Of a stretch of DNA of 64,000 bases, positions 1 through 64,000 are shown piece by piece. Each line of letters starts with the position of its first letter. Position 1 is the first letter of the stretch. The DNA comes from a bacterium (GTDB taxonomy: Bacteria > Zhuqueibacterota > QNDG01 > JAFGCO01): NCBI GenBank assembly GCA_016932575.1, contig JAFGCO010000065.1, forward strand, positions 62,001-126,000, read 5' to 3'. A program made the position numbers and the translations under genes. The notes under the pieces were generated by a model that was given only the letters and a program-made list of their open reading frames with translations, made no database searches and had not been told where the DNA came from.

Positions 1-720
1 CTGAGCCATATTTTGCAGATTATGCTGATTACAAAATCGGCATCGGCGCCCCTTCTGATTGACACCTATCTGCATACTTCGAGTCCGCCGGTACGAAATA
101 AACTGCTTTATATCTTTTCACAAATGAAATCCGCCATCAAATCCGAAGTCAACAGACGGATAAATAGTAGCAAACCAAAAGAGGTCAGAGATTTATTTAA
201 AATTTTACAGGTCTGCGATCCTGATAAAATAAATCTCGCTGCCCGAAAAATGATTAACCAGAAAGATACATCATTATTATGGGACGCTCTGGAGCATTTT
301 ATTCCCAAAACACAGGAAGATACCCGCCAGGTTATCGCGCTTTTTTTTAAGCACGACAATCCGGAAATTCAAAAAAAGGCAGCCGTCGCCATACTGAAAT
401 CGAATAACAAATTATTTATTGAGGATTTATTTAAACGGACAAACAAAACATTTATCTCAAAAAAGTGGCTGAACAATCTTATTCACTGGAGCAGAGAAGT
501 TAAATCGGAGCATGTATTTCAGGAATTAGATAAAGTATTCCAGAAGGAACCCGGTATTTTTAATAAGCTAAATGATAATATGCGTCTTAATGCTTTTAAA
601 AATATGTGTCAGATTGACACGAATAGATCCATTCAATCCTATAAATCAATGCGAATTTCAGATAACGATCCATTAGCACAAAAATGTCAAAAAATTATAG
701 CAAAATATAAAAAATCTTAA
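1..720 (+). CDS. C-terminal part of a HEAT-repeat-like protein (cut by left edge)
   Basis: The reading frame is open from the first base; the first possible internal start is a TTG at 13, but the upstream codons read on without a stop, so this is probably the end of a longer protein. The visible 235-240 residues are almost all alpha-helical in character, with repeating pairs of helices (for example around KINLAARKMI and PEIQKKAAVAIL) of the kind seen in HEAT-like scaffolds. No catalytic motif is visible. The stop overlaps the next start by one base (TAATG), which points to translational coupling with the degenerate HD-GYP protein. Function unknown; a scaffold or signalling partner is an inference from the repeats and the neighbour. 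Confidence 0.6.
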   Translation: MSHILQIMLITKSASAPLLIDTYLHTSSPPVRNKLLYIFSQMKSAIKSEVNRRINSSKPKEVRDLFKILQVCDPDKINLAARKMINQKDTSLLWDALEHFIPKTQEDTRQVIALFFKHDNPEIQKKAAVAILKSNNKLFIEDLFKRTNKTFISKKWLNNLIHWSREVKSEHVFQELDKVFQKEPGIFNKLNDNMRLNAFKNMCQIDTNRSIQSYKSMRISDNDPLAQKCQKIIAKYKKS

Positions 721-2120
721 TGCCGATGAATGACAACTCACTTCCTATAAGAGACCAGATCGAAGCGCTGATTATCCGCCTCGCTAAAGCGTCTAAAATG
801 TACAGTATTTATCAAAGCGATCACAAGCTGACGGGGGATATTTGTATCCAGCTGTTTGAGCTGCTGGAAAAAATCCTGATAATGCGTCGTGAAGTGACCA
901 TTGGTATCATATCCGATGAACTGGCATTCGAAAAAAAACCGTTTCTTGAAACCAGCGCAAAGGTCAGCGATTTTATTGACCGGTTAACAGAAAAAGGATT
1001 GAAAAAAATTACTTTCTGTCAGGGGATTATCCAAGAAGAAATTATCAAATTTATTGATATTATCTCTGAGGTCGCAAAACATAAAAGAACTTTTGAAGAG
1101 ACACTGCAACAATTTGAAAAACAAAATATTATCCATATTAAAATCGGCCATATCAGTCTGGAAGAAGAAGAACTGCTGCTATCCGGCGCCGATGATGTCA
1201 GGGGCCTGGCCGATAAAAGTTTTAAAAGGGGAGTAAAAACGATTGATCGTCAGCTGCAGAATATTATCGACAATAAACCAGTAGATATGGAATCAATCCG
1301 GCTGATTGCGGCTGCCCTGGTAAATTGTATGCTTGTGAATAAATCATTACTGATGATGCTGACTTCAATTAAACTGAATGATGAAGAAAAATACATTCAT
1401 AATTTGATCGTATGCGTATTTACACTGCTTCAGGCCGAAATGCTGGGTATCGACCGCAAATATTTTGTGGATATTGCCTCGGCTGCACTTTTACATAATA
1501 TTGGTATTCTATCTGCCGAAAAGACACTGGATATCGAAGAAATTAAAAAACAGGACAAGGCATTTATTGACGGCGTTATTCAGAATGGTGTAAAAATTCT
1601 GATCAACACGGAGGGTATCACACCTCTGGCACCTCTGGCCGCTCTTGAATATCCAATCCCTTATAAAAAATCCAAGCAGGGGAATCCTATTCATAATAAA
1701 GGATTGAACCTGATCAGCATGTTTATCACCATTTCCCGATATTATGACAGATTACGAAGCCTTCCCGAATACCAAAAGGATTCAGGACTCGAAAAAATAT
1801 ATGAAAAAATGATGTCCATGAGTGATATTCAGTTCCATCCCGATCTTTTGGGTAACTTTTTTAATGTAGTCGGACTTTATCCACCAGGTTCTATGGTGAA
1901 ACTGGTTACAGGAGAAGTTGGCATCGTAATTCAAAACAGTATCGTTGACATTCATCGGCCCACCGTGGAAATTATATACGATGCTGCAGGACGGGAATAT
2001 CCCCAACCGAAAACACTCAATCTTCTGGAAAGAAACCGCGAGGGAAAATTTAAATGTTCCATTCAGCATTCGATCGCCTACAATTCAAAATATAAAATAC
2101 CTGAAAAAGTCTCAAAATAA
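720..2120 (+). CDS. degenerate HD-GYP-domain protein
   Basis: A 466-residue protein. Residues about 220-370 follow the layout of HD-GYP cyclic-di-GMP phosphodiesterases, but key residues are altered: the HD signature in AALLHNIGI is HN, and the later H-E and GYP motifs are reduced to ALEYPIPY. Catalysis is therefore unlikely, and a binding or signalling role is more probable. The N-terminal 170 residues are helical with no recognised domain. The C-terminus (about 385-440) looks like the beta-rich tail (PPGSMVKLVTGEVG) found after many HD-GYP domains. The start overlaps the previous stop (TAATG). A PAS histidine kinase follows after 55 nt, so the three may form one signalling operon. Confidence 0.7.
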   Translation: MPMNDNSLPIRDQIEALIIRLAKASKMYSIYQSDHKLTGDICIQLFELLEKILIMRREVTIGIISDELAFEKKPFLETSAKVSDFIDRLTEKGLKKITFCQGIIQEEIIKFIDIISEVAKHKRTFEETLQQFEKQNIIHIKIGHISLEEEELLLSGADDVRGLADKSFKRGVKTIDRQLQNIIDNKPVDMESIRLIAAALVNCMLVNKSLLMMLTSIKLNDEEKYIHNLIVCVFTLLQAEMLGIDRKYFVDIASAALLHNIGILSAEKTLDIEEIKKQDKAFIDGVIQNGVKILINTEGITPLAPLAALEYPIPYKKSKQGNPIHNKGLNLISMFITISRYYDRLRSLPEYQKDSGLEKIYEKMMSMSDIQFHPDLLGNFFNVVGLYPPGSMVKLVTGEVGIVIQNSIVDIHRPTVEIIYDAAGREYPQPKTLNLLERNREGKFKCSIQHSIAYNSKYKIPEKVSK

Positions 2121-2175
2121 ATGTTTTTTCATTCATAACAAAATAGAAGAATACGATTTATTTTAAAAAATATGA

Positions 2176-3948
2176 ATGGCCGTGAAGACAATTCGATTTA
2201 AAATTCTTTTCATTTCAATAGCCGGCTGGGTCTGTATCAGTGTTTTTCTTCTCACCGCCTTGCATGCACCGATTCTTTATTATTATATTTGCGCTTTTCT
2301 GATATTGTCAGGTTCTCTGACTTTATTTTTCATGATTCGCCGGCAATCTCAACTGATCAATTTGATTTCGAGCGGTTTGGATATTATAAAATCCGGCAAT
2401 TATAAGTATCGAATGGGAATTGAGCGTCCGGATGTATTTGGACAAATATCCCAATCTGTGGATCATATGGTTGAAATACTCGAGAAAAACGAAAAAGCTT
2501 CTCACGATCTCGAGATGGACAATGAGGTTCTTGTAGACCGTATCCGTGAGACACACAGCATTCAGGAGCGCTTTCAACGGCTGTTTGAAAATCCCAATTA
2601 CGGTATTTTCTTATGCGATTTTGAAGGCATGATTATCGATGTGAATGCCACCGGATGCAATCTTCTCGAATATACCAAAGAGGAACTGCTCCATTCCTCA
2701 TTTTACAATTTATATGCACCTGAAGAACTAACACGTTCAATTAATGCCACAAAAATAGGCGATCGTCAGCAAGCCATCCGATTCGAGTCCAGGATGCAGA
2801 CAAAAAATCAGAAAATACTGGATGTTGAAATCAGCTCGAATATTTATGATTTCAAGAATGAAATCATTCAAAATATTGTATCGGATATTTGTCAGCGGAA
2901 ACAGATGGAATCCGAACTGAGACATTCAGAAGAAAAATTTCGGTCTTTCATGGAATCTGCCAATGATTTAATGTTTATCACAGATACTTCAGAAACCATC
3001 GTTTATGCAAATCAGGCAATGATACAAGCACTGGGCATGTCATTGGAAATTCTGCAAACGAAACAGCTCTCTGATCTGATATATTCAGAGTCAGAAGAGA
3101 CAGAAGATCAAAGTAAAAATGAAGATCATGATGGAGCGATGCGGGAACTGATATGGAAATCGAAAACCACCGGTAAAATTTATGGGGAATTGATTACCTC
3201 TGTCATTCTCAACGATCATAATGATCCTATCGGATTAAGGGGCGTATTCAGGGATGTGACAGAACGAAAAAAAATCGCCGAATCCCGCCGCCTGGCTCAG
3301 CTCGGAAAGCTTGTTGCTGACGTTGCCCATGAAGTAAAAAATCGTCTCATGGCAATTCTGGGCATTGTTGAATATATCCTTCTCGAGTATAACAAAGATC
3401 CTGAAATAAAAAATGACATGCTGATGATTCATGAAGAATGCAGGACAATGGATGATTTTGTGAGGCAAATGCTGAACTTTTCTAGACCAAGCGAAGGTAT
3501 TTATGTCGAAACAGATATCCATGCTGTCCTGGATTCGGTATTAAGACTGCTTTCTAAATCACTTCGCCGCGATCAAATACAATTAAAGAAATCTTATGAC
3601 AAAAAAGCACCCAATGTGAAAGTCGATGAAAAACAAATGAGCGAAGTCTTCATGAATTTAATACAGAATGCACAGGATGCTATGGAAAAAGGAAGCGCTC
3701 TCGAAATCATTACATCCTTTAAAGACGGCCAGGTTTATGTCGATATCAAAGACCACGGCGCCGGCATTCCCGAAGAGTACCTTGGAAAAATTTTCGATCC
3801 GTTTTTTACGACCAAAGATACAGGAACCGGTTTAGGCGTATCCGCCTGTTACGGAATTATTCATTCACATGGTGGAGAATTAACCTATACAAGCGAGATG
3901 GGCAAAGGCACCACAGCGCATGTCATCCTTCCGGCATCAAATTCCTGA
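2176..3948 (+). CDS. membrane PAS sensor histidine kinase
   Basis: A 590-residue sensor kinase. Two hydrophobic segments lie at about residues 7-25 and 29-48, followed by a HAMP-like linker, then two PAS domains (about 130-245 and 250-365). The phosphoacceptor motif VAHEVKN places the conserved His near residue 385. The ATP-binding domain has an N box ([10 protein letters not shown]), G1 (DHGAGIPEE), an F box (FDPFFTTK) and G2 (GTGLGV), so all boxes are present and it should be active. There is almost no periplasmic loop between the two membrane segments, so sensing is probably cytoplasmic through the PAS domains. No response regulator is adjacent; the degenerate HD-GYP protein upstream may be functionally linked. 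Confidence 0.9.
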
Positions 3949-4066
3949 TAGCAAATAAATTCACTCTTTATCACAGTAAAGTAACATCTATTTCTTATTT
4001 TCCGATGAATCATCTGCCATAAACACGTTGATTTTAATGGAAAAAAGTTGTATTATTCAGGTCAAG

Positions 4067-6931
4067 ATGAAAAGTATGCTGACCATGTCTCAAGACCTGT
4101 TGGAAGGCGACTTTATCTCAGTTGATCTCGAAACCACTGGTCTTGATCCTCAAACAGATTCCATTATTGAAGTGGGCATGGTACGAATAGCGCAGGGAGA
4201 TATTTGCGAAACTTATGAGCAGTTGATTAATCCTGGAATAACCATTCCTTCTCCGATTACACAGCTTACAGGCATCCAAAATCAAGATTGTCAGGATCAA
4301 CCCGTACTTGAAGCGGTTTTTCCGGACATTCTGGAATTTATCGGGGAACAGTGGATTATCGCACATAATGCAGATTTTGATTTTGATTTTCTCAATCAGG
4401 CAAAACGAAAGCTGGCACCCCGTACAGCGAGATTAGCCTACAATCGTGTAATAGACACACTTACCCTGTCCCGCTTATTATTGCCCTGGCTGCCCAACCA
4501 TCGGCTCGATACCATCTGTGAGTTTCTAAAAATTCATGAAAAACCCGAACATCGGGCGCTTGCAGATGCAAAAGCAACAGCCCTGATCTTTCAAAAATTA
4601 ATGCACAGAGCCCGCTCATTGAGTCTTGCTCAGGTTGAAATTATCATTACCCTGTTACATGGAGCCAAACACGGGCTCCGTTTGTTTTTTGAGAAAATCA
4701 AAAATTATATCGAGGCTTATGGCTCGACTCAAGCCCCTGCAGTAACCATGCCCAATAATATTCTGGGCCATATAAAAATCTCAGAAAAACAGGTAAAAAA
4801 CGGAAAAATAGATGAGAAGACCATCGAATCGTTCTTTAATAAAAATGGACCATTGAGCAGTCATCTTGATGATTATGAGCAACGGGAACCGCAAATTAAA
4901 ATGGCCAAAACCGTCGGTCAGGCCCTGAATCGCCAGGAATATATGCTGGCTGAGGCCGGAACCGGTATTGGTAAATCCATGGGCTATCTGGCACCGGCCG
5001 TACTTTGGATCAGTGAAAATCCGGAAAAATGCATTATCGTATCCACACATACCAAAACTTTACAGGATCAACTCTTTCATAAAGAGCTCCCCCTTCTTCA
5101 AAAAATATATCCTCAGAAATTTTCAACAGTGCTGCTAAAAGGACGCTCAAATTATCTTTGCAAGCGGCGCTATATTCAATTGTTAACCCAGCTTCTTGAA
5201 AGACTGTCACCCGCTCAGCAGGTCCAATTACTGCCACTGGTTGTTTGGGCCGAAATGACCGTAACCGGAGATATTGAAGAAAACGCCGGATTCCATCGAA
5301 ATTCCAACAATGCCTTATGGTCCCAAATTAATTGTGAGCAAGGACATTGTCTGGGCACTCAATGTGCCTTTTATCAGGAATGTTTTTTACAGAGAATAAG
5401 AAAGTCGAGCCGGTTTGCCAATTTTGTTATCATCAATCATGCCCTGCTTTTTTCGAGTCTGATGCAATCCCATTCAATCCTCGGTGATTTCGACTCATTA
5501 ATTGTGGATGAGGCGCATCAAATGGAACGAGTTGCTTCTCAAAATTTGGGGATTGTTCTCAGTATGGGATTGTTTTGGGATACGATACATGGGCTCTATC
5601 AATCTAAACCAGAAGAGGTTGGCATTCTGATAGTGCTCAAGCATATTATGGCAATCCAGCAAACTGACATTCCCAATTATAAAGAAATGAATAATCAAAT
5701 CCATGTGCTGATCCAGCTGGTCATTACAGTTTTCCAGCACGCACAGCACTTTTTTCAGAAACTGGATGCATATACCGGCAAGCGTATTCAGCAAAACGGT
5801 GCACAGACCCGGATTCGATTACGTCATGCATCAGAATTACAGCAGGCTCTGGGTATCGTACTCGGACAAACCATACAAGCAGTGGAAAGTCTTTCTGATG
5901 AAATGCAGATTCTTATATCCCGTTTGATATCCCTGAATCTTTCGGAAAAATCAGAACTGGAAAATCTGGAGCAAGAGTTATCCACTGTGTTTGATCGATT
6001 ATTTCAACTCAGGGCGTATTTAAACCATTTCCAGGAAGCTGATTACAATGAACATATCATCTGGTGTGAAAAAAGGATTTATCATGACAATCAGGATGTC
6101 ATACTGACTTCGGTACCTTTGAATATTGCGGACATTCTGGCCAATACGCTGTATTCTAGACTGAAACGATGCATTTTAACATCAGCCACGCTGACAGTAG
6201 GCAATCAGTTTGATTATATAACGGGCCGCCTGGGTTTCGATAAGGTCGATAAAGATCGCCTTCGCACACAAATATTTGGTTCTCCATTTCATTATCCGGA
6301 TCAGGTCCTGTTCCTCATACCCTCTTTTCTGCCCTATCCCAAAGCCGATTCTTATACATATCGTATCGGGTGTTTTATTGAATCGGTCATCCGAACTCAT
6401 CCCAGGGGAACACTGGTATTGTTTACATCTTATAAAATGCTGAATGAAGTGCATGCGAATATTCAACCGAAATTGGAAGCGCAAGGTATCGAAGTTCTGG
6501 GACAAGGCATCAGCGGATCTCATTCAGCCATCCTAAAATCATTTATAAAAAAGGAACAATCTGTACTGCTGGGTACAGCAAGTTTCTGGGAAGGTGTGGA
6601 CGTACCGGGCAAGTCACTGGAAATACTGGTGATCACACGAATCCCCTTCGATGTACCCACCGACCCATTGGTGGAGGCCCGTATGGAAGAGGCGGAAAAA
6701 AAATTCGGAAGCGGATTCTTCCACTATGCGGTTCCAGAAGCCATTGTTAAATTCCGTCAGGGATTCGGAAGGCTGATCCGTACTGCTGGAGATCGTGGCG
6801 TGGTCCTGCTTCTGGATCAACGGGTGATTAAAAGTAAATACGGGCAGCTTTTTCTGTCTTCCCTACCTGTCCCGCCGGTGGTCTGCGATTTGGAGCAGCA
6901 AGTTATGGAACAATTACAAAAATGGTTCTAG
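4067..6931 (+). CDS. dinG: DinG-family helicase with N-terminal DEDD exonuclease domain
   Basis: This is the exonuclease-helicase form of DinG (as in Firmicutes), about 954 residues. The N-terminal domain has the DEDDh exonuclease motifs [19 protein letters not shown] and HRALADAKA. The helicase core has Walker A AGTGIGKS, the DEAH box VDEAHQME, and late motifs in [16 protein letters not shown] and QGFGRLIR. Cysteines in CKRR, CEQGHC, GTQC and QEC are positioned like the iron-sulfur ligands of XPD/DinG helicases. It probably acts in DNA repair or removal of unusual DNA structures. The open frame begins with a TTG at 4028; I prefer the ATG at 4067, which has AGGTC at a sensible distance, but ATGs at 4037, 4076 and 4085 are alternatives. 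Confidence 0.9.
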
Positions 6932-7008
6932 AAAATAGCAGGATTTTTAATGTAAAACGAAAAAATAAAACAAGTCAGACTAATTTTATAAATATGGGGA
7001 CGACAATA

Positions 7009-8469
7009 ATGGAAAAAAAAATTGTCATGGAAGGGCTCACATTCGATGATGTTTTGCTGATCCCTGATAAATCGGATGTCATACCAAATGAAACAGACCT
7101 GCGAACCCGTTTAACTCGTAATCTTTGGGTGAATATTCCCCTCATCTCTGCGGCTATGGATACAGTAACCGAATCGCGGCTGGCCATTGCTATTGCAAGA
7201 GAGGGCGGTATCGGAATTATTCATAAAAATCAGTCGATTGAAAACCAGGCCGCACAGGTGGATAAAGTAAAACGATCAGAAAGCGGTATGATTTTCAATC
7301 CTTTATCTCTTTCTCCAAAGAAAACCATTCAAGATGCACTGCAGTTAATGCATCAGTACCATATCAGCGGCATCCCGATTGTGGATGGTGAAAAACTTGT
7401 GGGCATATTGACAAACCGGGATATCCGTTTTCTAACAGAACTGGATCAGCCTATTGAGAATGTGATGACAAAGGAAAATTTGATTACGGCGCCGATAGGC
7501 ACAAAACTGAATGAGGCTGAAAAAATCCTGCAAAAACACCGGATTGAGAAACTGCTGATTGTGGATGATACCGGCAAGCTGCGCGGTCTGATCACTGTAA
7601 AAGACATTCAAAAACGAAAAGCTTTTCCTCATGCAGCAAAAGATGAATCGGGCCGTCTTCTTGCAGGTGCCGCAGTTGGCGTGTCAAAGGATACGATGAA
7701 CCGGGTATTGGCCCTTCGGGATGCAGGAGTGGATGTGATATGTGTGGACACAGCTCACGGCCACTCAAAAGGTGTATTTAAAACAATTCAAACCATCAGA
7801 AAAGAATTCCCTGATATTGAATTGATTGGCGGTAATGTGGCAACCAAGGAGGGCGCTCTTGTGTTGATTAAAGCGGGAGTGGATGCCGTGAAAGTTGGTA
7901 TTGGACCGGGATCGATTTGTACCACGCGAGTTGTGGCTGGCGTGGGAGTACCTCAACTTTCCGCTATCATGCAATGCACGGAAATATGCCAGAAACATAA
8001 TACCCCTCTCATCGCCGATGGCGGCATCCGGTACTCCGGAGACATTGCCAAGGCCATTGCCGCTGGTGGCGATACAGTTATGCTTGGATCTATTCTAGCA
8101 GGGGTTGAAGAGAGTCCCGGCGAAACAGTCCTTCTTGAAGGACGCAGCTATAAAGTCTATCGTGGCATGGGATCTTTGGGCGCCATGGCCGAAGGAAGCG
8201 CGGATCGTTATTTTCAGGAAAGTGCCGAACGCAATAAATTGGTACCAGAGGGTATCGAAGGACGTGTCCCCTACAAAGGACGGCTTTCAGATGTGGTGTA
8301 CCAGCTGGTGGGCGGTATTCGTTCTTCTATGGGATACTGCGGTGTTCGTACCATACAAGAAATGAAAAACAAGACGCGGTTTGTGAAAGTGACTGAAGCC
8401 AGTGTACGAGAGAGCCATCCGCACGACGTCACGATTACAAAAGAAGCTCCGAATTATCAAAGAGGATAA
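7009..8469 (+). CDS. guaB: inosine-5'-monophosphate dehydrogenase
   Basis: It oxidises IMP to XMP, the first committed step of guanine nucleotide synthesis. The protein starts with the typical [10 protein letters not shown] segment. It has a CBS pair at about residues 95-210 inserted in the barrel, the catalytic loop GPGSICTTR with the active-site Cys near residue 304, and the flap region RYFQES. From the ATG at 7009 (GGGGAC upstream) it is 486 residues, the usual length; the open frame reaches back to 6922 and would overlap dinG, but that extension is unlike the family. It lies 77 nt after dinG and is followed by a terminator-like hairpin. Confidence 0.97.
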
Positions 8470-8470
8470 A

Positions 8471-8503
8471 AAAACGGACAATGCTTTTTTACTCGTCCGT
8501 TTT
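8471..8503 (+). terminator. hairpin after guaB
   Basis: Inverted arms AAAACGGAC (8471-8479) and GTCCGTTTT (8495-8503) flank a 15-nt loop directly after the guaB stop. The right arm ends in TTTT followed by ATTT. It could stop transcription of guaB before the convergent rpsT. The loop is longer than in typical intrinsic terminators, so efficiency is uncertain. Confidence 0.65.
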
Positions 8504-8649
8504 ATTTCAATGCTCAAAATATCGTGGATAAATCTTTGATGGGTATTCAGCACTCATATCAAAACAGAAGCTGTGCCGGTATTTATGCGCCCACCTTTCT
8601 GCATCATGGTAAAGTTTACATTAACCAGAACCAGGAAAACAAGACCGGA

Positions 8650-8904
8650 TTATTGAATACTATTAACCATTCTTGTCAATTTGGATTTGATATTGGCTGC
8701 TTTATTTTTATGAATAATACCTTTTACTGCCATACGATCCAAAAGGCTGGCTGTTTTTTTCAATTCAACAGCTGCGGATTCTTTATCCGGTGCATTTTGG
8801 ACCTTTTTAATAGCGTTTTTCATTTTCGATCGCTTTTGAACATTTCGCATACGTCTTGTTTCATTTTGTCGAGTACGCTTTTCAGCCGATTTATGTTGTG
8901 GCAT
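8650..8904 (-). CDS. rpsT: 30S ribosomal protein S20
   Basis: An 84-residue basic protein with the N-terminal pattern of S20 (MPQHKSAEKRTRQNETRR) and the conserved later helix ending in LTRMVNSIQ. It binds 16S rRNA early in assembly of the small subunit. It is a single gene on the minus strand, convergent with guaB and divergent from the DUF2953-like gene. The length is normal for the family. Confidence 0.95.
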   Translation of the reverse strand: MPQHKSAEKRTRQNETRRMRNVQKRSKMKNAIKKVQNAPDKESAAVELKKTASLLDRMAVKGIIHKNKAANIKSKLTRMVNSIQ

Positions 8905-8989
8905 AAATACCCCTGTCTTGGTTCAAATTAAACAGAGAAAAATATACGAAAATTCATTTTGTATGTCAAGGGAATATTTATAAAACTCC

Positions 8990-9598
8990 ATGTTTTATCT
9001 TTTGTTAGGCTTAACTATAATCGCCTTGTTGTGGATTATTTTTGGAACTTATCGAATCACAGCATATGGCGAAATCAGAAAAGGGCATTGGTCTCTTACA
9101 ATTGGCCTTGTACGCTTTAAATATCTGTTTACGATTAAATGGCAAAATCAATCTTCTGGTAAAAATAAACTTATGATCACAATTTTTACAATGTCCGTTC
9201 CCGCCAGAATTAGGGCGCGTGAGAAAAAAAATGAAAAGAATCGTTTTGAGATTTCAGTCAAAAATCTGTTTGGCCAATCAAAAAGAAATTTACAGAAAAT
9301 ATCAACCCTCTCTCCCCTGATTCTAAAATTGCTGAAAAAAATAAAGGTGATGGAGTTGAGCATCAATGGACAAATGAGCCTATGGGATCCTGCAACATCA
9401 GGGATTATTTACGGATTGTCACAGTGGGTACGCAGTTACCCGATTTCACCGGTGGATATCCGTATCTATCCCCTGTTTTATCCTGATGAAAGTGCCGCAA
9501 TATGTCATTTGAAAATTAAATTCTGTGTGGCTTCAATTTTATATTTAATGTTCCGGGAACGTCATATCTGGAAACCGATGATTTCCGGAAACCGATGA
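8990..9598 (+). CDS. DUF2953-like membrane-anchored protein
   Basis: A 202-residue protein with one N-terminal membrane segment (about 2-20, YLLLGLTIIALLWIIFGTY), followed by a basic, beta-rich stretch and a helical part. The layout resembles Bacillus YtfI (DUF2953), which in sporulating Firmicutes is encoded just before ytfJ/gerW, exactly as here. I rely on the pairing as much as on sequence. The role is unknown; by analogy it may be a membrane partner of the GerW-type protein. The stop lies 14 nt before the start of the next gene. Confidence 0.65.
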   Translation: MFYLLLGLTIIALLWIIFGTYRITAYGEIRKGHWSLTIGLVRFKYLFTIKWQNQSSGKNKLMITIFTMSVPARIRAREKKNEKNRFEISVKNLFGQSKRNLQKISTLSPLILKLLKKIKVMELSINGQMSLWDPATSGIIYGLSQWVRSYPISPVDIRIYPLFYPDESAAICHLKIKFCVASILYLMFRERHIWKPMISGNR

Positions 9599-9612
9599 TA
9601 AGGAGGCAATCA

Positions 9613-9987
9613 ATGGTTATTCAGGATCTGGTAAAAACGGTGCTTAAAGAGTTGCGTGAAATATCCAAAACACAAACCGTGGTCGGAGATCCCATTAAAG
9701 TGCAGGCGGCCACTGTAATTCCTGTCTCTAAGGTATCTTTGGGTTTTGGCATTGGAGGTGGAGAAGGTTCCGAAAAATCCAGCGCCTATGAGGGAACAGG
9801 CGGCGGGATCTCCATTGAACCACAAGCGTTTATAGTCGTTCAAAATGAAAAGGTGGAACTCATTAGCCTGAAAAAGACAGGTACGGCATTGGGTGAAGTG
9901 GTTGATCTGGTTCCCAAAGTACTGGATCGGATGCAAAAAATGAAAAAGAAAAACAAATCCTCTTCCGAATCGGGAGAAAAATCATGA
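9613..9987 (+). CDS. GerW (YtfJ) family protein
   Basis: A 124-residue protein with the features of the GerW/YtfJ family: a short helix, then VVGDPIKVQAATVIPVSKVS, a Gly-rich segment (GFGIGGGEGS, GTGGGISIEP), and the ending PQAFIVVQNEKVELISL. In Bacillus the family is linked to spore germination, but it is also common in organisms that do not make spores. The open frame begins at 9595, but AGGAGG at 9601-9606 makes the ATG at 9613 the start. The 3' end overlaps the next gene by four bases (ATGA). No other sporulation gene is visible in the window. Confidence 0.85.
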   Translation: MVIQDLVKTVLKELREISKTQTVVGDPIKVQAATVIPVSKVSLGFGIGGGEGSEKSSAYEGTGGGISIEPQAFIVVQNEKVELISLKKTGTALGEVVDLVPKVLDRMQKMKKKNKSSSESGEKS

Positions 9988-10178
9988 AACAGCATCGAAA
10001 GCATGATCAGGAAGATTTGTTTGGGCTTTCTGAATTAGATACACTGAAACGTCAAATCAAAGAGATGGATCAGCAAATCTCCCATGCATTAAAGGCCAAT
10101 GATTACACAGAAGCCAAAAAACTCACAGACCAGCAGGCGGAGTTGCTTCAAGCACTGGTTGAAAAAGGGGAAATATAA
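9984..10178 (+). CDS. small coiled-coil hypothetical protein
   Basis: A 64-residue charged protein, predicted to be one long helix with heptad-like spacing (LDTLKRQIKEMDQQI, LKANDYTEAKKLTDQQAELL). The second half resembles a UVR/TPR-like helical hairpin (NDYTEAKKLTDQQAEL). The start overlaps the GerW-type stop (ATGA) and dut follows 7 nt later, so it is part of a four-gene operon. Function unknown. Confidence 0.6.
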   Translation: MKQHRKHDQEDLFGLSELDTLKRQIKEMDQQISHALKANDYTEAKKLTDQQAELLQALVEKGEI

Positions 10179-10185
10179 TTGACTC

Positions 10186-10638
10186 ATGGTAAATTGCATT
10201 GTTGAAATATGCCAGGAAGCTGGCTGCCAGGATCTCCCGATTCCTCACTACCAGACCGAGGGATCTTCTGGTATGGACTTGTATGCGGCCGTGGACAAAC
10301 CAATAACAATACAACCAGGTGAAGTTATGCTGGTGCCGACTGGCATACGCATAGCTCTCTCTCCCGGTTATGAAGCACAGGTGCGTCCCCGTAGCGGTCT
10401 GGCCCTCAAACATGGAATCGGCCTGCTGAACAGCCCGGGCACAATTGATGCCGATTATCGAGGGGTCATCGGAATTATTCTGTTTAATTTCGGCCGTGCT
10501 GTCTTTACGATCCATCGTGGTGACCGGATCGCTCAGATGGTCATTGCCAGAGTGGAGAACGCCAAAGTCAAAGTGGTTCGTGTATTACCGGAAAGCGCCC
10601 GGGGCAATGGCGGTTTTGGATCTACAGGAAAGCAATGA
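10186..10638 (+). CDS. dut: dUTP pyrophosphatase
   Basis: It hydrolyses dUTP to dUMP and pyrophosphate, keeping uracil out of DNA and feeding dTMP synthesis. All five motifs of trimeric dUTPases are present: [21 protein letters not shown] with the catalytic Asp, GDRIAQMV, and the C-terminal [10 protein letters not shown] that closes over the active site. At 150 residues it has the usual length. It is the last gene of the cluster that begins with the DUF2953-like gene, and it converges on citrate synthase. Confidence 0.96.
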
Positions 10639-10713
10639 ATGATATACAGAGGTGAGATATAAGATTCTGGCATATAACATGATAAAATCTCAATTGATAT
10701 TTCTGAATCGATT

Positions 10714-12006
10714 TCAGCTGTTCTTATTTCCAGTGGCGACGATCTCTTTGATCCACACAGTTCTCACAGATTTCGGGCGTTCAATGGGTTCCATCAATCC
10801 TCGTGACAAAACCAGCTGAGCAAGCAGACCCATTGCCCGGGATGCACCAAAAAGGACAGTATAATATTCAAATTCACGAATTCCATAATGATAAAGCAGC
10901 GCTCCGGAACCGGCATCCACATTGGGCCAGGGATTTTTCGCACGACCGTGTTCTTTTAAAATATCAGGAATCGTTTTGTATAAAAGGTTGACAATTTTAA
11001 ATACATCGTCATTCGGGCACGCTCTCAAACCAAAATTTCGAAAAGCGATAAACCGGGGATCCGTAACACGCAAAACAGCATGTCCGTATCCGGGAATCAC
11101 CTTTCCGGAATTAAGCGTTTCCCATGCAAAATCGACAATTTGACTCTCGGTAGGCACACCCCCGAATTTTTTCAAAATAGAGAGTACAAATCTCAAACAT
11201 TCCTGATTCGCCAATCCGTGAAGAGGTCCGGATAAACCGTTCATGGCGGCGGAAATCGAGTAAAACGGATCAGAAAGGGCAGATCCCACACAATGGCAGG
11301 TATGTGCACTCACATTACCACCTTCGTGATCAATATGAAGCACCATATACAGCCTGATTAAATCGGCGAATGTACCCTGCGGATCGTGAATACCCATCAT
11401 AAAAGCAAAATTATCTGCCCAGGTTTTCTCCGGATCAGAATGAATGCGCTCCCCCCTGTTAAACCGTTTACGATAAATATAGGCGGCAATGGCCGGTATT
11501 CGCGCAACCAGACGCAGGGCATCCTCCAGCACATAAATCCAGTAATCGCTTTTAGGAATACCCTTTCTATATTCCATAGCAAAAACCGAATCACGGTGCA
11601 TAACCAGGATGGCTGTGCTTAACATGGTCATCGGATGCGCATCTCCGGATAATGCGTCTAATACAGACCAAACATAAGATGGAACTTCTTCCCTTGACCG
11701 TAATTCTCTTTGCAGGTCCAGAAGGGCCTCTTTATCAGGCAGATCACCGGTAAGCAGCAAATAAAACAGCTCCTCCGGCAAGCGATCAACCAAATCTAAA
11801 ATCGGAGAATCTCTAATAATCAGTCCCTTGTCGGGCTCGACAATCGAAGTGTCGCATATAAGCGATTCAACACCCCGCATACCGCCTAAAGCCTGTTTCA
11901 CTGTCACATTCGAAATAACCCTGTCTCCGTGCTTTTCAATCAAATCATTAATTTCTTTTCGAAGAACAGATAAATTTTCAGACAGTTTTTTTTGCAAGAG
12001 ACCCAT
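10714..12006 (-). CDS. citrate synthase, mitochondrial-like type
   Basis: It condenses oxaloacetate and acetyl-CoA to citrate. The 430-residue protein carries the eukaryote-like signature SGPLHGLANQE and the second His region GYGHAVLRVTDPR, followed by the Asp-containing NVDAGSGALL. The spacing is that of dimeric type I enzymes, not of the hexameric gltA type of proteobacteria. The start at 12006 is chosen because an AAAGGAGG-type site lies just upstream; the open frame extends to 12102 with a poor hydrophobic leader. Bacteria with this type include several deep lineages. It is monocistronic, divergent from the fusion protein gene. Confidence 0.93.
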   Translation of the reverse strand: MGLLQKKLSENLSVLRKEINDLIEKHGDRVISNVTVKQALGGMRGVESLICDTSIVEPDKGLIIRDSPILDLVDRLPEELFYLLLTGDLPDKEALLDLQRELRSREEVPSYVWSVLDALSGDAHPMTMLSTAILVMHRDSVFAMEYRKGIPKSDYWIYVLEDALRLVARIPAIAAYIYRKRFNRGERIHSDPEKTWADNFAFMMGIHDPQGTFADLIRLYMVLHIDHEGGNVSAHTCHCVGSALSDPFYSISAAMNGLSGPLHGLANQECLRFVLSILKKFGGVPTESQIVDFAWETLNSGKVIPGYGHAVLRVTDPRFIAFRNFGLRACPNDDVFKIVNLLYKTIPDILKEHGRAKNPWPNVDAGSGALLYHYGIREFEYYTVLFGASRAMGLLAQLVLSRGLMEPIERPKSVRTVWIKEIVATGNKNS

Positions 12007-12429
12007 CAAACAAAACCTCCTTTGACCATGAAAAATCAATATTGTTTTATAAATAATCCACGGATAAAATAACAGATGTTCATTCCAAGAGAAAAAATGC
12101 AATATTTATTCATGACAGCAAATTTGATGTAACTACTTATAAAAATAGCTTTTCCATGCGACAATGTCAATAGGCAATTCAGGGACAGGCCAGATAAAAT
12201 CGTAACAATCATTGAAATTACTTGAATGTGAAGAGGATGACAATTTTAATGGCATTTTATCTCTGTATTTAATAATTTGAGATAATGCAAACACAAATGG
12301 TATAATGATTGTTATGATGGTATTGAATCAAGCGATTCTATGCAAAATCAAAAATTAGTTGAATCCAGGGAAAAAATAGTGTAACTTCAACAAAATATAA
12401 CAGATAAATTTTAAAAATTAAGATAATTT
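12007..12429. other. divergent intergenic region
   Basis: This 423-nt A+T-rich stretch separates citrate synthase (minus) from the adenylate-forming fusion (plus). It should hold promoters for both. A TATAAC (in AAAATATAACAG, about 12395-12405) could serve the plus gene but has no convincing -35. I see no coding potential, repeat or the 17-bp palindrome found further right. Confidence 0.5.
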
Positions 12430-15400
12430 ATGGATGTTCAAATGTCACATCCTGATCAGTTAAAAAATATGACAACTCTGCTTACCGATTGGAAAAATGC
12501 CAATTTTCAAAACAAAGGGCCTAAGGAGCTTTCTCAACGGATCCTCTCAATTATGGAAGAAACGATTCAATCGAACCAGGAACCTCCTTTTCCCAGAAAG
12601 CTCTGGCATGATCTGCTGGATATTACAGGAAAAAGCGGCTTTCTTCAAAGCCTGCCCGATCGCGACTTACAATATCGATGGGCAGAAGCTGTATTTAATA
12701 TTATCCGCATTTCTCAGTTTACACTGAACGACATGTTCAATCAGCGAGTAAAAAACCACCCTCAACGGATTCTGTTTAATGAAATAAACGGACAGGAATC
12801 AACGACATGGACATATGAGCAGATCCATAGACACATTCTTGAAATAGCCGCTGTCTTTTACTCATCCGTCGATCAATCGCCTCGTGTGGCCATTCTTTCT
12901 GAAAATTCTGTAGAGAGTGCCTGCTGTGATCTTGCCTGCCTGATGTATGATATCCTGAACACGCCTCTTAATGTTTATCTGGATTCTGAAGTATTGATTG
13001 ATATTTTTAATCGGTTAAATATCAATATCGTTGTTACAGATACCTGTGAAAAATGTAAGATGCTCCAGGACATCTCCGGCAAGTGCCGTCAGCCGTTTAA
13101 AATCTTTGTCACAGATGTCATGTGCAGAGAAAATGAAAATATCCATTTTATTGGCAAGTATTGTAAAAAAATACATATTAAAGAAGCCAATAAAATATTA
13201 AGTAACCGGAAACACAGGGACTTAAGCCAGGTGGCAACCGTCATGTTTACATCAGGCAGCACTGGTAAACCCAAAGGAGTGTGTTTTTCAATATATAATC
13301 TGGTCACCAAACGGTTTGCCCGTGCAGCTGCTCTTCCTGAAGTCGGCGACAATGAAATCTTTCTTTGCTATTTGCCTCTTTACCATACATTCGGAAGATT
13401 TTTGGAACTTTTAGGATCTATCTATTGGGGTGGCACATACACTTTTCTCGGGAATCCTTCTGCTGAAACACTGATCGCACAATTTCCGGAAATTAATCCC
13501 ACAGGATTTATCAGCATTCCTCTGCGCTGGTCTCAACTTTATGAAAAATGTATTGAGAAAATCGATCCGATTCCGGGAGATCAGCTTCAGGAAGTGGCTA
13601 TCCGGTCTGTTATCGGCAACCGGCTTCGTTGGGGTTTATCCGCAGCCGGATATCTGGATCCAAAAATATTCCGTTTTTTTCAGCGACACGGAATAAAAAT
13701 TTGCAGTGGTTTTGGATTGACTGAGGCAACCGGCGGAATTACCATGACACCCACAGACAAATATTTAGATAACTCACATGGCATTCCAATGCCGGGTGCC
13801 TATATTCGTCTGGGAAGACAAAATGAAATGCAGGTCAGAGGCCCGTACATTGCCCGATATCTGGATGATGTTGGTGCTGATGGATACATCCCATATCCAG
13901 GGTCGCCTGATTCCGATTACTGGCTGACGACCGGCGATCTTTTTCAGGTTTCCTCTGAGGGTTATTATGAAATTGTAGATCGAATCAAAGATATTTATAA
14001 AAACAATAAAGGCCAAACCATCGCGCCGAGAAAGGTTGAAAAAAAGTTTATTGATGTCCCTGGCGTGAAACGTGCATTCTTGGTCGGAGATAGTCATCCC
14101 TATAATGTTCTGTTTATTGTTCCGAACCTCAAAGATCCGGTACTGCAGGTATCTGAAACACCTGAGCAACAAAGGGAGTATTTTCACCAGATTGTTGCAA
14201 CGGCCAATCAGGATCTTGCACCCTACGAACGAATCGTCAATTTTACGGTGCTTGACCGGGATTTTAAAATTGATAAAAAAGAACTGACCCCGAAAGGAAC
14301 GTTCAATCGGAAAATAATTGTCGAAAACTTTGCCGGGAAAATTGCCGAATTATATCGAAGCAACTATATCGAATTAAAATCGAGGGATATTCAAATCAAG
14401 ATACCCAGATGGTTTTTTAGAGACCTGGGTATTCTGGAGGATGAGATCCAATTGGCTTCAAAAGGTTTGATGAATAAAAGAACCGGCGAAATTCTTCATA
14501 TATCCAAACAGAGGGATTCAAATCATATTAAGATCGGAAATCTTGAATATGTCATCAAAGGAAAAACCATTGATCTCGGAGTTTTTTCACGGCAGCCTCG
14601 CTTATGGATCGGCAATCCTGCACTGGTATCGTTTTGTCCGATTAAGATGGGATGGGATGCGCCATTTGACACAATTTCAGACCATGTATTTCGTCCATGG
14701 AACGTTGAAACACAGCCTCCGTCCGTCAATATCAGAGAAACAGCGCGTATCAGTGATCTGTTTTTACTCCAACTCCATCGTTTGATTTCAGAAATGATTT
14801 TTTATCATTCAGAAGTCGCTTTACAATCTTTACATCATTTGGAAAAAATTTTAAAAACCGCCAATGATCGCACAGCCGATGTGATTCGGCATCGACTCGA
14901 AACACTGGCCCGTCACCCTGATGAACAGCTACGATGCCTTGCCTACAAAATTTTACTTCTTGATGAACCCCAGATGGACTACAGTAAAGCATTTCCGGCT
15001 TTTATCAATTCAGGTTTGAGTTTTCTGAATAAGGAAACCATCGAAGAGATTGCTTTCTCACTGGTCGAAAAAAGACGTCTGGACGCCTTGCGCCAACGGT
15101 TATTTAATTACCGACTGCAGCTTGAATGGCCGGTCGACGAAGCAACCCGCAAACAATTTATCAATATTTTTCAACTTCTGGTCAGTTTTGTGGAATATCA
15201 TCCCGAATTTTACAATTCTGTTCGTGCAGAGCTGGCAAGCTGGACCCTTCATGGATCAGATCCAGAACTGGCGAAAGCAGCAAATAAATCGTTTATAAAA
15301 CTCTTTACGGACTTTGAAGCCGCATTGGAGGAAAATACTTCAAAATACAGCAAGTATGACTGGAACCGCCGGATCGAATTTGATGAAGCATTGTCGCCCA

Positions 15401-17112
15401 ATGAAATCAGCCGAATTAAAAAAGTATTAATCGGCTCAACATTCCTGAAACAATCCATTATGCTGGCGTTTGATGAAAATGATTTCGATTTATATCAAGT
15501 GCCTGAAGATGGCATCTGGATATCCAGGCTTCAATCTTCTCATTATTATCTCCTGTACCGAATGAGTGTCAACACAGAAGAAGGAAAGCACTTCGATCTT
15601 CAGCTGGTGCTTCGTGAAACGCTTCAGGAAACACAAATCAAAAAATCGGTACACTGGCTTGAGGCAGTAGCCGGTTATCCTTTCGGCCCGCCCGTACTGC
15701 CCCCCTTGGGATGTTACCGTCCGGAACTCGGTGCCAGATCAATGGTGTATCTGAATGAAATCACGGTCTGGGGAAAAATCCGCCAGTTCTCAAGCATTCA
15801 TTTTACCGGAGGTCCCTTTACCAAACCTGAAACATGGCGCAAACTGTTTGTTACCGCTCTGTCTGTTTTTTACCGCGGCTGGCACAACAGTGGCAATAAA
15901 ATCGTACCGGGATCTGTATCGCCTACCAATGTGGTAGTACCGGAACTGGATTTTCGCGAAAGTGCAAAAATATTGTCACTGGTCGGATGGAAAGAATATA
16001 AAAATACGCTGTCATTAATCCAGCCAATGCTGCGTAATTTTTACGCCAAGACAATTGCCAATTTCCCAAGGATCAGGGCGGAGCTGAATGTTATTTGGAT
16101 CTTTGATGCCTGTATCGAAGCGCTTGGTTCTGAAATGGCTTTTCAGTTTTTGAATCAACTGAAAACGGATCTCATGCACGAGACACTGCATAATTACCCT
16201 CAACCGGAATTTATGGATTTACTCTCAGAATACATTGAAAACCATCGAAATAAATATTATTTGACCCTCCCGCTTATCAATGCCATTGAACGGTATCATA
16301 ATTGGAAAGCTTTAAATCCGATGGCCACCCAAATTGCCTGTGAGCAAACAGTGATCGAAGTGTACCATTTGTATCGTCTCGACCGGTTTCATGAAATTGC
16401 ACGGTATGTTCTGTACAGGCATACATATTTTTCACAAGCCGATCATGAGGCATCAAAGGCATTCGATGATCTGATCAATGCCATGTCGGTCCAGCAGAAA
16501 AAACCTGCCATTCAATTTCTGGAGTTATCCAATTTTCAATCGACATTAACCGACAGTGATGACCGAAATATATTCAGCAGAATGGTATTCCCCCAATATC
16601 AGCATCGTAAGGAACTGGAGGTGTTAAAATTTGGCGAGAGTGAAAGCGAGCATGTGATAGTGCATACTACCATTACAGACAAATATAACAATCAATATAC
16701 CATCCGTCCCCCGGTCGCACCTGCAGAAATTGGTCAGTTGTACCGTTTGTTTTTCAATCAAAATTTCCCCAAAGAGATTTCTGAACAGGATAAGCATTTT
16801 GTTGTTCTGAATGCGCAGGAACGGGTCATTGCAGGAATCAGCTATCAGCTTCAGGAAAACAATGTAGCTGAAATTCAGGGGATTGTTGTATCATCTCCGT
16901 TAAAGGAGCGGGGACTCGGCACCGCCATTCTCGAAGATTTTTGCAACAGAATGGCCAGTGAAGATATTCATGTGATCAAGGCCCATTTCTTTCTCCAGCC
17001 ATTTTATGAAAAATTTGGATTCCGGGTGGATAAAAGCTGGGGGGCTCTTGTCAAATTTCTCACGCCTGAAAAAATCATGGATAGTGCTATAGAAAACGAA
17101 ATCGGCGGTTAA
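12430..17112 (+). CDS. adenylate-forming (acyl-CoA synthetase-like) / GNAT fusion protein
   Basis: A 1560-residue multidomain protein. Residues about 100-640 form an AMP-binding enzyme: FTSGSTGKPKGV near 272, GFGLTEATGG near 426, TTGDLF near 500, the hinge DRIKDIYK near 518, and a late Lys in PKGTFNRK near 622, so it should activate a carboxylate. Residues about 660-1440 have no family I recognise. Part of this (about 785-860) is helical and repeat-like. Around 1161 the sequence PGSVSPTNVVVPE is spaced a little like a kinase catalytic loop but lacks the Asp. The last 110 residues form a GNAT acetyltransferase (GIVVSSPLKERGLGTAIL, FYEKFGF). It stands alone and converges on the next gene with 8 nt between stops. 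Substrate unknown. Confidence 0.8.
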   Translation: MDVQMSHPDQLKNMTTLLTDWKNANFQNKGPKELSQRILSIMEETIQSNQEPPFPRKLWHDLLDITGKSGFLQSLPDRDLQYRWAEAVFNIIRISQFTLNDMFNQRVKNHPQRILFNEINGQESTTWTYEQIHRHILEIAAVFYSSVDQSPRVAILSENSVESACCDLACLMYDILNTPLNVYLDSEVLIDIFNRLNINIVVTDTCEKCKMLQDISGKCRQPFKIFVTDVMCRENENIHFIGKYCKKIHIKEANKILSNRKHRDLSQVATVMFTSGSTGKPKGVCFSIYNLVTKRFARAAALPEVGDNEIFLCYLPLYHTFGRFLELLGSIYWGGTYTFLGNPSAETLIAQFPEINPTGFISIPLRWSQLYEKCIEKIDPIPGDQLQEVAIRSVIGNRLRWGLSAAGYLDPKIFRFFQRHGIKICSGFGLTEATGGITMTPTDKYLDNSHGIPMPGAYIRLGRQNEMQVRGPYIARYLDDVGADGYIPYPGSPDSDYWLTTGDLFQVSSEGYYEIVDRIKDIYKNNKGQTIAPRKVEKKFIDVPGVKRAFLVGDSHPYNVLFIVPNLKDPVLQVSETPEQQREYFHQIVATANQDLAPYERIVNFTVLDRDFKIDKKELTPKGTFNRKIIVENFAGKIAELYRSNYIELKSRDIQIKIPRWFFRDLGILEDEIQLASKGLMNKRTGEILHISKQRDSNHIKIGNLEYVIKGKTIDLGVFSRQPRLWIGNPALVSFCPIKMGWDAPFDTISDHVFRPWNVETQPPSVNIRETARISDLFLLQLHRLISEMIFYHSEVALQSLHHLEKILKTANDRTADVIRHRLETLARHPDEQLRCLAYKILLLDEPQMDYSKAFPAFINSGLSFLNKETIEEIAFSLVEKRRLDALRQRLFNYRLQLEWPVDEATRKQFINIFQLLVSFVEYHPEFYNSVRAELASWTLHGSDPELAKAANKSFIKLFTDFEAALEENTSKYSKYDWNRRIEFDEALSPNEISRIKKVLIGSTFLKQSIMLAFDENDFDLYQVPEDGIWISRLQSSHYYLLYRMSVNTEEGKHFDLQLVLRETLQETQIKKSVHWLEAVAGYPFGPPVLPPLGCYRPELGARSMVYLNEITVWGKIRQFSSIHFTGGPFTKPETWRKLFVTALSVFYRGWHNSGNKIVPGSVSPTNVVVPELDFRESAKILSLVGWKEYKNTLSLIQPMLRNFYAKTIANFPRIRAELNVIWIFDACIEALGSEMAFQFLNQLKTDLMHETLHNYPQPEFMDLLSEYIENHRNKYYLTLPLINAIERYHNWKALNPMATQIACEQTVIEVYHLYRLDRFHEIARYVLYRHTYFSQADHEASKAFDDLINAMSVQQKKPAIQFLELSNFQSTLTDSDDRNIFSRMVFPQYQHRKELEVLKFGESESEHVIVHTTITDKYNNQYTIRPPVAPAEIGQLYRLFFNQNFPKEISEQDKHFVVLNAQERVIAGISYQLQENNVAEIQGIVVSSPLKERGLGTAILEDFCNRMASEDIHVIKAHFFLQPFYEKFGFRVDKSWGALVKFLTPEKIMDSAIENEIGG

Positions 17113-17120
17113 AAAAGTGG

Positions 17121-18383
17121 TTAATGATACCTGGAAACGTTCAGATACTCCGAGGAAAGTGCATAAAAATGTTTGATTTTGGTATACAGGACTGTCTCTC
17201 CATACCCCTCAACCTCTATAAGCATTTCGAAATAAGCAGGAACAGGGCCATGCATCGCTGTTATGTCTTCCCTTAATTTATTAAGCAATAGTGGTTCAAC
17301 GAGAAATTTTAAAACTTCTATTCGGCTGATCTGGTGAAATGAAACGATAAATAAAAACACATTATTCTGCGGTCCGGGTACAAGAGAAACAATAACATAA
17401 TCTCTCACATAGTGACTTGCATTTGAACTCGGGTGCACATATGTATAGGTTGTATCAATCGTATGATTATAAAAACGAATCTGCCGAAAAGAATCTCTTG
17501 GAACATTTTCAGTATATTTAGAAAAATATAATGAAGGAAAAAATTCTTTCATATGATTTAGATGATAAAAATGTCCGATATATACAATATTATATTTTTT
17601 CAGGTCTTCCCATTGAATCTGGTTAGAGGTTTTCCAGGTCAATGGTTTATCATTCAGCGTAAATATCGGCTGAATGGCCGACAGATATTGCAAACTTGAC
17701 TTGGAAAGTATATCCCAGGAGGGTTGTTGATAATTGTCAGGATTCAGGGAATGCCGATCGATAAAATTCTCAAGATCATCAACAGATTCTATTTGATCAT
17801 CACGAACCAGCCTGTAACTGTTTAAATCTGCGCAATACTCATTAAATGCGAACAAACTCCCAAATGCAAGTATGGTCGAAATATCATCATTTAAAAAATT
17901 ACTCCAGATAAAACTGGCTTCACGGATGGGACTCTGGGCCATCGTTTTATTTCTCGATGCCTGATTTCGATACCACTGAAGAATGATAATAGAAATTAAA
18001 ATAATGATAATCAACAGATATACAGTTTTCAATAAATTCGCTTTTTGCCTGCCTTCTTTTGATTTGGACTCAAATACAACATGATAGTGCCCCTTGGGAA
18101 TTGTTAATTTAATTTTATCATTTTTCCCGTCTTTATGATAATACTCTTCTAATTTTTTTCTCAGTTTATAGATATGAACACGCACAAGCGTATCTTCAAA
18201 AGGATCAAAGGTATGATCTTTTCCCAAGACCTCAGTCGCGATTTCAATCTCACTGGCAACCACCCCTTTTAAAGAACATTGAACCAGGTACATAAGCAGC
18301 TTTTTGTAAATCTCACTTTTTGCAAAAAGGGGATTCGCCAAAACGCTCTTCAGAAAATTCAGTTGTGCTTTACTTTTAATCAT
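17121..18383 (-). CDS. membrane-anchored winged-helix regulator (ToxR-like layout)
   Basis: A 420-residue protein with three parts. Residues about 5-110 form a winged-helix domain of the type with FDPFEDTLVRVHIYKLRKKL followed by the beta-hairpin IPKGHYHVVF. A single membrane segment follows at about 123-142 (VYLLIIIILISIIILQWY). The C-terminal 270 residues would lie outside the cytoplasm and match nothing I recognise. The layout resembles ToxR/CadC one-component regulators, in which an external domain controls the DNA-binding domain directly. It is divergent from the LacI-type and galK genes across a 470-nt gap. Targets unknown. Confidence 0.75.
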   Translation of the reverse strand: MIKSKAQLNFLKSVLANPLFAKSEIYKKLLMYLVQCSLKGVVASEIEIATEVLGKDHTFDPFEDTLVRVHIYKLRKKLEEYYHKDGKNDKIKLTIPKGHYHVVFESKSKEGRQKANLLKTVYLLIIIILISIIILQWYRNQASRNKTMAQSPIREASFIWSNFLNDDISTILAFGSLFAFNEYCADLNSYRLVRDDQIESVDDLENFIDRHSLNPDNYQQPSWDILSKSSLQYLSAIQPIFTLNDKPLTWKTSNQIQWEDLKKYNIVYIGHFYHLNHMKEFFPSLYFSKYTENVPRDSFRQIRFYNHTIDTTYTYVHPSSNASHYVRDYVIVSLVPGPQNNVFLFIVSFHQISRIEVLKFLVEPLLLNKLREDITAMHGPVPAYFEMLIEVEGYGETVLYTKIKHFYALSSEYLNVSRYH

Positions 18384-18853
18384 TGGGGAATAAAAATCTT
18401 CTGATTCATTGAAGAATATCTTTTATATATGAATGTAACATTCGAACCATTGATCAATAAAATCCAAATAACAATTTTTAATATAAAATTGATTCACCAT
18501 GAAATCAAGATAATATTATTTACAATTCCATAATCATCGGTTTGAGATGATTTTTCATAAATCCATTCTTTTGACACCAACACGACTGTATCTGAATTTA
18601 TTTAAAATATCCGGAGTTATCGTACTTACATATTCAGCTCAAATTATCACCATTCATCTTTGAAAGTAACTATGGATACATGGGCATTCGGATGAACGAC
18701 TTAAAATGCCCCCCGCCGCATGACTGTTTCAATGGCGTTCACAATCATTTAATTTGTTAACCATACGTGAATTCACATTGATTCACTTGTTTTTTATGCA
18801 ATAAAACATTATTTATATACCGGTTTTTTCAATGAAAATTTTGAGAGATCATC
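18384..18853. other. 470-nt divergent intergenic region
   Basis: The region lies between the ToxR-like gene (minus) and the LacI-type gene (plus). It is A+T-rich and non-coding in all frames I read. In particular I find no LacI-type helix-turn-helix that could have been separated from the downstream gene by a frameshift, and an in-frame TGA at 18842-18844 closes the frame. A TTGACA at 18571-18576 has only a poor -10. Two copies of TTCACWTTG-like sequence lie near 18773-18790. Confidence 0.5.
18767..18776. promoter_or_regulatory. perfect palindrome GTGAATTCAC, candidate operator
   Basis: A 10-bp perfect palindrome lies 77 nt upstream of the LacI-type gene and is followed by a further GATTCAC half site. 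It could be an operator for a regulator of the galactose genes or for the divergent ToxR-like gene. This rests on symmetry and position only. Confidence 0.3.
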
Positions 18854-19687
18854 ATGAAGGAACAGTGTATTGGAGTTATCGTCCCGGAGTTAAGGCACCC
18901 GTTTTTTGCGGCCACATTGGACGGCATTCATGACGCAGCCTTCAATGAAGGGTTTGCTGTTTGCGTTGGACAATCCAAGGAAGACTATCAGCGGGAAAAA
19001 GAAGAAATAAAATTCTTATTGTCCTTTGGTATTGATGGATTGCTTGTCTCGATATCTCAAAAGACAGAAAATCATGATCATTTCAATCATGTATTGAAAC
19101 AATCAATCCCCCTCGTTTTTTTCGATCGGGTATGCCCGGATATCAATGCCAGTCGGGTTGTCGTGGATGATTTTGATGGTGCATACAAAGCAACCGAGCA
19201 TCTGATATTATCCGGTTATAAACATATTGCTCATATCGGAGGGCCTCAATTTATTTCAAATATGAAAAAACGCCTGGAAGGATACAAAGCCGCGCTTGAA
19301 AAATACGGCATGACGTTTCAGCCGGATCTGGTTGTCTTTGGCAATCTGGATGAGGATTCCGGCATCCTTGGCATGAAAATGCTCCTCCAACTCCCCCAAA
19401 AACCGGATGCTGTATTTGCGGTCAATGATCCCGTGGCTATCGGCGCCTTGTTTCAAATTAAAAAAACCGGCTTGAAAATTCACGATGACATTGCTATGGT
19501 CGGTTTCAGTGATAATCAGGTCGCTGCATTAATTGAACCACCGTTAACAACTGTAGCTCAACCTCGATATGAAATAGGGCAAGTATCCGCCAAATTACTA
19601 ATCGATCAAATAAATAATAAAAATGCAAACGCTTTGCCGATCGAAAAAACATTAAAAACCAAATTAATTATCCGAAAAACAAGTTAG
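18854..19687 (+). CDS. LacI-type sugar-binding protein lacking the DNA-binding domain
   Basis: A 277-residue protein that matches only the effector-binding part of LacI/GalR regulators. It starts at the point where such proteins normally leave the hinge (IGVIVPELRHPFF) and keeps the periplasmic-binding-protein fold motifs (DGLLVSI, VVVDDFDGAYKATEHLI, HIAHIGG, DAVFAVNDPVAIGAL, VGFSDNQVAALIEPPLTTVAQP). The roughly 60-residue helix-turn-helix is absent, and an in-frame stop just upstream rules out a simple missed start. Galactokinase follows after 158 nt. It could be a sugar sensor acting through a partner, or a truncated regulator. No signal peptide is visible, so it is not a transport protein. 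Confidence 0.8.
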   Translation: MKEQCIGVIVPELRHPFFAATLDGIHDAAFNEGFAVCVGQSKEDYQREKEEIKFLLSFGIDGLLVSISQKTENHDHFNHVLKQSIPLVFFDRVCPDINASRVVVDDFDGAYKATEHLILSGYKHIAHIGGPQFISNMKKRLEGYKAALEKYGMTFQPDLVVFGNLDEDSGILGMKMLLQLPQKPDAVFAVNDPVAIGALFQIKKTGLKIHDDIAMVGFSDNQVAALIEPPLTTVAQPRYEIGQVSAKLLIDQINNKNANALPIEKTLKTKLIIRKTS

Positions 19688-19745
19688 CCTACAAGGGAAT
19701 CACTTGAAACAGGTTTAAAAATCTCCAACATACTTATCATATATA

Positions 19746-19757
19746 AACACAAGTGTT
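19746..19757. promoter_or_regulatory. inverted repeat AACAC-AA-GTGTT upstream of galK
   Basis: A perfect 5-bp inverted repeat with a 2-nt centre lies about 90 nt before the galactokinase start, between it and the LacI-type gene. It is a candidate operator only; there is no second copy to support it. Confidence 0.25.
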
Positions 19758-19845
19758 AATAAAGGGTACTCACTAATCATGCCAATTAACCAAAGCTGAC
19801 AATATAAGGCACAACACAGCATCAATACGATTGGAGGAATCATCG

Positions 19846-21126
19846 ATGCTCAATATTCAAAGGCTCAATTCCATATTTAAAGAAATCTACGCAGCTGACA
19901 ACGGCAGTCTGAAAACCCAGTTTCAGAGATATGAAAATTTAATTGTAAGTTTCAAGAATCGGTTCAGTGAACAGGACATCCATCTTTTTAGTACGCCCGG
20001 AAGAACGGAAATCGGCGGAAATCATACGGATCATAATCAGGGGCAGGTTCTGGCAGCGAGTATTCATCTCGACTCTGTGGCCGCGGCTGCCAAGAATAAC
20101 TCCAATCAAATTGTGATTTATTCGGAAGGATATCAAGAGCCGTTTATCATTGAATTGAGCCATCTGGAAGTCGTTGAGAAGGAGAAAGTAACAACCTCTG
20201 CCCTTATACGGGGAATCGCCGCCCGTATGAAACAACTGGGATATAATATTGGCGGATTCCATGCATGCATCACCAGTTCTGTTCTGCCCGGTTCCGGCCT
20301 GAGTTCTTCAGCATCGATTGAAATTCTCATCGGGTCAATCATGAATGCACTTTTCAATGAGAATAAAATAACCCCGGAAATACTGGCAGTGATTTGTCAA
20401 TATGCAGAGAATATTTACTTTGGCAAACCCTGTGGACTGATGGACCAGATGACCTGTGCCGTCGGAGGCATCATTCGTATTGATTTTAAAAATCCTGAAC
20501 AGTCGGTCGTACAAAAAGTGGATTTTAAACTTGATGATTATCATTACAGTCTGCTCGTTGTCAATACAGGCGGAAATCATGCAGATCTCACTGATGAATA
20601 TGCAGCGATCCCATCTGAAATGAAAACGGTCGCACATGCGTTTGATGCCGAAGTGATGCGGGATGTTCCGACAGATCGGTTTTTCAATAAAATACCTGAA
20701 CTGAGAAAGCAGGCCGGTGATCGGGCCGTGCTCAGAGCATTCCATTTTTTGCATGAGCATGAACGTGTCTCCCATCAGGTGAAAGCCCTGGAAGAAAAAA
20801 ATTTCCAGAAATTCATCTGTCTCATCCGGGATTCAGGAAATTCCTCCTATAAATGGCTGCAAAATATATATGCATCCAGCCATGTGCGGGAGCAGGGCGT
20901 TTCTTTGGCTCTTGCACTCACTGAAAATTATCTGAATAAAATACAGACAGGTGCCTGCCGCATTCACGGCGGCGGATTCTCTGGTACCATCCAGGTCTTT
21001 ATGCCTAAGGCATCGGTCTCGGAGTATTCAGCGCAAATTCGATCTATTTTCGGAGAAGAAAGCGTGAGCGTTCTCAGTATTCGTCCTTGCGGAACGCTTT
21101 ACCTGAACCCGTATTTGGAAGAATGA
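19846..21126 (+). CDS. galK: galactokinase
   Basis: It phosphorylates galactose to galactose-1-phosphate, the first step of the Leloir pathway. The GHMP-kinase motifs are all present: GRTEIGGNHTDHNQG (galactokinase signature), the ATP-binding loop VLPGSGLSSSASIE, GLMDQM containing the catalytic Asp, and RIHGGGFSGT near the C-terminus. It is 426 residues from the ATG at 19846. The open frame begins with TTG at 19831, but GGAGG at 19833-19837 decides for 19846. No galT or galE is in the window. The neighbouring LacI-type protein is a plausible galactose sensor. Confidence 0.95.
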   Translation: MLNIQRLNSIFKEIYAADNGSLKTQFQRYENLIVSFKNRFSEQDIHLFSTPGRTEIGGNHTDHNQGQVLAASIHLDSVAAAAKNNSNQIVIYSEGYQEPFIIELSHLEVVEKEKVTTSALIRGIAARMKQLGYNIGGFHACITSSVLPGSGLSSSASIEILIGSIMNALFNENKITPEILAVICQYAENIYFGKPCGLMDQMTCAVGGIIRIDFKNPEQSVVQKVDFKLDDYHYSLLVVNTGGNHADLTDEYAAIPSEMKTVAHAFDAEVMRDVPTDRFFNKIPELRKQAGDRAVLRAFHFLHEHERVSHQVKALEEKNFQKFICLIRDSGNSSYKWLQNIYASSHVREQGVSLALALTENYLNKIQTGACRIHGGGFSGTIQVFMPKASVSEYSAQIRSIFGEESVSVLSIRPCGTLYLNPYLEE

Positions 21127-21131
21127 ACCGA

Positions 21132-21524
21132 TTAAAATGTTTCTTCTCTGACCACTGTATCTTCGGCCACCACAATCAGCCCGGTGATCTTTTCGGGATA
21201 TAATTCACAGTAGTACAGGAAATTGCCGGTCGAATCAAACCGTACGGAAAATTCTCCGCCGGGTTCTAAAGAATCCACCGAAAAATAATCTTTCGGATTC
21301 TCCGGAATGCCGCTGACAATAGAATGCATGACAGTGTCTTCATTTATCCAGACAACAGACATCCCCCTAGCGATAGTCATACTTTTTGGAACCAGCTCAC
21401 CACCCGGCATTATCCGCACATCATTTTCAGTGGAATACAGCGGTTTGGGCCGGGAGCATCCGATAAAATAAATAATTACCAGAGCAGACAGGATAATAAA
21501 TAATTGTTGAAATTGCTTCATCAT
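21132..21524 (-). CDS. cupredoxin-like lipoprotein with altered copper ligands
   Basis: A 130-residue exported protein with a signal peptide ending in a lipobox (YFIGCS), so it is probably membrane-anchored outside the cytoplasm. The mature part is a plastocyanin-type cupredoxin: VRIMPGGELVPKSMTIARG, then VMHSIVSG with the first His ligand. The second ligand region reads YYCELYPEKITGLIVV. In blue copper proteins it is C-x-x-H-P-x-M; here the His is Tyr and the Met is Lys, so normal type 1 copper binding is unlikely. The start at 21524 follows AGGAGG. It converges on galK with 5 nt between stops and lies 46 nt after the PRC-barrel gene. Confidence 0.8.
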   Translation of the reverse strand: MMKQFQQLFIILSALVIIYFIGCSRPKPLYSTENDVRIMPGGELVPKSMTIARGMSVVWINEDTVMHSIVSGIPENPKDYFSVDSLEPGGEFSVRFDSTGNFLYYCELYPEKITGLIVVAEDTVVREETF

Positions 21525-21570
21525 AATACCATCCTCCTTGTTCAATAAAAAATAAACAAGCAATTATAAT

Positions 21571-22257
21571 TCATATAAATGATTCTGCGTTCTGAATCAC
21601 CTGGGTGGACAAATCAACGAGCACCCTGGAAGCTTCCCAATGAATTTGATTAATCCACTGACAGGATATCTGAATATGATCTGTTTTCAGAAAATGATGA
21701 TTTTTTAAAATAAAATACTTCAGCATCCAGTGATCCGTATTTATAATAAAATCTTCGAGTATGCCAACATCATCCGTGGTACTGAACACATGATATCCGA
21801 TAATTTCTTCAGTGCTTCGAAGCGGATAATTTTCCACATTATCCAGCATCTCTTCCGGTGTTTCTCGATTCATATCTGATGAAAACCTTGGGGGCGATGT
21901 CACTCCCGGTACTGGAATAAAATTTCCCGCCCGTTGCAGTGGCCATCCAAAATGATTGGAAATTCTCAACCTCTCCTGTGCTGATATCGGAAGATGCTTC
22001 CACACATCCGGGCCGGTTTCAAATTGATTCTTTTCAATATTCAATAAAATATTTTTTTTAGTATCATCGATATACTGAATCGATTCCGGAGAGACAAGAC
22101 GCATATTTCCCGGCAGCCAATGAGTTGTATCAATTACGAAATACTGAATATAATAAAAAGTCTCATCAAAAAGCACACTTGAAATATATCCACTGAAATG
22201 CCCATCCTCTGTAAAAAATGCATATTTTTCAAGGGCCCGGGCAGATAAATCCTGCAT
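21571..22257 (-). CDS. two-PRC-barrel-domain protein
   Basis: A 228-residue soluble protein with two PRC-barrel modules, at about residues 8-75 (GHFSGYISSVLFDE, YFVIDTTHWLPG) and about 135-205 (EEIIGYHVFSTTDDVG, FIINTDHWMLKYFIL). The repeated D-T-x-HW strand marks the duplication. PRC-barrels occur in photosystem assembly, ribosome maturation and stress proteins; here the exact role is unknown. It lies between ftsH and the cupredoxin on the same strand, 155 nt after ftsH. A stress or envelope role is inferred only from the surroundings. Confidence 0.8.
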   Translation of the reverse strand: MQDLSARALEKYAFFTEDGHFSGYISSVLFDETFYYIQYFVIDTTHWLPGNMRLVSPESIQYIDDTKKNILLNIEKNQFETGPDVWKHLPISAQERLRISNHFGWPLQRAGNFIPVPGVTSPPRFSSDMNRETPEEMLDNVENYPLRSTEEIIGYHVFSTTDDVGILEDFIINTDHWMLKYFILKNHHFLKTDHIQISCQWINQIHWEASRVLVDLSTQVIQNAESFI

Positions 22258-22412
22258 ATTATACTCCCATTTGTTTGTATAATTGAAGAACAGAAATCCG
22301 CTTCACACACAAAAGCATAACATTTTCAGATAATAACAGAAAACAAAACACGAGTAGACGCATCCGGGACCAAAAAAGCAGGACAGTCAGTCATATGAGT
22401 GCCAACTGGTTT

Positions 22413-24317
22413 TCAGTTGCCGTGGTCATTTTGAATCCACTTTTCAATATCGTGCTTTTCAAGTGTCTCATGTTCGATAAGTGCATGAGCCAGCCGGTCC
22501 AGCGCTTTTCGGTTCTCTTTCAGGATTTGAATGCTCCTGACCTCATTCTCTGTCACAATATGTTTCACTTCTTCATCAATCAGGCGGGCCGTGTCTTCAC
22601 TGAAATCTTTGGGGCGGGTGATCTCTTTACCCAAAAAGGGATGTTCTTCACCGTGCTTAAAATGAACGGGCCCCACTTTATCACTCATACCCCATTGCGT
22701 GACCATTAGTCTTGCAAGCCGGGTTGCGTTCTTCAAGTCACTCGCTGCACCATTGGTTAAATCTTGATAAACGAGTTTTTCTGCAGCTCTCCCCCCCATT
22801 GCCACAGCAATCCGTCCCATCAAATAGCTGCGTCTGAGATTATGCCGGTCCGTTTCAGGAATCTGTTCCGTCACGCCCAGAGCCCGTCCGCGCGGAATAA
22901 TCGTTACTTTCTGAAGCGGATCGGCCTCGTGAAGCATCTTCGCAACAAGAGCATGGCCCGCTTCATGATATGCAATAATTTTTTTCTCTCCCTCTTCTAT
23001 TTTTTCTTCTCGTTCTGCTCCCAGTAAAATTTTATCCCGTGCTGAATCAAAATGCTTTTTTTGAACCGTGTTTCTGTCTTCACGCCCTGCCAGTAAAGCG
23101 GCTTCATTAACTAAATTTTTCAAATCGGCACCGGAGAATCCCACGGTTCTTGCCGCCAGATTATCCAACGCAATATCCCGCGCCAACGGCACGGATCTCG
23201 TGTGAATCTTTAAAATATCTTCTCTGGCTTTTTTTTGGGGCAGATCAAGCACGATTTGACGATCAAAACGGCCCGGTCGGGTCAGTGCTGCATCCAATAC
23301 ATCCGGCCGGTTGGTAGCTGCTATCAGCACTACAGATTGATTGGGAGCGAATCCGTCCATCTCGGAAAGAATCTGGTTGAGGGTTTGCTCCCGCTCATCG
23401 TGGCCACCCCCCAAACCCGTTCCTCGTGTACGCCCCACGGAATCGATTTCATCAATAAAAATAATGGAAGGGGATTCCCGTTTTGCCTGAGCAAACATAT
23501 CACGCACTCTTGAGGCCCCTACGCCGACAAACATTTCTATAAATTCAGAACCGCTAATGCTGAAAAATGTGACATCCGCTTCACCAGCCGTGGCCCGGGC
23601 CAGCATAGTCTTGCCCGTACCGGGAGGTCCCATCAGTAAAATACCCTTGGGGATATCCGCCCCCAGTTTGGCAAATTTTTCAGGCTGTTTCAAATAATCG
23701 ATAATTTCCTGAAGATCCTGTTTGGCATTATTCAGTCCTGCCACATCTCTAAATGTCAGGGTACTGCTGGTTTTTCTGTACCGCCTCGCTTTCGATTTTC
23801 CCACATCAAACAATCCCCCACCCATACCACCCTTCATGCCGTTCTTCATTCGCCGGCTTGCGTAAATAAAGTAACCGATAATCAAAATCCATGGAAGCAG
23901 CATAATGAGAACCGTTTTAATCCATTGCCCCCTGTCGGGTTTCGCCTGAATCACAACTCCGTGATTTTCCAACAGAGAAATCAGCTCCGGATCGTCCACC
24001 GGAACTGTGGTTGTTTTAAAGAATTTGTAAAAGGTGGTATCCTCTGAGTCACTGATTTTTTTAACGCGATACTTAAATTGACCGTCAATACGTTCGTTAT
24101 TAAACAGAACGGACTTTATACTGTCCATTTTCACATATTGCTTAAATTGACTGTAAGCAATTGTCAGCCGGGCCGGTTTCTGTGATCTTCCGAATATTGC
24201 CCACACAGCTACAGCAATCAATATCAGCCAAATCAGGCTGGATGGATTCTTACGCTCCGGTTGTTGAAAATTCTTTTCAGATTTCTCCTTTATGAATCCC
24301 TTTGAATCATCAGTCAT
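22413..24317 (-). CDS. ftsH: ATP-dependent membrane metalloprotease FtsH
   Basis: A 634-residue inner-membrane AAA+ protease that degrades unneeded membrane and short-lived cytosolic proteins. It has two membrane segments (about 28-44 and 133-152) around a periplasmic domain. Walker A GPPGTGKT lies near residue 228 and Walker B IIFIDEID follows. The second region of homology is [12 protein letters not shown], and the zinc motif HEAGH lies near 452. It overlaps the upstream CBS gene by four bases (ATGA), and degQ is a further gene upstream, so two quality-control proteases are co-transcribed. The C-terminus ends soon after [14 protein letters not shown], a usual length. Confidence 0.96.
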
Positions 24318-24703
24318 TCGTTTTTACCTCGTGCCAGCTTTCCGGACCATCTTTCAGATATATCGTATAAAGAAAAAATGCCGCGGAGTTCTTGATTATG
24401 ATCCAATATAATGGCATACGGGATGGATTGTCGCCGCATCTTTTCAGCAATTGCCTGAATATCCTGATTTTCAAAACAGAACAGCAGCGACCGGTTCATG
24501 ACATCTTTGACTTTAAAGCGATGAAAATCATATTCAGAAAGATTAAGAATACTCCGCGCGCTAATATAACCGACAATCCGTTTCTGTTTTATGGCCAGAA
24601 GTATATTGACGCCATATTTGAGCATCATTTCACTTGCTTCCCGCAATGGAATATTGGGATTGATCACCTGAAACTGATTGGATTTAAATTCACTTGCCAA
24701 CAT
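24314..24703 (-). CDS. CBS-pair domain protein
   Basis: A 129-residue protein that consists of one CBS pair (about residues 12-60 and 70-122, with VGYISARSILNL and LRGIFSLYDIS). CBS pairs bind adenosine nucleotides and tune partner proteins. It lies 43 nt after degQ and overlaps ftsH (ATGA), so it may regulate one of the two proteases, which is an inference. There is no membrane segment or other domain. Confidence 0.85.
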   Translation of the reverse strand: MLASEFKSNQFQVINPNIPLREASEMMLKYGVNILLAIKQKRIVGYISARSILNLSEYDFHRFKVKDVMNRSLLFCFENQDIQAIAEKMRRQSIPYAIILDHNQELRGIFSLYDISERWSGKLARGKNE

Positions 24704-24746
24704 AAAATATTGAACTTTCCTCGCAGATTATCAGCGTCTTGGACGC

Positions 24747-26282
24747 TTATTCTTTTTCGGGAATTTTTATAAAAGCATGCCGTTTTGTCTGTCCGCTCAG
24801 CAGGGTAAATATAACCACCTGACCAGGCTCGGTCTCTTTCATCGCGGATTGATAGTCAGAAACTGATTTGATGATTTTATCCTCAATTTTCTGAATCAGA
24901 TTACCAGACCGGATACCGGCTTCAGCAGCCGGACTGTACCGTTTCACAGCGGTGACAATGACACCTGCTTCATTCGCATAATAATGATGCTGGAGTTTTG
25001 ATGATATTTCCGGAGTCAGATTATGTACTTCCATGCCGAGGTCTTTCAATTCTCCGGATTTTCCTCCCACACTCGTTAAAACCTCGGCCTCTCGTTTTGC
25101 CAGCACAGCGTGGATGGTTTTCCTGTCTCCGTTTCTTAACACGGTCAGTGTGATTGCATCTCCCGGATTCTTCAGCAACACGGCACTTTGCACCTGATTA
25201 CTCCGATCAATAGTTTTCCCATCCAATTCGACAAGAATATCCAGAGGTTTCAGCCCTGCCTTTTCGGCCGGACTGTATTCCATGACTTGTTCAATCAAGA
25301 CACCGTGCGGTCTTTCCATGCCATACCGCTTTGCGATATTGACGGTGACCGGGCGCATCGAAATACCTAGCCATGCCCGTGTAATCTGACCGTCTTCGAT
25401 CAGATCCCAAGCGACCTTTTTGGCCAGATTAATCGGCACTGCAAATCCGTATCCCTGGTACCCGCCGGTTTTGGTAGCAATGGCTGTATTAATCCCGATG
25501 ACTTCGCCATTAAGATTGACGAGCGCTCCTCCACTGTTACCGGGATTGATAGCCGCATCGGTTTGAAGGAAATTTTCAACAGCATAGGATCCGCCCTTGG
25601 GTGAATTTGGATCCCGGATGATTCCCAGAGCCCGGCTCTTCGCACTGATAATACCCGCTGTAACAGTTGAATAGAGACGAAGTGGGTTGCCGATAGCCAG
25701 AACCCATTCCCCAACCTGAACAGATTCTGAATCTCCCAGCCGGCAGAACTGCAGGTCATCCCCGTCGATTTTTATAACAGCCAATTCCGTCAGCAGATCC
25801 GCACCGATGAGTTCAGCTTCAAACTGCCGTTTATCAAACAGCTCAACCTGGATATCATCTGCATTTTGGATGACATGGTTATTGGTTAGAATATAACCGT
25901 TTTCATTAAAAAGAACACCCGATCCCAGGGCTTCGAGACGCTGGTTTTCCGGTCTTTTAAATTGAAAATTATCACCGAAAAAATCATTAAAAAAGTCCCG
26001 GAACAGTGGATTCATCTGTCCTGCAGCGGGCTGTTCCACAATCTGGGACGTCCCAATGCTGACCACACCGGGCAGCACCGCTTCGGATACAGACACAAAT
26101 ACCTGATTTAAATCACGGGCACCCTGAAGCCCGGCCGGAACTTCCGCACCAATGGCTTCATCAAAATTCAGTGAATGGAGATTTTCGGAGTATCCACTTC
26201 TGACAATTATAAATCCGATAACGATGCCCGTAAGTATAATAACTGCCCATGAAAAAAATTTAACCATTTTTTGATATTCCAT
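24747..26282 (-). CDS. HtrA/DegQ-type periplasmic serine protease
   Basis: A 511-residue protease-chaperone with an N-terminal signal anchor (about 8-28). Its trypsin-like domain has the catalytic His in TNNHVI near 134 and Ser in NPGNSGGAL near 250. Two PDZ domains follow (about 290-385 and 400-495). The third triad position is unusual: the family has T-D-L-A-V-x-K-I, while here the codon is GAA, giving LTELAVIKI, so the Asp is Glu. Activity may be reduced or tuned. The start is supported by AAAGGAG upstream. A 17-bp palindrome lies 74 nt before the start, and CBS and ftsH follow in the same operon. Confidence 0.92.
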   Translation of the reverse strand: MEYQKMVKFFSWAVIILTGIVIGFIIVRSGYSENLHSLNFDEAIGAEVPAGLQGARDLNQVFVSVSEAVLPGVVSIGTSQIVEQPAAGQMNPLFRDFFNDFFGDNFQFKRPENQRLEALGSGVLFNENGYILTNNHVIQNADDIQVELFDKRQFEAELIGADLLTELAVIKIDGDDLQFCRLGDSESVQVGEWVLAIGNPLRLYSTVTAGIISAKSRALGIIRDPNSPKGGSYAVENFLQTDAAINPGNSGGALVNLNGEVIGINTAIATKTGGYQGYGFAVPINLAKKVAWDLIEDGQITRAWLGISMRPVTVNIAKRYGMERPHGVLIEQVMEYSPAEKAGLKPLDILVELDGKTIDRSNQVQSAVLLKNPGDAITLTVLRNGDRKTIHAVLAKREAEVLTSVGGKSGELKDLGMEVHNLTPEISSKLQHHYYANEAGVIVTAVKRYSPAAEAGIRSGNLIQKIEDKIIKSVSDYQSAMKETEPGQVVIFTLLSGQTKRHAFIKIPEKE

Positions 26283-26355
26283 TTTTTTAAGACTCCTTTA
26301 ATTTTATTTTGCCTTGTTCCATTTATAAAATAGAAAATAGCCAGCTAAAATATCA

Positions 26356-26372
26356 ATCAGGGGAATCCTGAT
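26356..26372 (-). promoter_or_regulatory. 17-bp palindromic element upstream of degQ (copy A)
   Basis: The sequence is ATCAGGGGAATCCTGAT, with 6-bp arms ATCAGG/CCTGAT. It lies 74 nt before the degQ start and 185 nt after the previous stop. On the minus strand it is followed by TGAT and then, 28 nt on, by a -10-like TATAAA (26322-26327). It is one of nine related copies in the window, all ahead of stress genes, and is therefore a candidate activator site. Confidence 0.65.
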
Positions 26373-26557
26373 TTTACGGACACAGAATACCTAAATCATC
26401 TCCTCAAGTATTGAAAATAAATATAATCGAATCTTCCCTATCATATTGAATAAGATCGATACATAACAACACTTTACATGATTTATTCACAAATAGAAAT
26501 GCCAAATCATTGTTTCGAAGGTTAAAAATGATTCGAAAAATGGCTGATGTGGGCAGT

Positions 26558-27331
26558 TTATTTTACATGAAAAATAAATATCATCCCGAGAATTTGGTAC
26601 CGTTCAGCCTGTATGGGTGCACCTTCTCCGGTCATGTGAATCCATGTTTTTGTTTTTGAATTGAACATTTGAAACGATTTCAAAAAAATACGCTTTCCCT
26701 CCTGAATGACCTCTTGCATCAGGGCTTCTGTATTCCAGTCGGAATCGGTCCCTGTAATCCGGATGACATGATTCAAGGATTTACCTGTCAGGTCGTGCTC
26801 AGATACAAATCCGGCCTGTTCTTTAACAGCATCATTCATTAATACGATATTGCCTACCCCGTCTGTTATCAGTACACCATACCCCGTGCACATCAAAGCG
26901 AATCGGAGCCGTTTCTCCGCCTTCTTAAAAATGTTTTGCTGATGATGCTGGCTCAGTGCAATGGCGATTTCACTTTCCAGTTCGGCATCTTTATAGGGTT
27001 TGAGCAAAAAACCGTGCGGCGTAGTTGCCTGGATCTGCTGCAGAACTTTCTCTTCGGGAATGTCGGACAGAAAAACCACCGGCACATCGAAACGGGACTG
27101 AATGTCTCTGGAAGCCTGAATCCCGCTGGTTTTCTTTTTCAACTGGATGTCGATCAGCACCAGATCAACTCGAACCGATTCAAGTCCCTCCATCACTTCT
27201 TTACGCGTCTTCTCCACACCAGAAACAAAATATCCCATGCGTTCCAGGCTTTGTTTTAAATCACGGGCCAGGACCGGATCATTTTCAACGATCATAACTT
27301 TTAGTTTAGGTTTTTTCTCCTTTAAAATCAT
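26558..27331 (-). CDS. response regulator with receiver and PAS domains
   Basis: A 257-residue protein. Residues about 10-130 are a receiver with the acidic pair in VENDP, the phosphoacceptor Asp in VLIDIQL and the conserved Lys in FLLKPY. Residues about 140-255 are a PAS domain (GYGVLITDGVGNIVLMNDAV). It has no DNA-binding or enzymatic output, so it probably works as an intermediate that passes a signal to another protein. The start overlaps the treT stop (ATGA), so the two are translated together. No kinase is adjacent; the HisKA_2 kinase at 29.2-33.5 kb is the nearest candidate partner. Confidence 0.85.
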   Translation of the reverse strand: MILKEKKPKLKVMIVENDPVLARDLKQSLERMGYFVSGVEKTRKEVMEGLESVRVDLVLIDIQLKKKTSGIQASRDIQSRFDVPVVFLSDIPEEKVLQQIQATTPHGFLLKPYKDAELESEIAIALSQHHQQNIFKKAEKRLRFALMCTGYGVLITDGVGNIVLMNDAVKEQAGFVSEHDLTGKSLNHVIRITGTDSDWNTEALMQEVIQEGKRIFLKSFQMFNSKTKTWIHMTGEGAPIQAERYQILGMIFIFHVK

Positions 27332-28548
27332 TTTTTTATCCTGAATACAGTTTCAAATGAATTAAAAAGATCCAGATACTGTTCTACAAGACGGGACATG
27401 AGAAACTGATCCTGAACAATTTCTCGTCCGCGTTTGCTCATTTGGCTTCTCAATGCCTCATCCTTAAGCAGCAGAACAATTCGATCCGCAGCATCACGTA
27501 TGGACGATACCAAAAAGCCGTTCTCTCCGTCTCGGATCTGATACCGGATACCTCCGACCCGGCCGCCGATCACAGGCGTTCCTTTCCATAAAGCCTCAGA
27601 TACCGTCAGCCCAAATCCTTCGCGTATGGATTTTTGCAGCACAACGGCCGCTTTTCTCTGCAGGGCATTGACCAGAAGACTGTTTTCATGGCTGATGATA
27701 ATAATCCGCTCCTGACGATGCATAAGCAGGGATTCAAACACCTGTTCACCTTCGGGATCATCCATGGCAGCATTCCCCAGTAAAACCAGTGTTGCGTCCA
27801 CTTGTTTTCTTGCCTGTTTAAACGCCTTAATCACTCCGAGAGGATCTTTCCACCGGTCGAACCGGGATATTTGAACAATCAGGGGCAGATCTGTGGGAAT
27901 CCCGTGGTTCTCCAGCTGCTTTTTGATTTCTTCCTCACTCAAAGGACGATTTTTCAGCGAAAACGGATCAATGGCCGGCATAAAAAGACGTTGCGGCACA
28001 TGGATCTTTTTTCTGAATTCACGGATACTCACAATCATGGCATCATAATAACAGATATAAGGCTTCAAATACTGCCACACTGTCCGGTTCGGGGATGACA
28101 GATCGATATGACAACGCCAGATCCAGGGACCTTTCTTTTCAAAATAATGAATCAGCGGTAACGGCTGAGGATCATGAATCACCACAAAATCATGGTCCAG
28201 TTTTTTTCGAACCGAGTTTTCATAAATCGTGCTTTCGTAAATTCTTTTTTCCATTTCGTTTATTTCATTTGGCCTTCCCTGAAGCGCATTGTGCATTTTT
28301 TTTGTAATCCCGAAAAAATCCGGTGACCCCTGGATGAGCCGCCACTCGGTTTTAATCCCCAGGCTGTTCATCAGCAGGGTCAGAACAGATAAAATTTCCG
28401 CCACACCTCCTCCATAATAGGTGGAATTAACATGAACCACGTTGCGCTTTTCCAGTGGCTTGGCTTTCATCCGGATTCTGTTGAGTGCTTCTGATCCCGT
28501 TATGGATTCATAATCATCAATGGTTTTCAGCGGATAATCAAATTTCAT
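27328..28548 (-). CDS. treT: trehalose synthase, TreT-type glycosyltransferase
   Basis: A 406-residue GT4 retaining glycosyltransferase of the TreT type, which makes trehalose from a nucleotide sugar and glucose. The family signature VNSTYYGGGVAEIL lies near the N-terminus. It also has HDPQPLPLI, WRCHIDLSSPN, the GT4 segment QISRFDRWKDPLGVI, and the donor-site motif REGFGLTVSEALWKGTPVIGG (shown in part: EGFGLTVSEA). The open frame extends to 28617, but an AAAGGAGG just inside it and the family start (MKFDYPLKTIDDYE) favour 28548. A 17-bp palindrome lies 195 nt upstream. A second, OtsAB-type trehalose route is encoded at 57-59 kb. Confidence 0.88.
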   Translation of the reverse strand: MKFDYPLKTIDDYESITGSEALNRIRMKAKPLEKRNVVHVNSTYYGGGVAEILSVLTLLMNSLGIKTEWRLIQGSPDFFGITKKMHNALQGRPNEINEMEKRIYESTIYENSVRKKLDHDFVVIHDPQPLPLIHYFEKKGPWIWRCHIDLSSPNRTVWQYLKPYICYYDAMIVSIREFRKKIHVPQRLFMPAIDPFSLKNRPLSEEEIKKQLENHGIPTDLPLIVQISRFDRWKDPLGVIKAFKQARKQVDATLVLLGNAAMDDPEGEQVFESLLMHRQERIIIISHENSLLVNALQRKAAVVLQKSIREGFGLTVSEALWKGTPVIGGRVGGIRYQIRDGENGFLVSSIRDAADRIVLLLKDEALRSQMSKRGREIVQDQFLMSRLVEQYLDLFNSFETVFRIKK

Positions 28549-28742
28549 AAAATCGGTTCTTTTCCTCCTTTCTCGATTGAGAGCCGAGCCTTTGCGATTA
28601 TCAATATTAAAAGCCACTGCGGTTGTTCTACATGGTTCGAAAAATTACAATAATCGTATCAACCCATCAATCACGAACGTTGAGATGTTAAAAATTTGTT
28701 TCATATCCAATGAGAGTGTATGGATTCTTTTCAGCAATTACT

Positions 28743-28759
28743 ATCGGGAGAATCCTGAT
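28743..28759 (-). promoter_or_regulatory. 17-bp palindromic element upstream of treT (copy C)
   Basis: The sequence is ATCGGGAGAATCCTGAT. It lies 195 nt before the preferred treT start (126 nt before the longest frame) and 110 nt after the previous stop. A TACACT (28715-28720) lies 22 nt further toward the gene. This copy belongs to the subgroup with CCGAT instead of CCTGAT on the gene-facing side. Confidence 0.55.
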
Positions 28760-28869
28760 ATGGATAGAAATTTGCCCTGAATGAAATCATGCATATCAGT
28801 GGAAAATTTATGTGTAATATCAGGTAAAAAAGGGATTTTTCACATTATTGATGCAGTAGCGGAATAAAG

Positions 28870-29237
28870 CTATTGTTCAATATCCTTCAGTATTTTCTGG
28901 ATGGCCCCCAAATTTACAGGTTTTTCAATAAATGCAATCGGGTGGACTTTTTGAGTACGCTTTTTGATATATTCGGTCGCATAACCACTGATGAACACAA
29001 TTGGAATTTTCTTTTTTTATGAATTTCTTCAGATACTTCAATACCATCCAATCCACCGGTCAGCCGGACGTCCATGATAATAAGATCCGGTTTCTGTTCA
29101 AGTGCAATACCGACCGCGTCTTCGCTCTTGACAACCTGGTTGATGACCTTGGCACCGAGATCCATAATATCCAGTGCCAGACTTCTAGCCGTTAATCGTT
29201 CGTCTTCTAAAATAAGTACTTTTAACGGTTTTTTCAT
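28870..29237 (-). pseudogene. single-receiver response regulator, broken by a -1 frameshift
   Basis: The first part is a good receiver (VLILEDERLTARSLA, LIIMDVRLTGGLDGIE) that then runs into nonsense and stops at 28914. If one A is added to the seven-A run (T7 on the plus strand, 29012-29018), the frame continues as IPIVFISGYATEYIKK, then PIAFIEKPVNL with the conserved Lys, to a stop at 28870. That gives a complete receiver of about 122 residues. The gene starts 3 nt after the stop of the large HisKA_2 kinase, its natural partner. It could be a true mutation, an assembly error in a homopolymer, or slippage-dependent expression. Confidence 0.75.
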
Positions 29238-29240
29238 GGA

Positions 29241-32200
29241 TTATATCCTTGGCCTGTATAATTCTTTTTTTAATTTAATCTGGCACTTAAGCCCATTTTT
29301 ACTTTGAAAAAAGACTTCGCCTTTAAGCTGATGTTTCGTCAGTTCAACAACCGTATCCAATCCCAAATGTGCATGCGTTTCTACACGAAATCCTTCAGGC
29401 AAACCGATTCCATTGTCGGATACTTCAATAATTATTCCTTTCCGGGAACTTGCATCCAGCTTCACATGGATCTCTCCATTTCTTCCTTCCGGGAATGCAT
29501 GCTTCACGGCATTTGACAGCAATTCATTCAATATCAGCCCCAGCGGGACAGCCGTATCAATTAAAACAGGCACATCAACGGCATCATATGTGAACTTGAT
29601 CCTATTTTTTTTTGTTAAAAAACTTTGCTGAATCAGAGAGATCAAATCATTGAAATAGTATTTTAAGTTTAAAGAGGAGAGATCTTTGGATTCATACAAT
29701 TTTTGATGCACGAGCGCCATAGACCTGATTTTATTCTCGATCTCTCGAAAGGTAAATTTCATATTTTCATCCGGAAGCGTACGTGCCCTTAACCGCAATA
29801 AAGAAGAAATGACCTGCATGTTGTTTTTTGTGCGGTGATAGAGCTCACGCAGGAGAATTTCCTTTTCTTTCAGATTATTCTGCACTAATTCTTTTGCTTT
29901 GTTCGTTTGTTCATGAAGGCTCGCATTCGATATTGCCTGAATAATTGTTTTGGCAAATATATTCAGCATATCAATATCCTCTTTCGGTACCTGTTCCATA
30001 ATGCTGGATACAATGAGAGCTCCGATCATCTTTTTCTCAAGTATCAGCGGAACCAGAATATAACTTTTACTGTTACTGAGTTTCTCCACCGCTTTGCAAG
30101 CCGATTTTGAAATTGTTGAAGGCATAATATCAGAAGGGTGATTTGTTATCACAATTTTACCATCGAAAGCGGATTTTATAATACGTTCGTTCATCTGATA
30201 AGAAGTAAACATCGTATCCTTAATCGGTAGACCTAAGACTTTATTGACCATTGCCACATTGACTCTGGAGGAATGAAAGGACCTCATATGATAACTTTCA
30301 TCCTTTTTATCCAGAGTCAGAATAATCGCTGTTGAGAATCCCAATGATTCGACGGCGGCAGTTGTGATATGTTTAAAAATCACATTCAGATCCAGGCTTT
30401 CATGAACAGCTTCGGTTATTCGATGCAAAATCCTCAGCCGTTCATTCACTAAACGGAGTGTTTCTTCAGCTTGTTTGCGTTCTGTGATGTCAATAATCAC
30501 GCCCACAGCTTCAAAATGTATTTCACTCATTTGTTTGACTCTGGCGTCTTCATACATCCAGTGAATGATGCCATTGGCATCACGCAGCCGGAATTCCTGG
30601 TTGTATCGATCAGCGCCGTGTTTGATGGCCTCTGAACTGACACGGTCCATGGCCTTGCGGTCTTCTTCAAGAATGCTGAAATAATACATATTATCCAGAT
30701 TATGACTCGGATGATCCTGAAGGGGAATCGTCTCTTTGATAGAGTCCAGATTCAAATAGTGTGTTTTCCATAAAAATTCCTGACCAGTTCGTTTTTTACC
30801 CTTTTGTCTGATAACAGGGGAATGCCAGAGAATGGCCTGAGCCCCTTCCATCACACGGTCAAGATCTTCCTCCGCCAGCTTGCGTTTTGTAATATCCCGG
30901 ACCACACTCAAGATCGCCTTTTCTCCGCGATACGTCACAAGACTTGAGCTGATTTCAACCGGAATTTCTTTCCCGTCTTTTGCTCGATGCCGGGTTTCAA
31001 AAACCTGCCGTTCACCCCGTTTCATTCCTATTATCAAATCGTTAATCTCATCCTTGCTGAGATGAGGATCAATATCTATCGGCCCCATTGTAAGCAGCTC
31101 TTCTCTTGAATATCCAAGCGCCTTCACAGCTGTTTCATTCACCTCAACAAACTTTCCATGAAAATCGATCACAAAAGCGGTGTCGTTCATGCCGTCAATC
31201 AGCTGCTTGTATTCCTTTTCATGTTTTTTCCATTCGGTGACATCCTGAACAGTGGCAAAAACTGTCCGTGATTGATCTATCCGCCGCTCAATCACACCTT
31301 CAATGAGCACGTAAATCGATTCACCGTTTTTTCGAATAAGACGCAATTCAATCGGCTTCAGCTCATTTTTTCTGGAGACAACACAAGCATTCAACCAGTC
31401 TTTCAGACGCTCTTCGTCATCCGGATGATGAATATTTTCACTGATTAAATTATGGTTATCCATTTCGGATGGATCGTATCCCAAAAGATCGCACATCGTA
31501 TCTGACCAGATGACTTCATCGGTTTGAACATTCCAGGTAAAATCACCCATTTTTGCAATACGCTGAGCAGTCATGAGTCTTTTTTCACTTGCTACCAGAG
31601 CGGTTTCCGATTGTTTTTTATGGATGACTTCCCATGCCGCATCAGCAAGGTGCCGGACAAGCTCGGCATCTTTTTCAGTATAATCCCGGGGTTTATTCCG
31701 AACTCCAATAATCGCAACTGCCCTGTCTTCCCGTATAATCGGAATGACCATTTGACGAATCACTGCAGCACAGTTTTCCGGCGGGCCATTCTTTTTATGA
31801 AAAGAACGATAATCATTCTTAATCACCGGCTTTTTATGGTCGATGCATTCCTTCCAGGCATCATGCTGATCGAATCTGTCATGAAGACTCTTATTTTTAC
31901 CCCGGCAGAATTCTATCCAGTTTTTATTCGGCCACTTCTGATGACTCAGCAATTTCATTTCGATATCCATCATATGGAAAAATCCAACAGGACTGTTTAC
32001 AAACGCGCCAATCCTGTCCAGAGACAATGTAATTAATTCATCCAGTGTATGATCAGCCGCATAATCGACAAGATCAAGACGGAATTCCCTCAAGTGCCGG
32101 GCCAGCCGCTCTTTACTTTGATCCCGGAATACCAGAACCACACCAATAATGACGCTGTTTTCATCACGAATAGGAGCTCCGCTGTACGCAATGGGAATTT

Positions 32201-33536
32201 CCCGTCCGTCTTTTGCGATTAAAATCGTACGATTGGCCAGCCCAATCACGCCACCTTCTCTGATGACTTTGGCAACCGGATCTTCAAGGCTCTCTTTCGT
32301 TTTTTCATTGACAATGATGAAAACATCGGTGAGTGATTGACCACAGGCGTTTTCTTCGGTCCATCCTGTAAGCCTTTCAGCCACAGGATTCATAAGCTCA
32401 ACCTGCCCGGCAGAATTCGTTGAAATGACAGCATCACCAATAGAATTCAGGGTAACGGCGTGCTTCTCCATACTGACACGCAACGCCTCCTCAGAATGGT
32501 ACAGTTTTTGATAATATGTTCTCAAATACCGCTGTCTGAAAACCAATCCGGACACGATTACCAGGCATACAATTCCCGCAATGAGAAGAAGAATCAGCAG
32601 GGAACGGAAATGCCAGTCCGCAAATGCTTCATCAGCATCCATCTTGGATACAATGAACCAGGGAGAATCCGGAACCGGAAGCACGGCTGCCAGCACGTCG
32701 ATGCCGCGATAGTCTTTTCCCTCAACAATCCCGGTTTGACCTTGAACCGCCATGGCCGAAGGAAATTCGGCCCGGCTGACGGGAATCCTGAGTTTCAGAG
32801 CCGTATCTGTCCTGTGACGCAGATCGTTCAGAAAGAGAACTTCGTGACCTTCCTGACGGATAAGCAGGGTTTCGGCAGTTTTGCTGGGCGTCGGCCAGGA
32901 CTGAATAAGGGGGTATAAAAATTGTTTTGCATTACAAATCATGATGACGGTTGCCAACAGTTCCTGATCATTTTTTTGAGTAAAAAGCGGCGTAACAACA
33001 GAAAGATGTGGAAATGAATATTCAGGCTCCCGATGCAAGGAGGTCCAGACAGGCTTTCGTACAGTCATTGCTTCTTCCAGCGTCGCATTGAATTCCTGAT
33101 GCAAATCCATTTTGCCGCTCATACTCAACCGAACATGTTTTTCATAATCGACAAGCAGGATGTCGGCAAAATGATAACGTTCGATAATCGGACGGAAACG
33201 TCGTTTGATTTCCGATGCCTCCCATTCTGATGATGTCATTAAGAATCGTTCGATTGAAGTCATCAGAGAGCGTCGTTCCATCAATACGGCTGCGTCAGCC
33301 AGTCGCTCTGCACGCCAGTCTGCGATTTGGCGCGCTTTCAGATGAGCAATATCCATAAGTCGCGATTCAACAATCCGCCGCTGATGTGTTTGCTGTGCCT
33401 TAAAAAATAAAAACCCAATACAAAGAAGAGACAGAATAAACGTTGTGAAGATGATGACTATCCAGCGGGGAAAAACAATATGATTGCCTGAATTGATCAT
33501 CCAATACCCCAGAATAGGATCAAAGTCAGAAACCAA
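29241..33536 (-). CDS. large multi-PAS sensor kinase of the HisKA_2 type
   Basis: A 1431-residue membrane sensor. Membrane segments at about 23-45 and 312-335 enclose an external sensor region of Cache type. Several PAS and GAF domains follow: PAS near 355-470 (MEKHAVTLNSIGDAVIST), GAF near 480-640, PAS near 650-770, 775-890 and 900-1030, and GAF near 1045-1200. The kinase end has ELYHRTKNNMQVISSLLRL with the phosphoacceptor His near 1230, and an ATPase with NELLSNAVKHAFPEG and DNGIGLPEG. This type usually signals to single-domain or sigma-factor-like partners. The broken receiver gene lies 3 nt downstream. Confidence 0.9.
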   Translation of the reverse strand: MVSDFDPILGYWMINSGNHIVFPRWIVIIFTTFILSLLCIGFLFFKAQQTHQRRIVESRLMDIAHLKARQIADWRAERLADAAVLMERRSLMTSIERFLMTSSEWEASEIKRRFRPIIERYHFADILLVDYEKHVRLSMSGKMDLHQEFNATLEEAMTVRKPVWTSLHREPEYSFPHLSVVTPLFTQKNDQELLATVIMICNAKQFLYPLIQSWPTPSKTAETLLIRQEGHEVLFLNDLRHRTDTALKLRIPVSRAEFPSAMAVQGQTGIVEGKDYRGIDVLAAVLPVPDSPWFIVSKMDADEAFADWHFRSLLILLLIAGIVCLVIVSGLVFRQRYLRTYYQKLYHSEEALRVSMEKHAVTLNSIGDAVISTNSAGQVELMNPVAERLTGWTEENACGQSLTDVFIIVNEKTKESLEDPVAKVIREGGVIGLANRTILIAKDGREIPIAYSGAPIRDENSVIIGVVLVFRDQSKERLARHLREFRLDLVDYAADHTLDELITLSLDRIGAFVNSPVGFFHMMDIEMKLLSHQKWPNKNWIEFCRGKNKSLHDRFDQHDAWKECIDHKKPVIKNDYRSFHKKNGPPENCAAVIRQMVIPIIREDRAVAIIGVRNKPRDYTEKDAELVRHLADAAWEVIHKKQSETALVASEKRLMTAQRIAKMGDFTWNVQTDEVIWSDTMCDLLGYDPSEMDNHNLISENIHHPDDEERLKDWLNACVVSRKNELKPIELRLIRKNGESIYVLIEGVIERRIDQSRTVFATVQDVTEWKKHEKEYKQLIDGMNDTAFVIDFHGKFVEVNETAVKALGYSREELLTMGPIDIDPHLSKDEINDLIIGMKRGERQVFETRHRAKDGKEIPVEISSSLVTYRGEKAILSVVRDITKRKLAEEDLDRVMEGAQAILWHSPVIRQKGKKRTGQEFLWKTHYLNLDSIKETIPLQDHPSHNLDNMYYFSILEEDRKAMDRVSSEAIKHGADRYNQEFRLRDANGIIHWMYEDARVKQMSEIHFEAVGVIIDITERKQAEETLRLVNERLRILHRITEAVHESLDLNVIFKHITTAAVESLGFSTAIILTLDKKDESYHMRSFHSSRVNVAMVNKVLGLPIKDTMFTSYQMNERIIKSAFDGKIVITNHPSDIMPSTISKSACKAVEKLSNSKSYILVPLILEKKMIGALIVSSIMEQVPKEDIDMLNIFAKTIIQAISNASLHEQTNKAKELVQNNLKEKEILLRELYHRTKNNMQVISSLLRLRARTLPDENMKFTFREIENKIRSMALVHQKLYESKDLSSLNLKYYFNDLISLIQQSFLTKKNRIKFTYDAVDVPVLIDTAVPLGLILNELLSNAVKHAFPEGRNGEIHVKLDASSRKGIIIEVSDNGIGLPEGFRVETHAHLGLDTVVELTKHQLKGEVFFQSKNGLKCQIKLKKELYRPRI

Positions 33537-33667
33537 AATACGATGTTTATTCCTGTTATTTGATTATTTCCCGTAACTCCTGAAATCCGTTTCCAAAAGA
33601 TAAAAATCAAACGGAACATTCGCAAGGGTTTAATTCAGGTAATTTATTTTTTCCAGTGATTCGCGGT

Positions 33668-34435
33668 TTACCTGGCTACAAATCCTCCGTCGACTACCAG
33701 AGGGTGACCCGTAACGAAAGAAGCCTGATCGGAACAAAGCCAGATCACCGCATCGGCCACTTCTTGCGGTTTTCCCATCCTGCCCACCGGCTCCATGGCT
33801 GTCATTTGTTCAATGGCCTTTTTGTCTCCACCAGTGAAACGGTCGATCATTTCCGTGTGAATCACTCCCGGGCAGACCGCATTGACCCGGATTCCCTGAG
33901 TCGCATACTCAAGTGCAGCGGTTTTGGTTAATCCGTTCACGCCATGTTTACTGGCTGTGTAAGCACAGATATTGGTAAAACCCACACGTCCCGCCACCGA
34001 GGCCATGTTCACAATCGAACCGCCCCCGTGTTTCAGCATTTCGGAAATTTCATATTTCATGCAAAGCCAGACACCGGTCAGGTTGATGCCGATGACCCGG
34101 TCCCAGTTTTCCAGGGTGCAATCGGCTGTCGGGGCCTGTTTGCCTTCGATACCCGCGTTGTTGAACGCACAGTCCAGTCTGCCGAAAGTATCCACTGTTT
34201 TTTGGACCATGGATTCGACTGCTTCGGGATTGGAAACATCCATCTTAATAAAGATGGCTTCTTCTCTTGTCTCCCGGATGGTTTCAACGGTCTTATTACC
34301 GGCTTCCTCCTTGATATCCGCCACGACAACCCGGGAACAGGATTCGGCAAATGCAAGCGCAGTGGCCCGGCCGATACCCGTACCACCACCGGTAACCAGT
34401 GCAACTCTTTTCGCATTCTGATTATTCTCATTCAT
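33668..34435 (-). CDS. short-chain dehydrogenase/reductase
   Basis: A 255-residue classical SDR. The NAD(P)-binding loop is TGGGTGIG, followed by NNAGIEG, the catalytic Ser in NMASVAG, and Tyr-x-x-x-Lys in YTASKHG. The C-terminal part (VNAVCPGVIHTEM, SFVTGHPLVVDGGF) is that of the glucose 1-dehydrogenase-like subfamily. An acidic residue after the second strand (VVADIKE) suggests preference for NAD. The substrate cannot be told from the sequence. It lies 36 nt after the PGPGW membrane protein. Confidence 0.92.
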   Translation of the reverse strand: MNENNQNAKRVALVTGGGTGIGRATALAFAESCSRVVVADIKEEAGNKTVETIRETREEAIFIKMDVSNPEAVESMVQKTVDTFGRLDCAFNNAGIEGKQAPTADCTLENWDRVIGINLTGVWLCMKYEISEMLKHGGGSIVNMASVAGRVGFTNICAYTASKHGVNGLTKTAALEYATQGIRVNAVCPGVIHTEMIDRFTGGDKKAIEQMTAMEPVGRMGKPQEVADAVIWLCSDQASFVTGHPLVVDGGFVAR

Positions 34436-34471
34436 AATATGAACTCCTTTTAATTAAGGCTTCAGTCATTC

Positions 34472-34777
34472 TCATGTGGATTTATAAAGCCACTTTCGTA
34501 TTTTTACTTCAGCAGAATCAAGAAATTTCGCCATCCACAAAGATTCTCCCGAAACAATCGCAGCTCCGACAAAAACAATTGCCCATCCGGGACCAGGTAA
34601 AAACCAGAGAGCCGCGCCGATGAACATAACAACCAAACCGGTGAATATTCTCAGCAGTTTTTCAATCCTGAAGCTCGGACCCCGCTGTTTGGAACATCTG
34701 TCATACCGGTCTTGAAACCGATTTCCAGGCCTGCTTTTTTTAAATTTGTGCCAGTTTTGTTTTAATTGATTGAACAT
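34472..34777 (-). CDS. PGPGW-type small membrane protein
   Basis: A protein of about 101 residues with one or two hydrophobic segments. It contains the diagnostic loop FLPGPGWAIVFVGAAI that names the PGPGW transmembrane family. The N-terminus is strongly basic (KKSRPGNRFQDRYDRCSKQR). The function of the family is unknown. The open frame allows a GTG start at 34816; neither start has a clear ribosome site, and I chose the first ATG. It lies between the broken superoxide reductase and the SDR gene. Confidence 0.75.
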   Translation of the reverse strand: MFNQLKQNWHKFKKSRPGNRFQDRYDRCSKQRGPSFRIEKLLRIFTGLVVMFIGAALWFLPGPGWAIVFVGAAIVSGESLWMAKFLDSAEVKIRKWLYKST

Positions 34778-34934
34778 GTTCGAGTCGTTTATTGAGAAAG
34801 TGGAATCCCGTCTCACTTGTGTTCGGTCTTATGAATGTCGTTCCGGAAATGTTGATACACGCTTCCCACGGGTGGGGTTTGTATCGGATACCCTGGTTTT
34901 AAACTCACGGAAACCTCCCTCCCATACGCTATGC

Positions 34935-35329
34935 TTACTGCACTTGAATGTCTTTGCTGCTTTCCCATAATCCGTGAATATTGCAGAATGCCAGGGCGTG
35001 GAGCGTCCCGGATTCGGCAGTTTTCATGCTGACCGTGATCTGATGATGCGTATAAACGGAGCCTTTATCAGGCCCCTCTGCGGATTCGCCGTGGGAGCAA
35101 ATTCAGCATGCCCGATTTCATAGGGAAATTTCGCTCCGTCCGGATGAAAGTACAGGCTGATCCACCGGATATGATGTTCGGTTTTATTGGGATGAGATGC
35201 TTCCCTGCCCAATCCGACTTTCACTTCGAAGATTTGATCCGACTGGACTTGATCTTCACATTCGATCACAGGTACATGTTTTTCGGTTTTCCAATCCGCA
35301 TGCTGGATATGCTCACTCAGGCGGTTCAT
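34935..35329 (-). pseudogene. superoxide reductase (neelaredoxin type), broken by a -1 frameshift
   Basis: The N-terminal 75 residues match class II superoxide reductase: MNRLSEHIQHADWKTEKHVPV and HPNKTEHHIRWISLYFHPDG with iron-binding His residues. The frame then derails near 35095-35103 and stops at 35024. In the neighbouring frame the protein resumes as HGESAEGPDKGSVYTHHQIT and ends with the iron-binding FCNIHGLWESSKDI to a stop at 34935. One missing base explains everything and restores a normal length of about 131 residues. The enzyme would reduce superoxide to peroxide without making oxygen, typical of anaerobes. A 17-bp palindrome lies 95 nt upstream. Confidence 0.85.
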
Positions 35330-35423
35330 CTTTTCCTCCTTAATTTTTTTATATACTAGTGCGTATATTCAGATAGTTATTTTTCGGTTCAACGAATGAT
35401 AGGGACGCCGGGAGAAAATTGCC

Positions 35424-35440
35424 ATCGGGATAATCCTGAA
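35424..35440 (-). promoter_or_regulatory. 17-bp palindromic element upstream of superoxide reductase (copy D)
   Basis: The sequence is ATCGGGATAATCCTGAA. It lies 95 nt before the superoxide reductase start and 202 nt after the hemerythrin stop. A TATCAT (35396-35401) lies 22 nt further toward the gene, the same spacing as in copy C. Confidence 0.6.
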
Positions 35441-35563
35441 AAGATCGGGTGGTTTTCCTGACATGAGAGTCAATATCGTAGTTGGAGAATATATATAGAA
35501 AATAGCGAAATATTCGAATTTGTCCCGTTGATACGACAGCAACCGGGTGAATTCCGGGCGGGG

Positions 35564-35590
35564 ATTCCCGATTCCCCGTAAAGCGGGAAT
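35564..35590. other. short inverted repeat in the 313-nt gap before superoxide reductase
   Basis: Arms ATTCCCG (35564-35570) and CGGGAAT (35584-35590) are separated by 13 nt. It is located 53 nt after the hemerythrin stop, so it could form a weak transcription terminator hairpin, although no T-run follows. Apart from this and copy D of the palindrome, the gap 35330-35642 holds nothing I can recognise. Confidence 0.35.
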
Positions 35591-35642
35591 GTCCAGAGTC
35601 ACGTGATGGAAACGGCATGTTTTGAATCGGGCATTCGGACAA

Positions 35643-36170
35643 TCATTGAAACTGTTCGAGAACCTGTTTGTATTTTTCGTGAATCATGGCTTGATCAAAC
35701 CGGCGGAATTCTTCAAGCATGCTCTCCAATTCATCTCCGCTGAAGTACTTTTCGGAATCAGGAAAAAATAATTTATCCTCTTTTTCAATATGCTTTGGAT
35801 AAAAACAGGTCAGATCAGTCAGTTTTTCCATGATGATATTCAATGTATCATGGCCTTTCACATAATTCTCTTTGGCCTCCATCAGCTCGGCTATGATTTT
35901 CCGCCCGTATTTGTGTTCGTCGATCAGGTCATTCATGATATTCTGATCGCTTTCGGAAAGTTTCTTTCCGGCGCAATCCCGGAACAGGATATCCTCCTCT
36001 TTGCCGTGATGTGTCTGGTCCGCATACATCCGGATAAAATCGACGGCTGTGTCAATAAAACGGGGATCCGCTTTATGACTTGTCTTGATTTCCTGCACTT
36101 TTTGTCTGATCACCCCGATCATTTTTTCGATCAGCCGGTGCTCCTTCATCAGCATTCCTCTCGGTTTCAT
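35643..36170 (-). CDS. hemerythrin-like domain protein
   Basis: A 175-residue four-helix protein with the His/Glu pattern of the hemerythrin-like family: MKEHRLIEKMI, THHGKEEDILF, DEHKYGRKII and FYPKHIEKEDKLFF. These would hold a di-iron centre that binds oxygen or nitric oxide. Start 36170 is chosen because AAAGGAG lies 9-15 nt upstream and the longer frame (to 36254) has no helix pattern. The preceding gene, if its own frameshift is corrected, would end with TGA overlapping this ATG, suggesting translational coupling. Confidence 0.85.
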   Translation of the reverse strand: MKPRGMLMKEHRLIEKMIGVIRQKVQEIKTSHKADPRFIDTAVDFIRMYADQTHHGKEEDILFRDCAGKKLSESDQNIMNDLIDEHKYGRKIIAELMEAKENYVKGHDTLNIIMEKLTDLTCFYPKHIEKEDKLFFPDSEKYFSGDELESMLEEFRRFDQAMIHEKYKQVLEQFQ

Positions 36171-36507
36171 GGTCCTGACTCCTTTCCGAGGCATTCTTTC
36201 TCTGCTTTTTTTCCGGTTTTTGATTTGTTGAATCCGAATTGCCAAGCAACTCACGCATGCGTTCCCAGTTCAGTGACTCTGTAAATTTGGGCAATACATG
36301 CAATAAAAACTGCAGTTTCTGCCGGTCCGTCAAATTTTCAAACAATCCAGACATGAGTTTATCCAGAAGCTGCAATGTTTCCTGAAATTCCATTTCATTG
36401 AGCATGCGGTCAATCAAGCGTTCGAATAAAGCCTCTTTTTCCTCTTCGTCCATAATAGCCACGGAATGCTCAATAACAGGCCGCATCAGTTTTTTAAAAA
36501 GACTCAT
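36073..36507 (-). CDS. small acidic hypothetical protein, probably frameshifted at its end
   Basis: As written it is 144 residues: a helical N-terminal domain of about 95 residues (LFKKLMRPVIEHSVAIMDEEEK, then LTDRQKLQFLLHVLPKFTES, given in part) and a charged low-complexity tail. The tail overlaps the hemerythrin gene by 98 nt, which is unusual. If one A is added to the seven-A run (T7 on the plus strand, 36206-36212), the frame ends instead with TGA at 36167-36169, overlapping the hemerythrin ATG as ATGA, giving about 113 residues. I think that is the real end. Function unknown. Confidence 0.6.
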   Translation of the reverse strand: MSLFKKLMRPVIEHSVAIMDEEEKEALFERLIDRMLNEMEFQETLQLLDKLMSGLFENLTDRQKLQFLLHVLPKFTESLNWERMRELLGNSDSTNQKPEKKQRKNASERSQDHETERNADEGAPADRKNDRGDQTKSAGNQDKS

Positions 36508-36586
36508 AAAAAAACCTCATTAAAAGTCACTTTATCATGTCATCAAAAATATCCTGCCGTGTCAAAACGATATAATATGCTCATTA

Positions 36587-36684
36587 CATGTCATTTTGAG
36601 TGAAGCGAGAAATCTTTAAAATTGATTATATTAAAAAAGCTTTTAAGATTTATCATCCGCTTCAGGCGGATTCGAAATGACATG
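36587..36684. repeat. 98-nt imperfect inverted repeat
   Basis: Outer arms CATGTCATTTTGA (36587-36599) and TCGAAATGACATG (36672-36684) pair with one mismatch, and inner parts (AAATCTTTAAAA against TTTTAAGATTT) also pair. It can fold into a long hairpin and lies alone in the 210-nt gap between OsmC and the small acidic gene. Its form is like the TGTCATTTCGA-type intergenic repeats found in many bacterial genomes, probably small non-autonomous elements. No second copy is in this window. Confidence 0.6.
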
Positions 36685-36717
36685 CTAAAATTCAGCCAGT
36701 AGATTCATACGAATCAA

Positions 36718-37152
36718 TTACTCTCCGCTCTGAAGATCCGTTTTGAGTCTGATCTCCACCCCTGCCAGGGCTCTGGATACCGGACAGGCGGATTTTGCCT
36801 GTTCGGCAATTTTGTTGAACGTATCCGAATTCACATCCGGCACTTCGGCCCGCGTGTTCAATGTAATTGTGGAAATGGAAAATCCCTCTTCTGTTTTATC
36901 CAACTGCACCTCGGCTTCCGTTTTGATGGACAGCGGCTTATAACCCTGTTGATCCAGTTCATGGGCCAGCGCCATGGAAAAACAGCCGGCATGGGCCGCG
37001 CCGATCAGTTCTTCCGGGTTGGTTCCCTGAACCTTTTCAAAACGGGACCCGAATGAATAGGCGCCTTCGAAATAACCGCTCCCCAGTTTCATTTGTCCTT
37101 TTCCTTCTTTCAAATTGCCCTGCCATTCGGCTGATGATTTGCGAACAGGCAT
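36718..37152 (-). CDS. OsmC/Ohr family peroxiredoxin
   Basis: A 144-residue thiol peroxidase of the OsmC subfamily. The two redox cysteines are in GAAHAGCFSMALAHEL and AKSACPVSRALAG, and the N-terminal half has SAEWQGNLKEGKG and SFGSRFEKVQGTNPEELI. It removes organic hydroperoxides in the cytoplasm. Start 37152 follows AAAGGAG; the open frame runs back to 37227 into the PfpI gene. It forms a pair with the DJ-1/PfpI gene upstream (19 nt). Confidence 0.93.
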   Translation of the reverse strand: MPVRKSSAEWQGNLKEGKGQMKLGSGYFEGAYSFGSRFEKVQGTNPEELIGAAHAGCFSMALAHELDQQGYKPLSIKTEAEVQLDKTEEGFSISTITLNTRAEVPDVNSDTFNKIAEQAKSACPVSRALAGVEIRLKTDLQSGE

Positions 37153-37171
37153 AAAATGCTCCTTTCTTAAC

Positions 37172-37681
37172 TTAAGGATTTTGAGATAAAAATTTGAGTA
37201 TCTCCCGGCAGAATACAGGCAGATCATACGGATTTCTCGAAGTGATCAGATTGCCGTCGACCACCACCTCCTGATCCAGATATTCGACGCCCGCGTTGAT
37301 CATATCGTCTTTGACGGCCATAAAGGAAGTGGCTTTTCTGCCGTTTAAAATGCCGGCGGAAACCGGCACCCAACCACCGTGACAGATGGCCGCAACAAGT
37401 TTACCGGATTCAAATAAATCTTTAACAAATAAATTCACTTCTTTGTATCTGCGCAAGTGATCGGGTGCATATCCTCCGGGAATCACGACTCCGTCAAACT
37501 TTTCCGGATTGGCCTTCTGGATCGGAAGCTCTTCACGGGCCGGATACCCTTCCTTGCTCTGGTACTCATTCTTCCCGGTTCCCACCAATACAGTCTCAAT
37601 GCCGGCTTCCCGTAGCCGCAGATAAGGATACCACACCTCGAGCACCTGATAATGATTTTCCAGCAGTACAGCGATTTTCAT
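37172..37681 (-). CDS. DJ-1/PfpI family protein
   Basis: A 169-residue class I glutamine-amidotransferase-like protein of the PfpI type. It has the nucleophile elbow AAICHGGW with the reactive Cys, the upstream Glu region (MKIAVLLENHYQVLEVWYP), and VVIPGGYAPDHLRR. Members act as glyoxalases, deglycases or proteases. The start at 37681 follows GAGGAG. It is paired with osmC downstream, both being common stress genes. Confidence 0.9.
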   Translation of the reverse strand: MKIAVLLENHYQVLEVWYPYLRLREAGIETVLVGTGKNEYQSKEGYPAREELPIQKANPEKFDGVVIPGGYAPDHLRRYKEVNLFVKDLFESGKLVAAICHGGWVPVSAGILNGRKATSFMAVKDDMINAGVEYLDQEVVVDGNLITSRNPYDLPVFCREILKFLSQNP

Positions 37682-37702
37682 TTTGAATCGTCTCCTCATT
37701 TT

Positions 37703-37996
37703 TTACTGGACAATGGTAAAGCTCTGCCTGGTGCTGCTACGAATGGCCACAGGATCGTGTTCAAATCCCCTCCTTTTCCAGCATTTGCTCCAGCATCCGG
37801 CTGGTGGGTGCTCCCGAAGGATAGACTGCCCGGCTTTTTCCGCCTAACCGGTGAATCGCTCTGGAAACATTGATCCCGCCTCCGCCTGGATCATATCTCA
37901 GAGCATGGCAGTGTAGTTTGCGTTCAGCGGCTACATTTTCAATGGATGTGATGATGTCAATCGCCGGATTCATGGTCAGGGTAAAACCATTTTCAT
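37703..37996 (-). pseudogene. N-terminal remnant of a PfkB-type sugar kinase
   Basis: Pieces of the N-terminal third of a phosphofructokinase-2-like kinase can be read in different frames: MKMVLTLT after adding a base near 37984, then MNPAIDIITSIENVAAERKL and YDPGGGGINVSRAIHRLGG with the ribokinase-family glycine motif. After removing one G in the G4 run near 37764 the reading continues as GFEHDPVAIRSSTRQSFTIV to a stop at 37703. The remaining roughly 200 residues, including the catalytic Asp motif, are missing. It is a decayed fragment between PfpI and the TrkA-C gene. Confidence 0.7.
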
Positions 37997-38010
37997 AGAA
38001 TTTTCCATTT

Positions 38011-38805
38011 CTATTGTTTTCTTTTCTCTTCGTATTCCTTTTCCTGTTTATCCTGCTGAACCATACGGTTCTTTTGTTCACTGACAGCCTGCTCATGTTC
38101 CACATCACCAAGCCCCCCTTTTCTCCGGCGGTCCAGTTCTTTAAGATCACCGGCACGACCGTATAAAATCAGCCGGTCTCCTTCAAACATCTTCGTGCCT
38201 CCCTTGGGAACTCCCACATACTTCCCGTCGCTTCGGAGTATACCCAATATATTCACACCCTCTTTTCTCAGCTGGCAGTCATTTAAGTGCTTATCCACCA
38301 TCCAGTCCTCTCTATTCAAATGCATTTGCATGACTGTATATCCGTCGGACAATTTCAACAGTCCGGCATAGTCCCGCAAATCGATATCCGCCCATCTCCG
38401 CAAACCGTGCTTGATCAGAAAATTTACTGCCGTGTTCACAACAGACAGACGACTGAGAAAAAGCAGAGCGAGTATACTGCCGGCTAATATAATCAGCCGC
38501 CGATAGAGTGTTTCATCCGGCGCGCTTCCCATAAAAGAAAGGATAAGTGATAAAATAATGGAAATCAATCCGGCACTTCGAATGACCATCAGGATCATAA
38601 TAATGTTTCGCCGGACGGGATGATCGACCACGGTTTCTGCTTCCCTGGTGGTAAATCCCGTTCCTGTAAAGGCGGAACGCGCCTGAAACCTGGCTGCGTC
38701 TTCCGACAATCCGGTACTGGTCAACGCAATCGTGGCCAGCCGCGTAATCAACATAGACAGGGCTAAAATGGTGATCAATGCGATAATGCCGATAAGGCCA
38801 ATCAT
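38011..38805 (-). CDS. membrane protein with TrkA-C (RCK_C) domain
   Basis: A 264-residue protein. Three hydrophobic segments in the first 125 residues (about 2-22, 68-92 and 103-122) are followed by a TrkA-C domain at about 150-225 (LNDCQLRKEGVNILGILRSDGK, given in part: EGVNILGILRSDGKYVGVP; MFEGDRLILYGRAGDL). The charged tail (EYEEKRKQ) is helical. TrkA-C domains bind nucleotides or ions and regulate potassium channels and transporters. Without a full pore sequence the role is uncertain; a regulator of ion flux in stress is a guess from the neighbours. Confidence 0.8.
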   Translation of the reverse strand: MIGLIGIIALITILALSMLITRLATIALTSTGLSEDAARFQARSAFTGTGFTTREAETVVDHPVRRNIIMILMVIRSAGLISIILSLILSFMGSAPDETLYRRLIILAGSILALLFLSRLSVVNTAVNFLIKHGLRRWADIDLRDYAGLLKLSDGYTVMQMHLNREDWMVDKHLNDCQLRKEGVNILGILRSDGKYVGVPKGGTKMFEGDRLILYGRAGDLKELDRRRKGGLGDVEHEQAVSEQKNRMVQQDKQEKEYEEKRKQ

Positions 38806-38869
38806 CTCTGCTCAACTCCTATCATCACGGATTAAAATATAATGAATGAAATCTGTTAAATTCCGAATT

Positions 38870-39451
38870 TTACGATGAACGGTACTCCGTGACTGTCACT
38901 TCAAAATCAGGATCGTTACGGTACTTCTTCAACCGCAATGCCATTACTATCTGTAAAATTCCGAAAAGAATCAGAAACAAACCGAGTATCCAGATCAGAG
39001 ATACGGCGCCAACCCGTGGATTGAAAAAAAGAACAATACTCAATAAAATCGAGACGATCCCTGTCAGTATCATCAGCCATTCTCCGGACAGCATATGACG
39101 ACGCATTTGAATCCCTGAAAGAATTTCAAGCAGACCCGTGATGAGTGCCCAGAAAGCAAACAGGTAAACCAATATCAACGCGGTCATACCGGGCCAAATC
39201 AGAGCAAATAATCCCAATATTAATCCCAGGAATCCTTCAACAAAGAATACTCTCCACTGTTTCGCAACGCTCCGGTGAAGAAAAGCAAGCGTTCCGGTAA
39301 CCAAGCCATCCAACAGCAGGTATACAACAAAAAAAATCAGTACAACATTGAATGTCTCTATAGGCCGTGCCAATGCGAGTGCGCCAATAATCAGGGCAAT
39401 TAAACCGCGCAACAGTGAAACCCACCATTTTTCTGTATAGACATAAATCAT
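38870..39451 (-). CDS. HdeD/DUF308 family membrane protein
   Basis: A 193-residue inner-membrane protein with six hydrophobic segments arranged as three pairs, as in HdeD (LLRGLIALIIGALALARP, VEGFLGLILGLFALIWPG, MILTGIVSILLSIVLFFNP). Each pair follows the same G-ILG-A-W-P-like pattern. HdeD is associated with acid resistance in Escherichia coli. The ATG overlaps the stop of the truncated sodC (ATGA), and a GGAAAGG ribosome site lies within the sodC remnant. Confidence 0.9.
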   Translation of the reverse strand: MIYVYTEKWWVSLLRGLIALIIGALALARPIETFNVVLIFFVVYLLLDGLVTGTLAFLHRSVAKQWRVFFVEGFLGLILGLFALIWPGMTALILVYLFAFWALITGLLEILSGIQMRRHMLSGEWLMILTGIVSILLSIVLFFNPRVGAVSLIWILGLFLILFGILQIVMALRLKKYRNDPDFEVTVTEYRSS

Positions 39452-39711
39452 AGCATGGCATCCTTTCCATTTTGTTTATGAATATGAAATCCGTGTTTGC
39501 CCGGAGTCAATTTATATACATCAGCTTCGATACGTATCAATCCACCACCCTGATCGTAAAACAGAACCGTTCCCTGAACATTGCTGTTCCTGGCAGGTTC
39601 AAGCCGGGCAATTGCCATGGTCACGCCGGCTTCCGGCATTTTAATCTTTGCACACGTCAGGAAACTGAAAGCAATGATTAAAACTCCCCAGATATATTGT
39701 TTTTTCATCAT
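39448..39711 (-). pseudogene. truncated Cu-Zn superoxide dismutase lipoprotein
   Basis: The 87 residues comprise a lipoprotein signal (AFSFLTCAK) and the first third of a SodC-type enzyme: VQGTVLFYDQGGGLIRIEADV, then LTPGKHGFHIHKQNG with the first two copper-ligand His residues. It then ends as KDAML with a stop overlapping the hdeD start. The rest of the enzyme (the other metal ligands, disulfide and electrostatic loop) is missing. A deletion appears to have joined the gene to the ribosome site of hdeD. It still has its own AAGGAGG. It cannot be an active dismutase. Confidence 0.75.
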
Positions 39712-39765
39712 GTTCCTCCTTTTATCAAGTCAAGTATAACAATGATGGATAAAAAAATAATCCAA

Positions 39766-39805
39766 GAGAATCCCCGGCAGCTTTTTGCATTTCCCAGGGA
39801 TTCTC
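39766..39805. other. inverted repeat GAGAATCCC / GGGATTCTC upstream of truncated sodC
   Basis: Perfect 9-bp arms (39766-39774 and 39797-39805) separated by 22 nt lie 55 nt upstream of the sodC remnant and 124 nt after the six-BON stop. It could be a terminator-like hairpin or an operator. The left arm carries GAGAATCC as in copy C of the 17-bp element, but the match is too weak for me to count it as a tenth copy. Confidence 0.35.
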
Positions 39806-39928
39806 ATGGTCACTGAACATTTCATCCACTAACATCCATCTGTTTTTGTTAAGAACATTCCCTGAACTGAACTTATTTTAAAACATGGGTTTGCGTTCAT
39901 GTACACAATCCCTGCGTTGTCTGTCCTG

Positions 39929-41440
39929 TTACATTCCATAATAAGGGTAAAAACCAGGATTATAGTATTTCCATTCGTAAAGACCTCCGTTGGACGGCCC
40001 CCACGCAACCTCCATATTGTCTATAACGGACCGGGCGCCGCCCTGAAATGCATTGTCAATGGCCGCTTCCGCTTCATAGGGAGAATCCACTGTACCGCTC
40101 AATGTGGCCATTCCGTTTTCAACCTCAACCTCAATATTATCATTCACCAGAAGACTCCAGAAAAACTGATCTTCAATATCTTCTTCGATTTCTGAATCGG
40201 TCTTGAATGTCCATGCATCTTCCACAATAATATCATTATCCATGGACACTACGCCGGGTTGTGCTGCTGCGATCGCTTCTGCTTTTTCTTTCTCAAAATC
40301 AAATTCGACGCGGCCGTTCAAAAATGCCTTGCCTTTGATCACTATCGCATCCAGTTCATAAGCTTCAACAACCGGATCCGTCAGGAATGCCTGTTCAATA
40401 TTTGCTTCCACGGTTTCATCCAGATAGCTCTGACCGGGTCTGACTTTCAGATAATTTTTCACACGCCAGACACCGACCGTATTGGCAGCATCCTTTTCTG
40501 CGGCCCGTTTGGCACTGAGATTATCCACGACTCCGGTTAACGTCACAATACCGTTATTCACGTCAATTTCAGGTTCAAATGAATAGATCCTTGGATCATA
40601 AAGCAGGGCATCCCGCAAGGCCTTTTCGATCTCCTGATCACTTACATGGGGATATTGGGTTGATTTTTTCATGGAATCTTTTGCCCACCATTCCACCTTG
40701 AGTGCACCATCATTAACTGAATGGACACCATAAGTCCACGCGCCTGTACGGGCTCTGTGCTTCTCAGCAGCACTGCCGACGGTTCCTGATAATTCAACGA
40801 TTCCATTTTCAACTTCAACATCAATCAGATGGTGGTCCACCCAGATATCATAGGCCAGAGATTGTTCTATTTCTTTTTGGATGTCAAAATCCGACCGGCT
40901 TTTAGGATAGTCGATTCCGATTTCATTTTTCAGGCCGGTTACGCCCCTGACGCCTTTGGCGACTTTGGCTGCCAGTTCTTTCTCGGCCCAGGATTGAACC
41001 GTTCCGGTCAATGTCGTGAATCCATCTTTGTTGACTTTAACCTGAACATCAAAAGATTCCGTCGCCGGATCCAGCAACAGTGCATGCTCGATATCCCGGC
41101 GAATTTTATTCGCTTCTCTGTCTTTTCTGGGAGATACTCTGATCATATCAACGACTGCACGTACACCCTTGACTGATTCGGCTATCTGAATCGCACGATC
41201 TTTAGCCAGAATATGGTCGACCTGCCCTTTCATAGTGACGATTCCATCTTTTATGGTCAGGTCGATTTTATTGGGAACCACCATATCATCAACCAGAAAT
41301 TCGGTTTCGATAGCATTGATAATATGTATAGGTTCAAGCGTTTTCTCATCCACGCCGAACAGAGGCGCTGTCATTAGAAAGCTCATCATCAGGGTTATAC
41401 ATATAAATCCGCTTAAATATCTCGATTTTCTTTGATACAT
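39929..41440 (-). CDS. exported protein with six BON domains
   Basis: A 503-residue protein with a signal peptide (MYQRKSRYLSGFICITLMMS, cleavage near LFG-VDEK) and about six BON domains in a row, each with the pattern (I-x-x-A-L)-(hydrophobic strand)-(NGIVTLTGxV)-(A-x-x-A-x-x-GV). Good examples are NGIVTLTGVVDNLSAKRAAE and NGIVELSGTV. BON domains bind phospholipid or other surface ligands and occur in envelope stress proteins such as OsmY. The start at 41440 follows CTGGAGGTGG. It lies 59 nt after hsp20 and is probably co-transcribed with it. Confidence 0.9.
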   Translation of the reverse strand: MYQRKSRYLSGFICITLMMSFLMTAPLFGVDEKTLEPIHIINAIETEFLVDDMVVPNKIDLTIKDGIVTMKGQVDHILAKDRAIQIAESVKGVRAVVDMIRVSPRKDREANKIRRDIEHALLLDPATESFDVQVKVNKDGFTTLTGTVQSWAEKELAAKVAKGVRGVTGLKNEIGIDYPKSRSDFDIQKEIEQSLAYDIWVDHHLIDVEVENGIVELSGTVGSAAEKHRARTGAWTYGVHSVNDGALKVEWWAKDSMKKSTQYPHVSDQEIEKALRDALLYDPRIYSFEPEIDVNNGIVTLTGVVDNLSAKRAAEKDAANTVGVWRVKNYLKVRPGQSYLDETVEANIEQAFLTDPVVEAYELDAIVIKGKAFLNGRVEFDFEKEKAEAIAAAQPGVVSMDNDIIVEDAWTFKTDSEIEEDIEDQFFWSLLVNDNIEVEVENGMATLSGTVDSPYEAEAAIDNAFQGGARSVIDNMEVAWGPSNGGLYEWKYYNPGFYPYYGM

Positions 41441-41499
41441 GTTTTCCACCTCCAGTTTTTGTTGGTTATTCATGTCTTATTAAAATTAACGGCATTACG

Positions 41500-41928
41500 C
41501 TACTTGATTTCAATGTGTTTTACCTTGGAAGCTTTTGTTTTTGGCAGGGTCATAAACAGCACTCCGTCTTTCAGATTTGCATTCACATTGTCGGCGTCCA
41601 CAGAAGCCGGCAGCCTGAAATGACGTTCCACCCGCGAATAACGGCGTTCTGTCAGATGTTCCTTGCCTTTCTTCTCCTGTTCCTTTCTTTCTGCATGAAT
41701 GTGGAGTGCATCGTCTTCCACATCCACTTGAATGTCCTCTTTCTGAAATCCGGGCATTTCCGCTTCTACCTCGACATTGCCATCCTTTTCCCGAATATCC
41801 ACCGGGTATCCCGTAATTCCTGTTCTTTCAGGAAAAATCCGGTTGAGCCATCGATCCCAGTCATAATCATATTTTGTCAATTCCAGAGGATCATTCCAAT
41901 CACGAAATCTTCGTATCATCGGTAACAT
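41500..41928 (-). CDS. small heat shock protein Hsp20
   Basis: A 142-residue alpha-crystallin-type chaperone. It has the usual central domain (about 45-135): VDIREKDGNVEVEAEMPGF, then DVEDDALHIHAER, the beta-strand region YSRVERHFRLPASVDAD, and NLKDGVLFMTLPK. The C-terminal tail ends HIEIK, a variant of the I-x-I anchor used in oligomer assembly. It holds unfolding proteins in stress. A 17-bp palindrome lies 99 nt upstream, and the six-BON gene follows. Confidence 0.96.
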   Translation of the reverse strand: MLPMIRRFRDWNDPLELTKYDYDWDRWLNRIFPERTGITGYPVDIREKDGNVEVEAEMPGFQKEDIQVDVEDDALHIHAERKEQEKKGKEHLTERRYSRVERHFRLPASVDADNVNANLKDGVLFMTLPKTKASKVKHIEIK

Positions 41929-42026
41929 GATAAACCTCCTTTCCTGCTTAAATTGAGATACCTGTTTAATAAATCATTTATTTATGTCTTTCACTTTATA
42001 AATAAAGAAAAAGGGATGCAGAATCA

Positions 42027-42043
42027 ATCAGGCAAATCCTGAA
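42027..42043 (-). promoter_or_regulatory. 17-bp palindromic element upstream of hsp20 (copy F)
   Basis: The sequence is ATCAGGCAAATCCTGAA. It lies 99 nt before the hsp20 start and 56 nt after the ligA stop. On the minus strand it is followed by TGAT and, 26 nt on, by TATAAA (41995-42000). The match to the other copies is strong. Confidence 0.65.
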
Positions 42044-42099
42044 AAATATGAGAGTTAATCCTGAAAATTGAGGCTGGAGTGTCTTAAATATTAACTGCT

Positions 42100-44154
42100 T
42101 TACTTCAGCAGTTTCTTAAAATCCGATTCATCCAGAATTTCAACACCTTCTTCTTTGGCTTTGTCAAGTTTGCTGCCCGGATCTTCTCCGGCAACTACAT
42201 AATCCGTCTGTCCGCTCACACTGGAAGCGGCCCGGCCGCCCAGGGATTCCACAGCCTGTTGGGCTTTCTTGCGTGTATACCTGGAAAGTGCTCCGGTAAA
42301 CACAAAGGTTTTGCCGGATAATGTTTTTTTGGAGGGTTGTGAAACCGGCTTGACATGCACACCGAGCTTTTCAAACCGCTTCAGTATTTTCTGATTCTCT
42401 TTTTCCTGAAAAAAATGAACAATACTCTCCGCAATTTCGGGTTCGATTTCATCGATACGCTCAAGATCACTCACAGAAGCCTGAGCCAGCGAGTCCAGAT
42501 CACCGAAAGCACGGGCTGCCACGCGGGCAATATGCTCACCCACATGACGGATACCCAGGGCGCATAAAAAGATATCCAGAGAAAGGGTCTTGTTTTCATG
42601 GATCGCGTCAAACAGTTTTTGTGCGGATTTTTTGGCGAATCCCTCAAGGGATTCAAACTCTTCCACGGATAGTGTATATAAATCCGGCAGGCTATGCACC
42701 ATACCCCGTTCCACCAGCTGCTGAGCCACTTTATCTCCCAATGTATCAATATTCACGGCAGACCGGGATGCATAATGCTCAAGCCGTCCCTTGAGCTGGG
42801 CTTTGCATGACAAGCCGGCCGGACAAAGGGTATAGGCCCCTTCACGGACCAGTTTCGTCTGACAAACGGGGCATTTCGCAGGCATGGAAAAATGCTTGGT
42901 TCGTTTTTTCCCGGGCTCCTTGATTCGGGAATGAATTTCCGGGATCACATCTCCTGCCCGTATCACCCGTACCTTGTCCTCAGGCCGCACATCTTTCTTT
43001 TGTACTTCCTCTTCATTATGCAGGGTGGCACGGCTGACCGTCACACCGCCTACATGAACCGGTTCCAATAAGGCAACCGGAGTTAAAATGCCGGTGCGCC
43101 CCACCTGAACCACAATGTCTTTCAGCCGGGTTACTTCTTTTTTGGGGGGAAATTTCCAGGCCATCGCCCATCTGGGGCTGCACTGACGCTTACCCAGGGT
43201 ATTTCTGCCCTGCAGATGATTCAATTTAATGACAATCCCGTCGATTTCAAAGTCCAGATCCTCCCGCTGATCACTGAGTTTTTGCCTGTAATCTTCAATT
43301 TCATCAAATGTCGACCCATGCTGATTCAAGTTGTGAGTCCGGAGTCCCCACTCCTGCAGTCTGTTTAATTTATCCCAGTGGGATGCAAACTGACCATCTT
43401 CGATCCGCAGCACTTCATAAAAGAAAATCGTCAGAGGCTTATCCGCCACCTGCCGGGAATCAAGCTGACGGACAATACCTGCAACTGCATTCCTTGGATT
43501 GGCGAACGAGGCCTGGTTTTCCTCCACCCGTCTGCGGTAGACATCCTGAAAACCGGATTTGGACAGCAGCACTTCACCGCGTACCGCAATAAAGGAAGGC
43601 AGGTTTACGTCTGATTGCAGCCGGAGCGGAAGGGTTTGAATGGTTTTGATATTTTTCGTAATATCTTCACCTGTCCGGCCGTCGCCCCGGGTGGTGTCTC
43701 TCATAAATTCTCCTTGCTCATAAACGACTTCTATGGACAATCCGTCCCATTTGGGTTCCAGGACGTACAAAGGTTTTCCCCAGTCTCCGGATGCCTGAAT
43801 ATGCCGGTGAAAATCCCGGATTTTCTCGTTCTCCAGGGCTGAATCCAGGCTCAGCATAATGGATTCATGTTTCACTTTCTTCAGAGCATCCACGGGTACT
43901 GTCCCGATCCTTTGGGTGGGAGAACTCTCCGAAGCCAGGTCGGGAAATTCGGATTCCAGTTCCTGCAGACGGTGAAACAGCCGGTCGAATGCCGCATCCG
44001 ATATCCGGGGATTATTTTTGATATAATACTGCACATTGTGATATTCGACCGCTTCTTCGAGCTCATGCATCTGATTTTCGGCTTCTTTTCTGGAAAGAGA
44101 CTCCGGGGGTTCAAATTTTGCAGGAGGATTCCCGATGTATGGATTTTCCGCCAT
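42100..44154 (-). CDS. ligA: NAD-dependent DNA ligase
   Basis: It seals nicks in DNA using NAD. The protein is 684 residues from the ATG at 44154, which has AAGGTG upstream (the TTG at 44172 is less likely). The N-terminal Ia domain is EYHNVQYYIKNNPRISDAAFD. The adenylation Lys is in LEPKWDGLS; most housekeeping LigA enzymes have K-x-D-G with a small hydrophobic residue, and here it is Trp. It also has RGDGRTGEDIT, the zinc finger CPVC/CPAGLSC, helix-hairpin-helix repeats and a C-terminal BRCT domain (TFVFTGALSRYTRKKA). It is 30 nt from polX, which suggests a repair operon. Confidence 0.95.
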   Translation of the reverse strand: MAENPYIGNPPAKFEPPESLSRKEAENQMHELEEAVEYHNVQYYIKNNPRISDAAFDRLFHRLQELESEFPDLASESSPTQRIGTVPVDALKKVKHESIMLSLDSALENEKIRDFHRHIQASGDWGKPLYVLEPKWDGLSIEVVYEQGEFMRDTTRGDGRTGEDITKNIKTIQTLPLRLQSDVNLPSFIAVRGEVLLSKSGFQDVYRRRVEENQASFANPRNAVAGIVRQLDSRQVADKPLTIFFYEVLRIEDGQFASHWDKLNRLQEWGLRTHNLNQHGSTFDEIEDYRQKLSDQREDLDFEIDGIVIKLNHLQGRNTLGKRQCSPRWAMAWKFPPKKEVTRLKDIVVQVGRTGILTPVALLEPVHVGGVTVSRATLHNEEEVQKKDVRPEDKVRVIRAGDVIPEIHSRIKEPGKKRTKHFSMPAKCPVCQTKLVREGAYTLCPAGLSCKAQLKGRLEHYASRSAVNIDTLGDKVAQQLVERGMVHSLPDLYTLSVEEFESLEGFAKKSAQKLFDAIHENKTLSLDIFLCALGIRHVGEHIARVAARAFGDLDSLAQASVSDLERIDEIEPEIAESIVHFFQEKENQKILKRFEKLGVHVKPVSQPSKKTLSGKTFVFTGALSRYTRKKAQQAVESLGGRAASSVSGQTDYVVAGEDPGSKLDKAKEEGVEILDESDFKKLLK

Positions 44155-44184
44155 ATTAACACACCTTATCAAATACTTTCATTT

Positions 44185-45912
44185 TCAATCCCTTTTCAAC
44201 AGCTTTTTCACATTTCTCCACGATCGTGTATTCAGAACATCCTCCGCAGTCAGCCAGGCACGCCGGGCCTGGGCAACCCCCCATTTCATATGATTCAGTC
44301 CGTTCATGCTATGTGCATCCGTGGAAATGGTCAGTTTTATGCCCATTTCCCCGGCCATTTTGGCATGTACATCGGAGAGATCCAGCCGGTCCGGCTGTGC
44401 ATTGATCTCAATAAAACAATTCCGTTCTTTCACGGCTTCTAGGATTTTTTCAAAATCCATGTCGATCGGATCCCGTTTATTGATGATCCGGCCGAAAGGA
44501 TGGGCCAGAATATGGACATGTGGATTATCCAGAGCCCGGATGATGCGTTCGGTCTGTTCTTTCCTGGGAAGATCCCGGTAATAATGCGTACTGGCGACAA
44601 CCACATCCAGTTTCTCAAGCACGTCATCTGGCAGATCCAGCTTACCGTTTTTCAGAATATCCACTTCAACGCCCTTCAGGACATGAATACCGCCTAATTG
44701 TTCATTCACCTGATCAATATCCTCCATGTGCCTCCGGAGCCGGTCCGCATCCAGGCCATTGGCCACGGAGACCCGCTTGGAATGATCGGTAATGGCCAGA
44801 TAATTATATCCCTTTTCTTTGGCCGCCTTGGCCATATCTTCGATAGTATCTTTGCCGTCCGACGCTTTGGAGTGGCATTGCAGGTCACCCTGCATGTCTT
44901 CCAGGGTAATCAATTCAGGCAGTTCCCCTTTTTGGGTGGCTTCGATTTCCCCCCGGTTTTCCCGCAGTTCCGGCGGAATCCATTGAAGACCCAAAATCTC
45001 ATAAACGGAGGCTTCGGTCTCACCGGCCATGGATTTATCACCGCGAAATACACCGTATTCATTGATTTTCAAATTCTCTTTCTTTGCCATTTTTCGAAGG
45101 GACACATTATGATCTTTTGATCCGGTAAAATATACCATAGCCGCGCCGTAGCTTGATTTTTCAAACACGCGCAGATCCACCTGAAAGCCGCTGCGCAGCC
45201 GGACGCTGGTTTTGGCTTCGCCTTTGGCAACAACCTCTTTTACATCCTCATATTCCGCGAAACGTTCCATAACCGGTGTGCCTTTGCGGCGGGTCACCAG
45301 AATATCCAGATCACCCACTGTCTCTTTCCGGCGGCGATAGCTACCCGCCACTTCCACTTCCCTCACACCCTCGATTTCGCGAAGCATTTTTATCAGCGGC
45401 TCGACCACTTGTTCGGCCTCGATCAGAAGAAATCGTTTTTCTCCGCCGGCTGACTGCCATCGTTCAACCGACTGAACAATTTTATCCTCCGTCTTTTCAC
45501 CAAATCCTTCCAGCTCCCGGATTTTGTGATTCAAGGCCGCTTTTTTTAATGCGCCCAGACTGTCGATGCCCAGTTCATGATACAATTTTTTTACGCGCTT
45601 GGGTCCCATCTCCGGCAGTTGCATCAGGTCAATGAGTTCTCCGGGGACTTCCTTTTCAAGTTTCTTGAGCTGGGGCAGATTTCCGCTCCGGACAATCGTC
45701 TCGATTTTTCCGGCCAGGTCTTTTCCGATCCCTGAAAGTGAGCTCAGGTCCTTGCCCTCATCCACCATATCACGAACATTCCTCGACAGCCCGGAAATCA
45801 TTTGGGCTGCCTGGCGGTAAGCCCGGATCCGGAAGGGATTTTCATTCTTGATGTCCAGCAGATCGGCGATACGGCTGAATATTTCAGCAATGTCTTTGTT
45901 TTGAACAGGCAT
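44185..45912 (-). CDS. polX: DNA polymerase X with PHP phosphoesterase domain
   Basis: A 575-residue family X polymerase. Helix-hairpin-helix repeats occupy about 1-130 (LSGIGKDLAGKIE, LPEMGPKRVKKL). The nucleotidyltransferase has AGSYRRRKETVGDLDILV, the catalytic Asp pair, and YFTGSKDHNVSLR. The C-terminal PHP domain (about 340-575) has DLQCHSKASDG, ITDHS and STDAH with His/Asp metal ligands, typical of bacterial PolX with 3'-5' exonuclease and AP-endonuclease activity. It probably fills gaps in base excision repair before LigA, encoded next door. The ATG at 45912 follows GGAAGTGAA. Confidence 0.95.
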   Translation of the reverse strand: MPVQNKDIAEIFSRIADLLDIKNENPFRIRAYRQAAQMISGLSRNVRDMVDEGKDLSSLSGIGKDLAGKIETIVRSGNLPQLKKLEKEVPGELIDLMQLPEMGPKRVKKLYHELGIDSLGALKKAALNHKIRELEGFGEKTEDKIVQSVERWQSAGGEKRFLLIEAEQVVEPLIKMLREIEGVREVEVAGSYRRRKETVGDLDILVTRRKGTPVMERFAEYEDVKEVVAKGEAKTSVRLRSGFQVDLRVFEKSSYGAAMVYFTGSKDHNVSLRKMAKKENLKINEYGVFRGDKSMAGETEASVYEILGLQWIPPELRENRGEIEATQKGELPELITLEDMQGDLQCHSKASDGKDTIEDMAKAAKEKGYNYLAITDHSKRVSVANGLDADRLRRHMEDIDQVNEQLGGIHVLKGVEVDILKNGKLDLPDDVLEKLDVVVASTHYYRDLPRKEQTERIIRALDNPHVHILAHPFGRIINKRDPIDMDFEKILEAVKERNCFIEINAQPDRLDLSDVHAKMAGEMGIKLTISTDAHSMNGLNHMKWGVAQARRAWLTAEDVLNTRSWRNVKKLLKRD

Positions 45913-45929
45913 CACTTCACTTCCATTCT

Positions 45930-46361
45930 TCAGGATTTTTGATATTTACCCATCAGTTCCGTGGATTCCAGTATCAGCCCCTGCATTTTACCAATCACAT
46001 CATGACTGGAAGCGCCCCTTTCCAGAGGCAATTCAGCAGTTAATGCATAGCATTTGAAAAAATACCGGTGAATGCCTGACGGCGGGCAGGGACCTATGTA
46101 CTTTACTTCGCGTTGACTGTTGACTCCCTGAACACCGGGCGTGTAATTCACTGATATCTCATGGATAACCGGAATATTGAAAACCACCCAATGCACAAAC
46201 GGTCTGCCGGGCGCATCCGGATCCTCCATAATCAATACAAGGGTTTTCGCATTTTCAGGCACATCATGGAAAATAAGAGGCGGATTGACATTCTCTCCCT
46301 GACAGGTAAACCGGCGGGGAATCATTCCTCCGGATTCAAATGCATCGCTTGTCAGTTTCAT
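45930..46361 (-). CDS. PEBP-family (YbhB/YbcL) protein
   Basis: A 143-residue phosphatidylethanolamine-binding-like protein. It has FTCQGENVNPPLIFHDVPENAK (given in part: CQGENVNPPL), the conserved MEDPDAPGRPFVHWVVFNI and CPPSGIHRYFFKCYAL. No signal peptide is present. It ends 17 nt before polX, so it appears to be the first gene of the PEBP-polX-ligA operon. The role of bacterial PEBP proteins is poorly known. Start 46361 is decided by AAAGGAG. Confidence 0.92.
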   Translation of the reverse strand: MKLTSDAFESGGMIPRRFTCQGENVNPPLIFHDVPENAKTLVLIMEDPDAPGRPFVHWVVFNIPVIHEISVNYTPGVQGVNSQREVKYIGPCPPSGIHRYFFKCYALTAELPLERGASSHDVIGKMQGLILESTELMGKYQKS

Positions 46362-46416
46362 CACTGGTTACTCCTTTTGGATAATCGTATTATTGCATCA
46401 GACTCTTCACAATCAA

Positions 46417-47019
46417 TCATGAAACCGGGGGCAGAGAAGGCCCAAATCCGTTCAGGATCCAATTTGTAATCAGATTGATTACGGTATAAATCACAACAGC
46501 CGAAAAAAGAATCAATATAGAGTAAAGCAGCAATTTCTTCTCTGGTATCTTGAGCAATAACTTAATACCCTGCCATAGAATATAAAGCCCATAAATCGCT
46601 GCAAAACCAATCAGAATTGACAATTGCGGAAAGATATAAAAAATCCCGGCAAGCAACATTGGTGTATGGCTATACAATGACAATTGAAAAGACCGCGTTG
46701 CATCCTGTCCGGACTGAAACCACAGCGTATATAAAAAAATCAGTTTAGCCAGCATCCAGCCACCTGCAACAGTTAAAATATACTGAATAATCACCAGGAT
46801 AAGGGCATTCCCGAAACTCATTCGATAAACTCCCGAAAATGGAATTCGAATACCGACCACGGATAAACCGATCAAATACGCTACGGCCGGTATAACAGTC
46901 AGAATTAAAAAATATGAGGTAAACAACTGGATGGGTTTAGGATGTTCTTGACCGATGTCAGACCATATCATCTTGGGTTTTTGAACAACCTGTATTGCAC
47001 GATTCCATATTGATTCCAT
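46417..47019 (-). CDS. Yip1-family membrane protein
   Basis: A 200-residue polytopic protein with five hydrophobic segments. The N-terminal RAIQVVQKPKMIWSDI, followed by membrane segments (LFTSYFLILTVIPAVAYLIG; LILVIIQYILTVAGGWMLA), is the layout of Yip1/DUF1282 proteins. The function in bacteria is unknown. Start 47019 follows AAGGAGG. It lies 55 nt before the PEBP gene on the same strand. Confidence 0.8.
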   Translation of the reverse strand: MESIWNRAIQVVQKPKMIWSDIGQEHPKPIQLFTSYFLILTVIPAVAYLIGLSVVGIRIPFSGVYRMSFGNALILVIIQYILTVAGGWMLAKLIFLYTLWFQSGQDATRSFQLSLYSHTPMLLAGIFYIFPQLSILIGFAAIYGLYILWQGIKLLLKIPEKKLLLYSILILFSAVVIYTVINLITNWILNGFGPSLPPVS

Positions 47020-47267
47020 TCTGAACCTCCTTGTTATCATTGATGTATACACGGATACTAGTATCAGTCATAATGTTCAGCTGATACGTAAATTCCGGGT
47101 TCTGTGCTTCATCAGGTCTGACTGTTGTTTGAATCAAATTCACTTCTCACACAAATAGTTATTCCATTGCTTTGTTGTTTTCATTGCCGTCTGGTATAGG
47201 TTGGATAAATAACAGATTTAAAAAAATCAAAATGCTTTCCGGATATTGAAACATCGAATTGATTAAT

Positions 47268-47597
47268 CTAAACTAGCGCGTCTATTTTCGCCGCCATAAT
47301 AAAATCATTCGGATGCAGGCTGCCGATTTTATGCGTTGAGAGCCGGATCTCCACCTGATTATAGGAAATACACATATCCGGATGATGATTCTGATCGATG
47401 GCAATATCCGCAACCTGATTCACGAACAGCATGGCCTGCTCGAAGCCGTCGAATTCAAAATGACGCTGAATTCGATGCGGATCGTCCCGCACCAGCTCCC
47501 ACTCATGTATTTGATGTATCAACCGGTTTTCTTCATCTTTTGAAAGGGGTGCGCTGCCTTCGGGACTTGTACACTGTTTTTCTTTCAATAATGCCAT
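47268..47597 (-). CDS. pterin-4a-carbinolamine dehydratase
   Basis: A 109-residue protein of the PCD/DCoH family, which recycles hydroxylated pterin cofactor. The family signature is visible: FEFDGFEQAMLFVNQVADIA, then NHHPDMCISYNQVEIRLSTH with the catalytic His residues, and HPNDFIMAAKID. No aromatic amino acid hydroxylase is nearby. It forms an operon with the ferredoxin and the Rieske/FAD oxidoreductase (32 nt gap), so it may have another role, such as molybdopterin or redox metabolism. That is an inference from position. Confidence 0.92.
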   Translation of the reverse strand: MALLKEKQCTSPEGSAPLSKDEENRLIHQIHEWELVRDDPHRIQRHFEFDGFEQAMLFVNQVADIAIDQNHHPDMCISYNQVEIRLSTHKIGSLHPNDFIMAAKIDALV

Positions 47598-47629
47598 ACG
47601 CTATCTTTTCCTGTATTTTTTCCTGATAA

Positions 47630-49183
47630 TTACTGCAGATCCCCCGATTCCAATCGTGCGGCCGAAAGACCATCACTCCGTTTCAAATGTTTTTCCACTT
47701 CGAACAGTTCGGCGTCCATCCCGATCGATGCAGCAGCTGATAACCGTCCCCCGGAATAATACCCGATTAAAAACTCGCCCTTCCGGATGTCTCCCAGCAC
47801 GGCTGTGCGGTCAAACTGCGGGGCATTTCCGATATATTTTAAAGACTGTCCGTATTGCCGGGTCCAGAAGAACGGCACTTCATTGTAATTATCTTCGGCA
47901 CCCAACATGGACAAAGCAGCGTGTTTTCCCTGGCGCTGGGCTTCCACCCAATGCTCGAACCGATGCGGTTCCCCGGTAACCGGGTCCGGAATCCGCGCGA
48001 TGTCTCCTGCCGCAAAAATTTCAGGATGATGCGTTTGCAAACGTCCGTCCACCAGTACCTCCCCGTTTTCCAGCAGACCGGTTCCTTTCAGATAATCGAC
48101 TGCCGGATCGATGCCCAATCCTTCGATCACCAGCTCCACCGGAAGCAGAGTGCCGTCGGACAATTCCGCTTCACGGACATATCCCATTTTATCTCCATGA
48201 TATTCCTTGACTGTATGACCCAGGTGGAAACGCACACCCCGGCTTTCATGCTGACTGAGCAGATATTTTCCCACTGCTTCACCGAATACCGGAGCTAAAA
48301 ATACTTTCTCAGGAGCCACCAAATGAACCCGGACACCCGCATCACGCAGGGAGGCAGCGGCTTCCAGGCCGATAAAACCGGCTCCGACGATCAGCACCTG
48401 TTTCACCTTTTTCAATGCAGATCTTATTTTCCTTCCGTCATCCCAGCTGCGCAGAGTGACCACATTGTTCAGGTCTTCCCCCGGAATACCCGGTTTCCGG
48501 GGTATTCCTCCGGTGGCAAGAAGACATTGCGTATAAATAAAAGATTCCCCCTGACCGGCATAGGCTTTTCTTTTACTGATATCGATCTCGTGCACCATAC
48601 AGCCGGTCATGACTTCGATCTCGAGATCCTCATAGAATTCTTGGCTTCTCAGCAGCATGTTTTCATCGGTTTTTTGTCCGGATAAATAGGGTTTGGATAA
48701 CAAGGTCCGGTCGTAGGGCAGATCTTTTTCCCGGGTCAGCATTTGAATTTTTCCGGCAAATCCCTGTCGGCGAAACGTTTCTGCGGCGGACTGTGCGGCC
48801 GCCCCTGCTCCGACGATGAGTATCACCCGGGGTTCCGGACCTTCCGGTTTGGATATTGCAGGTTCTTTTTTGGCCCGAATGAAAACAGCCCCTTTGTCTA
48901 CACGCGTTTCATAAACAGGCAGCCCATCCAGCGCAGGCGGTGAGATCGGCTGTCCATGCTGCAGATCGAACCGGGCATTATGCCAGGGACAAACCAGTTC
49001 ATGATCCGTAATAAATCCTTCGTTCAAGGGAGCTCCATGATGAGGACATTCATTCCCGACCGCAACGACATCATTGTCCTGTCGCAACAGGAAAATTTCA
49101 TGGTCATCCACCTTGATGACAACAGGTTGGTTGTTCTGTAAGTCCGCCAACTCTGCCACTCGTCGCCACGCTGATTTGTTCAT
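47630..49183 (-). CDS. Rieske-domain FAD/NAD(P)-dependent oxidoreductase
   Basis: A 517-residue two-part protein. Residues about 5-105 form a Rieske [2Fe-2S] domain with CPHHGAPL and CPWHNARFD as cluster ligands. The rest is a class-I flavoprotein reductase with two nucleotide-binding loops (VIVGAGAAAQSAAETF-like region reading ILIVGAGAAAQSAAE, and VLIVGAGFIGLEAAASL) and the FAD-binding FAAGDIARIPD. The layout is that of AIFM3-like or nitrite/ferredoxin reductase-like enzymes. It probably passes electrons from NAD(P)H to the adjacent ferredoxin. The ATG at 49183 follows GGAG; a GTG at 49192 is less likely. Confidence 0.92.
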   Translation of the reverse strand: MNKSAWRRVAELADLQNNQPVVIKVDDHEIFLLRQDNDVVAVGNECPHHGAPLNEGFITDHELVCPWHNARFDLQHGQPISPPALDGLPVYETRVDKGAVFIRAKKEPAISKPEGPEPRVILIVGAGAAAQSAAETFRRQGFAGKIQMLTREKDLPYDRTLLSKPYLSGQKTDENMLLRSQEFYEDLEIEVMTGCMVHEIDISKRKAYAGQGESFIYTQCLLATGGIPRKPGIPGEDLNNVVTLRSWDDGRKIRSALKKVKQVLIVGAGFIGLEAAASLRDAGVRVHLVAPEKVFLAPVFGEAVGKYLLSQHESRGVRFHLGHTVKEYHGDKMGYVREAELSDGTLLPVELVIEGLGIDPAVDYLKGTGLLENGEVLVDGRLQTHHPEIFAAGDIARIPDPVTGEPHRFEHWVEAQRQGKHAALSMLGAEDNYNEVPFFWTRQYGQSLKYIGNAPQFDRTAVLGDIRKGEFLIGYYSGGRLSAAASIGMDAELFEVEKHLKRSDGLSAARLESGDLQ

Positions 49184-49240
49184 AGAATTCACTCCGTTAT
49201 TTTGGTTGTACTGGAGATAATCGCCCGTCGTTTGTCCCTG

Positions 49241-49483
49241 CTATTCCAGAATTTCATAACGAATAATTTCTACAGGGCAGCCTTCAGCCGCTTCTTCCAC
49301 ACAGGATTCCAGATCTTCCGGCAACAGGCCTTCCCCTTCATCATTTTCTGAGCGATATGCTTCTGTTATCCGCGACAATCCATCTTCCGGACTTTCCTCA
49401 AACACATCAGGACAGGATTCCCAGCAGACCTGACAACTCGTGCATTCCTCCCGATCAATGGTCACCTTGAGTTTCTCAGCCAT
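49241..49483 (-). CDS. ferredoxin with one [4Fe-4S] cluster
   Basis: An 80-residue, strongly acidic protein. Cluster ligands are in CTSCQVCWESCPDVF and the later Cys in EGCPVEIIRY. It carries electrons, probably to or from the Rieske/FAD enzyme that follows 57 nt downstream. Start 49483 is decided by AAGGAG; the open frame runs to 49510. A 17-bp palindrome lies 125 nt upstream. Confidence 0.92.
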   Translation of the reverse strand: MAEKLKVTIDREECTSCQVCWESCPDVFEESPEDGLSRITEAYRSENDEGEGLLPEDLESCVEEAAEGCPVEIIRYEILE

Positions 49484-49607
49484 CACAATCTCCTTATAAT
49501 TTATAATCAAATATTAACGCTTCATGAACTCTGGTTCCGAGACTTTTTATCGATTAAATATCTCACTCACAACCATTACATGGTAAGTTTTGCAATGAAG
49601 AATCTCA

Positions 49608-49624
49608 ATCAGGAACTTTCTGAT
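49608..49624 (-). promoter_or_regulatory. 17-bp palindromic element upstream of ferredoxin operon (copy J)
   Basis: The sequence is ATCAGGAACTTTCTGAT. It lies 125 nt before the ferredoxin start and 153 nt after the site-2 protease stop. It is followed by TGAG and, 27 nt on, by TGTAAT (49575-49580). This copy is more divergent in the centre but keeps both outer arms. Confidence 0.55.
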
Positions 49625-49777
49625 ATTTCCGGTAATATTCCCTGAGCTTCGAATACCGGCATATTTTTTTATATAAAAGCTCCCGTAAAATTGATATTCC
49701 GCATCCTCGCGGATCTCCCGGTCGCTCTTAGAGGTGACCGTTCATGGATCATCAGAATATCATTCTTATCAGGTTAT

Positions 49778-50908
49778 TCACGACAAATCAAAATCCATTT
49801 TTAATGAAAGCACGTTCATGATATCACGCAAAGCAATGATGCCTACCAGTTTCCCGTTCCTGGTGACCATTAAGCGGCTCAGACTGTTTTTCTTCATTTT
49901 ATGAAGTCCTTGCATCGCATCATCATCCGGGCCGATGGTATTGTTCTCATGACACATTTCCACGATAGACTGAATGTTCGCATTTTTTCTTTCGTTTTCA
50001 GGAATCTGTTTAATCTGTTTTAAATGAACACACCCCAGCAATTCTCCATTTTCGACCACTGGATACATTTTATGGTGGTATTTATATACAATTTGATGGA
50101 TTAAGTCATCCACAGTAGTATCGGGATTGACTGTAACCGGTTCATCATTCATAAAATCCCGGACTTTTTCGCCTTCCAGCGATTTTCGTAGAATTACCTG
50201 TTTATAAGACATTTGCGAAGCTGATCTGAGGAAAAATCCGATCATGATCCACCAGATACCCGAAACCAGATTTCCTCCCAGGGCATTCAGGAAACCCAGA
50301 AAAATGAGGAACCAGCCGAATCCGTTACCGATCCGGTAGGCGATGCGCGTGGCCTGTCGGATATCCTTTTTCCAGGCCCACAGAGCCGCCCGGAAAATAC
50401 GGCCTCCGTCCAGAGGAAAAGCGGGAAGCAGATTAAAACCTGCTAAAATCAGATTAATCATGCCCAGATACCGGATGACACCTGAAACCGCGGAGGAGGG
50501 TAACGATCGACCCAGGCCGTAATATATTCCAAAAAATAAGAGGCCTAATACAATACTGGACACGGGGCCCGCCACTGCCATCAGCAATTCTGTTTTGGGA
50601 TCCTGAGGCTGTTCATCCATCTCTGCAATGCCGCCGAAAATAAACAGCGTAATGCCTTTCATCGGCATACCGCGTTTTCTTGCAATATAGGAATGACAGA
50701 ATTCATGAAACACAATGGAAAAAAATAATCCCACGGCTCCGAAAGCTCCCATGATCCAGTAAGTGCTTAAAGACAGATTGTCGTATTGATTCGGAAAATA
50801 TCCCTTCGCAAGCGTCCAGGTGACCAGAAAACCCAGTATCAGCCAGCTCAGGTCAATCTTGACTCGAAATCCGAACAATCGGAAAAGTGTAATACCTCGT
50901 TCATTCAT
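49778..50908 (-). CDS. site-2 protease (M50) with C-terminal CBS pair
   Basis: A 376-residue intramembrane metalloprotease. It has six hydrophobic segments, the zinc motif HEFCHSYIA, and the second ligand in LLPAFPLDGGRIF with its Asp. A CBS pair follows at about 245-370 (FMNDEPVTVNPDTTVDDLI; GKLVGIALRDIM). The layout matches mycobacterial Rip3 (Rv2625c) and Rip-like enzymes that control membrane-bound regulators. It lies 20 nt after usp, and with the CBS gene upstream forms a three-gene operon. The target is unknown. Confidence 0.93.
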   Translation of the reverse strand: MNERGITLFRLFGFRVKIDLSWLILGFLVTWTLAKGYFPNQYDNLSLSTYWIMGAFGAVGLFFSIVFHEFCHSYIARKRGMPMKGITLFIFGGIAEMDEQPQDPKTELLMAVAGPVSSIVLGLLFFGIYYGLGRSLPSSAVSGVIRYLGMINLILAGFNLLPAFPLDGGRIFRAALWAWKKDIRQATRIAYRIGNGFGWFLIFLGFLNALGGNLVSGIWWIMIGFFLRSASQMSYKQVILRKSLEGEKVRDFMNDEPVTVNPDTTVDDLIHQIVYKYHHKMYPVVENGELLGCVHLKQIKQIPENERKNANIQSIVEMCHENNTIGPDDDAMQGLHKMKKNSLSRLMVTRNGKLVGIIALRDIMNVLSLKMDFDLS

Positions 50909-50928
50909 ATTTTTTTCCTTTTATTGTA

Positions 50929-51414
50929 TCATTTTGAATAGCCCTGTCTACGTTCTGAAATACGAATAATTAAAACGGGCGGTCCGGCATGCCGGATTAC
51001 CCCTTCCGCGACAGAACCCATCAAAAGCCATTTCAATCCGGTTTTTCCGTGTGTCGCGATGATAATGAGATCGACATTTTCTTCCTCGGCTGCTTCGGTG
51101 ATTTTATCTTCCGCTCTTCCGGTATCAATCCGTGTTTCCACATCGAACTCAGCATTCTTCAGATATTTTTCAACCGTCTGTTCCATTGATTTCTGAGCCG
51201 ATCGGTTCAATTCTTTTTGATACAAACTGACATTGAAATCCATACTGGGAGCATTGTATCCGATATTTCCACCCTGAAAAACAGGAGTGACCACATGAAT
51301 CAGAACCAGCGTCGCCTGAAAATGCAATGCCATGTCTTCGGCAGATTCCAGCGCTTTCAGGGAGTTTTCACTAAAATCCAACGGACATAAAATCTTTTTA
51401 AAAGGAAGCACCAT
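50929..51414 (-). CDS. universal stress protein, UspA family
   Basis: A 161-residue protein with one Usp domain. It has the start FKKILCPLDFSENSLKAL and the late ATP-binding pattern ATHGKTGLKWLLMGSVAEGVIRHAGPPV, given in part (G-x2-G-x9-G-S type: GLKWLLMGSVAEGVIRH). ATP-binding Usp proteins of this kind act in stress tolerance. It is the middle gene of a CBS-Usp-S2P operon. AAAGGAGGAGG directly precedes the start. Confidence 0.93.
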   Translation of the reverse strand: MVLPFKKILCPLDFSENSLKALESAEDMALHFQATLVLIHVVTPVFQGGNIGYNAPSMDFNVSLYQKELNRSAQKSMEQTVEKYLKNAEFDVETRIDTGRAEDKITEAAEEENVDLIIIATHGKTGLKWLLMGSVAEGVIRHAGPPVLIIRISERRQGYSK

Positions 51415-51447
51415 CCTCCTCCTTTATTTGGCTTCATAATCGGTGGA

Positions 51448-51816
51448 TTATGATTTCAGCCCGACATCTTTCCGCGCACAGATTCCCCGGATTTTATTAT
51501 TTCGATCCAGTACAATCAAATGCGACATTTTTTTTTCTTTCATCACTGTTTTTACCAGCTGTACGGATTGGTCGTCGTAAACGAACCGTATATTGGGATT
51601 CATCACATCACGTACTTTCAACTTTCTGAGCTTGTCCTTATGGATACCGTGACGCATCAATACATCTTTGGCAGACAGAATGCCGTATATATGATGATCA
51701 TTTTTGACCAGCATCACGCCTGTATTGTTGTGTTTCATACGCGATAATGCTTCAATCAAATGCATTTCTTCAGGGACAACCCGGACTTTCGAATTCATGA
51801 TTTCTTTGATTTTCAT
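51448..51816 (-). CDS. CBS-pair domain protein (Hrp1-like size)
   Basis: A 122-residue protein made up of two CBS motifs (MNSKVRVVPEEMHLIEALSR; VRDVMNPNIRFVYDDQSVQL). It is of the size of mycobacterial Hrp1 (Rv2626c), which is encoded next to Rip3 and induced by hypoxia, but sequence identity cannot be judged here. It is the first gene of the CBS-Usp-S2P operon, 33 nt from usp, with CAGGAG as ribosome site. A 17-bp palindrome lies 69 nt upstream. Confidence 0.88.
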   Translation of the reverse strand: MKIKEIMNSKVRVVPEEMHLIEALSRMKHNNTGVMLVKNDHHIYGILSAKDVLMRHGIHKDKLRKLKVRDVMNPNIRFVYDDQSVQLVKTVMKEKKMSHLIVLDRNNKIRGICARKDVGLKS

Positions 51817-51884
51817 TATAGTCTCCTGTCATCATTCATTTGGCTCTTCATGATTAAAAATAACCAGGCATGTTTATGGGATCA

Positions 51885-51901
51885 ATCAGGGAAGCCCCCA
51901 T
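51885..51901 (-). promoter_or_regulatory. 17-bp palindromic element upstream of CBS-Usp-S2P operon (copy G)
   Basis: The sequence is ATCAGGGAAGCCCCCAT. It lies 69 nt before the CBS start and 466 nt after the previous stop. On the minus strand TTTAAT (51853-51858) lies 26 nt further toward the gene. The gene-distal arm is degraded (CCCCAT), but the gene-facing arm CCTGATTGAT is intact. Confidence 0.55.
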
Positions 51902-52367
51902 TTTTATAACCGATCTTCCCTACCATCTCTGAGCGAGAACAAATCTATGAAATGATTATCCTTATCCAGCTGCATAATACATTACTATTCTTCTTAATAT
52001 GAATATAAACCGTATACTTATATGTAGTTACATTTTCAATAACTTCAGCGGTTTTGATCATTGATGTGGATTCATCATTAAAGAGGAATAACCTTCTTAA
52101 CAATCAGGTATTTTCTTAAAATGTGGATTTTTTTGAATGATTCTCAGTTCTATATAGGAAGTAGAATTAGTACTGTATGAATAAAAGCATGACGGAAATA
52201 AACGGCTCCATCTGGTTTATATCTGAAAAATCCGAATCCCAGCTTTCGCAGGAGTGCTATAAATAAAAAACATCATTAAAAGAATTTAATCCGATTATGT
52301 CTTTTGCAGGATTCAGCAGGTGAAAATTTCGGGCGGCAGCCGGGAATAAACATGGCAGTTGACTGAT
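51902..52367. other. 466-nt non-coding stretch
   Basis: The stretch lies between copy G of the palindrome and the stop of the NarL-type regulator. It is A+T-rich with no open frame, hairpin or repeat that I can support. It could hold a small RNA or remnants, but I see no specific sign. Confidence 0.4.
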
Positions 52368-52967
52368 TTACGACATCGAGATCCAATCACGCACAAATCG
52401 TGTTTGCAACTTTTCAACCTCATCCGTATCGATTTCCAAATCACCAGCCAGTTGCAAAATACTTTTTCCGGCACTCAATCCATAAATCACTTTTTGTTCT
52501 GTTTCAGACAATTCACTTTTTAATAAACATTTTTCTGTAAGTATTCTCTGGTAATCCTTGAATACAGTCATCTGAGCTTCTTGGCCCAATACAATATAAC
52601 CCTTCAGGACCAACTGAATGGCATTTCGGATATCTTGAAAAGCGTTGCTCTTGATCAGATATCCTGATGCCCCCGCACCCAGCATGCCCAGTATAAACTG
52701 CCTTTCACAATATATGGAAAGTCCGATGATATGCATGTCCGGAAATTGCTGCTTGATCAGTTGTGTGGTTGCCATGCCGTTCAATTCAGGCATATTGATA
52801 TCCATGAGAATCACATCCGGTGCCAAAATCTGTGCTTTCTGCCGTACGGATATGCCGTTCGGTGCTTCTCCGACGACCTCCATATCCGGATGGTTTGAAA
52901 AAAGGCTTCTCAACCCTTCCCGGAGAATCGCATGATCATCTGCCAATAAAATTTTTGTTTTCATCAT
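52368..52967 (-). CDS. NarL/FixJ-type response regulator
   Basis: A 199-residue regulator. The receiver (about 5-120) has LADDHAILREGL, the phosphoacceptor in VILMDINMPELNGMAT and the Lys in YLIKSN. The C-terminal 60 residues are a LuxR-type helix-turn-helix that keeps the pattern LSETEQKVIYGLSAGKS and an I-x-x-x-x-V recognition region but is more divergent than usual. It lies 165 nt downstream of a NarX-like PAS kinase, its probable partner. The most symmetrical copy of the 17-bp palindrome lies 139 nt upstream, which suggests autoregulation. There are two adjacent ATGs (52967, 52964). Confidence 0.88.
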   Translation of the reverse strand: MMKTKILLADDHAILREGLRSLFSNHPDMEVVGEAPNGISVRQKAQILAPDVILMDINMPELNGMATTQLIKQQFPDMHIIGLSIYCERQFILGMLGAGASGYLIKSNAFQDIRNAIQLVLKGYIVLGQEAQMTVFKDYQRILTEKCLLKSELSETEQKVIYGLSAGKSILQLAGDLEIDTDEVEKLQTRFVRDWISMS

Positions 52968-53105
52968 ACATCAAAACTGTCTGCTGTTAATTGATAAATG
53001 AATAAGAGTCATCAACCATCCCGCAATTATTCAGTAAATAAATAGCACCCTTTTCCCGTTTACTCATAACAATTATAAGTAAGGGAATGTATCGGTATAA
53101 AATCA

Positions 53106-53122
53106 ATCAGGGAAACCCTGAT
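53106..53122 (-). promoter_or_regulatory. 17-bp palindromic element upstream of NarL-type regulator (copy B)
   Basis: The sequence is ATCAGGGAAACCCTGAT, a perfect 7-bp palindrome with an AAA centre and the best copy in the window. It lies 139 nt before the regulator start and 10 nt after the kinase stop, so a terminator function cannot be excluded here. TATAAT (53072-53077) lies 28 nt further toward the gene, the same spacing as in copy A. Confidence 0.65.
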
Positions 53123-53132
53123 TTTACTTCAT

Positions 53133-56100
53133 TTATTCACCCAGATCAAGCGGTGCCTTCAGCCGGATGTATGTGCCCTTGTTTTTTTCTGAAATCAACT
53201 TGAACTGCCCCTTCATGAATTCGATCCTTTCCTGGATATTGAATAATCCGAATCCGGATGTCGTTTCCATATCTGCTTTCAACTGGTCCGGATTAAAACC
53301 GCATCCGTCATCCTTGACCTCGATCTGTATCTTTGCTCCTGCTTTCATCGCCCGGATATGGACATTTTCAGCGTCTGCATGCTTGACAACATTCATGAGA
53401 AGTTCATGGACCGCCTGAAATAGCATGTTGCGCATATCCTCACTGACGGGCTTTTCTGTATGATCATGGGTAAAATGACAGGTCAGTCCATATTCTTTTT
53501 CAAATTGTTCGCTGAGCCACTCCAGTGCCGGGATCAGCCCCAGCTCGTAAAGTACCGGAGGGCTGATCTGAAACGTCATGGATCTCAATTCCCGTATGGT
53601 TTCTTCCAGATGATTGTGAACCTCTTCCATGACAGGTTTCTGAGATTCGGAGGAATCGATGTTTATCGCCTGATCGAGTTTCATATTGGACAGCACGAGC
53701 ATCTGTATAATGCTGTCGTGCAGTCCGGCTGCAATCTCCCTTCGCTGGCGCTCTTCTGCCCGTATCAATTCTGCTGTCAGCGAACGCAGTTTATCCTGAA
53801 ATTCACTTCGCTGTCTGATCTGCTTCTTTAATTCCCGGTTCGTTTTCCGGAGTTCTTTTGTCCTTTCCTGAACCTGCCGTTCGAGCTGCTGCTTGGCCTC
53901 GCGCAATGCATGTTCATTGAGAACGCGTTCTGTAATATCATGCTCAATTGTGGCAACCGCATAAACCGTATTGTCTATATCCCGGAGCGGGGAAAAACTA
54001 ATGGCCACATATATACTTCGGTTGTCCTTTCGAATCCGATTGGTTTCGTAATGTCGAATATGCTCGCCTTTTTTTGTGCGCTCTATTAAACGGGCCTCTT
54101 CGTCGCGTTTATCTTCCGGTAAAATCCGGTCGATCATATGGCCGATCATTTCCTCGGTTGCATATCCATAAATCCGTTCGGCTCCGGTATTCCAGGCCGT
54201 AATGATGCTATTCATGTCACGTACCACAATGGCATCCTGAGATTCAGCCACGATTTCAGCAAGCAGCCGTTGATTTTCCACAGCCTGTTTCTGATCAGTG
54301 ATATCCTGAACCATGCCCAGCATGCGTACGGCCAGGCGATTTTGATCGCGGATGACATTGCCGGTCTGGCGTAGCCATCGAATGCTGCCATCCATACATA
54401 TCACCCGGTGTTCCACATCATAAAGACTGTCTTCTTCTATACAGGCATTAATGGCCTGAGTCACCCGTCTGCGGTCCTCCGGATGAATCAGCCGCAGAAA
54501 AGAACGGTAAGACCGGTCGATCCTGCTTTGTTTCATGCAGAAAAGCTGTTCCAGGGTATTCGAGTATTCCACCTTGCCGGATCGGATATCCCAGTCCCAG
54601 TTGCCGATACCGGCCAGCTGCTGAGCCAGACAATATCGTTGTTCGCTTTCCTGAAGTTTTTCCTGCCGCTGGCGCCTATCTGTAATATCATGCCAGGTGA
54701 CCACTGCACCATTCATTTCGAAGGGATCCTCAATCGGGGAGGCGGAGACTAGAACATAACGCATCTGATTCTCTGTATTTTTAAAGAGGCAAAGTTCATC
54801 CTTAATCATCTCTCCGGAAAGCGCGCGACGGTATATCACTTTATCTCTTGGACATTCTGCCGAGCTTTCCGGAGGGATCAGCAGGCTGTTCAGTGCTTTT
54901 TCCTCCTGAATGGAAACCGGTTCGCGTCCGAGGGCCGCATGGGCAGCCGGATTGGCTTTGATAATTTTTCCCCCGGGATTGAAGACCAATATGGGATCCG
55001 TCAGAGAGCCGATGACTGCTTCCAGCCTGGCAGTCTGGTTCTTCAGGTCCCGGCTCAGAGACTGGATATCATCGATAAACCGCTCTCGTTCTGCAATGGC
55101 CCGTTGATCTTCGGTAACATCGACCAGGGAATAAACCAGGCCGGTCACTTCGCCGATGCTGTCTTTCACCGGAACAAGCGACCAGTCCCAGTAGGTCATG
55201 CCCCGGTCCGGATCCCCCGGAAACTCGAAGGGCTTGGCCTCTGTCATAAACGGTTTTCCTGTTTTTCGTACTTGCTTAAAAATAGCCTGGTTTTCTTTAT
55301 CCGGGAAAATGTCGAAATGATTATTTCCGATTAACTCCTCTTCGCTGTAGCCGCATCCCCGGGCATAGGCACTGTTGACCATGACAAAATTAAATTCCCG
55401 GTCCAGATAAGCCAGATGGGTGTTGGTGTTGTCCATGACCACTTCGAGCAGATCCCGCTCTTTTTTAAGATCCCTCTCCGCCCGTCGCCTGGGTGTTACA
55501 TCCCGGGCCACACTCAGCACGGTCTCTACCCGACCGTCCTGATCAAATTCCGGAATCAAGCTGCAATAAAATATGCGTTTTTCTCCGGATTCAGGAAATT
55601 CAAATTCCACGGTATCCGGTTTTTCGCTTTTTATGACCTTGTCAATCCTTTTCTCCCACAGATCGCACAGGAAATCAGGTAAATCCAGATTGCGGCTTGT
55701 TTTTCCAATTAATTTCTCGGGAGGCATCCCGGTAAGACCGCTGATGGTCTGATTGATGTACACAAGGTGAAAATCCCGGTCAAACCGGGCAATAATATCC
55801 GGAGAATGATCGGCCAGTGTCTGGAGGCGTTTCTCACTTCCGAGTATCGCCTGTTCCGCCTTTTTCTGCCGGCGGATATCAATACCAATGCCGATCCGGG
55901 TATCATCGTTCAGTTTGATATTGGTCCACTCGGAGGGAACTGTATCTCCTGTTTTGGTGGTCACATTGAATTCCCGCCACCCGGGATGAAGCGAATCCAT
56001 AAAGTTGCTGACTTTTTTACGGTAGGCGGGATCCGGGTAGACCTTGCTCATGAAATCGCCCTGATTGGCATCCTTATTTGTCCAGCCAAGCACATCCCGG

Positions 56101-56633
56101 GCATGTTTGTTGAGTGTAAACCGCTCGAGTTTCGGATCATACAACACAAGCATAACGGGGATGGTATCCACGAGGGACTGAAGCAGATTACGTTCCCGGC
56201 TCAGCGCCTCTTCCACCTGCTTGCGCTCGGTGATGTCCAAATGGATCCCCCTCGTGCGGATCACCTCCCCCTGTTCATTACGGTAAATACGGCCGGAAGC
56301 GACCAGCCACCGGATATCGCCGTCTTCCCGTACGATGCGGAATTCATCGCGAAACTCATTACCGGATTGAACGACTTTTTCGAGATGTTTCCGGACGCGG
56401 ACCCGGTCCGCTTCATGGATATATTCGAAAAAGGTCTCACCGGTGACGGATTCGCCTTCGGGATCACGGCCCAGCATCTCGTACAGCAGGAGATTCCACT
56501 TGGTTCGTCCAGTCCGGTAATCCCGGGCCCATATACCCAGTCGAGCAGTTTCAACAGCGAGCTGATAACTGTCTTCAGTGCCGGGCAGTTCATTTTTCAC
56601 TGTCTTTTGTTTATTCATACCTCTTCTATCCAA
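53133..56633 (-). CDS. multi-PAS sensor kinase, NarX-type (HisKA_3)
   Basis: An 1166-residue kinase with no clear membrane segment, so probably cytoplasmic. It has about seven PAS domains in a row (for example starting near 25, 145, 270, 390, 535, 670 and 800, each ending with a PAC motif such as ARDVTPRRRAE or VQDITDQKQAV). The dimerisation region has RAEERQRREIAAGLHDSIIQ with the phosphoacceptor His near 967, and the ATPase has HELLMNVVKHADAE and GFGLFNIQERIE. It pairs with the NarL-type regulator downstream. The ATG at 56618 and a TTG at 56633 are both possible starts. Confidence 0.92.
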   Translation of the reverse strand: MDRRGMNKQKTVKNELPGTEDSYQLAVETARLGIWARDYRTGRTKWNLLLYEMLGRDPEGESVTGETFFEYIHEADRVRVRKHLEKVVQSGNEFRDEFRIVREDGDIRWLVASGRIYRNEQGEVIRTRGIHLDITERKQVEEALSRERNLLQSLVDTIPVMLVLYDPKLERFTLNKHARDVLGWTNKDANQGDFMSKVYPDPAYRKKVSNFMDSLHPGWREFNVTTKTGDTVPSEWTNIKLNDDTRIGIGIDIRRQKKAEQAILGSEKRLQTLADHSPDIIARFDRDFHLVYINQTISGLTGMPPEKLIGKTSRNLDLPDFLCDLWEKRIDKVIKSEKPDTVEFEFPESGEKRIFYCSLIPEFDQDGRVETVLSVARDVTPRRRAERDLKKERDLLEVVMDNTNTHLAYLDREFNFVMVNSAYARGCGYSEEELIGNNHFDIFPDKENQAIFKQVRKTGKPFMTEAKPFEFPGDPDRGMTYWDWSLVPVKDSIGEVTGLVYSLVDVTEDQRAIAERERFIDDIQSLSRDLKNQTARLEAVIGSLTDPILVFNPGGKIIKANPAAHAALGREPVSIQEEKALNSLLIPPESSAECPRDKVIYRRALSGEMIKDELCLFKNTENQMRYVLVSASPIEDPFEMNGAVVTWHDITDRRQRQEKLQESEQRYCLAQQLAGIGNWDWDIRSGKVEYSNTLEQLFCMKQSRIDRSYRSFLRLIHPEDRRRVTQAINACIEEDSLYDVEHRVICMDGSIRWLRQTGNVIRDQNRLAVRMLGMVQDITDQKQAVENQRLLAEIVAESQDAIVVRDMNSIITAWNTGAERIYGYATEEMIGHMIDRILPEDKRDEEARLIERTKKGEHIRHYETNRIRKDNRSIYVAISFSPLRDIDNTVYAVATIEHDITERVLNEHALREAKQQLERQVQERTKELRKTNRELKKQIRQRSEFQDKLRSLTAELIRAEERQRREIAAGLHDSIIQMLVLSNMKLDQAINIDSSESQKPVMEEVHNHLEETIRELRSMTFQISPPVLYELGLIPALEWLSEQFEKEYGLTCHFTHDHTEKPVSEDMRNMLFQAVHELLMNVVKHADAENVHIRAMKAGAKIQIEVKDDGCGFNPDQLKADMETTSGFGLFNIQERIEFMKGQFKLISEKNKGTYIRLKAPLDLGE

Positions 56634-56859
56634 CGTCTCTTTTCATTATATTGATTGATGCTGTTAGCCCGTTGCCGGAAAATACCGCTGAGGTTCAAAA
56701 CACGGTTTCATAAAAACAGGCGCGGTCATTCACAAGATAATTGCTTTGCACAATAATGTAAAGTCCTATATTAAAATAACAGGTTATAAATGCCGGCATT
56801 CTTAATTCATATGATTGTTTGATATTGTATATTTTTTCTGGATTCAAAAAATTCAAAGT

Positions 56860-59058
56860 TTATTTCTCACTTATCTCCTGAAACCCGGCAAGCTGATCCA
56901 GAAGTCTTTGCACTTCTTCAGGTTTGGATATCCAGAATCGTGCTTTGGACCATTCGGATCCGATTTTGATCGAATAGGCGGACGAAGGCAGTACGCTGAA
57001 TATTTCTTCATCGGTCCAGTCGTCGCCGATGGCCAGAATGAAATCCCAGGATCGGCTCGACAGCCAGAAAGAGACGTTTCTGGCCTTGCTCAAACCGCTG
57101 CTCCGGACTTCAATGTAAGAATATCCATGCCCCACTTTCACATCATGATTGGCCGTCAAGCCAATCAAGGTGCTCTTTAATTCGGCAATACGTGCCTCCC
57201 GCAATTTGGGAGACACCTTTTCATAATGCCAGAAGAGCGAATATGCCTGCTCATCGATGTATGACCCGGGTGTTCGTGAGACAAACGAATCCAGGATGGG
57301 AGTGATGATCTGTTTCCATGAGGTATCCGGCCGGAGATATTCGTGCCATTCCTCTTCATACTCCCGGATCCAAGCACCCTGGCTGGCGTACAGGTGCACG
57401 GAACTCTTTTCGAACATATCCGTCAGCTTGTCCTGATCCAGACCGCTTAACAAAACCACTTCATTGTCCGGTTCCCTGGAGAGCCGCATAAGAATCTCTG
57501 CCATGATCGGCCGCTCCGGGGATTCGGATTTCATCCTATCCGGATCCATAAGAAACTCATCCAGGTCAAACAGCAGCAGACGATGCGCGCTCCGCCGGTA
57601 ATTCGTAATCAATTGCTCCTCATCTTTTTGCCGGAATCGATGTGTGCCGATCGACTGATCTTTCCGCACTACGGATTCCAGATGCTGCATAAAATCATGA
57701 ACCCAGGTATAGATATCATACCGGCGGATCCGCTCCCGCATAAACCGGTTGCGGCGGGACCATTCTTCCGCAGGGATCTCGAGTGCGCGATAAATCGCCT
57801 CGGCAACGGCCTTGGTGTCATTCGGATTGACGATCAAAGCCTCGGGCAGCTCATTGGCGGCCCCTGCCATTTCGCTCAGAATAAGGCCTCCCTGTTTATC
57901 AACCTGGGCAGCGACAAATTCTTTGGCGATTAAATTCATGCCGTCCCGGATCGGTGTCAGCAGGGCCACATCCGCAATACGATACAATTCAATCAATTTC
58001 TCCAGAGAAAATCCGCGATAAAAATACCATACCGGCATCCAATTGATGGAAGCATATTTACCGTTCAACCGGCCGATGACCTGGTCCAGCTGGTCCTTGA
58101 GTTCACGATATGAAGCCACATGCGTCCTTGATGGCACAGCAATCAGAAGCATCGTAACTTTATAATGATATTCCGGATGTTTTTCCAGGAACTGATCAAA
58201 AGCAGCCAGCCGGTGCAAAATACCTTTGGTATAATCCAGGCGGTCAACCGATAATATAATTTTCGTGTTCTCATCCCACTTCGATTGAACATGTTCTTTT
58301 TTTTGTTTGCCCTCCGTTTTTCCGGCAAATCGCTTATAATCAATGCCCATGGGAAATGCATCCACGATCAGTGCATGATTGTTCACCATATACTGGCCAA
58401 AACTGTGCTCCATGCCGATAAGACGCCGGACACTGTTGAAAAAATGATTGACATAATCATGGGTATGAAATCCGATCAGATTGGCGCCCATAAGCCCCTT
58501 GAGAATTTCCTTCCGCCAGGGAAGGAGGCGGTAGATTTCATAGGAAGGAAAGGGGGTATGAAGGAAAAATCCGATCTTTGCATCGGGAAGTGCCTGCCGC
58601 AGCAGTCCCGGCAAAAGCATCAGATGATAATCGTGCACCCAAATGGTATCGTCGGGTTGTGCATAATTTAAAACGGCATCTCTGAATCTTTCATTCATAT
58701 TCCGGTAACATTGCCACTGGTTTTCATCATAGGCGACGAAAGTCGGAAAATTATGAAAAAGCGGCCAAAGCGTCCTGTTGCAAAAGCCGTAATAATATAG
58801 ATTGAGCTCGCCGGAAGAGATAAAAATACTGTGACAGTGATCGTGTTCCCATAACAGCCGGTTGATTTCTTCGGGTTCTTTTTGCCTTAATTCGTCTGAA
58901 GCGATACCGTTCCAGCCGATCCAGATACTTTCCCTGTTTTGATGATAGGAAGACAAGCCCGTTGCAAGGCCGCCCATGCTTTGCTGCAGTTTAAATTCTT
59001 CCGCTTCTTTTTCCACACTGACCGGCAGGCGGTTTGAGACAATAATGAGCTGACTCAT
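56860..59058 (-). CDS. otsAB: bifunctional trehalose-6-phosphate synthase/phosphatase
   Basis: A 732-residue fusion of the two steps of trehalose synthesis. The synthase part (about 1-470) is a GT20 enzyme: [56 protein letters not shown] and [13 protein letters not shown]. The phosphatase part (about 500-725) is a HAD enzyme with LLFDLDEFL in place of the usual DxDGT, and [10 protein letters not shown]. In the first HAD motif the second Asp is kept but GT is EF, so phosphatase efficiency is uncertain. Start 59058 is the family start; the upstream extension to 59304 is the remnant of another gene. Confidence 0.92.
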
Positions 59059-59084
59059 TATAATCAACCTCTCTCTTTTGTTTA

Positions 59085-59345
59085 ATAGTACCATTGAAAC
59101 GAAAAATACGCAAAATCTAAAATCGATTTCTCCCATACATCCAACGGGAATACGAAGACGGATGGCATCCACACCGCGCCGGTCTTCGGTATCCAGAGAT
59201 CCGAAAGAAAAAGGAGCAATCACATCCATGGGATTGACCGTGCGTGCGCTTCCCCAGACAATGTCCTGCCGGCCGCAATAAACAGCAGCAGGTCCGATTC
59301 GCAATAATATGTAAAGCCGCGCTCCACGAAGTCAAAAAATACAAA
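59085..59345 (-). pseudogene. remnant of an outer-membrane porin-like protein
   Basis: On the minus strand, upstream of otsAB, two frames read together give a coherent fragment: FDFVERGFTYYCESDLLLF, then, after a one-base shift near 59265, GRQDIVWGSARTVNPMDVIA and RRGVDAIRLRIPVGCMGEID. The GRQ-x3-WG-x-R-x3-P-D-x-x-x-PF pattern with a later GVDA-R-x-x-P-G-x-x-x-E resembles a conserved part of beta-barrel outer-membrane proteins. There is no start, and it ends just before otsAB. The remaining frame is accidentally continuous with otsAB. Confidence 0.5.
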
Positions 59346-59364
59346 AACACGTGAGCGCGGCTTT
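59313..59364. terminator. 12-bp GC-rich hairpin after the three-BON gene
   Basis: Perfect arms AAAGCCGCGCTC (59313-59324) and GAGCGCGGCTTT (59353-59364) enclose 28 nt, and additional ACG/CGT pairs extend the stem past a bulge. It lies 59 nt after the stop of the three-BON gene (minus strand). It can serve as a terminator in either direction, although no long T-run follows. It overlaps the start of the porin-like remnant. Confidence 0.5.
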
Positions 59365-59423
59365 CATTGTTCTCAAATCGAGGGGCCGGATTTAATATAA
59401 TGGTTGAATCAACAGGCTGTCAC

Positions 59424-60158
59424 TTACTTACCTTCTTCATATTCCACATACAGTCCGTTCACGATATCCACCACGCCAATCAGGTGCGCAATATCTTCTT
59501 CAATGGCATGTTTTGCCCAAAGGTTTGTTGTTTTACCGGTTAATGTGACGACACCCTCCTCCACCATCACGCGCACATTGTACTGAAACGGATACCGGTT
59601 GTTCAATATTTCATGAACCATATCCTTGATATTGGCATCGGTGTAGCGTTCAACCGAAGGGGTTATTTTTATCTCATTGATGATTCCCTTGACGCCTTTC
59701 TGCCAGGATGCGGCAGTTTGAGCCATCATTTTTTCCCGGTAGAAATCAACCTCACCGGTTAATTTCACAATGCCGTTCGCCACAGTTACCCCGATATCAT
59801 CAGGATCCTTAATTGTGTAAATGTAATTTAACTCGTCAATAATATTATTTTTAATAATCTCATCCGGTAAAAGTGCGGCATTGACTATGACCTGATTGGA
59901 AATTTTATTGACATTTGGAAATTGAGAAGCGATTTCAAAGACTCTCAATTTGTCGTACATCAGGTCCACAGTTCCTTCAAGCTCAACCGTTCCTTCTTTC
60001 ATTACCGACGCGTTGACTGTGTCGTATCCTTCATTCCCCAAAGCCGCTTCAATTTTATTGATGGATATTTTATCCCCGGCGCCGATTACAGCCTGAGTTA
60101 TAATAAACGAAAGCGCCAGAATGCTGATGATCAAATATATTTTTGTGCGATACCACAT
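59424..60158 (-). CDS. exported protein with three BON domains
   Basis: A 244-residue protein with a signal peptide (IYLIISILALSFIITQAVIG) and three BON-like modules at about 33-95, 100-165 and 172-240 (GTVELEGTVDLMYDKLRVFE; NGIVKLTGEVDFYREKMMAQ; EGVVTLTGKTTNLWAKHAIE). It is like the six-BON protein at 39.9-41.4 kb, though the domains are more divergent. It is probably periplasmic or surface-associated. AAGGAGG precedes the start, and a 17-bp palindrome lies 82 nt upstream. Confidence 0.9.
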   Translation of the reverse strand: MWYRTKIYLIISILALSFIITQAVIGAGDKISINKIEAALGNEGYDTVNASVMKEGTVELEGTVDLMYDKLRVFEIASQFPNVNKISNQVIVNAALLPDEIIKNNIIDELNYIYTIKDPDDIGVTVANGIVKLTGEVDFYREKMMAQTAASWQKGVKGIINEIKITPSVERYTDANIKDMVHEILNNRYPFQYNVRVMVEEGVVTLTGKTTNLWAKHAIEEDIAHLIGVVDIVNGLYVEYEEGK

Positions 60159-60239
60159 AAAGACCTCCTTGTCTTGGTCATGTTTTTCAACAATGATCTT
60201 TCTTATACTTTATAATAATCCGTGTTTTTATGACTTTCC

Positions 60240-60256
60240 ATCGGGAAAATCCTGAA
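60240..60256 (-). promoter_or_regulatory. 17-bp palindromic element upstream of three-BON gene (copy H)
   Basis: The sequence is ATCGGGAAAATCCTGAA. It lies 82 nt before the BON start and 82 nt after the AarF kinase stop. TATAAA (60209-60214) lies 25 nt further toward the gene. It belongs to the CCGAT subgroup with copies C and D. Confidence 0.65.
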
Positions 60257-60338
60257 AGCTGATTATAAATGCCCTGATTTGATAAATCGAGGCAGGATTT
60301 TTATTCCTATTATATTCAGCAGAAAAAGTATAGCAATT

Positions 60339-62024
60339 TTATAAGTGGCCTGATCGCAGTATGTTGAACACAAGCCACAAACCCATGATTCCCGCCAGTA
60401 AAAAACCAATCAATCCGAATATGGGGAGATCCCACAGTTTGGGCCCTTTGTCTATTTGAACAACCAGTGAAGATCCAACCACAAGCGAGGCAATGATCAT
60501 ACTGAAAGACAGCCGGTTGGCAAAGCGGTCCATTTCATTCAGTATATCATCGATACGCATGTGGTGCAAATTGATGCCCATTTGTCCCCATCTGGCTTTT
60601 TTAAGAATCTGAGTTAACATGCGGGGCGCCACAACCAGCAGATCTGTATAATCTTCCCACATTAACGTCATATTTCGGAAGAATTTTTCCGCTTCCGCCC
60701 GTCCGATCATCGTACTGGTAAAATAGGATTTAGCGGTTGAGATAATATCGAATTTCGGATCGAGTTTCTGCGCGATACTCTCCATGACCATTTGTGCTTT
60801 GCCCATCAGGTAAAGGCTCCGGGGAAACTGAATACGGTTGTCCCGGATCACTTTGACCAGGTCGTTGAAAAAATTTCCGAATTTCAGCATATGCAGCGGT
60901 ACAGCATGATATCTCGCCAGTAAATCAGAGACATCAATTCGCAGGGTCTCCCGGTCAACATCGGTTTTCAAACGATTCAAATTGATCAGTGTATGAACGA
61001 TCATCAAGGCGTCATTGCGGATGATCCCCCGAAGCAATTCTCCGATCTCACTGACAAGCTCATCGTCCAGCCGACCCATCAGGCCGTAATCCAACGGCGC
61101 AATCCTTTGATCGGGAAGCACCAGCAGGTTGCTCGGGTGCGGATCTCCGTGGAAAAAGTGATATTCGAATATCTGTCTTAACACGAATAATGTTCCGTTT
61201 TTGGCAATCTGCACAGGATCAAGGCCCGACTTTTTCAGCGATTCCACCTGATCAATATAAATGCCTTCAATATATTCAAGCGTTAAAACTCTTTCCGTGG
61301 TACATTTCCAAAATACAGCGGGTACGTATACAGTCTCGTCGTCTGTAAAATTTGTCTTGAAACGGTGTATATTCCGGCCTTCCTGTATAAAATTCAATTC
61401 CTCGCTGATCCATTTTTTAAATTGTGAAACCAGGCCGGAAGGATCGAACACATGGCTTTCGGGTATGTATCGTTCAATAAGACCGGCCAGGTCTTTTAAA
61501 ATGGGAATATCCCGCTGGATGATTTCAATTATATCAGGCCGCATCACTTTAACCACCACTTCTTCACCGGATTGTGTACAGGCACGATGTACCTGGGCTA
61601 TAGATGCAGCTGCAACCGGCTCTTTATCATAAGACTTGAAAATGGTTCGGACAGACTGCCCCAGTTCCTCCTCGATAATACGGATACTTTCATCAGCCGG
61701 AAAGGGAGGCACTTTGTCCTGCAATTTTCGAAGTTCGCTGACATAGGCCACAGGCAGAAGGTCATAGCGGGTGCTGAGCATTTGTCCGAGTTTGATAAAA
61801 GTCGGCCCAAGCTCCTCCAGTGCCAGACGCACCCGTTCGGGCCGGGATTTATTTTGATGAGGCTCTTGTGCCCGCTTAAGGGATTTGGATCTGATTTTTT
61901 TTAATGCAATGTCCACATTCAGCTGATCAATCACATCCTCAAATCCATATTTGAGTAAAATTGAGATAATTTCACGGTATCTTCCAAGATGTTGAATGGA
62001 TTTTTTCAGATTAAATATGGACAT
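60339..62024 (-). CDS. ABC1/AarF/UbiB family atypical kinase
   Basis: A 561-residue protein of the UbiB family. It has the KxGQ motif in FIKLGQMLSTRYDLLP, the Ala-rich loop AAASIAQVHRA, the Lys in VVVKVMRPDI, and the catalytic HGDPHPSNLLV with DYGLMGRL as the metal-binding motif. The C-terminus has two membrane segments (about 500-520 and 533-555). In other bacteria members support ubiquinone synthesis; in anaerobes they may act on other lipids. Start 62024 (MSIFNLKKS) is the family-like start, while the open frame extends to 62069. Confidence 0.92.
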   Translation of the reverse strand: MSIFNLKKSIQHLGRYREIISILLKYGFEDVIDQLNVDIALKKIRSKSLKRAQEPHQNKSRPERVRLALEELGPTFIKLGQMLSTRYDLLPVAYVSELRKLQDKVPPFPADESIRIIEEELGQSVRTIFKSYDKEPVAAASIAQVHRACTQSGEEVVVKVMRPDIIEIIQRDIPILKDLAGLIERYIPESHVFDPSGLVSQFKKWISEELNFIQEGRNIHRFKTNFTDDETVYVPAVFWKCTTERVLTLEYIEGIYIDQVESLKKSGLDPVQIAKNGTLFVLRQIFEYHFFHGDPHPSNLLVLPDQRIAPLDYGLMGRLDDELVSEIGELLRGIIRNDALMIVHTLINLNRLKTDVDRETLRIDVSDLLARYHAVPLHMLKFGNFFNDLVKVIRDNRIQFPRSLYLMGKAQMVMESIAQKLDPKFDIISTAKSYFTSTMIGRAEAEKFFRNMTLMWEDYTDLLVVAPRMLTQILKKARWGQMGINLHHMRIDDILNEMDRFANRLSFSMIIASLVVGSSLVVQIDKGPKLWDLPIFGLIGFLLAGIMGLWLVFNILRSGHL

Positions 62025-62304
62025 GCATTTGACCTTCACAATTAAAAAGGGGATTGAAGAATACCGCACCCTTCTGACGACATATAAGAATGTACTCTGA
62101 TGAGCAACAGATACTGTTCATTCGCTCTTATTGTCAAGAAAATGAACCGGGATTCACCTCCCTACAAAAAAAACTCATACCGCTTCTTACATTTTAAGGA
62201 GGCTTCTCCCGATTCATTCATGGAAAATATCGAAATGTTTAAAAAAGACTGGCATATTACTTCATCTGGCTGAAATCAGAATTATGAATATATCCGAAAA
62301 TTTT

Positions 62305-62607
62305 TTATCCCTGTTTTTCCTGAGATTTCAACAATTTATCCAGCTTTTTATTGATCTCATCAATATCCTTCCGAGTCGCCAGATGCAGATTTTTTACAGT
62401 ATCTTCGATAATCTGATTCAATTTCTTATCAAAGTGGCTTTTTTCCTTTTCTGCCCGGTCCATTAGATCACGAACTGCTTTGGCGCTTTCGTCCTTGGAT
62501 ACCTTGCCCTTTTCCACCAGATCATTGATAATTTCTTCCGCCCGGTCTTTGGTCATGGAAAAAATACCCAATCCCAGATACAGTGTTTTTTCGAATAAAT
62601 CAGCCAT
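62305..62607 (-). CDS. phasin-like coiled-coil protein
   Basis: A 100-residue protein with an amphipathic N-terminal helix (FEKTLYLGLGIFSMTKDRAEE) followed by a long charged coiled coil (VRDLMDRAEKEKSHFDKKL; ATRKDIDEINKKLDKLL). This is the pattern of the small phasin-related proteins linked to polyhydroxyalkanoate or lipid surfaces and often to stress. No PHA synthase is in the window. AACGGAGG precedes the start, and a 17-bp palindrome lies 128 nt upstream. Confidence 0.82.
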   Translation of the reverse strand: MADLFEKTLYLGLGIFSMTKDRAEEIINDLVEKGKVSKDESAKAVRDLMDRAEKEKSHFDKKLNQIIEDTVKNLHLATRKDIDEINKKLDKLLKSQEKQG

Positions 62608-62734
62608 GGTTACACCTCCGTTTTTTTATTTATATGGCAATCGTATTATTAATAAATTTTTCATGGATGACCCACCCACGATTTTCAGCATAATTATATC
62701 ATTTCAAATATTATAATTAAAAGAGGAAAGTTCA

Positions 62735-62751
62735 ATCAGGGATAACCTGAG
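62735..62751 (-). promoter_or_regulatory. 17-bp palindromic element upstream of phasin-like gene (copy I)
   Basis: The sequence is ATCAGGGATAACCTGAG. It lies 128 nt before the start and 36 nt after the Suf protein stop. TATAAT-like hexamers occur 19 and 36 nt further toward the gene, so the -10 spacing is less clear than in the other copies. Confidence 0.55.
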
Positions 62752-62787
62752 AATTTAAACATAAAATCCTGATCAGCAACCTGAAAA

Positions 62788-63708
62788 TCAGCTTAACAGG
62801 CCCTGAATGATGAGCTCCACAGCGTCGTCTTCAGATAATCCCCGGGCCATCAGTGTCTGAAGCTGACGGCTGTCCACGCTGCCGATGGATGCTTCATGGG
62901 TTACATGCGCTTTCGGATGGTTCACTTCAACGATGGGGATAGCAACCGCTGTTCCCTGATCCTGAATAATTTCCTTACAGTCCACATGCCCCCTTGCCTT
63001 GGGTGCAGAAGCCGTTAATTTATTATGCACTTCTGCCTTCGCCCGGTCTCGGACCGCCACTTTAGTGGTTAAAACACCCCTTGCGCTCTGTCCGTTTAAA
63101 TGTCCGGTTTCATGAATACGAATGATATCATCATGTGTCCCATTGATTTTCGCAGTCATCTCCATCACGCTGCCTGCAGCACAGATGGTTTCATAATTCA
63201 TATCGATAAGGCCCACCCGGCCCTGTATCAATTCAAAATCCGTTCGGAAACGGGCATTCTCCCCAAGATGGATTCTGGCATTCGGAATAACCGAGATGCC
63301 CCCGTCCTGGCTGTGAATATGCCGCTCCAGATAAGAATACCGGGCATTCTTCTCCAGGGTAATGACTGCATCCATCAAGTGTTTAACATCAACGGCTTGC
63401 GGAAAAACACAGTGTGCCATGACTTGAATTTGAGCGCCTTCCTCAACATGGATATCCATTTTAATCCGTTGCACGGCCTGTTCGTCCGTGACACCAAAAC
63501 ACAGATGAACGGGACGGGAAATCACCACGCCTTTCTGTATATTGATTTGAACATCCACACCGGATTCCGTTTCCCGCGTGTCCACGTCCAGCCCTTTGGT
63601 AAGCTGAGAATCAACCACTCGGTTGAGATTGATCGAAAGTTTCGGCGCCTCAGGATCGTGAAAAGTGGACAGCAGATTGGCTGCTTTATATATTTGATCA
63701 ATATCCAT
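62788..63708 (-). CDS. short SufB/SufD-family protein
   Basis: A 306-residue protein that matches the beta-helix core of SufB/SufD scaffold proteins: VDVQINIQKGVVISRPVHLCFG (given in part), EEGAQIQVMAHCVF, LEKNARYSYLERH, and near the C-terminus the family region CKEIIQDQGTAVAIPIVEV, then VTHEASIGSVDSRQLQTLMARGLSED. It is shorter than typical SufB (about 470) or SufD (about 420), as in archaea and some anaerobes with a minimal SufCB pair. It would take part in iron-sulfur cluster assembly. Its start directly abuts the stop of the SufC-like gene. Confidence 0.9.
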   Translation of the reverse strand: MDIDQIYKAANLLSTFHDPEAPKLSINLNRVVDSQLTKGLDVDTRETESGVDVQINIQKGVVISRPVHLCFGVTDEQAVQRIKMDIHVEEGAQIQVMAHCVFPQAVDVKHLMDAVITLEKNARYSYLERHIHSQDGGISVIPNARIHLGENARFRTDFELIQGRVGLIDMNYETICAAGSVMEMTAKINGTHDDIIRIHETGHLNGQSARGVLTTKVAVRDRAKAEVHNKLTASAPKARGHVDCKEIIQDQGTAVAIPIVEVNHPKAHVTHEASIGSVDSRQLQTLMARGLSEDDAVELIIQGLLS

Positions 63709-64000
63709 TTATGGATTCTCCTTTGGATCAGGCACATTTTTATGGTCGCATGACATACATTCTTCTTCAAAATAGCGGCTGATTTTTTCTATGTCACCTT
63801 TGTCAATCAGCTGTCCGTGACAGATTAAAAAGGCATGATCCGCTTGTTTCAATACATCAAGGCTGTGTGTAATCAAAATAACCGTTGTCCCCATCGCTTT
63901 CAGGGTATGAATAATATTAAAAATTTTACGCAGCGATGAAACATCGATTCCCGAATCCGGTTCATCAAATAAAATAAGCTCGGGTTTCATGGCAAGTGTT
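63709..64000 (-). CDS. sufC: SufC-like ABC ATPase, C-terminal part (cut by right edge)
   Basis: The last 97 residues of an ABC ATPase are visible; the start lies beyond the window. It reads TLAMKPELILFDEPDSGIDV, with Walker B and the D loop in the SufC form (LDEPDSGLD), then VILITHSLDVLKQADHAFLI with the switch His. The C-terminus contains CMSCDH, which is unusual for SufC. It directly precedes the SufB/D-like gene, so the two form the minimal SufCB unit. Confidence 0.88.
   Translation of the reverse strand, partial: TLAMKPELILFDEPDSGIDVSSLRKIFNIIHTLKAMGTTVILITHSLDVLKQADHAFLICHGQLIDKGDIEKISRYFEEECMSCDHKNVPDPKENP

Follow-up and report, generated by a model that had tools for sequence, protein, structure and literature searches.

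DevR/DosR–DevS/DosT of Mycobacterium and OsdR–OsdK of Streptomyces both couple a NarL-family regulator to a sensor kinase, and the locus that we describe here is like them in two respects: a palindromic site (rich in GGG/CCC), and a regulon of Usp, heat-shock and redox genes, many of which cluster around the system (PMC5069765). Here, however, the core is another one (the OsdR consensus is AGGGCCGATCGGCCCT), the half-sites are differently spaced, the kinase carries many PAS domains, and the regulon adds trehalose enzymes, CBS and BON proteins and a second regulator with a dead helix–turn–helix (HTH). Neither the 20-bp DosR-type site nor the haem-GAF sensor of DevS/DosT is present, the core being different and Pfam detecting PAS but no GAF domain in the kinase. 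NreABC of Staphylococcus is likewise assigned as a PAS/NarL system, and the site of its regulator NreC is TAGGGN4CCCTA. Its oxygen-sensing kinase acts through a phosphorylated response regulator on a GC-rich palindrome (PMC5694512), but the regulon is one of nitrate/nitrite genes, the spacer is different, and there is no HTH-less partner.

A further comparison is offered by Osp–CckA of Rhodobacter sphaeroides, in which a single-domain protein resembling a response regulator inhibits the kinase, its own gene being switched on by the output regulator (PMC9430884); sequestration of kinases by other response regulators has also been documented (PMC10368727). By analogy, this feedback is the type of circuit that we propose for RR1, the regulator adjoining the kinase at our locus, although the kinase and output families are different, RR1 keeps a degenerate C-terminal domain, and inhibition by RR1 is putative. 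A literature search for the motif in company with Usp, HSP20 or NarL found no matching system.

A three-half-site promoter element in a stress-gene island

The window (the whole stretch of DNA analyzed, 64 kb of the 151,835-bp contig C16 of a 4.41-Mb genome, G000) carries on its minus strand a kinase gene, whose stop lies at 53133, and the RR1 gene, whose start lies at 52967; the two bound a 165-bp gap. The perfect 7+3+7 palindrome that the initial annotation had placed between them is indeed there (ATCAGGGAAACCCTGAT, 53106-53122). The full element is larger than was then described, reading TCAGG-N17-TCAGG(A/G)NNNNCCTGATTGA in the coding orientation: it is an asymmetric array of three half-sites, in which the first TCAGG precedes the core TCAGG by exactly 22 bp (by alignment of the sites) and a conserved TTGA lies 3′ of the palindrome core. 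This TTGA, the 22-bp half-site and a -10-like hexamer had all gone unmentioned.

With up to three mismatches allowed, the window contains 43 copies of the motif TCAGGGNANCCCTGA, where shuffles give 14.6 ± 4.2 and at most 25, and TCAGGRNWNYCCYGA, allowing one mismatch, occurs 93 and 85 times on the two strands of the genome against 8 and 5 for the reversed control. A 51-bp weight matrix, trained on eight window sites (all from G000) and scanned along C16, recovered three sites outside its training set (scores 38, 29 and 28), giving 11 sites on the contig with 9 in the window, the number originally listed. The 11 sites score 28–47, compared with 16.5 for the best non-site on the contig and a maximum of 10.8 on the reversed contig; all are on the minus strand, spread over 51 kb, and each stands in front of genes. 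The features are as follows.

53107..53121, minus strand: core of the RR1 element (full 51-bp element 53095-53145; weight matrix)
53072..53077, minus strand: -10-like TATAAT of the proposed RR1 promoter, 37 nt from the core centre
52368..52967, minus strand: RR1 gene, receiver and degenerate HTH without the last helix; proposed to belong to the regulon and to act in feedback
53133..56633, minus strand: kinase gene, soluble multi-PAS HisKA_3/HATPase_c histidine kinase
62736..62750, minus strand: site before a 100-aa phasin-like gene (62305-62607) and an ABC1-kinase gene (60339-62069)
60241..60255, minus strand: site before a BON-domain protein gene (59424-60158; weight matrix)
51886..51900, minus strand: site before genes for a CBS-pair protein, Usp and an M50-CBS protease (49778-51816; weight matrix, Pfam)
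49609..49623, minus strand: site before a ferredoxin-like gene (49241-49510) and a Rieske/pyridine-nucleotide reductase gene (47630-49192)
42028..42042, minus strand: site before an HSP20 gene (41500-41928) and a BON-repeat gene (39929-41473)
35425..35439, minus strand: site before a 101-aa gene (35024-35329), called desulfoferrodoxin-like by eye alone
28744..28758, minus strand: site before a TreT-like trehalose synthase gene (27328-28617) and a receiver-PAS protein
26357..26371, minus strand: site before an HtrA/Deg-type protease gene (24747-26282)
C16 135772, minus strand, outside the window: site 3′ of the RR2 gene (below), before a lipoprotein-like gene
C16 139094, minus strand, outside the window: site before a Usp-like gene that is followed by msrB-like, PEBP-like and RR2 genes

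The names ferredoxin, phasin-like, lipoprotein-like and Usp (the copy at 77 kb) were assigned by eye. A pair resembling the phasin-like and ABC1-kinase genes also follows the element in the island of a relative, G041.

At 9 of the 11 sites a -10-like hexamer starts 28–37 nt from the core centre, a spacing that would put the core near -40 to -50, the position of an activator. As a promoter element of this bacterial stress-gene island the palindromes are real, and their predicted geometry is typical of activator sites. No convincing sigma-54-type -24/-12 boxes were seen between site and gene. Extension of the regulon beyond the island was considered and rejected, the other exact core matches in G000 standing without the 22-bp array; one of those outside the island (on contig C62) sits within a coding frame.

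Domain content of RR1 and the adjacent kinase

RR1 has an intact reading frame of 199 codons and a receiver (PF00072, 3.9e-23), the sole Pfam domain found in it, with the residues for phosphorylation (D10, D11, D56 and K106) intact; it is therefore not simply a pseudogene. No GerE/LuxR-type match (PF00196) was returned even at E ≤ 5, the protein ends short of the last HTH helix, and comparison with 112 canonical homologues reveals six conserved HTH residues that are changed, several to acidic ones: R156 (110/112) to T, S180 (101/112) to D, K182 (K/R in 91) to D, T183 (108) to E, H187 (105) to L, and K194 (K/R in 108) to D. An AlphaFold model (pLDDT 93.9, from an input alignment that includes canonical homologues) has a normal receiver bearing the phosphoacceptor Asp, followed by three C-terminal helices and no fourth, such that the four-helix LuxR-type DNA-binding domain is incomplete. 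The best structural matches to this model are LiaR (5hev), VraR (4gvp) and DesR (4ldz). These three proteins possess a working DNA-binding domain that includes the fourth helix, which RR1 lacks despite the structural match.

Judged from its sequence, RR1 is derived from the NarL/FixJ family and is no longer a full member of it, and as a reader of DNA it is not convincing; the folded three-helix C-terminus of the model would perhaps permit some contact with DNA, possibly alongside RR2. The initial annotation had described a NarL-type regulator with a divergent HTH: the receiver is NarL-type and the C-terminus divergent, but the latter is no longer recognizable as GerE.

The kinase (53133-56633) consists of many PAS domains, the HisKA_3 dimerization domain (PF07730, 2.1e-6) and then HATPase_c (PF02518, 1.3e-14), the arrangement of a HisKA_3 histidine kinase. 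Seven PAS domains, the figure first given, fits the sequence as an approximate rather than a rigorous count. The description as NarX-like holds for HisKA_3 and HATPase_c; the kinase differs from NarX in having no obvious membrane segment (no hydrophobic stretch; maximum 19-residue hydropathy 1.05) and, by Pfam, no HAMP or periplasmic nitrate sensor domain.

A second regulator, RR2, and the element in relatives

A further regulator, RR2 (216 aa, C16 136059-136709, window coordinate ~74.1 kb), is encoded outside the window but in the same stress island, 21 kb from RR1, to which it is 42% identical. RR2 has both the receiver (PF00072, 1.2e-29) and the GerE domain (PF00196, 7.8e-20) of a full NarL/FixJ regulator, and GerE scores across RR2 and its orthologues run from 7.8e-20 to 6.9e-22; from the position of the C16 139094 site, RR2 may itself lie inside an element-controlled operon. 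Helix 1 of RR1 retains HxIxRxGLRSL, the pattern common to RR2 orthologues, in keeping with docking of both proteins onto one kinase.

We searched 82 genomes of the phylum, some of them incomplete, using the three-half-site pattern and RR2 as queries. Outside G000 the exact array occurs in only two copies, both on the contig of G056 that carries its RR2 orthologue (54% identity), and in G041 a copy with one mismatch neighbours the RR2 orthologue (59%). In other families of the phylum, too, the weight matrix places the element immediately 3′ of the RR2 orthologue (G041, G056, G064 and G044), as it does in a Latescibacterota MAG (L122, 55%); in these five relatives it scores 14.7–32.8 with a matrix resting on G000-trained sites, and 0 of 1.42 million control positions reach 14.7. 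The core lies no more than 400 bp downstream of 12 of the 29 RR2 homologues of the phylum at p < 0.01 (14/29 at p ≤ 0.011) and upstream of none (0/29). RR2 is thus most likely the reader of the palindromes, a role further supported by the core upstream of a small RNA in relatives (below), and a NarL-type two-component controller, as first proposed, is very probable.

In the relatives' islands the gene preceding RR2 encodes a soluble kinase of HisKA_3 type that carries sensor domains. The window kinase is nearest to these partners of RR2 orthologues (41–42% identity over the catalytic end); G000 yielded no other close HisKA_3 kinase, and the one further similar kinase found there is 26% identical to it. 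It probably phosphorylates RR2, which agrees with its original designation as the kinase of the system; the pairing is drawn from relatives because in G000 it is RR1, not RR2, that adjoins the kinase.

Co-occurrence of RR1 and the motif, which the initial annotation had put forward as a check, fails in several relatives, and this is an outcome that the annotation itself had named as refuting its reading. Single-sequence and profile searches returned no RR1 orthologue besides a partner protein in G044, and among the 82 genomes the profile found RR1-type genes (with a degenerate C-terminus) in G000 and G044 only; more diverged HTH-less regulators may exist elsewhere in the remaining genomes. The element nevertheless accompanies ordinary HTH regulators where no RR1 was found, so a divergent HTH is not needed to explain a new DNA target.

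HTH-less regulators recur under the element. In G044 (L119:11171) it precedes a 193-aa regulator with a C-terminus degraded like that of RR1, sharing D180, D182 and the terminal W-x-x-M, and with His in place of the phosphoacceptor Asp; in G064 (L118:327) it precedes a 139-aa receiver-only regulator. Weaker sites stand before receiver-only regulators beside canonical ones in a Myxococcota MAG (L125) and an Acidobacteria MAG (L127), and no HTH-less partner adjoins RR2 in G041 or G056. The receivers of RR1, RR2 and the G044 and G064 partners form one clade (97/74) in a tree of few columns, in which the RR1-type rows sit on long branches, compatible with one origin or with several. A candidate site for the output regulator, presumed to be bound by RR2, is seen before RR1 itself (53095-53145) and before the HTH-less partner genes of G064 and G044, and on the strength of this recurrence we take RR1 to be a target of the element and a probable partner in feedback. 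A regulator that lacks an HTH yet stands behind its own system's operator points, by analogy, to self-limitation. As the G044 partner has no phosphoacceptor and partners are present in some relatives only, a single mechanism may not cover all cases.

A candidate self-limiting circuit and the small RNA of related lineages

Computation gives the element with its promoter geometry, the loss of GerE from RR1, and the conserved place of the element beside RR2 orthologues; upon these features we build a circuit, with a probability of roughly 0.6, in which the kinase acts on RR2 as the reader and RR1 is both a target of RR2 and a feedback upon it. The multi-PAS kinase would phosphorylate RR2, and phosphorylated RR2 would bind TCAGG-N17-TCAGG(A/G)NNNNCCTGATTGA, centred near -40 to -50, the palindrome presumably forming the core of the site at which a response regulator of NarL/LiaR type acts as activator. 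RR2 so bound would activate ~11 stress operons, that of RR1 among them. RR1, a divergent offshoot of the RR2 family that has retained its receiver and apparently lost DNA recognition, would compete with RR2 for the kinase as it accumulates, or pair unproductively with RR2 (a sink or decoy), and its build-up would let the response limit itself. The parts that we infer are binding by RR2, pairing with the kinase, and the direction and mechanism of what RR1 does. The circuit is complete and testable, comprising kinase, reader, operator, regulon and likely feedback protein in a DosR-like island of a little-studied phylum, and it illustrates that the neighbour of the best operator can be a target instead of the reader.

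RR1 might alternatively form a heterodimer with RR2 on DNA and positively tune site choice, for instance at the three-half-site array. Membership of one clade, the intact receiver and folded three-helix C-terminus of RR1, and the three half-sites themselves are compatible with such pairing; we consider it unlikely, since G041 and G056 have the same array but yielded no RR1-type gene, and the receiver-only partners of G064 and L125 have no domain with which to touch DNA. That RR1 is a functionless relic paralogue heading for loss, as its long branch, its lost domain and the missing adjacent partner in some relatives might suggest, is quite unlikely in view of the retained active-site residues and 199-codon frame, the well-formed promoter with its element, and the fact that other lineages too have HTH-less partners behind the element.

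It is very improbable that RR1 binds the palindromes through a new kind of HTH and so controls its own gene, as originally envisaged. Its gene adjoins the most symmetrical site, and the predicted C-terminal helices and intact receiver active site would be in keeping with a working regulator, but GerE is undetectable, the contact residues are now acidic and the last helix is gone, and the element is kept beside canonical regulators in genomes where no RR1-type gene was detected; of the proposed self-control there remains the palindrome in the RR1 promoter, not RR1 as its reader. Reading by an unrelated transcription factor encoded elsewhere is hardly credible: the binding protein is assigned by comparison only, yet the element lies directly 3′ of RR2 genes in five further genomes, sigma-54-type boxes were not seen, and the core resembles sites of NarL-family regulators. 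The earlier interpretation is, overall, partly supported but for the most part fails.

To return to the circuit led by RR2, second regulators with a dead HTH recur behind the operator, which suggests that evolution has reached self-limiting two-component responses in this way more than once. In sister lineages (G033, G036, G037, G039, G040 and G050–G053) canonical RR2-type genes are instead followed by a structured RNA of ~68 nt with C-rich tracts and, in most copies, a T-run; its outer stem shows compensatory changes (RNAalifold), and the core palindrome lies mostly 44–95 nt upstream, G050 being the exception. A covariance model found the RNA in 19 of the 82 genomes, at 1–3 copies each, and not in G000. 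It has no Rfam match, and Rfam returned no family in the window, the islands or the small-RNA loci; the C-rich small RNA behind the element appears to be undescribed. Linked in this way, it would add a GacA–Rsm-like layer in those relatives. We tentatively suggest, at somewhat less than even odds, that these loci represent an undescribed family of NarL-type two-component systems, common across the phylum, whose operator lies right behind the regulator gene and drives an HTH-dead regulator or, in sister lineages, the C-rich small RNA, and which in G000 has grown into an 11-operon stress island. The copies of the RNA in G048 and G049, on a contig other than that of the regulator, have a weaker core upstream (33 nt), as does the second copy in G037.

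A structured RNA behind regulator genes

Immediately 3′ of canonical NarL-type response regulator genes, at the nine loci listed here, lies a structured RNA of ~68 nt comprising a hairpin and outer stem, a T-run and C-rich tracts; the palindrome core of the putative promoter element sits mostly 44–95 nt upstream of it.

Structured RNA, by locus
L083:2264-2332
L084:1142-1209
L086:2325-2387
L087:2247-2317
L090:1168-1235
L096:2312-2379
L097:1311-1379
L098:933-1000
L099:620-683

Across 82 genomes of the phylum, a covariance model located this RNA in 19, the window's genome not among them. No Rfam family matches it, and the RNA is undescribed.

The second regulator of G044

L119:11171-11752, second regulator of genome G044, behind the element

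This protein carries His in place of the phosphoacceptor Asp and, per alignment, Glu for the active-site Lys, with C-terminal degradation like that of RR1 (the window's NarL-derived regulator); it is a pseudo-receiver.

Further genes and sites

The stress island in the window takes in, at 42100-46364, an NAD-dependent DNA ligase gene and one for a polymerase/PHP protein of the PolX type; to one side of them lies an HSP20 gene putatively under element control, to the other a gene of the PEBP family. Immediately downstream of the TreT gene, itself behind an element, 26558-27331 encodes a receiver-PAS protein without a recognized output domain, possibly a third signaling member of the island.

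In other phyla, a gammaproteobacterial MAG has two element-like sites (L143:7624 and L143:7902, one with the 22-bp repeat), flanked by a NarL-type regulator and a PQQ-biosynthesis-like cluster. A Myxococcota MAG carries, behind one kinase, a tandem pair of similar genes of canonical RR2 type (L123:6010-7654; RR2 being RR1's paralogue), separated by a weak element-like site.
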